Shown: positions 1 through 34,092 of the stretch, in pieces
Layout of the letters: every line of letters begins with the position of its first letter
How positions within the stretch are numbered: position 1 is the stretch's first letter
Notes under the pieces: generated by a model
What the model saw: only the letters and a program-made list of their open reading frames with translations
The model's database searches: none
What the model was told of the DNA's origin: nothing
Virus record (IMG/VR): IMGVR_UViG_3300023174_000414
Coordinates: 1 to 34,092 of that record
Source of the DNA: a virus
DNA: 34,092 nucleotides
Direction: 5' to 3' (one strand)
Position numbers and translations under genes: made by a program

Positions 1-2
1 CA

Positions 3-434
3 TCATTTATCGAAACATTCGTAGTCAAAATAGCCTTAGGCAAACTTGGACCTTACCTGCAAAAAGGTGTGTCTTTCGCTGCAGCAGCAATTGTTGCATA
101 CCTTGCGGCAAAAATTCCAGGCTCAGGAGACTTCATAAACGATACAGTAGTTACTGGATTATTGTGGGCAATCATTGACGGATTGATTGGATTAATTCCA
201 GCAACTATCATCAAGAAGTATGCAGAAGAAATTCAGTCAACATTGGTCAAAGCTGGACGACCAGTTAAAATTGACGGCCTAGCATTGTCTAAAACATCCG
301 AAGCTCTGTCTATTGCTCTCGAGGAAGAAAACGAAAATACACAAAAAAAAGTTAAGGCACCTACACCAGAGCAATTAAAGAAAAATATTAAACCTAGGAG
401 CAAAAGTCCATTCATGAATGGAAAAACCAGGTAA
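3..434 (+). CDS. Partial small membrane protein, two hydrophobic segments (5' end outside window)
   Basis: The frame is open from the window edge, so the true start lies upstream; a GTG at 69 is only an internal candidate. Two hydrophobic stretches are visible, one around VSFAAAAIVAYLAA and one around GLLWAIIDGLIGLIPA. A charged, Lys/Glu-rich tail ends in PFMNGKTR. A helical hairpin with a charged C-terminus fits a holin or another small phage membrane protein, but no family motif is recognised. The next gene is also a small membrane protein with a coiled-coil tail, and an endolysin lies 6 kb downstream, so a lysis role is possible. An intrinsic terminator directly follows, so this gene ends an upstream operon. 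Function is unassigned. Confidence 0.6.
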   Translation, partial: SFIETFVVKIALGKLGPYLQKGVSFAAAAIVAYLAAKIPGSGDFINDTVVTGLLWAIIDGLIGLIPATIIKKYAEEIQSTLVKAGRPVKIDGLALSKTSEALSIALEEENENTQKKVKAPTPEQLKKNIKPRSKSPFMNGKTR

Positions 435-461
435 AAACTAAACAACAATATTTAAAAATTA

Positions 462-498
462 AAGAGGGCACTTAATAGTGCCCTTTTTCTTTTTTTTT
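462..498 (+). terminator. Intrinsic terminator
   Basis: A perfect 7-bp stem (GGGCACT 466-472, AGTGCCC 477-483) with a four-base loop is preceded by A-rich and followed by T-rich sequence. It lies 30 bases after the stop of the first gene and separates it from the holin-like gene. Confidence 0.9.
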
Positions 499-501
499 AT
501 T

Positions 502-530
502 TTGATATTATCAAGTGATTAATATATTAT
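502..530 (+). promoter_or_regulatory. Putative sigma70-like promoter for the holin-like gene
   Basis: TTGATA at 502-507, a 17-base spacer and TATTAT at 525-530, just after a terminator. The expected transcription start is about 537, with the ATG at 540, so the message would be almost leaderless. AT-rich DNA makes chance matches common; the position after a terminator is the best support. Confidence 0.4.
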
Positions 531-539
531 TTATTGACT

Positions 540-890
540 ATGTTATCAGAAGCAATGCCTACAGACCCTAATTTTATAGAACTAGCTAAGACGTTTGGAG
601 TTGGAATTGCTACAATGGTTGGATGGATATATTTTTTGATTAAAGATATTAGAGATTACAAAGAAAAAGAAAGAGTGTACGCGAAGGAACTACTGGATTT
701 ATCTAAAGAAAATATATCAACAATCACATCACTTACTCAGGTTGTTGAAGCCATTGCCCCAGCTATTACTGCAAGCTCAATAGAAAACAAAGCTCAATTA
801 GAATTAGCCATTTCTAGATTAAAAGATCACGTAACTAACCAATGTGCAATAATTGAAAGAGCACTTAACAATCGACAATCAAATGGTTGA
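540..890 (+). CDS. Holin-like single-span membrane protein with coiled-coil tail
   Basis: 116 residues from the ATG at 540; a TTG two codons upstream is less likely. One hydrophobic helix spans about residues 17-35 (GVGIATMVGWIYFLIKD). It is followed by a long charged amphipathic region (KEKERVYAKELLDLSKENI and onward) predicted to be helical or coiled-coil. A short N-terminus, one membrane helix and a charged helical tail recall BhlA/UviB-type phage holin-like proteins, but the match is by architecture only. No Shine-Dalgarno is visible. The stop overlaps the start of the cupin gene (ATG at 883), so the two are co-translated. It could instead be a spanin-like or unrelated membrane protein. 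Confidence 0.55.
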   Translation: MLSEAMPTDPNFIELAKTFGVGIATMVGWIYFLIKDIRDYKEKERVYAKELLDLSKENISTITSLTQVVEAIAPAITASSIENKAQLELAISRLKDHVTNQCAIIERALNNRQSNG

Positions 891-1398
891 AACAATAGAT
901 CTTCAAACACAGCTTAAGCAAGCTCATCAAAAGTTAAGAAAGGTGGCAAGAAAAGCTGCTAAAATAATTAACGACGAGACGAGGGTAATTGAATCGCACC
1001 ACGATACCAGTGGGGATATTGATATATCTAGAGTTTTAATAAGTGGTAAGTGGGGAAGGTTATTCGACAATATAAAAATAATGCTTATAGACAATGACGA
1101 ACATTGTACGAGAGCTATCTGCGAGGGGAATGGATTAGCTCCATTACATTTTCATAGGTTTGATGAAAAAATTATAGTTGTTAGCGGATACGTAAAAGAC
1201 AATTTAACTGGAAAAATATTTTACCCAGGAGAGACAATTCACCATAAAGCTTTAGAAAAACATCAACCGGAAATAAATGGAACTGCAATTTGTATATGGA
1301 CTCCACCGCTTCCATTACTTGACTCACTTGACTCAATTGAAGACCTACAAGAGTGTTTTAATCACATCTGCACTAAAGAGTGGAACCTTGTTAAATAA
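883..1398 (+). CDS. Cupin-fold protein
   Basis: 171 residues from the ATG at 883, inside the end of the preceding gene; a TTG at 853 is open but poorer. The first cupin motif is exact: H89-F-H91, three residues, E95, six residues, G102 (HxHx3Ex6G). A second-motif-like stretch follows (YPGETIHH, residues 114-121), with P115, G116 and H120. H89, H91, E95 and H120 would form the usual metal site of a double-stranded beta-helix. About 35 helical, charged residues precede the cupin. Substrate or role cannot be told; cupins include dioxygenases, isomerases and non-enzymatic sugar or metal binders. It lies between a holin-like gene and a papain-like peptidase, possibly modifying surface or virion components. 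Confidence 0.75.
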   Translation: MVETIDLQTQLKQAHQKLRKVARKAAKIINDETRVIESHHDTSGDIDISRVLISGKWGRLFDNIKIMLIDNDEHCTRAICEGNGLAPLHFHRFDEKIIVVSGYVKDNLTGKIFYPGETIHHKALEKHQPEINGTAICIWTPPLPLLDSLDSIEDLQECFNHICTKEWNLVK

Positions 1399-1403
1399 AA
1401 ATA

Positions 1404-1432
1404 TTGCAACAAAAATACATTAAGTATATATT
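1404..1432 (+). promoter_or_regulatory. Putative promoter in the cupin-peptidase gap
   Basis: TTGCAA at 1404-1409, 17 bases, TATATT at 1427-1432. Transcription would start near 1439 and reach the strong terminator at 1488-1523 without crossing a convincing gene, defining a short RNA. The boxes are only partial consensus matches in AT-rich DNA. Confidence 0.35.
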
Positions 1433-1438
1433 TATATT

Positions 1439-1523
1439 GTTGGTGATATTCTAGCGTGTTTGTTGTTGTTGGCTCTACTAATAGAGCATAAACGGAGGGG
1501 CTTTCCCCTCCGTTTATTTTTTT
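1439..1523 (+). ncRNA. Candidate small RNA or leader between promoter boxes and terminator
   Basis: About 85 bases between a promoter-like pair and a strong intrinsic terminator, with no plausible ORF. A first small hairpin (GCTCTA 1472-1477, CTAA loop, TAGAGC 1482-1487) sits directly against the terminator hairpin, and the 5' half is G/T-rich and probably single-stranded. It matches no RNA family I know. The alternative is that the terminator simply ends the upstream operon. Confidence 0.3.
1488..1523 (+). terminator. Strong intrinsic terminator
   Basis: A perfect 13-bp stem (1488-1500 with 1505-1517, core GGAGGGG/CCCCTCC), a CTTT loop and a run of seven T. It is the strongest terminator in the window and isolates the peptidase gene from upstream transcription. 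Confidence 0.95.
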
Positions 1524-1542
1524 GTTGACTATCTGTTAAAAA

Positions 1543-2298
1543 ATGACAAATTTAAAACCAAAGCTAATTCAAATTGCTTCATCAATATTCAATAAAAATA
1601 AAATGATCGACGACAACAAAGCGTTTACAAACAGTAAGCATAAGTCTGAGCAGCCACTAGTGGGCAAAGGTTTATTATTTAGCCACGACGAAAGTGACAG
1701 AAAATATTTAATGTTTGCGAACAAGCCTGAAATAAATGACACCATCAGGCAGTCATGGAAAATAGGTAATATATTAAATCAAGGTTCAACTAGTCAATGC
1801 GTTGGTTATTCCTGGTATCAGTTCATGCAATCTAGTCCTTTTCATGACTTGAATTTACCTGAGATAACTCCACAAGAAATTTACTCCAAAGCACAGAAAA
1901 TTGATGAATGGGACGGAGAAGAACCAGACTCATATGGTACTAGTGTTAGAGCTGGAGCAAAAGTACTCAAAGAACTTGGATTAATTAAAGAGTATGTATG
2001 GGGTTTCTCAGTAGAGGAGATAGCAAAATTTATTTATGAGAATGGACCAGTTGTTGTTGGCAGCAATTGGTATTCGTCTATGTCTAATCCAGATCAAAAT
2101 GGTTTCGCAAGGCCTATAGCAACATATGAGGGAGGTCACGCATGGTTGATTTATGGAGTAGACTGCCAATGGGAAACATTCTTTGGAGTTAATAGTTGGG
2201 GAACTCAATACGGTAAGAACGGTAGGTTTTTTGTAAAATTTAGCGACATGGAAAAATTGCTATTATCAGGAGCACAAGTATGCAGCGCATTAAGATAA
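1543..2298 (+). CDS. Papain-like (C1 family) cysteine peptidase
   Basis: 251 residues. The papain signature is complete: oxyanion-hole Gln Q80 in NQGSTSQC and nucleophile C86 six residues later, the same spacing as Q19/C25 of papain. Catalytic H199 lies in GGHAWLIYGV and Asn N217 in NSWG. The roughly 70 residues before the catalytic core could act as a short propeptide or targeting region. No signal peptide is seen. A mature domain of about 180 residues is small for C1A. C1 peptidases are uncommon in phages; roles in virion processing, tail attachment or host attack are all possible. The 3' end overlaps the lipoprotein gene by 19 bases. Family confidence is high, role unknown. Confidence 0.88.
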   Translation: MTNLKPKLIQIASSIFNKNKMIDDNKAFTNSKHKSEQPLVGKGLLFSHDESDRKYLMFANKPEINDTIRQSWKIGNILNQGSTSQCVGYSWYQFMQSSPFHDLNLPEITPQEIYSKAQKIDEWDGEEPDSYGTSVRAGAKVLKELGLIKEYVWGFSVEEIAKFIYENGPVVVGSNWYSSMSNPDQNGFARPIATYEGGHAWLIYGVDCQWETFFGVNSWGTQYGKNGRFFVKFSDMEKLLLSGAQVCSALR

Positions 2299-2540
2299 CA
2301 TTATTTACTTTTTTAACTTTAATTTGTTTTGTCGGTTGCTCTGTATATGGAGACAAAAGGCAAATAGACTATCCAGTAAAAAATATAGTAGAGCTGAACG
2401 AAAAAGGTAAACAGATTTACTCGTATAAACCAGTTAAAGGTTCTATATACATATATATTGATTTTGATGTTGTTGAATTTGTTGACTCTGATACTAATAA
2501 AAAGAAACAAATAATTAATAGCTATAAATTCACTAAGTAA
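2280..2540 (+). CDS. Small lipoprotein
   Basis: 86 residues. The N-terminus is a typical lipoprotein signal: basic MQRIK, a hydrophobic core (TLFTFLTLICF) and lipobox FVGC with the lipidated Cys at residue 20. The mature part is about 65 residues, polar, with a beta-rich centre (KGSIYIYIDFDVVEFV). AGGAG lies about 9 bases before the start, one of the few clear ribosome-binding sites here. It overlaps the peptidase gene, so the two are probably co-expressed. A phage lipoprotein could be an outer spanin, a superinfection-exclusion protein or an inhibitor of the neighbouring peptidase; no inner-spanin partner is adjacent. Confidence 0.7.
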   Translation: MQRIKITLFTFLTLICFVGCSVYGDKRQIDYPVKNIVELNEKGKQIYSYKPVKGSIYIYIDFDVVEFVDSDTNKKKQIINSYKFTK

Positions 2541-2545
2541 TTTTT

Positions 2546-5500
2546 ATGGCATGCAAATTTGATGAAAACTGGGAAGACTGGGGAGACAAAGGAGAAGAAA
2601 ATCCAACATTGAGTTCGGGTTGGGACGGCAGTAATATTGTTTGGAAGCAGGAGTGCGTATACTGGTATCATTTAATTCAATTGAGGGAGTTGTACAATCA
2701 AGTATGGGACGAGTGCAATAAATATGGAATGGAACTTAAGCTTCCAACAGGAAGAAATAAGTACGGAGAGCCTGGACACAGAGAAGAGATAGAGCAACTT
2801 GCAACAATTGAGGGTTTTTTTTCAATAAAAATGACTGGAGGCGCAAGTCCACAATTTGATCAAACACGATTTATTATTACAGACGGAACTATAAACGACA
2901 GAATACCTGCACCAAATCCTGACTATGAATACGCTGCTAATGATTATGGTCCATGGATTGTGTATTTAAAAAGCGAGTGCTATGGTTGTGGAGGATGGGA
3001 ACTAGATAGATCAGGAGACCATTACCCAAGATATAGGTGTTGCTATGGAAATTCTTGCGGCGATATGGACCCACTTTATTGGAAATCTCAAAATTACGTT
3101 GGAAGAACTACCGAAGGAGGTATATGTAATTTTGGTAGAGAATGGGGTGAAGACTACATGGATATGGTTGATCACTGCATTGGATTATCCATTCCAAAAA
3201 CTCAATGTGTATGTGATTCATGGCCACCATGCGATGAAGAAAGAAACGAGTGTTGCCAGGTAGACTTAGCGTGGCACTATTCTAACTTTTTTGACACACT
3301 TGGGCCATCTGGAGTTTCATATGGTAATCCTGACTGCAATGCAAATGCTGAAGATTGTCCACAAAATTACGAAAAACGTGGAGTAAAGTGGATTGGCAGT
3401 CATGAACCTTTATCAGGATATAAGGGGTATGTTACACAGGTTATAAAAGCAAAACATCTCAAAGATATATGGGATGCAATTAAACCAGCTTTAACGGGAA
3501 AACATAGAATGGGACAAGATTGGTATTACTGCCAAGATCGAAATGATAAAAAATGGGGGAAAGACGATTCAGTTGATTGGGAAACTTTTAGATATAGATT
3601 TGAAAAATGCCAAAAATGTGACGCTCCTCCTGTCGCTTCACGGTCAATTTGCGCATGCGAAATGAATGACTTGGCGTACGTACTAAATAAAATGTTGAAC
3701 AATACATGTACATGCGTCGGTATAAGCGAAGAATTTTCAGGTCAAAATATATGGAGAATTGTAGCAAAAGATACTCCATCAATCGATGAGTGTTCTTGCC
3801 CGCCTTGTCTGTTTGATGTTTGGTCTTTCTCAGTATATCATTCGGTGTTTGGATATGGTGGATTTGAATGTAAAAATTCTGAAGTTAGCGACAACCGATA
3901 TTTAACTTATACAATAGATTGCAGTGCTGGCTTTAAAGGAGGTCAATGCGGAGGAGGCACAACCCCAAGCTCCATTAATATTGTAACAGAAATAGATAAA
4001 TACACAGGGCTAAGTTGCACAAGAGGTTTGCCTCCAAATGGGTATTCGTGCGCTGGAGGATCCGACTGCAATGAAACTTGCAGCGAAACTAAAAAAAGCT
4101 ACAATTGCACAGCTAGACCAGAGGATTGCGCTGGGAAAGATGAAGAAGGAAACGCCATAACAAGTATTACAAGTAGTTATACATTAAGTGAAACAAACAC
4201 AATTGAAGCTGCTGTAGGAAGAGCAGAGGGCTTATTAAATAGGTTTAATGCAAACTCACTTCCTGGACCAAATACCTCTGGAGAGGTAAAAGTTCAATCA
4301 GGTGGTCAAGCACTTTTAGCTTGGTCTCCTGGTGCCTCTCCGTATGCATCAAGGCAAACAGATCGTGGCGCAGCTGTTTTATCAAAAAGTATAATAAAAC
4401 TTAGAGCAGCCACAAAATACAAAATATTTACATATGACCAATCTGGCCAGACTACAGGAGAACAAGAATTTACAGGAGTAAAAAATCAAGTCATTACATT
4501 AGATCCGCCAAGTATCGACGGCTCTAAATTTTTTATGATAGTTGGAGCAGGAGGTCAATGTCCAAGTATTTATGTAAATTCTGAGGTAAGTTCTACAAAT
4601 AGACTCACAACAAAAACTTTGCGAGTCGCCCCACCTCCAGCGGATGGAGACGAACCAGAAGACCAGCCTTGTACTAGTTTTATTCTTGGGCCTGATTGCA
4701 AGCGATATACTAATTCGAGTAATGTATATACTGAGGAATTTGGTTTCAAGTATACTATTTCTGATGAGTCCGGATATTCGGAAAACGATACCTCGGTATT
4801 TAAACAGACTACTACAAGAAATTCCGTTGCGTGCTTTAATGATACCCAAACTATTACAAACTCGTACGAAGGAAGTGGCACCTACACCAGTCCCCACGTA
4901 GAGTACGGTACCGGTAAAACATATACAGTGACAAACACTTGGACAGACTCATGCGTTAATGGAGTAGGTGGACATTCTTCAACGTGGAGTGGATACCCAG
5001 ACCCCAAACTCAATACAACATATAAAAGTTCATACACAAATGGTTGTCCTTATATTGGTCCACCTACGGCTGATTGCCCATTGGATGCTACATGTGGTTC
5101 GGATAGCAATAGTTTAGACTTTAATAATTCTTGGCCACCTAGTCGTGATTGCAGCTACACCACTTACCTAAAAGGTAATACTACTTGTTCAAGCTATAGT
5201 ACCACTAATGGCAATGTCGTAAGCTCGGGGGGCACTATAACAGCATATGTAGAGAAATTTGATTGCGATGCAGTGACCAAAAATTCCACCGCATATAGCA
5301 TCACTTCTTCAATAACTACTTATTCAGGCGTAGTAAAAGACTCCTTCAAAGATGGGGACGAAGAAACTCCCCCGAACTACGAAACAAAAAGCTGGAACGA
5401 ACAAGATGGTCTTTGCGCGTGGAAAATTCTAGCCACAAATGGAACTATGAACGAAAAAACTGCCGACATAACGATTGAGTTGAGTCTAAATGAGGATCCA

Positions 5501-5704
5501 GATAAAGATTACAATGTAAAAGCTCAAATGGTTATAGAGACTAATGTTACGTCAAATAATTGTTCTTATCGATACTACGACAGTTATGTTCAATATTTTA
5601 CCATGAAGGGTGACGGAGTTCAACAATTTGGTAAATACTTAACTGCAAGTGACGGAGAAACTAAATGCATGATACATAATTCAGCAGTCGCTTATGAAGC
5701 CTAA
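2546..5704 (+). CDS. Very large cysteine-rich protein, probably virion-associated
   Basis: 1052 residues, not assigned to a family. I count about 50 cysteines, crowded in the first 540 residues as CxC, CC and CxxC clusters (YGCGGW, YRCCYG, CVCDSWPPC, CSCPPC). This half is also rich in Trp, Tyr and Asp. The second half is Thr/Ser/Asn-rich and probably beta-stranded, like a fibre or adhesin, with scattered Cys. No signal peptide or membrane helix is seen. It starts 5 bases after the lipoprotein gene and its end overlaps the double zinc-ribbon gene by 11 bases. The size and composition fit a structural or receptor-contact protein held by metal sites or disulfides; function is inference only. Confidence 0.7.
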   Translation: MACKFDENWEDWGDKGEENPTLSSGWDGSNIVWKQECVYWYHLIQLRELYNQVWDECNKYGMELKLPTGRNKYGEPGHREEIEQLATIEGFFSIKMTGGASPQFDQTRFIITDGTINDRIPAPNPDYEYAANDYGPWIVYLKSECYGCGGWELDRSGDHYPRYRCCYGNSCGDMDPLYWKSQNYVGRTTEGGICNFGREWGEDYMDMVDHCIGLSIPKTQCVCDSWPPCDEERNECCQVDLAWHYSNFFDTLGPSGVSYGNPDCNANAEDCPQNYEKRGVKWIGSHEPLSGYKGYVTQVIKAKHLKDIWDAIKPALTGKHRMGQDWYYCQDRNDKKWGKDDSVDWETFRYRFEKCQKCDAPPVASRSICACEMNDLAYVLNKMLNNTCTCVGISEEFSGQNIWRIVAKDTPSIDECSCPPCLFDVWSFSVYHSVFGYGGFECKNSEVSDNRYLTYTIDCSAGFKGGQCGGGTTPSSINIVTEIDKYTGLSCTRGLPPNGYSCAGGSDCNETCSETKKSYNCTARPEDCAGKDEEGNAITSITSSYTLSETNTIEAAVGRAEGLLNRFNANSLPGPNTSGEVKVQSGGQALLAWSPGASPYASRQTDRGAAVLSKSIIKLRAATKYKIFTYDQSGQTTGEQEFTGVKNQVITLDPPSIDGSKFFMIVGAGGQCPSIYVNSEVSSTNRLTTKTLRVAPPPADGDEPEDQPCTSFILGPDCKRYTNSSNVYTEEFGFKYTISDESGYSENDTSVFKQTTTRNSVACFNDTQTITNSYEGSGTYTSPHVEYGTGKTYTVTNTWTDSCVNGVGGHSSTWSGYPDPKLNTTYKSSYTNGCPYIGPPTADCPLDATCGSDSNSLDFNNSWPPSRDCSYTTYLKGNTTCSSYSTTNGNVVSSGGTITAYVEKFDCDAVTKNSTAYSITSSITTYSGVVKDSFKDGDEETPPNYETKSWNEQDGLCAWKILATNGTMNEKTADITIELSLNEDPDKDYNVKAQMVIETNVTSNNCSYRYYDSYVQYFTMKGDGVQQFGKYLTASDGETKCMIHNSAVAYEA

Positions 5705-6395
5705 TATAGAAAAAAAAGTTGAGGATTTTTTCCCGCCAACACCCATACCTGAATTTCTTGCGCCTCCGCAAATTTCTATTCAAGATATTCGGTTAGAGAA
5801 TGGAGTGGAAACAATTAAAATGATTCCACACTTAATAATCAATCAAGCTACAGCAAGAGAAAATGGTTATATTTTGGCAGACCCAGGTATTACATCTCTT
5901 AGGTTGCAGGCTTGCTTAAATTGCGAGTTTGCATTACCAAATGGTATATATGGGACATGCGAAAAATGTGGTTGTGATATTGAGTCAAAAGCTAGAATAG
6001 AGGGAGAAAATTGTCCAATAGGTAAATGGGATGTTGGTAAATTAGAAGAACTACGATTAAATCAAACAGGAGAATCGAACCCAAATAATTCAAACTCATC
6101 TGTTGCTCCCCCAACAATCGCTAAAATGGCTTCTACGTTTTTTTCAAGTACTTTGGGGTGGGCAAAGTCTGGATTAAAGACAGTAACAGCAGATCAATTC
6201 GAAGCTAGGGTAGAAATATGCAAAGGATGTGAATTGTGGGAAGGATCAGGATTTGCTGGAACAGGTCGCTGCAAAAAATGTGGATGCTCTACTCAAGCAA
6301 AACTTCGCATGGCTACAGAAAAATGCCCAATAGACAAATGGGGTCCAGTAACTTCTGAGCCAACTAAATCAGATGAACAAGATCAAAAAGTATAA
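5694..6395 (+). CDS. Protein with two CxxC...CxxCxC zinc-ribbon modules
   Basis: 233 residues. Two homologous cysteine modules are visible. The first has C74, C77, C89, C92, C94 and C107 followed by PIGKW; the second has C176, C179, C193, C196, C198 and C211 followed by PIDKW. Each has the form CxxC...CxxCGC...K...CP[IL]xKW, a pattern I recall in short phage proteins (DUF6171-like; the name is from memory). The modules very probably bind zinc. Between them is a Ser/Asn-rich linker and a segment (residues 139-165) that may be an amphipathic helix. The first 70 residues are Pro-rich. The start overlaps the cysteine-rich giant gene and the end overlaps the endolysin gene, so all three form one translational unit. 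Role unknown. Confidence 0.75.
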   Translation: MKPNIEKKVEDFFPPTPIPEFLAPPQISIQDIRLENGVETIKMIPHLIINQATARENGYILADPGITSLRLQACLNCEFALPNGIYGTCEKCGCDIESKARIEGENCPIGKWDVGKLEELRLNQTGESNPNNSNSSVAPPTIAKMASTFFSSTLGWAKSGLKTVTADQFEARVEICKGCELWEGSGFAGTGRCKKCGCSTQAKLRMATEKCPIDKWGPVTSEPTKSDEQDQKV

Positions 6396-7314
6396 AATAA
6401 ATTACCCAAACAAAATTTTGGTAGTTGATAAAAATCTTTTAGGCATAGATAGAAAAAAGAAATACTTTGGATTAGCGTATAAAGATGAAGCTAAAATAGA
6501 AATTGACCCACACCAAAGACCAATTGAATACCTTGATTCACTACTTCATGAATGTGTACATATCTTGTTTCCAGACATGGAAGAAAAAGAAGTATATAAA
6601 TTAGGACTATTCTTATCTAGTTTTTTGTGGGACAATGGATATAGAAAAATACACCAAGAAAATAAATATACTAACTTCGATGCAGACCCTAAAGGTCGAA
6701 CTCCAGAAACCAAGAAAACTAATAAAATGTCTACACCAGCTCCATTAATTTCTTCTTCGTTCCCTAAATTAAATGAAGAGTATTCATCAATGTTTTCTAG
6801 CATGAAGATACTGGATATTGATCTAGTAAAAAAAACAGTGGACGAGATAGTAAAAAACAAAGAGGTCTACGAAAAGGTTGGGATAGCCCCATGGTACTGG
6901 ATAGGTTGCATACACTACAGAGAAGCAACTCTAAATTTTAAAACACACCTACATAATGGAGACTCATTAAAGAAAAGAACTGTAAATGAGCCATCTGGAA
7001 GACCTTTGTCTGACCCAACAACATTAGGTGGATATGCATGGGAGATTAGTGCAAAAGACGCACTACACCTTAAAGAATTAGATAAATGGACTGACTGGTC
7101 TATTGAAGGCTTGCTGTATCAAGCCGAGAGATACAATGGATTTGGATATAGACTGTATAAATCTAACAACAGCCCATACCTTTGGAGTGGTACAAATAAC
7201 TGGAAATCTGGCAAATATTTACTTGATGGTAAATATAGTGCTACTGCAACTAAGGATCAATTAGGGGTTGCTCCACTGCTTTTTGAAATGAAAGCACGAA
7301 ATATTTTTTCTTAA
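6373..7314 (+). CDS. Endolysin-like muramidase domain fused to an HExxH metallopeptidase-like domain
   Basis: 313 residues. The N-terminal 100 residues contain a hydrophobic helix with H59-E-C-V-H63, an HExxH zinc motif typical of small metallopeptidases or SprT-like folds. The C-terminal 185 residues resemble a lysozyme-like family I recall from cyanobacterial, rhizobial and phage proteins. Its motifs are IHYREATLNFKTHLHNGD, SGRP, WSIEGLLYQAERYNGFGYR, SPYLWSGTNNW and GKYLLDGKY; the Glu in HYREA is the likely catalytic acid. A linker rich in Thr/Pro/Ser separates them. An in-frame ATG at 6727 (residue 119) just before the second domain could yield endolysin alone. No signal peptide is present, so a holin would be needed for export. 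The lysozyme assignment is strong, the peptidase assignment moderate. Confidence 0.8.
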   Translation: MNKIKKYKINYPNKILVVDKNLLGIDRKKKYFGLAYKDEAKIEIDPHQRPIEYLDSLLHECVHILFPDMEEKEVYKLGLFLSSFLWDNGYRKIHQENKYTNFDADPKGRTPETKKTNKMSTPAPLISSSFPKLNEEYSSMFSSMKILDIDLVKKTVDEIVKNKEVYEKVGIAPWYWIGCIHYREATLNFKTHLHNGDSLKKRTVNEPSGRPLSDPTTLGGYAWEISAKDALHLKELDKWTDWSIEGLLYQAERYNGFGYRLYKSNNSPYLWSGTNNWKSGKYLLDGKYSATATKDQLGVAPLLFEMKARNIFS

Positions 7315-7321
7315 AAAATGC

Positions 7322-7350
7322 TTGCACAACATGTAATAAAGTAGTTTATT
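7322..7350 (+). promoter_or_regulatory. Putative promoter overlapping a perfect inverted repeat
   Basis: TTGCAC (7322-7327), a 17-base spacer and TTTATT (7345-7350) end 6 bases before the ATG at 7357. The inverted repeat 7330-7355 covers the spacer and -10 box, as an operator would. The boxes are weak on their own. Confidence 0.25.
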
Positions 7351-7355
7351 ACATG
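7330..7355 (+). repeat. Perfect 11-bp inverted repeat before a start codon
   Basis: CATGTAATAAA (7330-7340), loop GTAG, TTTATTACATG (7345-7355). There is no T-tract after it, so it is not a standard terminator. The right arm ends one base before the ATG of the next gene, so as RNA it would constrain initiation and as DNA it could be an operator. Confidence 0.85.
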
Positions 7356-7356
7356 A

Positions 7357-8019
7357 ATGGAGGAAGATTCAATAAACGAAGTATATGAGCAATTGTTGCT
7401 TCCATTGAGTTTATCAACGCCAGCATCATCAACCGATATCGTCATGGACATTTATTCAGCTAGCGAAAGTATAGATGCTGAACACCAACATCTGCATACG
7501 ATAAGTCCGTCATATAGCTTTAATAAATTAAATCCCTCAGATAACGACTACAACTCTTTTATTTTTATAAAAAGTAGATCTCAGGTATTTCGTCAATTCA
7601 TGGATCAATGTAAGTATAGGTTTGATGAAATTAAAAACTCGCCTGTTGATGACAGTAGAAACGAATGTAAAAAAAGGACTAAATACTGGGCCTATAAATT
7701 ATTTGATGAAGTACCTATATATATTCATAAAATTTTCTACATATCAAATGAGGAAAACATTCCTAAGTGGGTTAACTTAAATAAAGAATTTTTAGTCACT
7801 CCAATTGGTTTAGATATATGGGGGACGATTGGAGGAGTATTCCAAGATGCAGATTTTATAGAATGGGAAAAATCTCTTTTGATGTTTTTGCCAACAACCT
7901 CATTAAAAAAAATACTAAAAGACCCATTTATAGATTTATGCTTTACAACTCCTGGTCACATAAATCTGCCAGAAAAACCACAACAAGTAAAAGAATCAAA
8001 AAGAGAAATAAAGCTGTAA
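7357..8019 (+). CDS. Uncharacterised 220-residue protein
   Basis: I do not recognise this protein. It is soluble-looking and acidic at the N-terminus, followed by a charged central region (QVFRQFMDQCKYRFDEIKN). An aromatic-rich stretch follows (WAYKLFDEVPIYIHKIFYI), then LDIWGTIGGVFQDADF and a short basic tail ending KESKREIKL. No membrane helix or signal is visible. The ATG at 7357 follows the inverted repeat; the ATG at 7353 is in another frame and quickly closes. The stop overlaps the start of the next gene (TAATG), so the lipoprotein depends on its translation. No function is proposed. Confidence 0.6.
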   Translation: MEEDSINEVYEQLLLPLSLSTPASSTDIVMDIYSASESIDAEHQHLHTISPSYSFNKLNPSDNDYNSFIFIKSRSQVFRQFMDQCKYRFDEIKNSPVDDSRNECKKRTKYWAYKLFDEVPIYIHKIFYISNEENIPKWVNLNKEFLVTPIGLDIWGTIGGVFQDADFIEWEKSLLMFLPTTSLKKILKDPFIDLCFTTPGHINLPEKPQQVKESKREIKL

Positions 8020-8327
8020 TGCTTAAAGTTTTTTCTACTTTAATTGTTGCACTGCTTTTTTCTTCTTGCGCTTCAACAAAGATTGACGCAACATACACCA
8101 GATCTAAGACAGAGACCAAGTCAGTAAAAGTAGAAAATGCTCTGTCTTTCTTCAAGGTTCCAGTAACCGTTTGCTATGTCTTGAGTGAAACAGAAATACC
8201 ATTTAGAGTAGATTTTTTTCTTAATGTTTATAGAAGGCCGATTATTTTATCGTATGAATCAAATTACGAAACACTTAGGCAGGAAAAAGTACAAGCTCAC
8301 ATGGCTTCAATATATATACCTTTTTAG
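8019..8327 (+). CDS. Small lipoprotein
   Basis: 102 residues from the ATG at 8019, which overlaps the preceding stop (TAATG). The same frame is open upstream to 7818, but that part lies wholly within the previous gene and shows no coding character. The signal is clear: MLKVFSTLIVALLFSSC, with the lipidated Cys at residue 17, then a Ser/Thr/Lys-rich stretch and a beta-prone domain (VPVTVCYVLSETEIPFRVDFF). This is the second lipoprotein in the window. It may be a spanin, an exclusion factor or an envelope-modifying protein. Two lipoproteins suggest a diderm host, but do not prove it. Confidence 0.65.
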   Translation: MLKVFSTLIVALLFSSCASTKIDATYTRSKTETKSVKVENALSFFKVPVTVCYVLSETEIPFRVDFFLNVYRRPIILSYESNYETLRQEKVQAHMASIYIPF

Positions 8328-8338
8328 AAACAAATAAA

Positions 8339-8830
8339 ATGACAACATCTCAAAATCCATTGGCTGGATACACAAAGATACCAAGAGCTAGTGAAACAAT
8401 TGCAGAAAGATTAAAGTCTTTTGATGAGTTTCAAGTGGTGGACATGGAAAAACAGGACGAACCAGAAAAACAAAAACCAAATAAAGTAAAAAAAACTCCC
8501 AAGGCCGATATAATTCAAATAAACCAGGAGAGTTTGTCAAAACCCAAAGAGCCAGATGTTCAACCACAAAAAAATGTAGTATTTATTACTCCATACACAG
8601 ATGTCTCAGTAGACGCATTCCAAGTACACGTAGATGGAGAAATATTTTCTATACTCACCCCATCCGACGACAGGGTTAAAGTAAAACCAAAGAGGGGAAT
8701 AAAATTAAATGCAATTTACAATGAAATAGAGTATAATCTTTACGCTAGTGGGATATATATCCCCATAGATAAATTAAATTCAATGATGTCAATTTTTTTT
8801 ATTGTGGACGAAAGTAAAGAAGAAGAGTAA
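8339..8830 (+). CDS. Uncharacterised protein, disordered N-terminus and beta-rich C-terminus
   Basis: 163 residues. Residues 1-80 are charged and low in hydrophobics (MEKQDEPEKQKPNKVKKTPK), probably disordered. Residues about 82-160 look like a compact beta domain (NVVFITPYTDVSVDAFQVHV, then GEIFSILTPSDDRVKVKP, ending in MMSIFFIVDESKEEE). No family is recognised. It lies 11 bases after the second lipoprotein gene and upstream of the portal, among small genes that in many phages include head-assembly accessories; that role is inference from position only. Confidence 0.55.
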   Translation: MTTSQNPLAGYTKIPRASETIAERLKSFDEFQVVDMEKQDEPEKQKPNKVKKTPKADIIQINQESLSKPKEPDVQPQKNVVFITPYTDVSVDAFQVHVDGEIFSILTPSDDRVKVKPKRGIKLNAIYNEIEYNLYASGIYIPIDKLNSMMSIFFIVDESKEEE

Positions 8831-8855
8831 CTTAAATGATTAAATCAAGTATCCA

Positions 8856-9095
8856 ATGTATACCAATTTTCCAATAGAATTATTAAACGAGAAATTTCTT
8901 CAGAAGGATTCAGAAGAAGTAATACTGGGTGAACAGGCTGACCCAAACAAAGACGATAAAAAAACTTTAGACAATCTAGAGCCTAAAGCTGATAATGAAA
9001 ATTTTTCATCTAATCTGCTAAACTTTTTGACACAGAAAAAAGATTCACCTATAACCGAAGAGAAGAAACTAAAGGCAGAGAAACTTGGACTATAA
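8856..9095 (+). CDS. Small acidic uncharacterised protein
   Basis: 79 residues, very hydrophilic, rich in Lys, Glu and Asp (GEQADPNKDDKKTLDNLEPK). One short amphipathic piece (SNLLNFLTQKKDSP) lies near the C-terminus. It is likely largely disordered. No Shine-Dalgarno is present. The ATG at 8856 follows an unrelated ATG at 8835 whose frame ends after 13 codons. Close packing between neighbours and consistent strand support a real gene; it may be a portal-adjacent accessory or scaffold-like peptide, which is a guess. Confidence 0.45.
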   Translation: MYTNFPIELLNEKFLQKDSEEVILGEQADPNKDDKKTLDNLEPKADNENFSSNLLNFLTQKKDSPITEEKKLKAEKLGL

Positions 9096-9102
9096 TATAC
9101 AT

Positions 9103-9273
9103 ATGCAAAAACTCGCAATAATAAGAGATGATGTATCTCCGGTAGAGAATGACTCAAGCAATTTTGAGTGCGACAACGAAAAGACTGGAGAATATAAAAT
9201 TGTAAAAAAGGCAGAGGAATCTATGAACTCTGGATGTAAGTGCGGCAAAGAAAAATGCTGCAAAGATAAATAA
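9103..9273 (+). CDS. Small protein with Cys-rich basic C-terminus
   Basis: 56 residues from the ATG at 9103; a TTG at 9085 in frame overlaps the previous gene and is less likely. The body is polar and acidic. The last 13 residues, GCKCGKEKCCKDK, carry four cysteines as CxC...CC, suggesting a metal-binding tail. It ends 6 bases before the portal start, so the two are probably translated together. No family is recognised. Confidence 0.5.
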   Translation: MQKLAIIRDDVSPVENDSSNFECDNEKTGEYKIVKKAEESMNSGCKCGKEKCCKDK

Positions 9274-9279
9274 AGAGAA

Positions 9280-11010
9280 ATGAATATTGATATCATTGGA
9301 AATAAAAATGGCATCAGCACTGGATTCATGAATCCATGGGTAGACCTTGCCTCTAGCTATGCACCTAGAACTATAAATAGTGCATTGGAGCTTTGTGAGT
9401 TTCTATACGTTAATGACTCAACATATAGAAAAGCAAGTGAAAGAATTGTTAATTACTTTTTAACTGACCTGAAGTTTAGCGGCCAATCTGATGATGAACG
9501 AAAGAAGTTTGAGAAACTAATAACAGATGATTTTGATCTTGCTGGATCTCTTCAAGCAATAGGAAATGATTACATGTGCTACGGCAATTCTTTTGCTACT
9601 GTATCTCTTCCATTTACCAGGGTTTTGGTTTGTTCAAAGTGCAAGAGAGAGATCAACATAGAACACGTTGACTTTAAATATAACCCAGAAGATGGTTCAT
9701 TTATTACTTATTGCGGAAAGTGTACTAGTGATACTAAGCACGCAGCTAGAGATTACAAAAAGAAAGACAGCAAAGGCATCAAGGTAATTAGATGGAATCC
9801 TAAGCATATTACTATAAAAGCAAATAGACTTACTCATCATGTGGAATATTACACTGAGATCCCAAACGAGATTAAAACGGGTGTACTGAACAATGATAAA
9901 TTCTTCATTAAAACAACTCCGCTACCTTTTCTAGTTGCAATAAAAAACCAAACACAATTTAAATTTAAGCAAGGGCATCTTCATCACATGAAAGAACCCT
10001 ATTTATCTGGATTGTGGCTTGGTGGATGGGGATTGCCAGCAATTCTTTCTAGCTTCAAGAATTTCTTTAGGCTTCAGGTATTGCGTAGATACAATGAGGT
10101 TCTGATGATGGACTATATCGTGCCTCTCAGAATTATTAGCCCAGCTCAAGGTAACTATACTGAAGGCAATTCTATATATAACAATTTAATGAAGAACTGG
10201 GTTCAAGAGATGCAAGATGCAGTCGTGCGCCACAGACAAGACGGAGCAGACTGGAATTTCTTTCCATTCCCAGTAACGTATCAAGCAGTCGGAGGAGAAG
10301 GTAGGTCTCTTGCTCCAGTTGACTTAATCAAAGACGAGGAAGACCGAATGCTCAACGGAAGAGGTATTCCACCAGAATTATATAGAAGCACAATGACATT
10401 ACAGGCCGCTCCAATTAGCTTGCGTGTTTTTGAGCGTGGATGGTCTAGTCTTGTAAGAGGCTTAAACCTTCTTGCACAAGATTGCGTATCCAAGGTGTCT
10501 GCATACATGGGTAGTGGTGACTATGAGTGCGAACTTGAATCAGTAAGAATTATTGACGACATAGAAAACAAGGCTTGGAGACTCCAGGCTATGACGGCAA
10601 ACTTATTGAGTAAAGAAACAGCAATGCGTCCTATGGGTGTCTCAGATCCAATAGGAGAATATCAAAAGATACTGGAAGAACAGCGCAAACAAGAAGATAT
10701 GTCTCGGAAGATGCAGGAAGAAGCGCAAATGGCCCAAATGGGATTAATAAACGAAGAGAACCCACAATCTGGATCACAATCAGGTGGGGCAACTCCAGAA
10801 GACGTTAATCAACAAGCGGATCAAACAGCTAGAGAATTACTGCAAATGCCAGAGACAGATAGACGTAGACAGTTAACCTCAATTAGGCAAAACAATGATA
10901 CGCTTCATGCACTTGTATTGAAGAAGATGGATCAGCTAAGAACACAAGCAAGGTCGATGGGAATGGATCAAGCATTGCCAGAGGTTGTTGAAAACGTTCC
11001 ATTGCAGTAA
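9280..11010 (+). CDS. Phage portal protein with inserted zinc ribbon
   Basis: 576 residues, within the portal size range. Portal-like features are the N-terminal helical region (SERIVNYFLTDLKF), the core LQAIGNDYMCYGNSFATV, and the wing/stem segment GLWLGGWGLPAILSSFKNFF. A conserved-looking part, GRGIPPELYRSTMTLQAAPI, is followed by a long helical C-terminus. The tail (from about residue 455) is Gln/Glu/Met-rich and ends in QALPEVVENVPLQ. C118-x2-C121 and C145-x2-C148 form a zinc ribbon inserted after the YGNSF strand. Portals form the dodecameric ring at the capsid vertex through which DNA passes. I assign it from motif layout, not from alignment. AAAGAG shortly before the ATG may serve as a ribosome-binding site. 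The gene opens the morphogenesis region. Confidence 0.78.
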   Translation: MNIDIIGNKNGISTGFMNPWVDLASSYAPRTINSALELCEFLYVNDSTYRKASERIVNYFLTDLKFSGQSDDERKKFEKLITDDFDLAGSLQAIGNDYMCYGNSFATVSLPFTRVLVCSKCKREINIEHVDFKYNPEDGSFITYCGKCTSDTKHAARDYKKKDSKGIKVIRWNPKHITIKANRLTHHVEYYTEIPNEIKTGVLNNDKFFIKTTPLPFLVAIKNQTQFKFKQGHLHHMKEPYLSGLWLGGWGLPAILSSFKNFFRLQVLRRYNEVLMMDYIVPLRIISPAQGNYTEGNSIYNNLMKNWVQEMQDAVVRHRQDGADWNFFPFPVTYQAVGGEGRSLAPVDLIKDEEDRMLNGRGIPPELYRSTMTLQAAPISLRVFERGWSSLVRGLNLLAQDCVSKVSAYMGSGDYECELESVRIIDDIENKAWRLQAMTANLLSKETAMRPMGVSDPIGEYQKILEEQRKQEDMSRKMQEEAQMAQMGLINEENPQSGSQSGGATPEDVNQQADQTARELLQMPETDRRRQLTSIRQNNDTLHALVLKKMDQLRTQARSMGMDQALPEVVENVPLQ

Positions 11011-11053
11011 TATTTTTCTAGAAAAAATATAGAAACAATATATTATAAATAGT

Positions 11054-11827
11054 ATGAATTTCTCTTTAACCCCGCAATTTAGTGAAAAAGTATTTAAGCA
11101 CGTAGGTAAGATAGCTACAGACAACCTGGATCTTACATTAGAGCACAATCAAATTCAGTTTTGTCGTGGGTTTGTGGAATCACTAGAGAAAGAGGCAAAT
11201 ATGTCTGCAGAAATGGCTTTAGGATTTATAGATTATATTTGTGACTCTGGATCTGAGTGGTTAGTAGAAAACCACTACATCACAAAAGAGGCAGCTGAAG
11301 AGCTTGGAATTAAAGACAGGATAGTTAGAACAGCTGGTAATTTTTTAAAACCTGGTTTACAGCCGCTGCTTGATGATGCAGCCACAAAGGGAATATCAAA
11401 CAACATTAAACAATTTACTGACCCCATAAAAGATTTTGGGGGTAAGGCGTGGAATTATATTAAAAACCCAGAATTCTTAAAAAATGTTGCTCCATTATTA
11501 ATTGGTGGATTAGCTGGCGCTTTTATTCCAAAAGCTTTTGGATTAAATGGAGTTGCATCAACTGGAATAGGCGCAGTTGGTGGTGCACTAGCTGGTAAGG
11601 CTATAGCGGATACATGGGCTGGGAAAGGTCAAGGATTTGACTTAAAACAAATATATAAAGATAATGCAAAGTTATTTAGGTCTGGAGCACCTCAAACAGC
11701 TCCGCAAACAGCTCCGCAATCATTTTCGCTTCCTCCAGCTAATCAATCATTTTCGCTTCCTCCACCTAATTACTCTGGATCGCAACCAAAATTAGCTTAT
11801 GTAGCTTCACCTGTGACACCACTGTAA
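11054..11827 (+). CDS. Virion-like protein with glycine-rich membrane segment and repeat tail
   Basis: 257 residues. Residues 1-140 are helical and polar. Residues 146-190 are a Gly/Ala-rich hydrophobic block (APLLIGGLAGAFIPKAFG, then GIGAVGGALAGKAIADTWAG) resembling glycine-zipper membrane segments of phage ejection or pore proteins. Residues 211-240 are low complexity: APQT twice and QSFSLPP twice (222-228, 231-237). The C-terminus carries KLAYVASP (246-253), nearly matched by KTAFVASP in the gene at 27103. It follows the portal gene by 43 bases. A role as internal or injected virion protein is inferred from composition and place; no family is recognised. Confidence 0.6.
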   Translation: MNFSLTPQFSEKVFKHVGKIATDNLDLTLEHNQIQFCRGFVESLEKEANMSAEMALGFIDYICDSGSEWLVENHYITKEAAEELGIKDRIVRTAGNFLKPGLQPLLDDAATKGISNNIKQFTDPIKDFGGKAWNYIKNPEFLKNVAPLLIGGLAGAFIPKAFGLNGVASTGIGAVGGALAGKAIADTWAGKGQGFDLKQIYKDNAKLFRSGAPQTAPQTAPQSFSLPPANQSFSLPPPNYSGSQPKLAYVASPVTPL

Positions 11828-11868
11828 GCTAGTAAAACAATAAATAGAATAAATATTTACTTAAAGTA

Positions 11869-13272
11869 ATGAATAACGACCTCAAATCATTGCTGGCTCC
11901 AGTAGACTTTGATTCTTTTAGTTCTAATGCGTCTCACAGAGAAAGAAGCACATATAGTGGTATTCCATCCATGCAAAACCCTAAGATGTGGGATTTTTCA
12001 ATTACCGAAAACGGCGATGGAACAAGAAGCCTCTCTTTCCTAGTTGATAATAGAACATTAAATTTTAAACTAGATGAGCCAGAAAATCCTGGCGAGCCAA
12101 TAAAAGCTAAAAGATTGAGCGATACTGAATCAGATGATTTTGGTGTGGGCGGCGATTCATTCAAGGGGCGAGCCCAAATACACAAATCATCACCCTCAAA
12201 AATACTGGGTACATTCCAGACTGGAAAAACAAACATGACGTTTGAATTGAATAGCCAAAAAGATAATAACAGTTGGGTTATTTCTCCAAGAAGACACCCA
12301 GTAACCACCGTAAAATCTTTTGTAGATACAGTTCTTGAAAAAAAACTAAATCCAAAGACGGCTGCATCATTTTCAGATATAGCAACCAATATAAAAGACG
12401 GTATTAAGAAATATGTTGGTAATCTAACAATAGACAAATTAACTTATCCACTTACTGGAGGAATTGGCGCACTACCTTCAGCTGCTTTGATTGGCGCAGG
12501 AGTAATGGGAGCTAGAAACATTGGACAAAGATTAATTGGCAAAGAACACAATAGTTTATTGAAAGATTTAGCTATTGGAGGTATTGGCGGTGCTGCTGCG
12601 TCCGGAGCTTTTCAATTGATTGGATCTCCAGACAGCCCACTACAGTCAGCTAACTCAAAAAAAATAATGACAGGAAACATGGATTTTAAAAATCCACTAG
12701 AGATTCCAGAAAAATTAAAAACAGATCCAAATTACTTAGATTTGATAAAAAAAGAGTATTACGAAAGAAAACTTGCATACATTAATGATTTACAAAAAAA
12801 TGCAGTAATAAAAAAAGAAAAAGGTAAGTATAAATTATATACAAAAGACGGAAAAAAAATCTTGGGAACGCACGAGACAAGACAACAAGCAATAAAACAA
12901 GAGTACGCAATACAAAAGAGTCAAGAGAAACAAAAATTAGCGTTTGGCACAGGAAACCAACAAGTTGACTTAATTGCACTCCAAAGTATATTAGGAGCTG
13001 ACCCAACATTAACCCAAGGAGATAGAAATATTTTAATTTCTCAAGCTAGGTCAGCTATGAGGGCGTCTGGAGGTCAAACTATCTCAATAGATAGAGTCAA
13101 GAACATGGGGCTTGGAATGCTTGCTGGATATATTATATCTAAAGCAATGGGATTTGGTGGACTTGGAACAATAGCTTCTGTAGCGATTGGTGGATTCATG
13201 GGGTATGGAAATAGACAATCAGCAAATGCAGCTGGCCCTCGATACAATAGCGCGGGATACTACACTTATTAA
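11869..13272 (+). CDS. Virion-like protein with three glycine-zipper segments
   Basis: 467 residues. Residues 40-145 look beta-rich (MWDFSITENGDGTRSLSFLV onward). Three Gly/Ala-rich hydrophobic blocks follow: about 193-225 (GGIGALPSAALIGAGVMGA), 232-252 (KDLAIGGIGGAAASGAFQLI) and 413-446 (GLGMLAGYIISKAMGFGGLG). Between them, residues 317-349 (KGKYKLYTKDGKKILGTHET) match a short module I recall at the ends of many environmental phage proteins. It is bracketed by RKLAYIND and QKLAFGTG. The Tyr-rich C-terminus ends SAGYYTY. Such segments could insert in host membrane during DNA entry. It lies between the portal and the RNAP beta-N gene. Function is inferred, family unknown. Confidence 0.6.
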   Translation: MNNDLKSLLAPVDFDSFSSNASHRERSTYSGIPSMQNPKMWDFSITENGDGTRSLSFLVDNRTLNFKLDEPENPGEPIKAKRLSDTESDDFGVGGDSFKGRAQIHKSSPSKILGTFQTGKTNMTFELNSQKDNNSWVISPRRHPVTTVKSFVDTVLEKKLNPKTAASFSDIATNIKDGIKKYVGNLTIDKLTYPLTGGIGALPSAALIGAGVMGARNIGQRLIGKEHNSLLKDLAIGGIGGAAASGAFQLIGSPDSPLQSANSKKIMTGNMDFKNPLEIPEKLKTDPNYLDLIKKEYYERKLAYINDLQKNAVIKKEKGKYKLYTKDGKKILGTHETRQQAIKQEYAIQKSQEKQKLAFGTGNQQVDLIALQSILGADPTLTQGDRNILISQARSAMRASGGQTISIDRVKNMGLGMLAGYIISKAMGFGGLGTIASVAIGGFMGYGNRQSANAAGPRYNSAGYYTY

Positions 13273-13277
13273 AAAAT

Positions 13278-13652
13278 ATGAATAAAATTGCACAACACAT
13301 AATAGAAGAAGGAAATATAGAGCAAACATATAAGTCTATAAAATTGGGCTTTCTTCATTCGATAGCCGAAAAAGGGCTTACCCTTCACGAAGCTGAATTG
13401 GCATTAACTAAAGTAGCTTTAGATATTCCAGCACTAATACAAAAATACTCACTTGGATTAATTGGACTTGGAGCGGTTGGCGGTATTGGGACTGCTATCG
13501 CAAGAACAAAACTTGAGAACATAGTCAATGGTACCGAAAGTCAGGAGATGAGGCAGACAGAAAAAAAAGTTGAAGCATACAAAAAAATGTTGGCAAACTA
13601 CAGAAACGAGAAGACAGTAGATGAAAACATGGATAGTACTGGATCGGTTTAA
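13278..13652 (+). CDS. Small virion-like protein with one glycine-zipper helix
   Basis: 124 residues, starting 6 bases after the previous stop. The N-terminal half is helical (MNKIAQHIIEEGNIEQTYKS, LTLHEAELALTKVALDIPAL). A single Gly-rich membrane-like helix occupies about residues 57-77 (YSLGLIGLGAVGGIGTAIAR). A charged coiled-coil-like tail follows (EKKVEAYKKMLANYRNEK). The gene has the same style as its neighbours at 11054, 11869 and 14220 and may be part of the same structural set. No family is recognised. Confidence 0.55.
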   Translation: MNKIAQHIIEEGNIEQTYKSIKLGFLHSIAEKGLTLHEAELALTKVALDIPALIQKYSLGLIGLGAVGGIGTAIARTKLENIVNGTESQEMRQTEKKVEAYKKMLANYRNEKTVDENMDSTGSV

Positions 13653-13657
13653 CGAAT

Positions 13658-14173
13658 ATGCAAAACAACAACAACGAACAAGAACTGAAAAATTTAGAAG
13701 ACAGTATAATAAAAAAACTAGAAGACGAGTTACCTGAAGACATAAAAGAAGCTCTGAATGTCATAGTTGGAAATAGACCTAAATCATTTGACCAAGAATT
13801 CTCTCCTGCATCAAAACAAGAAAAAGAATTTGATGGCGCAGCTTTTGGTGGTACTAGCTCTCAAGAAGAGTTCATAAAGAAAAAGGACCCCCAAAAGAAA
13901 AAAATTAAGTTAACTAAAAATAAAATACATTTACTAGATATTTCAACGCAAGCAGATACAATTAAATACGAAGAAATAATGGATCAAATATTTGACCCAG
14001 AAAATGACATACAATTAGTTGAACCTATAAAAGATCCACAATACATAATAGACTCTAATTCTGCAACTGGGGTCAGGGCTCTTTTAGTTATAAAAACAAC
14101 CATTCCAGTAGAGTACATAAAAAAAGAAGGCACTGGATATACTGTGATGAAAAAACAAAATAAAAATACTTAA
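13658..14173 (+). CDS. Charged uncharacterised protein
   Basis: 171 residues, very rich in Lys, Glu, Asp and Asn; starts MQNNNNEQELKNLEDSIIKK. The first 40 residues should form a helix, the middle (FSPASKQEKEFDGAAFGGTS) is probably disordered, and the last 70 look alpha/beta (GVRALLVIKTTIPVEYIKK). No Cys motif, membrane helix or signal. It lies 5 bases after the preceding gene within the same operon. A scaffold or chaperone for the adjacent hydrophobic proteins is conceivable but unsupported by motif. Confidence 0.5.
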   Translation: MQNNNNEQELKNLEDSIIKKLEDELPEDIKEALNVIVGNRPKSFDQEFSPASKQEKEFDGAAFGGTSSQEEFIKKKDPQKKKIKLTKNKIHLLDISTQADTIKYEEIMDQIFDPENDIQLVEPIKDPQYIIDSNSATGVRALLVIKTTIPVEYIKKEGTGYTVMKKQNKNT

Positions 14174-14175
14174 TA

Positions 14176-14204
14176 TTGATTATTTTTTTTTATTAAAGTA
14201 AGAT
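14176..14204 (+). promoter_or_regulatory. Putative sigma70-like promoter
   Basis: TTGATT at 14176-14181, 17 bases, TAAGAT at 14199-14204; expected start near 14211, just before the ATG at 14220. It is a weak match inside a very AT-rich 46-base gap. Confidence 0.25.
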
Positions 14205-14219
14205 ACTATATATCTGTAT

Positions 14220-15275
14220 ATGAATAAGACATCAAAAATACCTGGATTAACAATGGATATGATCTTGGATAGGCTAAAAAGACATGCGCTACCTATGGCT
14301 GGTATAGGAGCTAGCACAGCAGCCATAGCTCATTTACTATCGTTGAAACAACAAGCCGAAAAACAAAACGAGCAAAACAAGTCTCCAGATCAATTAATTA
14401 TTGAGATTCCAGAAAAAACAGCAGAAACAGCTGGACAATACTTTTGGGATGCTCCGCTTGCAGTTGGTAGTTCTGTAGCTGGGGGAACACTTGGTTTTGC
14501 TATAGTGAATAGCATTTTACAAAAAAGACGCCAACAACAGCTAAATAACGAACTTGATTCGGTAAAGAATCAATATTCATCTTATCTGTCAAAAGATATT
14601 TCATCGGACTCAAAAGAAGCAAGTTTTCCGTGCCTGAGTGGATTAGTTTTTTCATTAACAGAGAAAGTAAATAAGATTGCTCCAGAAACCCATCGAAAAG
14701 AAGCGGCTATTAATTTAATAAAAAACGCTCAAACTTCAGCACCAGAAACAATTGGCACTCTTTTAACTAGTTTACCTACACTCGGTGCATTATTGGCTGG
14801 AGTAGTTACTCATAAATTATATTACGATAAAGAAAAGAACTTTCAAAGAGGGCTAGAAAAAGAAGAAGCAAGTAACTCTGACATTGCACCTAAGTTAATA
14901 AAAATTGTTACTAAAAAAAATTCGCCTGATTCTGCGGTAGAGTCAAATTCTGAAGTAAATGTAGATGAATTACTCATGGATAATAAAAAAACATCTATGG
15001 ACGTATCAACTGGCTTTTTGATAAATCAAGCAGCTAAAGATAAAGAAAATAATAATAACGACGAGTCTCAGTCCAGCAACTCAAAAAAAGTAGAAAAAAG
15101 ACAAAATCCAATTATATCTAAAAAAGATATACAAAAACTAGACAAGAACACATTAATGATGTTGACGGATTCTGGAGAGATAAAGGTTGATGCACTGGAT
15201 CCACATGCGTTAGCTATCTTAGAAAAACACAAAAATAACATATTAAGAAGTCTTGCAGCTGGTCTGAATACATAA
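14220..15275 (+). CDS. Virion-like protein with several hydrophobic segments
   Basis: 351 residues. Hydrophobic blocks lie at about 24-40 (LPMAGIGASTAAIAHLL), 78-100 (APLAVGSSVAGGTLGFAIV) and 177-200 (TIGTLLTSLPTLGALLAGVV). Between and after them come charged helical stretches (QKRRQQQLNNELDSVKNQ). The C-terminal 120 residues are polar, with a Ser/Asn/Lys-rich linker followed by a small helical domain (DKNTLMMLTDSGEIKVDALD). The membrane-like and soluble alternation resembles a virion protein that crosses or perforates host membrane. It lies 22 bases before the RNAP beta-N gene, so the two are likely co-transcribed. No family is recognised. Confidence 0.55.
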   Translation: MNKTSKIPGLTMDMILDRLKRHALPMAGIGASTAAIAHLLSLKQQAEKQNEQNKSPDQLIIEIPEKTAETAGQYFWDAPLAVGSSVAGGTLGFAIVNSILQKRRQQQLNNELDSVKNQYSSYLSKDISSDSKEASFPCLSGLVFSLTEKVNKIAPETHRKEAAINLIKNAQTSAPETIGTLLTSLPTLGALLAGVVTHKLYYDKEKNFQRGLEKEEASNSDIAPKLIKIVTKKNSPDSAVESNSEVNVDELLMDNKKTSMDVSTGFLINQAAKDKENNNNDESQSSNSKKVEKRQNPIISKKDIQKLDKNTLMMLTDSGEIKVDALDPHALAILEKHKNNILRSLAAGLNT

Positions 15276-15297
15276 ACGTAGAATAACTCTATCAATA

Positions 15298-16776
15298 ATG
15301 GATATTTTAGACCCAGAAGGAATCAAGCTTAGAGGGTTTGATGATCCAATTTCACTTAGGCAATCGATACTAGATAAAGTGCTAGGTGCCTATTCCTCAA
15401 AATTTCCTGTAGAAAACGACAAAGTAAGAATAGAGGCCACTGACCTAAAATACGACTTCAAGAAACCGCCTTCATTATCTGACGAAAAAAAAGCACTCCT
15501 AACTGGAGGTAAAATGTCTGTTCCACTTACAGGAACAATAACATTGAAAGATAAAAATAGTGGTGAAGTACTGGATCAATTTAATGGCGTATTGAGCAGA
15601 GTACCCTGTATGACTCACAGAGGTACATTTATAAATAAAGGCAGCGAGTACAGCCTTGTTGCAGGGCAACAAAGATTAAAACCAGGTGTGTACGCCAGGA
15701 GAAAAGAAAACGGCGAGTTAGAGAGTCACGTAAACACAGTAGCGGGAACTGGTGCTGGCATGAGAATCTTCATGGAACCTGAGACAGGTATATACAGAGT
15801 TATGATAGGAAAAAGTAGAACTAAACTGTTTCCAGTATTGAAGGGTATGGGAGTTCAAGATGAAGAAATAATGAAGTATTGGGGACCTGAAATATTCGAC
15901 ATAAATAAAGGAGAGGATGACGATAAGTCGTTCGACAAATTCTATGAAAAACTTCTTGGTAGAAAAGCTAAAACAGATATAGATCAAAAAACAAAATCTA
16001 AGGATCTAAATCTTGAATTAAGCAAATCTCAGATAGATCCAGAAGTTATTGGAAGAACTCTTGGCATGGAAGGTAAAAATTTGTCTACGTCATTAATGCT
16101 TAGAGCTAGCCAAAAACTCCTCAACATTCAAAAAGGGCTTGAGCATGAAGATGATAGAGATAGTATGGCTAACAAAAATTTTGTTGGACCAGAGGATTTA
16201 TTTGAGGAGAGAGTATTAAAGGACTCAGGTAAGTTAATATCTAATCTATTGTATAAAGCTACTTACAATAGGCAATTGAAGGGAATAAAGCCTGGATACT
16301 TTACTCCACAATTAGATAGCCTAATTATCGGGAACAGCTTAAGTAACCACATAGCAGGAATCAATCCGCTTGAGATCTACGACTATCAAAAGAGAGTAGT
16401 CCAGACAGGCGAAGGAGCAATACAGTCTTCGGAAGCAATCCCAGCTTCTAGTCGTAATGTTTCTCCAAGTCAGGTAATGGTAATAGATCCAATTAGAAGC
16501 TCTGAATCCAAGAACATTGGCGTTGATCAAAGATTTTCATCGGTTGCAAAAAAGGGAGACGACGGAAATATTTACTTCCCAGTAAAAAATACCAAAACGG
16601 GTAAAAACGAATATATAAATGCAATCAAGATGAGTCAATCAATTGTTGGTTTCCCTATTGCACCAAAACTACAGTTCTCTCAACCGCCATTGCCAGTTGC
16701 CCCAGTTGCTGAAATCGCACCACAGCAACAAATTCAAGCTGAACCATCAGGCGCAACGCAGTACTTAAAGATATAA
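15298..16776 (+). CDS. Phage multisubunit RNA polymerase, beta N-terminal part
   Basis: 492 residues. It matches the first part of bacterial beta (RpoB). Residues 100-132 contain SRVPCMTHRGTFINKGSE then QQRLKPGVYARR, the counterpart of the bacterial motif around PLMTDRGTFIINGxE...RSPGVYF. Residues 389-417 (SPSQVMVIDPIRSSESKNIG then VDQRFSSVA) correspond to [20 protein letters not shown]. The chain ends shortly after, where the bacterial protein continues; the continuation is encoded 6 kb away at 22701. The classic rifampicin-contact stretch (HKRR...ALGPGG) appears replaced by YQKRVVQTGEGA. The bacterial beta N-half is longer, so insertions are trimmed. The last 40 residues are Pro/Ala/Gln-rich. 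Assignment is strong for beta; separation from beta-C is direct from the sequence. Confidence 0.93.
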   Translation: MDILDPEGIKLRGFDDPISLRQSILDKVLGAYSSKFPVENDKVRIEATDLKYDFKKPPSLSDEKKALLTGGKMSVPLTGTITLKDKNSGEVLDQFNGVLSRVPCMTHRGTFINKGSEYSLVAGQQRLKPGVYARRKENGELESHVNTVAGTGAGMRIFMEPETGIYRVMIGKSRTKLFPVLKGMGVQDEEIMKYWGPEIFDINKGEDDDKSFDKFYEKLLGRKAKTDIDQKTKSKDLNLELSKSQIDPEVIGRTLGMEGKNLSTSLMLRASQKLLNIQKGLEHEDDRDSMANKNFVGPEDLFEERVLKDSGKLISNLLYKATYNRQLKGIKPGYFTPQLDSLIIGNSLSNHIAGINPLEIYDYQKRVVQTGEGAIQSSEAIPASSRNVSPSQVMVIDPIRSSESKNIGVDQRFSSVAKKGDDGNIYFPVKNTKTGKNEYINAIKMSQSIVGFPIAPKLQFSQPPLPVAPVAEIAPQQQIQAEPSGATQYLKI

Positions 16777-16792
16777 TTAAGCCTTGCTTCAT

Positions 16793-17548
16793 TTACATGA
16801 TGCGACCCTTTTTTACATCTAAGCAGTGTTTTATTTTATCTTTGCTGATTATTTTATGTGCCGATTGACTTAATTTAAGTGCATCATCTAGGTTAGTATA
16901 TTGCATAAAACTATTTATTGGCGAAATTGGAGTACAGCTTATTAACTGTATTTTATTTTTTATACACAACTCATTAATATCTTTAAGCATTTCTAATTGA
17001 TAAGAGTAGAGCTCCCTATTGTATTTTCTTTGTTCTGTTGTCAATACTCTATCATCAAAGTAATCTTTTTCACCGCCAAGGTCACATCCAACAAAGTGAA
17101 TTTTTTTTGCACCCATTTTTATAATTAATTGGATACATATATATAGTGTGTTTTTTTGCCAAACAAACGGATGCTCATCAGTCAATGAAGTAAATATGTT
17201 GCTTCCAGGTTGCTCAGTAACAGAAGCAAAATAAACCTCCGGAAAATCTAATATAGATTTGCCATCAGCTTTCATTTTTTCAAACGACCCCCTAAATACC
17301 TTGGGAATAGGTTCGTATAAAATGTTTTTGTCGTAACAATCTATATCATCCATTCCCATCCATATATCTGGTTTCACTTTTGGATACGATGTATTGATTC
17401 CAAATATCTTTCTGCCGCTTCCCCTTATATCTTTGTTTACCTCGGCCAATGAAGGTCCTGTGCAAATTAAATAAGCATCCAGGTTTAATTCTTTTTTGAA
17501 CCATGAAGCTTTTACAAATTTTTCGCCAGAGTGATACCAGATAGACAT
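16793..17548 (-). CDS. MptE/DUF115-like glycosyltransferase-type protein
   Basis: 251 residues, the only convincing minus-strand gene. The N-terminal region has LICTGPSLAEVN, a Gly/Ser nucleotide-loop-like motif as in the 6-hydroxymethylpterin pyrophosphokinase MptE-like/DUF115 group, which also includes motility-associated and sialyltransferase-like enzymes. It continues with FGINTSYPKVKPDIWMGMDD. A second core motif is GAKKIHFVGCDLGG near residue 160. The rest is helical with an LISCTP strand. Expected chemistry is transfer to a sugar, lipid or pterin; substrate unknown. It ends 16 bases from the converging RNAP beta-N gene and starts 211 bases from the divergent gene at 17760. The reversed direction and self-contained unit suggest a moron-type acquisition, perhaps changing host surface glycans. 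Confidence 0.7.
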   Translation of the reverse strand: MSIWYHSGEKFVKASWFKKELNLDAYLICTGPSLAEVNKDIRGSGRKIFGINTSYPKVKPDIWMGMDDIDCYDKNILYEPIPKVFRGSFEKMKADGKSILDFPEVYFASVTEQPGSNIFTSLTDEHPFVWQKNTLYICIQLIIKMGAKKIHFVGCDLGGEKDYFDDRVLTTEQRKYNRELYSYQLEMLKDINELCIKNKIQLISCTPISPINSFMQYTNLDDALKLSQSAHKIISKDKIKHCLDVKKGRIM

Positions 17549-17759
17549 AGATAAGGTTTAATTACCGATACACCATAAATATTTTTAGCAATAACGCAAC
17601 TATAAAGCCATATATGTCTAAGGAGCCAGGGGGTACCTTATAATGACTCTTTTGAAGCCATAATATAATAGTAGGACGTCTGATACGAAGACTAAACAAG
17701 ACAAGTAAATCGCGTATACTATTTTTTAGTATACGCACAACAAATAGAAAGAAAATAAT
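17549..17759. promoter_or_regulatory. Divergent intergenic region with 10-bp hairpin
   Basis: This is the largest non-coding gap and the only divergent one, so promoters for both directions are expected here. TATAAT-like boxes occur near 17639-17644 and 17660-17666, but no convincing -35 partner is seen. AAGCCATA occurs twice about 50 bases apart. A perfect hairpin lies at 17712-17736: GCGTATACTA, TTTTT loop, TAGTATACGC. No T-tract follows it, so it is more likely an operator or leader structure than a terminator. Confidence 0.5.
17712..17736 (+). repeat. Perfect 10-bp inverted repeat with T5 loop
   Basis: Arms 17712-17721 and 17727-17736, loop 17722-17726. It ends 23 bases before the ATG at 17760. 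In form it is like the repeat at 7330-7355, though the sequence differs. Confidence 0.85.
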
Positions 17760-17978
17760 ATGTATATTGTGGATTCATTCACTGGCCCAAAGGCCAAAGA
17801 AGTTGCTATTGCTCCTCGTCCATTTGGGGCGGGGTTCCATAGTCAAGACGTAGAAAACATTCATTCTCTCCAAGTAATTGGAACATCAATGAATGATCAA
17901 GGTCCAGATTACTGCGATTTTGTTGCTAAAGACGATGAAGGCAATGTAATTGCAGTACAGAGAGTACAAGGATATTAA
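17760..17978 (+). CDS. Small uncharacterised protein
   Basis: 72 residues (MYIVDSFTGPKAKEVAIAP..., ending VIAVQRVQGY). It looks like a compact soluble beta-type protein. It is the first gene rightward of the divergent region and is followed at 1-base spacing by the gene at 17980. The GAAAG shortly before the ATG is a weak ribosome-binding site. No family is recognised. Confidence 0.5.
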   Translation: MYIVDSFTGPKAKEVAIAPRPFGAGFHSQDVENIHSLQVIGTSMNDQGPDYCDFVAKDDEGNVIAVQRVQGY

Positions 17979-17979
17979 T

Positions 17980-18369
17980 ATGTTTAAAATACAACATAAA
18001 CGAGATTATCCATGGGGGTGGTTCGATCTTCGGATTGTTCCACTCTACCTTACTCAAAAGGCAGCTGAGAGGGCAGTAAAACGCCTTAGCGCCCTTGGAC
18101 ATAATGTGAGGATTATAAAAATTGCAGCAGCACTATTAGTGTCATGTACTGCTGCAATAGCTAATGAGGCACCAATAATAATTCCTACATCACAACAATC
18201 TACCACCACTAAACTTGGAGGATTGTACACGACAACAACAAAAGATGGTCAGTGTTTTTATACTACTAGACTTGGGTCTGTACAAATTACACGAGACTCA
18301 CATGGCAACACATGGAGTACATCTCAATTAGGTAATGTTTACATTACTACACAACAACAAAAAAAATAA
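17980..18369 (+). CDS. Two-part protein: short N-terminal module plus apparent secreted repeat domain
   Basis: 129 residues from the ATG at 17980. Residues 1-42 (with PWGWFDLRIVPLYLTQKAAE) form a small basic module. Residues 43-61 (RIIKIAAALLVSCTAAIANE) look exactly like a signal peptide, yet lie inside the chain. An in-frame GTG at 18106 directly before them would give a normal 87-residue secreted protein with cleavage near AIA/NEA. The rest carries three imperfect units of the form T-x-LG-x-hydrophobic-Y-x-T (TKLGGLYTTTT, TRLGSVQITR, SQLGNVYITT), a pattern seen in small phage and bacterial proteins of unknown role. Either there are two nested products or the membrane helix anchors a fusion. 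Function unknown. Confidence 0.5.
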   Translation: MFKIQHKRDYPWGWFDLRIVPLYLTQKAAERAVKRLSALGHNVRIIKIAAALLVSCTAAIANEAPIIIPTSQQSTTTKLGGLYTTTTKDGQCFYTTRLGSVQITRDSHGNTWSTSQLGNVYITTQQQKK

Positions 18370-18376
18370 AAAACAA

Positions 18377-18559
18377 ATGAAACTTAAAAAAATTGAAATT
18401 AAATACATAGATAGAGTCACCAATGAAATTACTTACTGTGAAGTAATGGTAGAAGACAAAGGAGAAAATTTAAGCAATAATAAAACAAAAATTGAACAAT
18501 TCACAGAGAAAATTAGAAAACTCTGTAACTACCCAGAAACTAAAATAGTGTACGTTTGA
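18377..18559 (+). CDS. Small tandem paralogue A
   Basis: 60 residues from the ATG at 18377; the frame is open upstream to 18335 but overlaps the previous gene. It begins MKLKKIEIKYIDRVTNEITY and ends ETKIVYV. It is clearly homologous to the next gene: both start MKLKKIE[IV][KR]Y[IV]D, carry VEDxG in the middle and end K[IL]KIVYV or similar. The fold is probably a small beta/alpha unit. No function is recognised. Confidence 0.5.
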   Translation: MKLKKIEIKYIDRVTNEITYCEVMVEDKGENLSNNKTKIEQFTEKIRKLCNYPETKIVYV

Positions 18560-18561
18560 TA

Positions 18562-18741
18562 ATGAAACTTAAAAAAATTGAAGTCAGGTACGTTGACCCT
18601 AAAATCAACAAATACAAAAATTATTCAGTCGATATTTTTGTAGAAGACACTGGCAGCAAAATAACTAATGCCAGATTAGCCGCACACAAGTTCAGGGAAA
18701 AAGACCCTAAAAACAAACTAAAAATAGTATATGTTAAATGA
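18562..18741 (+). CDS. Small tandem paralogue B
   Basis: 59 residues from the ATG at 18562, 2 bases after its paralogue's stop. It starts MKLKKIEVRYVDPKINKYKN and ends KNKLKIVYVK; the shared MKLKKIE, VED and KIVYV motifs show a local duplication with later divergence. The stop overlaps the start of the next micro-gene (ATG at 18731). Function unknown. Confidence 0.5.
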   Translation: MKLKKIEVRYVDPKINKYKNYSVDIFVEDTGSKITNARLAAHKFREKDPKNKLKIVYVK

Positions 18742-18844
18742 AACAACAGTTAGAAGTGTAGGGTATTTTATAGAGTTTCTATTTAAAATGCTCCCTGCAA
18801 TGACGTTAATGTTTTTAGCATTAGCATTATACTGGAAAAAGTGA
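18731..18844 (+). CDS. Micro-protein with one transmembrane helix (37 residues)
   Basis: ATG at 18731 inside the end of the previous gene. The peptide MLNETTVRSVGYFIEFLF... has one hydrophobic helix (LPAMTLMFLALALYW) and a KK end. The overlap with both neighbours and the membrane character support expression; there is no other evidence. Confidence 0.35.
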   Translation: MLNETTVRSVGYFIEFLFKMLPAMTLMFLALALYWKK

Positions 18845-18933
18845 AAAACAAATTAATCAATTGGGGTCTATTTATTGTTGCGAGTGCAATGCTATTTATA
18901 CTGCGAACAAAAACAAAGAATGAAAAATACTGA
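18841..18933 (+). CDS. Micro-protein with one transmembrane helix (30 residues, GTG start)
   Basis: GTGA overlap with the previous stop. The peptide starts (M)KNKLINWGLFIVASAMLF and ends in a basic tail (LRTKTKNEKY). A single hydrophobic helix follows a basic N-terminus. The stop overlaps the next gene's ATG at 18920. Too short for family recognition. Confidence 0.35.
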   Translation: MKNKLINWGLFIVASAMLFILRTKTKNEKY

Positions 18934-19216
18934 AAACACAGACATTGATGAGCTATTCACCATGATGTTGAGAGACGTTGAAAGCAATAAAGACTATGAT
19001 AGAGCCGAGCAGATAGAAGGATGCTTGGAGCTATTCATGCAAGAGAATAATCTTGCAGGAGCCCTTGTAGAAAAGGCTATATTCTTATACTTGAAACTCA
19101 CTCTTGATAAAGAATTGGTGCAAAAAGAAGTGGTCCGCAAGGACCACTTTTTTTTATCTACTGGACATTTTTGCTGTAGTAGTTATATACCTAGTGAGTA
19201 TGAAAACAACAACTAA
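18920..19216 (+). CDS. Small helical protein with an intrinsic terminator in its 3' end
   Basis: 98 residues from the ATG at 18920; the frame is open further up to a TTG at 18875. The first 70 residues look like a helical bundle (DIDELFTMMLRDVESNKDYD, EQIEGCLELFMQENNLAGAL). The last 28 residues (from EVVRKDHFFLST) are encoded by and beyond a perfect terminator hairpin, so this tail may not belong to the ancestral protein. No family is recognised. Confidence 0.5.
   Translation: MKNTENTDIDELFTMMLRDVESNKDYDRAEQIEGCLELFMQENNLAGALVEKAIFLYLKLTLDKELVQKEVVRKDHFFLSTGHFCCSSYIPSEYENNN
19128..19155 (+). terminator. Intrinsic terminator inside a reading frame
   Basis: AAGTGGTCC (19128-19136), GCAA tetraloop, GGACCACTT (19141-19149), then T's to 19155. 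The 9-bp stem with a GNRA-type loop is strong. It lies about 60 bases before the stop of the gene it overlaps. Confidence 0.85.
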
Positions 19217-19280
19217 ACAATTCATAGCAATAGCTATTTTTGCTGCTTGTTCTATTGCATATTATTATTTTTTGTTTTAA
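19200..19280 (+). CDS. Micro-protein with one transmembrane helix (26 residues)
   Basis: ATG at 19200 overlapping the end of the previous frame. The peptide starts MKTTTKQFIAIAIFAACSIA and continues with an aromatic end (YYYFLF). It has a basic N-terminus and one helix, and could also be a relic signal peptide. It lies after the terminator at 19128-19155. Expression is uncertain. Confidence 0.3.
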   Translation: MKTTTKQFIAIAIFAACSIAYYYFLF

Positions 19281-19300
19281 GTACACAACACAATATATTT

Positions 19301-19879
19301 ATGAACGGACTTGACACAACAATAGAAAACGTATTTACAGTAGATGAAATGGAGGATGTAATAAGCTCCTATAAAAATAAAATTAAGCCAACTGTTATAT
19401 TTGGTAGTGGTAAAACACAATTACTTCATGTAGATAAAAAAATAAGAGACGCACTAGGTTATTTTATTAGAGACTCTAATCCAGTGGTTGATAGATTCAA
19501 ACAACTTACTTCAGCAATAACGGGTTTACCAATCAAGCATCAGGAAAGCCCCAATTTTGTAAAATACAAAAAAGGCGGATTCTATAAACCTCATTTTGAC
19601 GGATTTAATGATTCTGAATCTGGGCAGAAAAGCATTAAAGAATCCGGACAAAGAATGTTTAGTTCTATACTATATTTGAATGACGACTTTGACGGAGGGG
19701 AAACAGTTTTTCCCAAAATAGACAAAATAATTAAACCAAGTCCAGGTAAAGTACACATATGGAGAAATGCATTTGAGGACCTAAAACTAGACCAAAAATC
19801 TCTTCATGCTGGCAATCCAGTAGAGTCTGGAGTTAAGTATGTAATTGTAATATGGGTAAGGTCAAATATTATTGCTTAG
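19301..19879 (+). CDS. 2-oxoglutarate/Fe(II) oxygenase, prolyl 4-hydroxylase type
   Basis: 192 residues from the ATG at 19301; the upstream part of the frame from 19247 overlaps the micro-gene and is hydrophobic, not part of the fold. The iron site is complete: H98-x-D100 in KPHFDGF and distal H169 in SLHAGNPVESGVKYV, with K179 placed ten residues later for the 2-oxoglutarate carboxylate. ILYLNDDFDGGETVFP is the strand pair typical of P4H-alpha domains. The enzyme would hydroxylate a peptidyl proline or similar side chain; the target is unknown. Such genes are known from marine and cyanobacterial phages. The lack of a signal peptide implies action in the cytoplasm, perhaps on virion or host proteins. 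Confidence 0.88.
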   Translation: MNGLDTTIENVFTVDEMEDVISSYKNKIKPTVIFGSGKTQLLHVDKKIRDALGYFIRDSNPVVDRFKQLTSAITGLPIKHQESPNFVKYKKGGFYKPHFDGFNDSESGQKSIKESGQRMFSSILYLNDDFDGGETVFPKIDKIIKPSPGKVHIWRNAFEDLKLDQKSLHAGNPVESGVKYVIVIWVRSNIIA

Positions 19880-19900
19880 TTAAATTACAGCGTATATAAT
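19872..19900 (+). promoter_or_regulatory. Putative sigma70-like promoter
   Basis: TTGCTT (19872-19877), 17 bases, perfect TATAAT (19895-19900); expected start near 19907 with the ATG at 19912. The -35 box overlaps the end of the oxygenase gene. Confidence 0.35.
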
Positions 19901-19911
19901 TTAAAAATAAT

Positions 19912-20433
19912 ATGAGCAAGTATCTATCTATATACACAAGTGAATTACAAAAAACAGCTGGGTTAGAAAAAATTCTTGCTCCAATGGCTAAAGGCCTTTT
20001 TACAAAAGGCATAAGTAGTTTATCAAATTTAGCAAAACCGGCCCTTGCAACTGCAGCTAAAGTGGAAGCGCCTGCGGCTTCAGCAGCAGTTGGAAAATCA
20101 ATAGGTGCAGTAGCTCAAAATTTAGAGCCCGTTGCAGCAAAGGCTACTTCATTTTTACCTAATGCAACTCAACAAATTGCGGGTGCAACAAATTTAGCAG
20201 CTTCACCAGTAGTTTCGAGTGCTGGAGCCAGAGCTACTTCATTTTTACCTAAATTACCACAGGGATCAACTTTGCTAAATGATCTTCACATGGCTAAAGT
20301 GGATACAAGACAAGCCATTAATTTAGCCAGGCAAAGAGGAACGCCAATGGCAAAACAAAACGTAAAAGATACGTTTAGCAACTATAGAGATTTAATGGGG
20401 CGGATGTCTCAATATCGTACTCCAGGAATTTAA
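19912..20433 (+). CDS. Ala-rich virion-like protein with paired SFLP motifs
   Basis: 173 residues, rich in Ala, Ser, Thr and Pro. It begins MSKYLSIYTSELQKTAGLEK, then has a weakly hydrophobic stretch (LAPMAKGLFTKGISSLSNLA). Two near-identical segments 30 residues apart read KATSFLP (F81) and RATSFLP (F111). The C-terminal 45 residues are basic and helical (RQAINLARQRGTPMAKQNVK). The SFLP motif recurs four times, in SFLP or NFLP form, in the next gene's product, linking the two proteins. It may be an internal or scaffold protein cut or docked at these sites; unproven. No family is recognised. Confidence 0.55.
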   Translation: MSKYLSIYTSELQKTAGLEKILAPMAKGLFTKGISSLSNLAKPALATAAKVEAPAASAAVGKSIGAVAQNLEPVAAKATSFLPNATQQIAGATNLAASPVVSSAGARATSFLPKLPQGSTLLNDLHMAKVDTRQAINLARQRGTPMAKQNVKDTFSNYRDLMGRMSQYRTPGI

Positions 20434-20450
20434 TTTTTTGTTTACACAAA

Positions 20451-21674
20451 ATGAATTCATTCCTTCCTTCTTCATCATTTTACAAGGAGGCAAGTGAGCA
20501 AGCAGATTTAAATTTTTTACCAGATTACTCTCCTGAGCAACTTTCAGAAATGGGAGTTTATGAAGAGGTATATGATAGAACAAAGCCTAGACTTGCTAGT
20601 CTGAATAGTTGGCCCGAGCACTGGTTTCACCCAGAAGATAAAATGGGATGGCTTGAGTGGTATAAAAAATACAACTCAGGTAGAAGAATGGAAGATGACA
20701 AAAGGCAAATTAAAAGATGGATTGCTTTCAAAGCTAGACATGGAGGAAAAGCCTTCCAAGAAAATCCAACTCCAAGGAGAGCTTATGCATTAAGAAACTG
20801 GGCTATTGATCCAGCTAAATTAGTAAAAGATCCAGAAGCATTAAAAGTTGTTATGGACGAATATAAGGAAAAACAATATAGTAAGAGTATGGATAAATCG
20901 TCTAATTTAAACTGGTACGGAGCTGAAACCAGTAATTATTCTGACTCTGGAAAGCCAGGAGTATATCATGGAATACCAATAAGAGAGTCAGACGAAGTTG
21001 GCTGGTTTCAAAACCCCCAAAAATCGGTGCCTCGCAGCAAAATTAAAAAAATTATAGAAGAATTATCTAAGCTTAAGGGTGTTGACACAAAGTTTTATCC
21101 GCCAGCAGAGTATGAAAAAGATGGATTAGGTTTTGGGTGGACAGTAGACGAAAACAGGGGGTATGCCGATAAAAATATGGCGCAAAAAATTGATGAAATT
21201 TTATATGGCAAAAATATGAATAAAGTTAGCTTTCTACCCAAGGTGGCAAAAGATGAAAAACCTGGTCTTTGGGCAAACATCAGGGCAAAAAAGCGCAGAG
21301 GGGAAAAACCAGCTAAACCTGGTGACAAAGATTTTCCAGATAAGGAACAGTGGAATAAGTTGACAAAGAAATCGTCTGAAGTATCATTCTTGCCTAAGTT
21401 AGCAAAATCACCAGCTTGGCAAAGATCTGAGGGGAAAAACTCAGAGGGTGGGTTAAATGCTAAAGGTAGATCTAGTTACAATAAAGAAACAGGAGGCAAT
21501 CTAAAAGCTCCAGTTACTGAAAAAAATCCAAGCGGAAAAAGAGAGACAAGACAAAACAGTTTTTGTTCTAGAATGTGTGGAATGAAAAGCAAACTAACTG
21601 GATCTAAAACTAAAAACGATCCAGACAGCAGAATAAACAAAGCTCTTAGAAAATGGAGATGTCGTTGTGGATAA
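20451..21674 (+). CDS. Modular protein: basic helical domain, GLWANI module and Cys-containing C-terminal module, punctuated by FLP motifs
   Basis: 407 residues. Module 1 (about 35-150) has WLEWYKKYNSGRRMEDDKRQ then IKRWIAFKARHGG, a basic helical domain I recall from other environmental phages. Module 2 (about 268-300) has KPGLWANIRAKKRRGEKPAK. Module 3 (about 318-407) has GGLNAKGRSSYNKETGGNLK, PVTEKNPSGKRE, FCSRMCGMKSKL and INKALRKWRCRCG, matching a conserved phage protein I remember as DUF6321. SFLP-type motifs sit at F4, F22, F261 and F313, before each module; two read SFLPK[VL]AK. This resembles a polyprotein of basic modules, perhaps DNA-binding and packaged. The 3' end overlaps the metallopeptidase gene. 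Domain names are from memory; catalytic function is not evident. Confidence 0.65.
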   Translation: MNSFLPSSSFYKEASEQADLNFLPDYSPEQLSEMGVYEEVYDRTKPRLASLNSWPEHWFHPEDKMGWLEWYKKYNSGRRMEDDKRQIKRWIAFKARHGGKAFQENPTPRRAYALRNWAIDPAKLVKDPEALKVVMDEYKEKQYSKSMDKSSNLNWYGAETSNYSDSGKPGVYHGIPIRESDEVGWFQNPQKSVPRSKIKKIIEELSKLKGVDTKFYPPAEYEKDGLGFGWTVDENRGYADKNMAQKIDEILYGKNMNKVSFLPKVAKDEKPGLWANIRAKKRRGEKPAKPGDKDFPDKEQWNKLTKKSSEVSFLPKLAKSPAWQRSEGKNSEGGLNAKGRSSYNKETGGNLKAPVTEKNPSGKRETRQNSFCSRMCGMKSKLTGSKTKNDPDSRINKALRKWRCRCG

Positions 21675-22674
21675 TAAAACTTCACCAAAATTCAATAAAA
21701 AAATAGCCACAACTATTGGGGCAACAAAAGCTTTAATAAAATTACTGAGAAGTAACGGAATTTCATTATTTCGTCCCAGGAATATTGAAAAACTTGAACA
21801 ACTATTATCATCTAAAGCCCCTGGTTTTATTAAATCTCAGGGTACTGGATTGCAGTACATGAAGGATAAACTAAAGCAAACTATTGCTGGTTTCTATCCT
21901 TCGCAAAAAGCTATTTTTATAAATAATATGTCAGCTGCACCACTTAGCGTAAAAGAGTACCTTAAGCCCAGTCCTAGGAACATTTTTTTTCACGAAGCCG
22001 GACATGCACTTCACGCTATTGACGATCCAGTTCAACAATCATTACTCAATATAAGAAAATTAAATTTATTGATGCCCGAGGATATAGCTTTAGAAAGAAT
22101 TGCAAACAACAATGCAATTAATTTTATGCGTGAAAATAAAGTTCCGCAAATAAATATAAGTAACTATATAAAAAACGTAAAACCAGCATATGCAACATAT
22201 TTAAATAATTTTAAGGACAATCAAAACTTGGTCAAAAAAGTTTTTCCGGAGATGGCAGATGAATTTAAGAAAAGAAGCCTAAGGGGGGAGACAACACAGT
22301 TTTCTCCTGTACCCCGAAAACATTTTTCAGTGCCTACAGGTAAAGTGCCTCCTGCTTACAATAAGAAAGCAGTAGAGCTTTCTACCAGTGTACCAAATGA
22401 AACTCCTGACGATTTATACAAAAGAATCATCTCAAAAAAAATAAATATTGATCAATTTTTTAATAATGCTACAAAGCACAATTGGGATATTCCAGGAATA
22501 CCTGGGTTCTTAGCTAGAACAGTTGCTAGAAAAGCAGAAAAGGATCCAGATCCATATTTAAACTCTCTTATAAATAAAGTACCTAAAAATACAGTAATAG
22601 ACGCTATAAAAAGAAATCCTGATGCATTCAAAAACGTTTCTAATAAAATAACTGGTGCCAATAACGTAGCGTAA
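21667..22674 (+). CDS. HEAGH zinc metallopeptidase-like protein
   Basis: 335 residues from a GTG at 21667 that overlaps the previous stop by 8 bases; the first in-frame ATG is too far in (21859). H109-E-A-G-H113 in IFFHEAGHALHAIDD is a classical HExxH zinc site, and a downstream Glu in LERIANNNAINFM about 30 residues later is placed as the third ligand of a gluzincin-like site. Residues 75-95 (AGFYPSQKAIFINN) form the edge strand before the helix. The last 150 residues are Lys/Pro-rich and likely a separate, partly disordered domain. It lies between the FLP-motif proteins and the RNAP middle subunit. A virion-maturation or host-directed protease is plausible; the substrate is unknown. Confidence 0.75.
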   Translation: MDNKTSPKFNKKIATTIGATKALIKLLRSNGISLFRPRNIEKLEQLLSSKAPGFIKSQGTGLQYMKDKLKQTIAGFYPSQKAIFINNMSAAPLSVKEYLKPSPRNIFFHEAGHALHAIDDPVQQSLLNIRKLNLLMPEDIALERIANNNAINFMRENKVPQINISNYIKNVKPAYATYLNNFKDNQNLVKKVFPEMADEFKKRSLRGETTQFSPVPRKHFSVPTGKVPPAYNKKAVELSTSVPNETPDDLYKRIISKKINIDQFFNNATKHNWDIPGIPGFLARTVARKAEKDPDPYLNSLINKVPKNTVIDAIKRNPDAFKNVSNKITGANNVA

Positions 22675-22700
22675 ATACAAGAAGATGTATTAAAGTTATC

Positions 22701-25700
22701 ATGAAAAAAGATATTTTCTCAGAAATGTTTCCTGGATTAGTTAAGCAAGCATACACTGGAGCACCGCAAAACAACGCAATCCCAGCAATGAGAAAAGGGA
22801 AGCTGACGTATGCAGACCCTAGTGAAATAGATTACGAGATTATTTCCCCTTCACATCTATATACCGAATCTACAAATCTTGCACCAATGATGAGTACAAT
22901 GAAGGGGGCAAGAGCATTCATGGCTGGAAAGTACTTTACTCAAGCTTTGCCAATGGCTGAGCCAGAGTCCCCCTTAGTTAAATCAATTGACCCAGACTCA
23001 AATGATTCAATCGAATCTACTGTTGGTAAAAAAATAGGAATGAACTTTTCCCCCGTTGATGGAGTAGTAAAGAAAGTAGAAAAAGATAAAATTACTTTAT
23101 CCGATAGCAGTAATAACAATTTTGAAGTTGAGCTTAGGAATTATTATCCACACAATAGAAAAACTTTTACAACAGATACTCCGATTGTTGCCGTTGGACA
23201 GCAAATCAAGAAGAATGATCCAATATCTCATTCCAACTATGTAACGAAAGACGGAGATCTTGCTATTGGCAAAAACCTAAGAGTTGCCTTTATGCCAGGT
23301 AAACAGGGCGGAACATTCGAAGATTCCATTACCATTAGCGAAGGAGCCGCCAAGAAGTTGACCTCATCTCATCTATATGGATTTGATGTGGAAAACAAAC
23401 TTGGAACAACTTCCGGTAAAACAAAATTTATTCAATTGTTCCCTAACAAATACACTAAGGAGCAATTAGATAAAATAGACGAAAATGGCATGGTAAAACC
23501 TGGAGCAAATTTAAGTACAGGTGATCCAGTGTTTTTATCTATTGCTCCTAGAACTCTAAGAGCCGAAGACAGGGCTAAAGGCAATTTACACAAAATACTT
23601 AAAAAATCTTTTATAGATAAAAGTCAAACATGGGAAAAAAGTTCGCCTGGCCAAGTGGTAGACTCCATAGAAACTAGAAGTGGACTGTCTGTTAACGTAG
23701 CCGCAAATTTCTCAGCTAAACCAGGAGATAAAATTTCATCGAGATTTGCTGCAAAAGGAGTTATTGGAAGAATTGTTCCAGACGACCAAATGTTTAAAGA
23801 CAAAGATGGTAATGTAGTTGATGTTTTAATTAACCCAGCGGCAATGATAGGAAGAGTTAACCCAGGCATGGTATATGAATCCTTGTTAGGTAAGATAGCT
23901 ACAAAAACTGGAAAAAAATATACACTCCCACATTTCTCTGAAGACTCATTTCACGAGTACGTAAAAAACGAGCTAAACGTTAATCAAGTTAGCGACACAG
24001 AAGATTTGTTTGATCCAGTTACTGAAAGAGTTGTTCCAAAAGTTTTAACTGGTGTTCAAAATTTTTTAAAACTAGAACATACAGCTGATGCAAAACTAAG
24101 TGCAATAGATGAGGGTGCATCAGATCAAAATGAGCAGCCAAGTAGACCAGGTGGATCTGATAGCGCAAAGAGAATCGGAAACCTAGACATCATGGCTCTA
24201 TTATCTCACGGTGCCGTAAAAAACCTTTCAGATATACAAAACTACAGAACGGGGTCCAATCCAGATATGTGGAGATCAATAAGACTTGGGGCATCGCTAC
24301 CAGCTCCAAAGATTCCGTTTATTTACGAAAAATTTAAAAATACATTGATAGCTGCTGGAATTAACCCAGACAAAACTGGATCAAAGATTACTATAAAAGC
24401 TCTTAAGGGAGTAGATGTAGACTCTCTTGTTGGCAATAGAGAGGTTAAAAATTCATCAACGATTGACCCCAAGACAGGTGAGCCAATCGCTGGAGGCTTA
24501 ATGGATCACGCTATTCATGGAATAAGTGGAAAAGATTGGAGCTATATAAAACTTAATGAGCCGACTCCTAATCCAATATTGGAAGAACCACTAAGGAAGA
24601 TATTAGACTTAACTGAGCCTCAAATGAGGAAGGTATTATCTGGTGAAGAATCCATCGATGGCAGATATGGCTCAGATGCTTTAATCAAAAAATTTGAGTC
24701 CATAAATTTGGATAAGATGGAAGAAGATCTAAGGTCGAAAATTAGGAATGGGGCAAAAACAACAAGGAACGATGCAATTAAGAAGTTAAACATCCTATCT
24801 GGCATTAAAAAACAAGGTCTTGATAAGAACGATTTTTTCATGACCAAAGTTCCTGTTCTTCCTCCGAGTTTCCGTCCAGTAACTATTGCAGGTAAAATGA
24901 TGTTAAGTGCTGACTCAAACTATCTGTACAAAGATTTAATGACTGCAAGAGATTTACACAGCCAAATTAAAAATGAGTTAGGGGATCGTTCAGCTGGTGA
25001 AGAAAATCTTGCTGTATATGATTCGCTCGCTGCGGTAGTTGGATTAGGCGACCCACTTCACCCTAAGTTACAGCAAAAAGGTGTTAAAGGTTTTATAAAA
25101 CATCTATCTGGATCAGGTGGTCCCAAGACTGGAATGTTTCTCTCTAAGGTTGTTGGACATACTGTAAATACAGTTGGACGAGGTGTAACTATACCTAGCG
25201 ATGAGCTAGATATGGATAGCATAGGGTTGCCTGTTAAAATGGCTTGGAAACTTTATTCACCATTCGTTATGAGAAGGATGGTAAAAAATGGAATGAGCGC
25301 ACAACAAGCTGCTTTGAATATTGAGCGAAAGACTGATTACGCAAAAAATTTCCTAGTAAAGGAACTTGAAGATAGGCCAGTCATGTACAATCGTGCTCCT
25401 GCTTTGCATAGATTTAATATTATGTCCGCTAACCCCAGGCTTGTGTCCGGAGACTCTATTCAAGTTAGCCCTCTTATTGTCAAAGGATTCAATTTAGACT
25501 TTGACGGTGATCAAATGAATGTACATGTTCCCGTGTCAGACGAAGCAGTAACAGAAGCAAAAGAAAAACTCTTGCCATCTAAAAATTTGTTATCTATAAA
25601 AGACAACAAGATATTTTATGCACCATCACAAGAATTTATACTTGGGTTATATAACACAACAGGAAAAGGAAATGGGAAGGAAACAGTAAAATTTAATAGC

Positions 25701-25772
25701 GCATCAGACGTTATAGCTTCCTATAGGCGCGGAGAAATATCAATGGACACACCAGTAAGTATTGGTGCATAA
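22701..25772 (+). CDS. RNA polymerase fusion: beta C-terminal part joined to beta' N-terminal part
   Basis: 1023 residues containing the end of one subunit and the start of the other. Beta part: DYEIISPSHLYTESTNLAPM (from about 44), GDLAIGKNLRVAFMP with F206-E-D-S, and KPGDKISSRFAAKG (K344 and K352, counterparts of E. coli K1065/K1073). NPAAMIGRVNPGMVYESLLG and IGNLDIMALLSHGA (about 492-505) end beta. Beta' part: GGLMDHAIHGISGKDW (from 598), VPVLPPSFRPV (717-727), VGRGVTIPSDELDMDSIGLP, YNRAPALHRFNIM, and catalytic NLDFDGDQM at 931-939 holding the three Mg-binding Asp. There is no Cys in the chain, so the beta' N-terminal zinc domain is absent. The flap is shortened. It is a single open frame without a break, so the fusion is genuine. 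Confidence 0.95.
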   Translation: MKKDIFSEMFPGLVKQAYTGAPQNNAIPAMRKGKLTYADPSEIDYEIISPSHLYTESTNLAPMMSTMKGARAFMAGKYFTQALPMAEPESPLVKSIDPDSNDSIESTVGKKIGMNFSPVDGVVKKVEKDKITLSDSSNNNFEVELRNYYPHNRKTFTTDTPIVAVGQQIKKNDPISHSNYVTKDGDLAIGKNLRVAFMPGKQGGTFEDSITISEGAAKKLTSSHLYGFDVENKLGTTSGKTKFIQLFPNKYTKEQLDKIDENGMVKPGANLSTGDPVFLSIAPRTLRAEDRAKGNLHKILKKSFIDKSQTWEKSSPGQVVDSIETRSGLSVNVAANFSAKPGDKISSRFAAKGVIGRIVPDDQMFKDKDGNVVDVLINPAAMIGRVNPGMVYESLLGKIATKTGKKYTLPHFSEDSFHEYVKNELNVNQVSDTEDLFDPVTERVVPKVLTGVQNFLKLEHTADAKLSAIDEGASDQNEQPSRPGGSDSAKRIGNLDIMALLSHGAVKNLSDIQNYRTGSNPDMWRSIRLGASLPAPKIPFIYEKFKNTLIAAGINPDKTGSKITIKALKGVDVDSLVGNREVKNSSTIDPKTGEPIAGGLMDHAIHGISGKDWSYIKLNEPTPNPILEEPLRKILDLTEPQMRKVLSGEESIDGRYGSDALIKKFESINLDKMEEDLRSKIRNGAKTTRNDAIKKLNILSGIKKQGLDKNDFFMTKVPVLPPSFRPVTIAGKMMLSADSNYLYKDLMTARDLHSQIKNELGDRSAGEENLAVYDSLAAVVGLGDPLHPKLQQKGVKGFIKHLSGSGGPKTGMFLSKVVGHTVNTVGRGVTIPSDELDMDSIGLPVKMAWKLYSPFVMRRMVKNGMSAQQAALNIERKTDYAKNFLVKELEDRPVMYNRAPALHRFNIMSANPRLVSGDSIQVSPLIVKGFNLDFDGDQMNVHVPVSDEAVTEAKEKLLPSKNLLSIKDNKIFYAPSQEFILGLYNTTGKGNGKETVKFNSASDVIASYRRGEISMDTPVSIGA

Positions 25773-25786
25773 TATATAAAAATAAA

Positions 25787-26467
25787 ATGAATAAGGTACC
25801 GACAATATTATTTCAGGAAAAACATGCTGGAGGATTAGGAGAAGCTATCAAAGCAATACCAAACATTATTAAACAAATAAACCCAGCACAAGCAGCAACA
25901 GCGTTAGCTACTGCAGGTGGCTTGGACTTTATACAACACAAGGGAGATTATAGCAACATAGATGCAACAAGAATTGGGATAGGGCTATTTAATGCTGGCC
26001 TTGGCGGAATGGGCGCACATTATTTTGCAAAGGGATCACCTTTGGTAGGTGCGGAATTAATTGCGCTAGCACCAGTAAAAGATGTAGCTTTTGCTGCTGC
26101 GCCAGCGGCTATACAGTGGACAAAAACGCAAAAAGCAATAGAAGAACAGACTCGAAAAAGTTTTTTAGAGAAGTTGTCTCCTACTGAGAAAGCTATATTA
26201 TTGGCCGCAGGAACTGGATTATCCGCTCTTGCGATTCCTGCATTAATGAATTTAAGTAATGCAGCAAAACGAGTTGGAGATGGGCGCTCAATAAGAGTTA
26301 GTAGCAGTATTAGAAAAAGGCCAAATCAGGATAGCGACTTAACGATAAATGTAAGAAATCAAAATATGGCTAATCCAGGCGAACGCACACTAAATGAACA
26401 AGGTCAAATTCAATCAAGCTTGCCGCAAGAGCAAAAAGGTTTATTAAGTAGAATCTTCAATTTTTAA
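25787..26467 (+). CDS. Virion-like Ala/Gly-rich protein with hydrophobic segments
   Basis: 226 residues, 14 bases after the RNAP fusion gene. Hydrophobic Gly/Ala-rich segments lie at about 62-81 (RIGIGLFNAGLGGMGAHYF), 90-110 (ELIALAPVKDVAFAAAPAA) and 136-155 (AILLAAGTGLSALAIPALM). The C-terminal 60 residues are polar and basic, then Gln-rich. It belongs in style to the glycine-zipper proteins at 11054-15275 and may act with them in virion or membrane passage. No family is recognised. Confidence 0.55.
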   Translation: MNKVPTILFQEKHAGGLGEAIKAIPNIIKQINPAQAATALATAGGLDFIQHKGDYSNIDATRIGIGLFNAGLGGMGAHYFAKGSPLVGAELIALAPVKDVAFAAAPAAIQWTKTQKAIEEQTRKSFLEKLSPTEKAILLAAGTGLSALAIPALMNLSNAAKRVGDGRSIRVSSSIRKRPNQDSDLTINVRNQNMANPGERTLNEQGQIQSSLPQEQKGLLSRIFNF

Positions 26468-26471
26468 TTTT

Positions 26472-27098
26472 ATGGCAGACCCAATTCTAGGAGAACAACA
26501 ATTCATCCCTAACCAATTATCGACTGACTATAGAACGAGATTCTATAGAGATCCTTCAATTGGCGTTATGTCAGTTCAATACTCTACTGACGGTGGACTC
26601 AATTGGAAACAGTTTATTAGTCAACCACCCTCTATAGCCACAGAAGGCTGGATTCCTACACTTTCTATATCTGGAGACATAACATGGAAACCCATAGCGT
26701 CTCTGATAACTTCATTTTTATCTTCATCGGGCAACGCAACAACTGGATCTACTTCAAGCAAATTAAACTGGGTAGATTTTTCTTTACCTGGCTCAATAAG
26801 CTCAGGCAGTAATTTTGGGTATTTTTCAGTACCAACATCACTTAAACTTTCTTGTTATGGCGCTCAAGTAAATATATTCTCTCCGTCAGTAAGTAGTGCA
26901 ATTACAATTGGCGTAATGGTTAACTCTGAAGCAACCCCAAAACAAACTATTGTACTGCCAGCGAACAGCATAGCAATCAATACAATTTTTGACTCGCCAC
27001 TATCGCTGACCTCAGAACAAACAATAAAATTAAAAATAATTTCATGCCCAGAAAATGAGGGAGAGTTTTTAGTTTGTCGGTTATTATTCAATTATTAA
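26472..27098 (+). CDS. Beta-rich protein, probable virion surface component
   Basis: 208 residues, low in charge and rich in Ser, Thr, Ile and Gly. Residues 1-60 resemble fibre or baseplate shafts (FYRDPSIGVMSVQYSTDGGL). Residues 95-208 alternate hydrophobic and polar residues in strands (VDFSLPGSISSGSNFGYFSV, TIGVMVNSEATPK, LKIISCPENEGEFLVCRLLF), as in a jelly-roll or Ig-like domain. No membrane helix or signal. It starts 4 bases after its neighbour. A decoration, tail-fibre or receptor-contact role is inferred from composition only. Confidence 0.55.
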   Translation: MADPILGEQQFIPNQLSTDYRTRFYRDPSIGVMSVQYSTDGGLNWKQFISQPPSIATEGWIPTLSISGDITWKPIASLITSFLSSSGNATTGSTSSKLNWVDFSLPGSISSGSNFGYFSVPTSLKLSCYGAQVNIFSPSVSSAITIGVMVNSEATPKQTIVLPANSIAINTIFDSPLSLTSEQTIKLKIISCPENEGEFLVCRLLFNY

Positions 27099-27102
27099 TT
27101 AT

Positions 27103-27567
27103 ATGAGCAAATTCAATTTACAATTACTCCAAGAAGTAAAACAAAAGTTAAACCACAAAACCGCTTTTGTTGCATCACCACAAACACAGCAAGCCATCTC
27201 TTCTGCACAGCAACAAGGAGCCATAGAGCAAACGCAACCAGCTCCAGGAACTGAAGAAAATCCTCAAATTGGGTTTCCAGAGTTAGCTCAATTAGTGCAA
27301 CAGGGCCTTGAGCAAATGATGCAAATGCAGCAGCAATCAATGCAGCTCATGCAGCAATTATCGGTAGAAATGCAAGCAATGAAAATGGGCGGCAAAGGTG
27401 GAGAAAAGAAAAAAAGTGTGCAAGAAAGACTTGACCAGATGGAGGGTCTTATGGCACAACTTACGTCAGGAGCAGACCAAGGTGCGCAACAAGCAGAAGC
27501 GGCACAGCCTAGCACACCAGAAGAACAACAACAGATGCCACCAGAACAAGCTGCTCCACAAGCTTAA
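27103..27567 (+). CDS. Gln/Met-rich coiled-coil protein
   Basis: 154 residues. The N-terminal KTAFVASPQ (residues 19-27) nearly repeats KLAYVASPV at the end of the 11054 product. The middle (about 55-95) is a Gln/Met-rich helix (LVQQGLEQMMQMQQQSMQLM) likely to form a coiled coil. The C-terminus is Gln/Pro/Ala-rich and disordered. Composition is typical of phage scaffold or core proteins. The stop overlaps the next ATG (TAATG). No specific family. Confidence 0.55.
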   Translation: MSKFNLQLLQEVKQKLNHKTAFVASPQTQQAISSAQQQGAIEQTQPAPGTEENPQIGFPELAQLVQQGLEQMMQMQQQSMQLMQQLSVEMQAMKMGGKGGEKKKSVQERLDQMEGLMAQLTSGADQGAQQAEAAQPSTPEEQQQMPPEQAAPQA

Positions 27568-27791
27568 TGGAAGATCACTCTCTTAGAGTAATAGTAAAAA
27601 ATAATCCACTTGGTAAACCTCTACTTGACTCAAGGGAGGTTACCACTATAGAAATACGAGACAAGCAAGGCGAATTGGCGTGCTTAGTTGCATTAATGCC
27701 AAACAGTCCTGTTTTCGTAATAGCAAAAGACAATAACGAGGATTTCGTTAATTTTGTCAAAAGCCTCGGAATAAAATTAGTTGAAAACTAA
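27567..27791 (+). CDS. Small uncharacterised alpha/beta protein
   Basis: 74 residues, start in TAATG overlap with the previous stop. It looks like a compact strand-strand-helix domain (LRVIVKNNPLGKPLL, TTIEIRDKQGELACLVALMP, VFVIAKDNNEDFVNFVKSLG). No family is recognised. Co-translation with the coiled-coil protein suggests a shared assembly role. A 54-base A/C-rich gap follows before the phosphoesterase gene. Confidence 0.5.
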   Translation: MEDHSLRVIVKNNPLGKPLLDSREVTTIEIRDKQGELACLVALMPNSPVFVIAKDNNEDFVNFVKSLGIKLVEN

Positions 27792-27845
27792 TAAGACCGA
27801 AGCACTCATCAACAAAAAAAACAACACAATAGAAAAAAACAACAA

Positions 27846-28862
27846 ATGACACAACACGAACAAAAATGGGCACACATCGAAAGAATAACTTCTGCAAAAT
27901 CCTACGCTAAAAAAGAGCAAAACAACAAAAAACAATTTGAGCTATATGAGCAAAAAATTGAAACATTAGAAAAACAGTTAGATGTATTTAAACTGATTTC
28001 ATCATCTAATAATACAGACAAAGAATTTCGTATTAACTCTAAGTCTAAGCTAGGTGAGGCTACAGCATTCGCTATTGCTTCAGATTGGCACTCAGAGGAA
28101 ACAGTAGATCCAGATACTATAAATGGATTAAATGAATACAACCTAACTATAGCGGAGAATCGAATAGATAATTTTTTTGGAGCCGTGCTTAGATTAACCG
28201 AGATTGAAAGAGCTGGAACAAACATAGACAATTTAGTTTTAGCTCTTCTTGGGGATTTTATGACTGGATACATTCACGAAGAATTAATCGAGGGTAACAG
28301 TATGTCTCCCGTAGAAACTTTGTTGTGGGTGAAGGACAAAATAGTAAAAGGAATCAATACACTAAGGAATAAAGGAAATTTTAAAAAAATTATAATTCCT
28401 TGTTGTTTTGGAAATCACGGTAGAACAACTCAAAAATCAAGGATATCTACTGGAGCAAAAAATTCCTTTGAGTGGTTGATGTATAAGTGGCTTAGTGAAT
28501 CATTCACTGATGGAGTAGAGTGGCAAGTTGCTACAGGATATCACACATATTTAAATGTGTACGACAAGACCATAAGGCTGCACCATGGCGATTCGCTTTC
28601 TTATCAAGGGGGCGTGGGGGGTTTGACCATTCCAGTAGAAAAAGCAATAGCTCAATGGAATAAAGGTAGAGCAGCAAATCTTGATGTCTTTGGGCACTGG
28701 CATCAAATGCAGCAAAACCCTAAATGGGTAAGTAATGGATCATTAATAGGTTATAGTCCATATGCTTTAAAAATTAAAGCTTCATATGAGCCACCACAGC
28801 AAACATTCTTCTTGTTCGATTCAAAAAGGGGAAGAACTGGAACTTGGCCAATTTTTGTTTAA
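27846..28862 (+). CDS. Calcineurin-like metallophosphoesterase
   Basis: 338 residues. All five metal motifs are in order: D80-W-H82 in ASDWHSEE, G-D137 in LGDFMTGYIHEEL, G-N190-H191-G-R in FGNHGRTT, H246-H247-G-D-S, and G-H284-W-H286-Q. This two-metal fold hydrolyses phosphodiesters or phosphomonoesters; relatives in phages are SbcD-like nucleases. An N-terminal coiled coil (about 20-60, LYEQKIETLEKQLDVFKLIS) may mediate oligomerisation. No nuclease partner (SbcC-like) is in the window. It follows an A/C-rich leader without Shine-Dalgarno. It is followed at 30 bases by a winged-helix-like gene. The exact substrate is open: DNA end processing or nucleotide metabolism. Confidence 0.85.
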   Translation: MTQHEQKWAHIERITSAKSYAKKEQNNKKQFELYEQKIETLEKQLDVFKLISSSNNTDKEFRINSKSKLGEATAFAIASDWHSEETVDPDTINGLNEYNLTIAENRIDNFFGAVLRLTEIERAGTNIDNLVLALLGDFMTGYIHEELIEGNSMSPVETLLWVKDKIVKGINTLRNKGNFKKIIIPCCFGNHGRTTQKSRISTGAKNSFEWLMYKWLSESFTDGVEWQVATGYHTYLNVYDKTIRLHHGDSLSYQGGVGGLTIPVEKAIAQWNKGRAANLDVFGHWHQMQQNPKWVSNGSLIGYSPYALKIKASYEPPQQTFFLFDSKRGRTGTWPIFV

Positions 28863-28892
28863 TAAAAATAAAAAACACAACACACAATACAC

Positions 28893-29363
28893 ATGAAAAA
28901 AAATAAAAATTGCAACAATTGGCAGAGCGTCAAAAGCAACATCAACAAGAAGAAATACGCACCACCAGAGGGATGGGATTGCAAAGATACAGTAGCAGAT
29001 CAATTAAACTGTGATCCAGATAAGGTATCAAAAATACTTTCATCTGGAATAGATTCTGGAGACATTTTATGTAAACAATTTTATGTATGGGATGACAGAA
29101 AAGGCAAGGCAGTAAATAAGACGTTCTACAAAGAAAATTTTAATCACGATGAAGATGTTTCAATCTGCAACAACGAAACGTGCACAGTAACTAAACACGT
29201 TTTTGACGGCTCTTTGAGTTCCCCAATAAACAGGGTTTACAGCAGGAATAGAAAAATGCAGGGAACACTTTACAAAGATAAAACCGTTACCTGGGACAAT
29301 GGCAAAATATCTATTCCAAGTGAATCTTCCTGGAAGAAACGCGATACATACATTATTTCATAG
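28893..29363 (+). CDS. Winged-helix-like small protein
   Basis: 156 residues. Residues 23-70 (PPEGWDCKDTVADQLNCDPD, then KVSKILSSGIDSGDILCKQF) have the helix-turn-helix rhythm, followed by a wing (YVWDDRKGKAVNKTFY). I recall similar short proteins, with a divergent helix-turn-helix and a conserved W-D, in environmental phages. The C-terminal half is polar and strand-rich (TVTKHVFDGSLSSPINRVYS). It could bind DNA as a regulator or assist the upstream phosphoesterase. An A/C-rich leader precedes it. Assignment is moderate and from pattern only. Confidence 0.5.
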   Translation: MKKNKNCNNWQSVKSNINKKKYAPPEGWDCKDTVADQLNCDPDKVSKILSSGIDSGDILCKQFYVWDDRKGKAVNKTFYKENFNHDEDVSICNNETCTVTKHVFDGSLSSPINRVYSRNRKMQGTLYKDKTVTWDNGKISIPSESSWKKRDTYIIS

Positions 29364-29384
29364 ACTATAGCGTTTATATCTATC

Positions 29385-29413
29385 TTGAATGCAATTTTTA
29401 AGTACAGTACAAT
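29385..29413 (+). promoter_or_regulatory. Putative promoter for the RNAP beta' C gene
   Basis: TTGAAT (29385-29390), 17 bases, TACAAT (29408-29413). Only 6 bases separate the -10 box from the ATG at 29420, so transcription would start about at the start codon. The spacing is ideal; the boxes are partial matches. Confidence 0.4.
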
Positions 29414-29419
29414 ATAGAA

Positions 29420-31276
29420 ATGACCACAACTGTTGCGAGGCTAATATTTAATTCTATAGTTCCAGATAAGTTTAGGAGCGACATTCCAGATGATCAACCA
29501 ATTGGTTCCCAGGAATTAAAAAACGTCTTGCAAAGAGTTGCGGAAGAAGAACCAGAGCAATACAAAGATATATCATTCAAGTTAATGAGGTTGGGGTCTA
29601 AGGGTGCTGTAGAAACCGGAAGCTCTTTTTCTATGGAAGATCTAGAGTCTCCAATAGATAAAAAAAAGTTATTAGAGGAAGTATCGCAAAGAGAAAATGA
29701 AATCTTTTCAGATAAAACATTAACGCAGGAGAAAAAAGAAGACCTCTTAGTTAAGATGTATGATAAGTATTCTTCTAAGATGCCTAACCTTATATTTGAT
29801 GCTTCAATCAAGAAGGGGTCAAATCTTGCCAAGATGGTTGCATCAGGAGCCAGAGGAAATAAAAGTCAATTAAACAGCAATATAGGAGCTGACTTTCTAG
29901 TAACCGATCAATTCAATAGACCAGTTCCAATCGGCATAAAAAGTTCGTACACTGAAGGAATGTCCCCAGCTGAATATTTTGCCGCAAGCTATGGAACTAG
30001 GGCTGGATTGATTGCAACAAAATTCTCTACGCAAAACTCGGGATTCTTGGCTAAGCAAATCAATGCTTCAGCTATGGACCTCTTAGTAACTGAAGACGAT
30101 TGCGAAACTAAATCTGGCATCCCTGTAGATACATTAGATAAAGAAAATATTGGATCTGTTTTAGCCAAGGGGGTCAATGGATATGGTGCTGGTACTATTA
30201 TAACAAATAAAGTTTTGCAGGATTTACAAAAAACTGGCAAACCACAAATATCCGTAAGGTCTGCAATTACGTGTAATGCAAGTAACGGCATTTGCTCCAG
30301 GTGCGCTGGAGTCAGGGAGAGGGGCAAACTTCCTTCATTATCTGATGCGATAGGCCTGGCAGCAGCTAGTGCGTTAACAGAGCCGTTGAGTCAGTCTTTG
30401 CTTTCAACCAAGCACTCAGCTGGCGTAGCTAATGCATCAAAAGTTACAGGATTCAAGGCAATCAATTCATTGTTTCAAGTACCAGACACTTTTCCAGACA
30501 AAGCCTCATTATCTGAATCAGATGGAACGGTAGACAAGATAGAAGAGTTGCCGCAGGGGGGATTCAATATTGCGGTTGGACAAAAAAATCACTTCATTTC
30601 CCCAGAACATGAAATACTAGTAAAACGAGGAGATAAAATTGAGGCTGGAGATAGGTTATCTAGTGGAATGCTGAACCCCTCAGACATAGTTAGATTAAAG
30701 GGCATTGGAGCAGGAAGACTTAGCCTATTAAAACAAATACAAGATACATTTAAAGAGAATGGAATAAATGTATCAAGAAAGAATGCTGAAGTAGTAACCA
30801 GAGCTGTAGTTGATCACGTAAAGATTGTAGACGGAGACGAGACAGATGGATATCTACCTGATGATACAGTTGAATATAGTTCTTTTAGCAAAACATATAA
30901 ACCTCGTGAAAACTCAATTTACCGGAATCCATCAAATTCAATTGGTAAATATTTAGAGGCACCAGCGTTGCACTACACTATAGGAACTAGAATTACTCCA
31001 AGCGTTGCAAAACAACTAAATGACTTAGACGAAAAAGAAGTATTAGTTTCAGACCAGCAACCATCATTTAGTCCAGTAATGGTTAGATTAATGGAGAATC
31101 CATCATATGACAAGGATTGGATGTCGCAACTTGGAACTTCATACGTTCAAAAGAATTTAAAGAAAAACGTAATAAGTGGAGATGTAAGTACAGACATACA
31201 TGGTACAAACCCGCTTCCAGGGTTAGCTTACGGGAAAGAATTTGGAAAGCCACCAAAAGGGGTTATTGGGTACTAG
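29420..31276 (+). CDS. Phage RNA polymerase, beta' C-terminal part
   Basis: 618 residues. ARLIFNSIVPDKFR opens it, like the segment after the active site in bacterial beta'. VASGARGNKSQLNSNIG (from 140) is followed by the bridge-helix region SPAEYFAASYGTRAGLIATK (182-) and FSTQNSGFLAKQI. A zinc site is kept: C228 (EDDCET), C285, C292, C295 (ITCNASNGICSRC), with the last three spaced as in E. coli C888/C895/C898. The trigger-loop part is LSDAIGLAAASALTEPLSQS then LLSTKHSAGVA; the catalytic His is H332, but the position of E. coli R933 seems to be Ser (S329). The C-terminus is KPPKGVIGY. The bacterial beta' C-terminal half is much longer, so insertions are absent. It is clearly the partner of the fusion at 22701. 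Confidence 0.94.
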   Translation: MTTTVARLIFNSIVPDKFRSDIPDDQPIGSQELKNVLQRVAEEEPEQYKDISFKLMRLGSKGAVETGSSFSMEDLESPIDKKKLLEEVSQRENEIFSDKTLTQEKKEDLLVKMYDKYSSKMPNLIFDASIKKGSNLAKMVASGARGNKSQLNSNIGADFLVTDQFNRPVPIGIKSSYTEGMSPAEYFAASYGTRAGLIATKFSTQNSGFLAKQINASAMDLLVTEDDCETKSGIPVDTLDKENIGSVLAKGVNGYGAGTIITNKVLQDLQKTGKPQISVRSAITCNASNGICSRCAGVRERGKLPSLSDAIGLAAASALTEPLSQSLLSTKHSAGVANASKVTGFKAINSLFQVPDTFPDKASLSESDGTVDKIEELPQGGFNIAVGQKNHFISPEHEILVKRGDKIEAGDRLSSGMLNPSDIVRLKGIGAGRLSLLKQIQDTFKENGINVSRKNAEVVTRAVVDHVKIVDGDETDGYLPDDTVEYSSFSKTYKPRENSIYRNPSNSIGKYLEAPALHYTIGTRITPSVAKQLNDLDEKEVLVSDQQPSFSPVMVRLMENPSYDKDWMSQLGTSYVQKNLKKNVISGDVSTDIHGTNPLPGLAYGKEFGKPPKGVIGY

Positions 31277-31376
31277 GGGCATATATTTAGTTATGTAAAT
31301 TGGCCATAATACATTAGTAGAGGTATTAAAATACATACTTCTCTATAATATTAACTAAAACATAATTAAATAAAAA
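31277..31376 (+). other. AT-rich intergenic gap after the RNAP beta' C gene
   Basis: A 100-base gap with an imperfect hairpin (TAGAGGTAT at about 31318-31326 with ATACTTCTCTA at about 31335-31345) and a TATAAT at 31344-31349. No T-tract is visible, so it is not a clear terminator. It may hold a promoter for the gene at 31377. Confidence 0.3.
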
Positions 31377-31727
31377 ATGCAAAAAATAATTAACATACAG
31401 TGTGGAAACCCAAATGATACTTGTGGTGCCACATTAACTCAAGGTTTAATTGTATCAACGCAAGAAGATTTGGCGGGTGACAAAATTGCAAAAGCTTTTG
31501 TAAAATTACCACAAGTAAGTAGCAATGGATTTGCAAATGCCGTGTGCATAGCAATGACAATACAGCCAGATCATACACAAAGCGTAGGCACACACTGGAA
31601 AAATTGCGGATATTCTACATCGTGTCTTCCACTTCAATATTGGTCTGATGAAGATCTTGCAATATATCTAGAAAACAAGTCAAAGATAGATACACTGAAG
31701 ATAATAGAAACAGTAAAAACATATTAA
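31377..31727 (+). CDS. Small Cys-containing uncharacterised protein
   Basis: 116 residues. Cysteines are spread at positions 9, 16, 57, 77 and 83 (IQCGNPNDTCGATL, ANAVCIAMTI, KNCGYSTSC), allowing metal binding or disulfides. It is soluble-looking with a beta-prone core and a helical end (DLAIYLENKSKIDTLKIIET). No Shine-Dalgarno, and the leader is AT-rich. It is closed off by the terminator at 31751-31798. No family is recognised. Confidence 0.5.
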   Translation: MQKIINIQCGNPNDTCGATLTQGLIVSTQEDLAGDKIAKAFVKLPQVSSNGFANAVCIAMTIQPDHTQSVGTHWKNCGYSTSCLPLQYWSDEDLAIYLENKSKIDTLKIIETVKTY

Positions 31728-31750
31728 CAAATAAATCAAAAGATAAGTAA

Positions 31751-31798
31751 TCAAAACACCTCTTGGCTAGTTTTCTAGCCAATGGGGTTTTTCTTTTT
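31751..31798 (+). terminator. Intrinsic terminator
   Basis: TTGGCTAG (31763-31770), TTTT loop, CTAGCCAA (31775-31782) gives a perfect 8-bp stem extended by imperfect CACCTC/TGGGGT pairing, then a T-rich run. It closes the RNAP beta' C-containing operon. Confidence 0.88.
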
Positions 31799-31894
31799 AT
31801 ATAAAATGTACTAGCTTTTTTTTACATACTGAGTATTATAAAAATAAATTCTTTCATTTAATGGAATTTTAGTCCAAAATAATTGTCTAAAAAT
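31799..31894 (+). other. Intergenic gap before the large partial gene
   Basis: A 96-base AT-rich stretch between terminator and ATG. TTTACA near 31821-31826 and A/T-rich boxes after it might be a promoter, but spacing is poor. No ORF, hairpin or ribosome-binding site stands out. Confidence 0.3.
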
Positions 31895-34092
31895 ATGCCA
31901 AATCAATTGCAACAAATAGAGCAAAATTTATCAGAGATTGCTGTATCTTTAATTTCAGAAAAAAACCCAAACTTAATGGAGTATTATCTAGGATTCGATA
32001 TAATAGATAAGAACGAAGATGGCACAAGAGCTGCAGGTATAATGGGTTTTAAAATAGGTGGACAACTGGTTTACATACCAGTGTTTTTCTTGAACGGCAA
32101 AGTCAAGGGTACTGAAGTAATGTACTTAAAGAACTCAGATACATTTGTTGCAAACAACGAAAATTGGGTTAACTACATTGCAAACCAGAACCCACAAGAC
32201 ATAGGGCAAGAATCAAAAGAAGTTCCTCTTCCCGACACAGAAGGGAACAATTCTTTGAGAATATTTACAAGACCACCAGCTAGCGCAAATAGTAAAGCTG
32301 CTTCAGCTGAGATTTATGAACTATCCGTAGACGATTTTATAAATCCAGAAATAGCACTAGCAGAGCCAGAAAAAGATTTAATAACTTTATTAAAACAAGG
32401 TGGATATGAGATGTATAAACATTTCATAAAAGTTGCTACTGACAACCCAGAGATCTTAAAAGCTGTTTCTAATATATACTCATTAGATGAAATAAAGATT
32501 GATTTTGAAGATAACAAAGTTGCATCACAAGAAACAGAAAATATCTATAAAAATATAGATACTAATCGGGCTATTAGATTAATTAAATCCGCTGAATTGA
32601 TGAATCTCAAAATGGAGATGTCAACGGAAGAAAAAACAAAAACAATAAAAAATGGCTACGTTATAAAAGACGAAAGATCCGAAGACCAAAAAAGCGATTT
32701 ATATCTTGGAGACTTCAGAGAAGAATTCAATCAAGTAACTGAGACAGGCTACTATGAAATACTGAACTATAGCGGTGATATAGTTAAAGCAATTGTTCTT
32801 GTTGCCCCCAGGTCTATTACCGAGGGCACTAGTACTTTAGACAATAGCGGAACAGGATATGCAACTCAGGTAGTCATTGATCCAGATAATGGATCAGTAG
32901 AGTGGGCACATAATCCAGTTTATTATAAGTCTGGTGCAAGCATAGTGGAGAAATTAGATGAAGACGGCAAAGCTGAATTAATTGAAAAAACAGGCACAGA
33001 CCCTAAGTCTGCAGAAGTACGCAAAAAGTATTTCATGCTTGATAAGAATTTCACAGCCTATGGCCCATTTTCCGTTTCAAATAAAATAAAAGAAAGCGGT
33101 AAGGTCACTCTTGAAGTGGAACAAGATCACATTCCACAGTACAATAGTTTATTATTGTCTAGTTCCAGTTCTGAAAAATTAAATAGAAATTATGGATTTT
33201 GTGGACACTGGGGACAAAAGGCTTTTATCCGAGTTATAGACAAAGAGGACGGCTTACCTCAGTTTACGAAAGGTAACGTAGTATTTATCCCTAAAAACTG
33301 TAAGTTAATAGAAATAAAAGATAAGTACAGCGCATTACAAGAGAAGTCTAATATAGATAAAATCAAACCAGGAGACGATAAAACATTGAACTCTCTTCTG
33401 TCCTCAAGAAGAGGAGAAATCGTTGCAGTAGATAAAACAGCCAAATTCGACGTAACTGTTTTATTTGGTAATCAGTCATTGTCATTCAGAGATAGGTCTG
33501 AAGTTGTTTTTGATTTGATGAGCAGAGCTGGATTGCGAGAGCAAGACGCAGAAAAAATAGCTTCTGAAATATTCGAAAACAAGAGTCGAAAAATATCTGG
33601 GTGGGCCTTACCAAAATCAGATAAATTAGCTTATCCATCTTTTATTACTCCTAGCGGAAATGGTGGAGTTGCTAGAGATGGTACACCTATCTCAAATCAA
33701 GACTCGACAAGACAAGAAATGATTAGTGCAGGTGCTGGCCCAGCTAGTGCAACCGAATTAGATAGTGGACAGTGGAATCAAATAACAAAAGAAGATATAG
33801 ATTTCTTACAAAGAGCCAGCGATAGTAATTCTAGGCAAGTATTTGATCCAGGAATGATTGGAGTACTGACAAGAACTTCAAGGTCTCAGTCTATCGTACA
33901 GGAATACATCCCTGAATTAGTTGATAACTTAGATAGAATGTCTAGATTGTTGCTCATGTTCTATTGGCACAATGCTGATTTTGCTGAACAATATGGCATA
34001 GATGAAATGGCTGATTTCGAAGACTTACTTCTTTCAACAATAAAATCAACAGCAAAAATTGTTTTATTCTTGAAACAAAGATCAGTAGAGAA
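31895..34092 (+). CDS. Large uncharacterised structural-type protein (3' end outside window)
   Basis: The frame is open from the ATG at 31895 to the window edge (732 codons), so the gene is partial. It begins MPNQLQQIEQNLSEIAVSLI. The first 110 residues are a compact domain (AAGIMGFKIGGQLVYIPVFF, FLNGKVKGTEVMYLKNSDTF). Later regions alternate soluble helical and beta-rich segments (SGDIVKAIVLVAPRSITEG, VTLEVEQDHIPQYNSLLLSS). A Gly/Ala/Ser-rich linker carries DKLAYPSFITP (K577-Y580), like other K-x-A motifs here. The last stretch is helical (RMSRLLLMFYWHNADFAEQY). Size and downstream position after the RNAP operon fit a large head, inner-virion or tail protein. No family is recognised. Confidence 0.65.
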   Translation, partial: MPNQLQQIEQNLSEIAVSLISEKNPNLMEYYLGFDIIDKNEDGTRAAGIMGFKIGGQLVYIPVFFLNGKVKGTEVMYLKNSDTFVANNENWVNYIANQNPQDIGQESKEVPLPDTEGNNSLRIFTRPPASANSKAASAEIYELSVDDFINPEIALAEPEKDLITLLKQGGYEMYKHFIKVATDNPEILKAVSNIYSLDEIKIDFEDNKVASQETENIYKNIDTNRAIRLIKSAELMNLKMEMSTEEKTKTIKNGYVIKDERSEDQKSDLYLGDFREEFNQVTETGYYEILNYSGDIVKAIVLVAPRSITEGTSTLDNSGTGYATQVVIDPDNGSVEWAHNPVYYKSGASIVEKLDEDGKAELIEKTGTDPKSAEVRKKYFMLDKNFTAYGPFSVSNKIKESGKVTLEVEQDHIPQYNSLLLSSSSSEKLNRNYGFCGHWGQKAFIRVIDKEDGLPQFTKGNVVFIPKNCKLIEIKDKYSALQEKSNIDKIKPGDDKTLNSLLSSRRGEIVAVDKTAKFDVTVLFGNQSLSFRDRSEVVFDLMSRAGLREQDAEKIASEIFENKSRKISGWALPKSDKLAYPSFITPSGNGGVARDGTPISNQDSTRQEMISAGAGPASATELDSGQWNQITKEDIDFLQRASDSNSRQVFDPGMIGVLTRTSRSQSIVQEYIPELVDNLDRMSRLLLMFYWHNADFAEQYGIDEMADFEDLLLSTIKSTAKIVLFLKQRSVE

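What the first reader, a model, noticed from the sequence alone, without database searches (positions are those of the whole stretch)
22701..25772. RNA polymerase chain that fuses the end of beta to the start of beta'
One unbroken 1023-residue frame carries beta C-terminal motifs (FED at 206-208, K344/K352, IGNLDIMALLSHGA) and then beta' N-terminal motifs, ending soon after the catalytic NLDFDGDQM. Beta N and beta' C are in two other genes, so the enzyme is a three-piece split with a cross-subunit fusion. Known jumbo-phage polymerases (phiKZ, AR9 type) split beta and beta' into separate halves; beta-beta' fusions of complete subunits are known in Helicobacter and Wolbachia. I know of no described phage with this exact arrangement.
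Basis: partly seen in the sequence, partly recalled or inferred. Interest (0 to 1): 0.85.

Follow-up and report, generated by a model that had tools for sequence, protein, structure and literature searches.

The report
Phage RNA polymerase with moved subunit boundaries
A phage carries its own cell-type RNA polymerase cut at unusual places: one protein holds the end of one large subunit joined to the start of the other, with both halves of the active site, while two separate genes hold the rest; the same join runs through a large family of phages, including isolates such as Salmonella phage Arash, where it had not been noticed.

Summary
The 1023-aa frame at 22701-25772 is one intact, strongly conserved gene (dN/dS 0.03 against its nearest relative). 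It joins the C-terminal half of RNAP beta to the N-terminal half of beta' with almost no linker and carries both catalytic barrels. BetaN is at 15298-16776 and beta'C at 29420-31276. It is not an assembly error: at least five other IMG/VR contigs have the same chain.

The fusion is not unique to this phage. In all 96 distinct relatives examined, betaC and beta'N share one chain. The usual layout is two genes, [beta-beta'N] + [beta'C], including the isolates Salmonella phage Arash and Vibrio phage D69. Five relatives have one beta-beta' chain of 2032-2527 aa. A tree rooted on bacteria supports stepwise change: full fusion, then one cut in beta', then one cut in beta (the window's clade). The beta' zinc ribbon and recognisable alpha genes are missing.

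In Arash the fused chain is reported as the most detected virion protein, so an injected virion RNAP is likely, though inferred here. The lineage probably overlaps the published "mReC" phages (unconfirmed). The papers I could search do not describe this layout.

Verdict: real; new variant of a known kind.

The parts
15298..16776 (+). betaN: N-terminal part of RNAP beta as its own gene (492 aa); ends in the loop equivalent to RpoB about 620-628, plus a 39-aa unrelated tail
   Evidence: Rpb2_2 4.1e-5; PDB beta 1.4e-15; Arash gp206 residues 12-468; alignment to Salmonella RpoB
22701..25772 (+). betaC-beta'N fusion chain (1023 aa) carrying both catalytic double-psi barrels
   Evidence: AF2 pLDDT 85.5, pTM 0.74; residues 8-565 align to plastid/cyanobacterial beta at Z 33-39
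23319..23324 (+). beta E207-D208 (E813/D814-type motif, FED)
   Evidence: D208 invariant in 40 homologues
23730..23756 (+). beta catalytic lysines K344 and K352
   Evidence: invariant in 40 homologues
24354..24401 (+). beta/beta' junction (residues about 552-567): the end of beta runs straight into the start of beta', with a strand-turn-strand in the model
   Evidence: alignment to Salmonella RpoB C-terminus and RpoC N-terminus; model strands 554-559 and 562-567
25491..25517 (+). beta' catalytic motif NLDFDGDQM
   Evidence: D933, D935, G936, D937 invariant in 40 homologues
29420..31276 (+). beta'C: C-terminal part of beta' as its own gene (618 aa), starting at the TTVGR strand (RpoC about 567)
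   Evidence: Rpb1_5 8.5e-26; PDB beta' 1.4e-51; alignment
9280..11010 (+). homologue of Arash gp204, annotated as portal protein, upstream of the RNAP genes
   Evidence: profile match 6.8e-258 to L016 8597-10336
14220..15275 (+). gene that lies directly before beta in two-gene relatives too; shows that betaN keeps the ancestral place
   Evidence: L007 7871-8569, L064 7566-8654, L078 7751-8608, each directly before the beta gene
16777..22700 (.). block of cargo genes between betaN and betaC, largely different in each three-piece relative; occupies the place of the beta cut
31883..34090 (+). homologue of Arash gp218, a virion protein by mass spectrometry; runs off the window end
   Evidence: profile match 6e-94; virion proteome in PMC10585845

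Best explanation
The window encodes a cell-type multisubunit RNA polymerase made of three chains: betaN, betaC-beta'N and beta'C. Shown: the middle chain joins the complete end of beta to the start of beta' and holds both active-site barrels; the beta' zinc ribbon is absent; no recognisable alpha gene is found in related records. Supported by the tree: the ancestor was a single beta-beta' chain; beta' was cut once after its catalytic barrel, before the TTVGR strand; later, in the window's clade, beta was cut once in the loop before its catalytic half, and cargo genes now occupy that gap. Inferred: the three chains reassemble by themselves into a crab-claw enzyme, with the covalent beta-beta' join doing part of the holding job that alpha does in cells. 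Inferred from the relative Arash and from the gene's place among virion genes: the enzyme is packaged in the virion and injected to start phage transcription.
For: Both halves in one open frame with strong matches, under purifying selection across the junction, with a confident one-chain model. Census: betaC-beta'N on one chain in 96 of 96 distinct loci. Tree: one-gene forms outside, two+three-gene forms one clade (SH-aLRT 99), three-gene forms one clade (100). Cut positions against RpoB/RpoC; zinc-ribbon pattern found in 0 of 144 chains but in the Salmonella control. No alpha in 16 records, 13 of them over 95 kb. Synteny shows betaN in the ancestral beta position. Arash gp206 (beta-beta'N) has the most spectra of any virion protein (3516; 128 peptides, 100% coverage), gp216 (beta'C) 1210 and sigma gp10 467 (PMC10585845). 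Precedent for phage genes split by homing endonucleases whose pieces reassemble: nrdA of Aeh1 and gene 43 of phage 25 (PMC2988022).
Against: No experiment on this phage; packaging is known only for Arash, which is about 31% identical and two-gene, and its authors note that abundant infection proteins could be carried over. Sigma factors were found only in Arash and D69, so promoter recognition in the window's phage is unknown. The root rests on three bacterial outgroups, and the one-gene group is held together at only 76-93%. No complex of the three chains was predicted. The beta' half was not itself covered by the structural alignment rows.
Confidence: 0.82

Rival explanations
1. The layout is already covered by the published mReC lineage (Weinheimer & Aylward 2020); nothing is new except the annotation.
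For: mReC contigs came partly from IMG/VR, were required to hit both COG0085 and COG0086 at >=800 aa with NADxDGD, and form one clade; one fused gene could satisfy both searches. Two of their three named contigs come from metagenome 3300017989, next in number to the samples of L031, L049, L064, L067 and L070.
Against: The paper's main text uses 'fused' and 'fusion' only for crAssphage. The window's NLDFDGD fails their NADxDGD filter. mReC capsids hit PF07068, which finds nothing in 16 records here, although the control found it nowhere either. No contig of 3300017989 turned up.
Confidence: 0.3
2. The evolutionary order is different: the split two-gene form is ancestral and the one-gene fusions are later re-fusions.
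For: Unrooted, the one-gene group is simply one side of a branch, so the order depends on the root.
Against: In bacteria beta' is continuous at this place, and the one-gene forms keep it in line; re-fusion would have to restore that. The bacterial root falls at the one-gene end.
Confidence: 0.15
3. The cuts are inherited from a phiKZ-like or cyanobacterial enzyme rather than arising inside this lineage.
For: phiKZ nvRNAP gp71 seems to begin close to the window's beta cut, extrapolated from a 60-residue anchor; cyanobacteria and phiKZ also cut beta' after the barrel (PMC7598289).
Against: phiKZ gp55 ends about 85 positions upstream of the window's beta' cut, and cyanobacterial gamma continues about 70 residues past the point where the window chain's match ends. 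The window's beta cut is nested among relatives that lack it.
Confidence: 0.06
4. The enzyme is a decaying, inactive relic.
For: Unusual fragmentation; NLDFDGD instead of NADFDGD.
Against: dN/dS of 0.03 in betaC-beta'N and betaN; catalytic residues invariant; NLD variants also occur in other family members.
Confidence: 0.03
5. The join is an assembly or frameshift artefact.
For: None found.
Against: The same join in at least five other contigs of the clade and in 96 distinct loci, including complete isolate genomes.
Confidence: 0.01

Closest known systems
Salmonella phage Arash gp206/gp216 and Vibrio phage D69 homologues (deposited isolates)
   Same: betaC joined to beta'N on one chain; separate beta'C gene; next to portal and structural genes; same family by sequence (31% over 97% of the chain)
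   Different: betaN still attached (two genes, not three); sigma factors detected; annotated only as 'beta' or hypothetical, so the fusion went unremarked
phiKZ/AR9-type (Chimalliviridae and relatives) multisubunit RNAPs
   Same: Split beta and beta', alpha-less, virion association of one enzyme; beta cut apparently near that of phiKZ nvRNAP
   Different: There beta and beta' parts never share a chain; 4-5 core chains; beta' cut at a different position
mReC phages (Weinheimer & Aylward 2020)
   Same: Cell-like RNAP in uncultured tailed phages from metagenomes and IMG/VR, up to >200 kb
   Different: Described as encoding beta and beta' subunits; no fusion or split described in the main text; identity with this family not settled
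Bacterial rpoB-rpoC fusions (Helicobacter, Wolbachia; from general knowledge)
   Same: Direct join of the beta C-terminus to the beta' N-terminus
   Different: Complete subunits fused, not cut again inside each subunit; they keep alpha
crAss-like and P23-45 single-chain two-barrel RNAPs
   Same: Both barrels on one chain; virion RNAP known
   Different: So diverged that cellular profiles do not match; separate clade of two-barrel enzymes (PMC7481178, PMC10770324)

Membership tests
Cell-type (bacterial-like) multisubunit RNAP catalytic core | Both barrels with the beta lysines and beta' DxDxD | tested here: met
Cell-type (bacterial-like) multisubunit RNAP catalytic core | Beta' N-terminal zinc ribbon, as in bacterial beta' | tested here: not met
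   Pattern found in 0 of 144 chains; Salmonella control has it. What is claimed is homology of the catalytic core, not the full cellular subunit set
Cell-type (bacterial-like) multisubunit RNAP catalytic core | Alpha subunit encoded with it | tested here: not met
   PF01000 absent in 16 records of the family, several incomplete; use of host alpha cannot be excluded
phiKZ/AR9-type split RNAP | Beta and beta' portions on separate chains throughout | tested here: not met
phiKZ/AR9-type split RNAP | Two RNAPs (virion and non-virion) per genome | tested here: inconclusive
   One RNAP locus matching P0001 per record (two rows in one record are pieces of one locus); a very diverged second enzyme could be missed
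Arash-type phage RNAP family (this family) | BetaC-beta'N on one chain, zinc ribbon missing, family-level sequence match | tested here: met
Arash-type phage RNAP family (this family) | RNAP chains in the virion | not testable with these tools
   Known only for Arash (PMC10585845)
mReC RNAP | NADxDGD motif in beta' | tested here: not met
   Window has NLDFDGD; many relatives have NADFDGD
mReC RNAP | Falls in the mReC clade of the published tree | not tested

The most novel reading that the evidence does not exclude
A large lineage of tailed phages passed its cell-derived RNA polymerase through a single-chain beta-beta' stage and then re-cut it inside each subunit, so that subunit boundaries moved from between beta and beta' to within them; the re-cut, alpha-less enzyme is packaged and injected, and the beta lobe serves as an insertion platform for other enzymes (pyrophosphatase, 2H phosphoesterase, SET).
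Probability: 0.5. Interest if true: 0.75.

Novelty: new variant of a known kind. Interest (0 to 1): 0.62.

Why it matters
It suggests by natural experiment that the beta/beta' boundary is not essential: the same enzyme occurs as one, two and three chains within one phage family, with the cuts placed elsewhere. That makes open questions testable: how an alpha-less RNAP assembles, whether fusion replaces alpha, and how split phage RNAPs arise (fusion first, then cutting). Isolated members exist (Arash on a Salmonella Typhimurium laboratory strain; Vibrio phage D69). It also corrects annotation, since the Arash chain called 'beta' also carries the catalytic half of beta'.

Tried and rejected
Split-intein trans-splicing to rejoin betaN and betaC: the tails (39 and 26 aa) carry no intein signal and Pfam finds none in either window protein. 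Direct test of identity with mReC by fetching contigs of metagenome 3300017989: none returned by two scans. PF07068 capsid test: uninformative, since the control also failed. Nucleotide match of the window to deposited phages: none. Scan of bacterial and archaeal genomes gave one one-gene relative in a MAG (L104) and one ordinary bacterial rpoBC (L105). phrog_2297 'DNA endonuclease' label on 19247-19879 rejected: Pfam says 2OG-Fe(II) oxygenase. The structure search rows shown covered only the beta half; the beta' half rests on sequence.

Full report
Observation. The frame at 22701-25772 is one 1023-residue gene. Its first ~560 residues are the C-terminal half of RNAP beta and the rest is the N-terminal half of beta': Pfam Rpb2_6 at 119-474 (2.8e-40) and Rpb1_2 at 884-955 (6.6e-25), with PDB matches to beta (26-417, 1.7e-46) and beta' (627-1021, 2.6e-52). 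BetaN is the separate gene 15298-16776 and beta'C the separate gene 29420-31276. An AlphaFold2 model built on 40 relatives has mean pLDDT 85.5 and pTM 0.74; residues 8-565 align with plastid and cyanobacterial beta at Z 33-39. The beta' half rests on sequence similarity and local model confidence.

Not an artefact. The same chain occurs in L002 (93% identity), L003 (76%), L098 (75%), L006 (47%) and, with an intein, L097. Against L002 dN/dS is 0.03 overall and 0.05 across the junction. The catalytic residues are invariant in 40 homologues.

Anatomy. Aligned with Salmonella RpoB/RpoC and family members, the beta cut falls in a loop equivalent to about RpoB 620-628. The beta C-terminus runs into the beta' N-terminus (about residues 15-25) with almost no linker. 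The beta' zinc-ribbon pattern was found in none of 144 family chains (near-duplicates included), but in the Salmonella control. The beta' cut falls at about RpoC 545-567, so beta'C begins with the TTVGR strand. No alpha gene (PF01000) was found in 16 records of the family; sigma factors were recognised only in Arash and D69.

Family. Over all distinct loci examined, betaC and beta'N share a chain in 96 of 96. This is the best-matching part of the family; lower-ranked relatives were not classified. 67 loci show [betaN-betaC-beta'N] + [beta'C]; 16 more show the first chain with beta'C not found in the stretch held; five carry one chain with all four parts; two have beta cut at another place (L089, L155). 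The three-piece form is seen in the window and in L002, L003, L006, L097/L101 and L098 (betaN lies off the contig end in L003 and L098), and as stand-alone betaN genes in L100 and L102. The deposited isolates Salmonella phage Arash (gp206, 1525 aa; gp216, 606 aa) and Vibrio phage D69 have the two-gene form; D148 and D181 match over a single long piece.

Order of events. In trees rooted on three bacteria the one-gene forms lie outside, the two- and three-gene forms make one clade (SH-aLRT 99), and the three-gene forms one clade nested in it (100). The simplest reading is fusion first, then one cut in beta', then one cut in beta. Bacterial beta' is continuous at the beta' cut, which favours this order over re-fusion. 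The root rests on few outgroups.

How the beta cut arose. In two-gene relatives the gene equivalent to 14220-15275 lies directly before beta; in the window it lies directly before betaN. BetaN therefore kept the ancestral place, and the block 16777-22700 now separates it from betaC. The genes in this gap differ between relatives (2OG oxygenase, capsule-type synthesis, a weak HNH match). Free-standing homing endonucleases are known to split phage genes whose pieces still reassemble (nrdA of Aeh1; PMC2988022). This is an analogy, not shown here.

Function. In Arash, gp206 has the most spectra of all virion proteins (3516; 128 peptides; 100% coverage), with gp216 and sigma gp10 also present (PMC10585845). 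The window's genes lie between homologues of the Arash portal protein and of virion protein gp218. I infer a packaged, injected RNAP. Carry-over of an abundant infection protein is the alternative named by the Arash authors.

Known systems. phiKZ/AR9 enzymes split beta and beta' but do not mix them on a chain (PMC7598289, PMC7824862). By profile alignment phiKZ gp55 ends about 85 positions before the window's beta' cut, vRNAP gp178 spans the window's beta cut, and nvRNAP gp71 seems to start near it, from a short anchor. The mReC phages (PMC7481178) probably overlap this family, because one fused gene could satisfy both of their profile searches, but the main text mentions fusion only for crAssphage, and I could not retrieve their contigs. 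Searches of the open-access literature found no description of the fusion-plus-splits layout; most subscription papers are not in that library.

Verdict. Observation confirmed; interpretation partly supported. The arrangement is a new variant of phage multisubunit RNAP, shared by a large lineage rather than unique to this phage.

Noticed in passing
L006 4152-6521 (betaN gene): An inorganic pyrophosphatase domain (PF18823, 2.6e-49, residues 300-430) is inserted inside betaN of a three-piece relative; pyrophosphate is the by-product of transcription.
   Followed up: partly
L067 7127-14203, also L031, L051: At about the same place in the beta lobe other relatives carry inserts; in L067 they weakly match 2H phosphoesterase, SET and HAD-like domains.
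   Followed up: partly
L008, L010, L034, L067, L009; L097 9998-15010: Intein-like inserts sit at many separate RNAP sites; in L097 one sits right at the catalytic NLDFDGD/QM motif.
   Followed up: partly
L089 8390-11989 and 12033-14021; L155: Beta is cut at an intein site used in relatives, with a weak LAGLIDADG match left in the first ORF of L089: possibly a second, independent gene break via an intein.
   Followed up: no
L016 21738-23156 (Arash gp217): A SNF2/ResIII-type helicase lies next to beta'C in Arash, as reported near beta'C genes of phiKZ-like phages; it is absent between beta'C and the gp218 homologue in the window.
   Followed up: partly
window 20451-21674: DUF6321 domain (2.2e-21) at the C-terminus of a 407-aa protein upstream of betaC, shared by several phage families of unknown function.
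   Followed up: no
window 1543-2298: Papain-like cysteine peptidase (phrog_16701, 3.4e-48), function in the phage unknown.
   Followed up: no
window 16793-17548 (minus strand): Sialyltransferase/MptE-like gene on the minus strand among plus-strand genes, lying in the cargo gap right after betaN.
   Followed up: no
phages collection, AFYI01000006 and OR844998 records: Some records filed as phages hold bacterial rpoB-rpoC loci and look like host sequence.
   Followed up: partly
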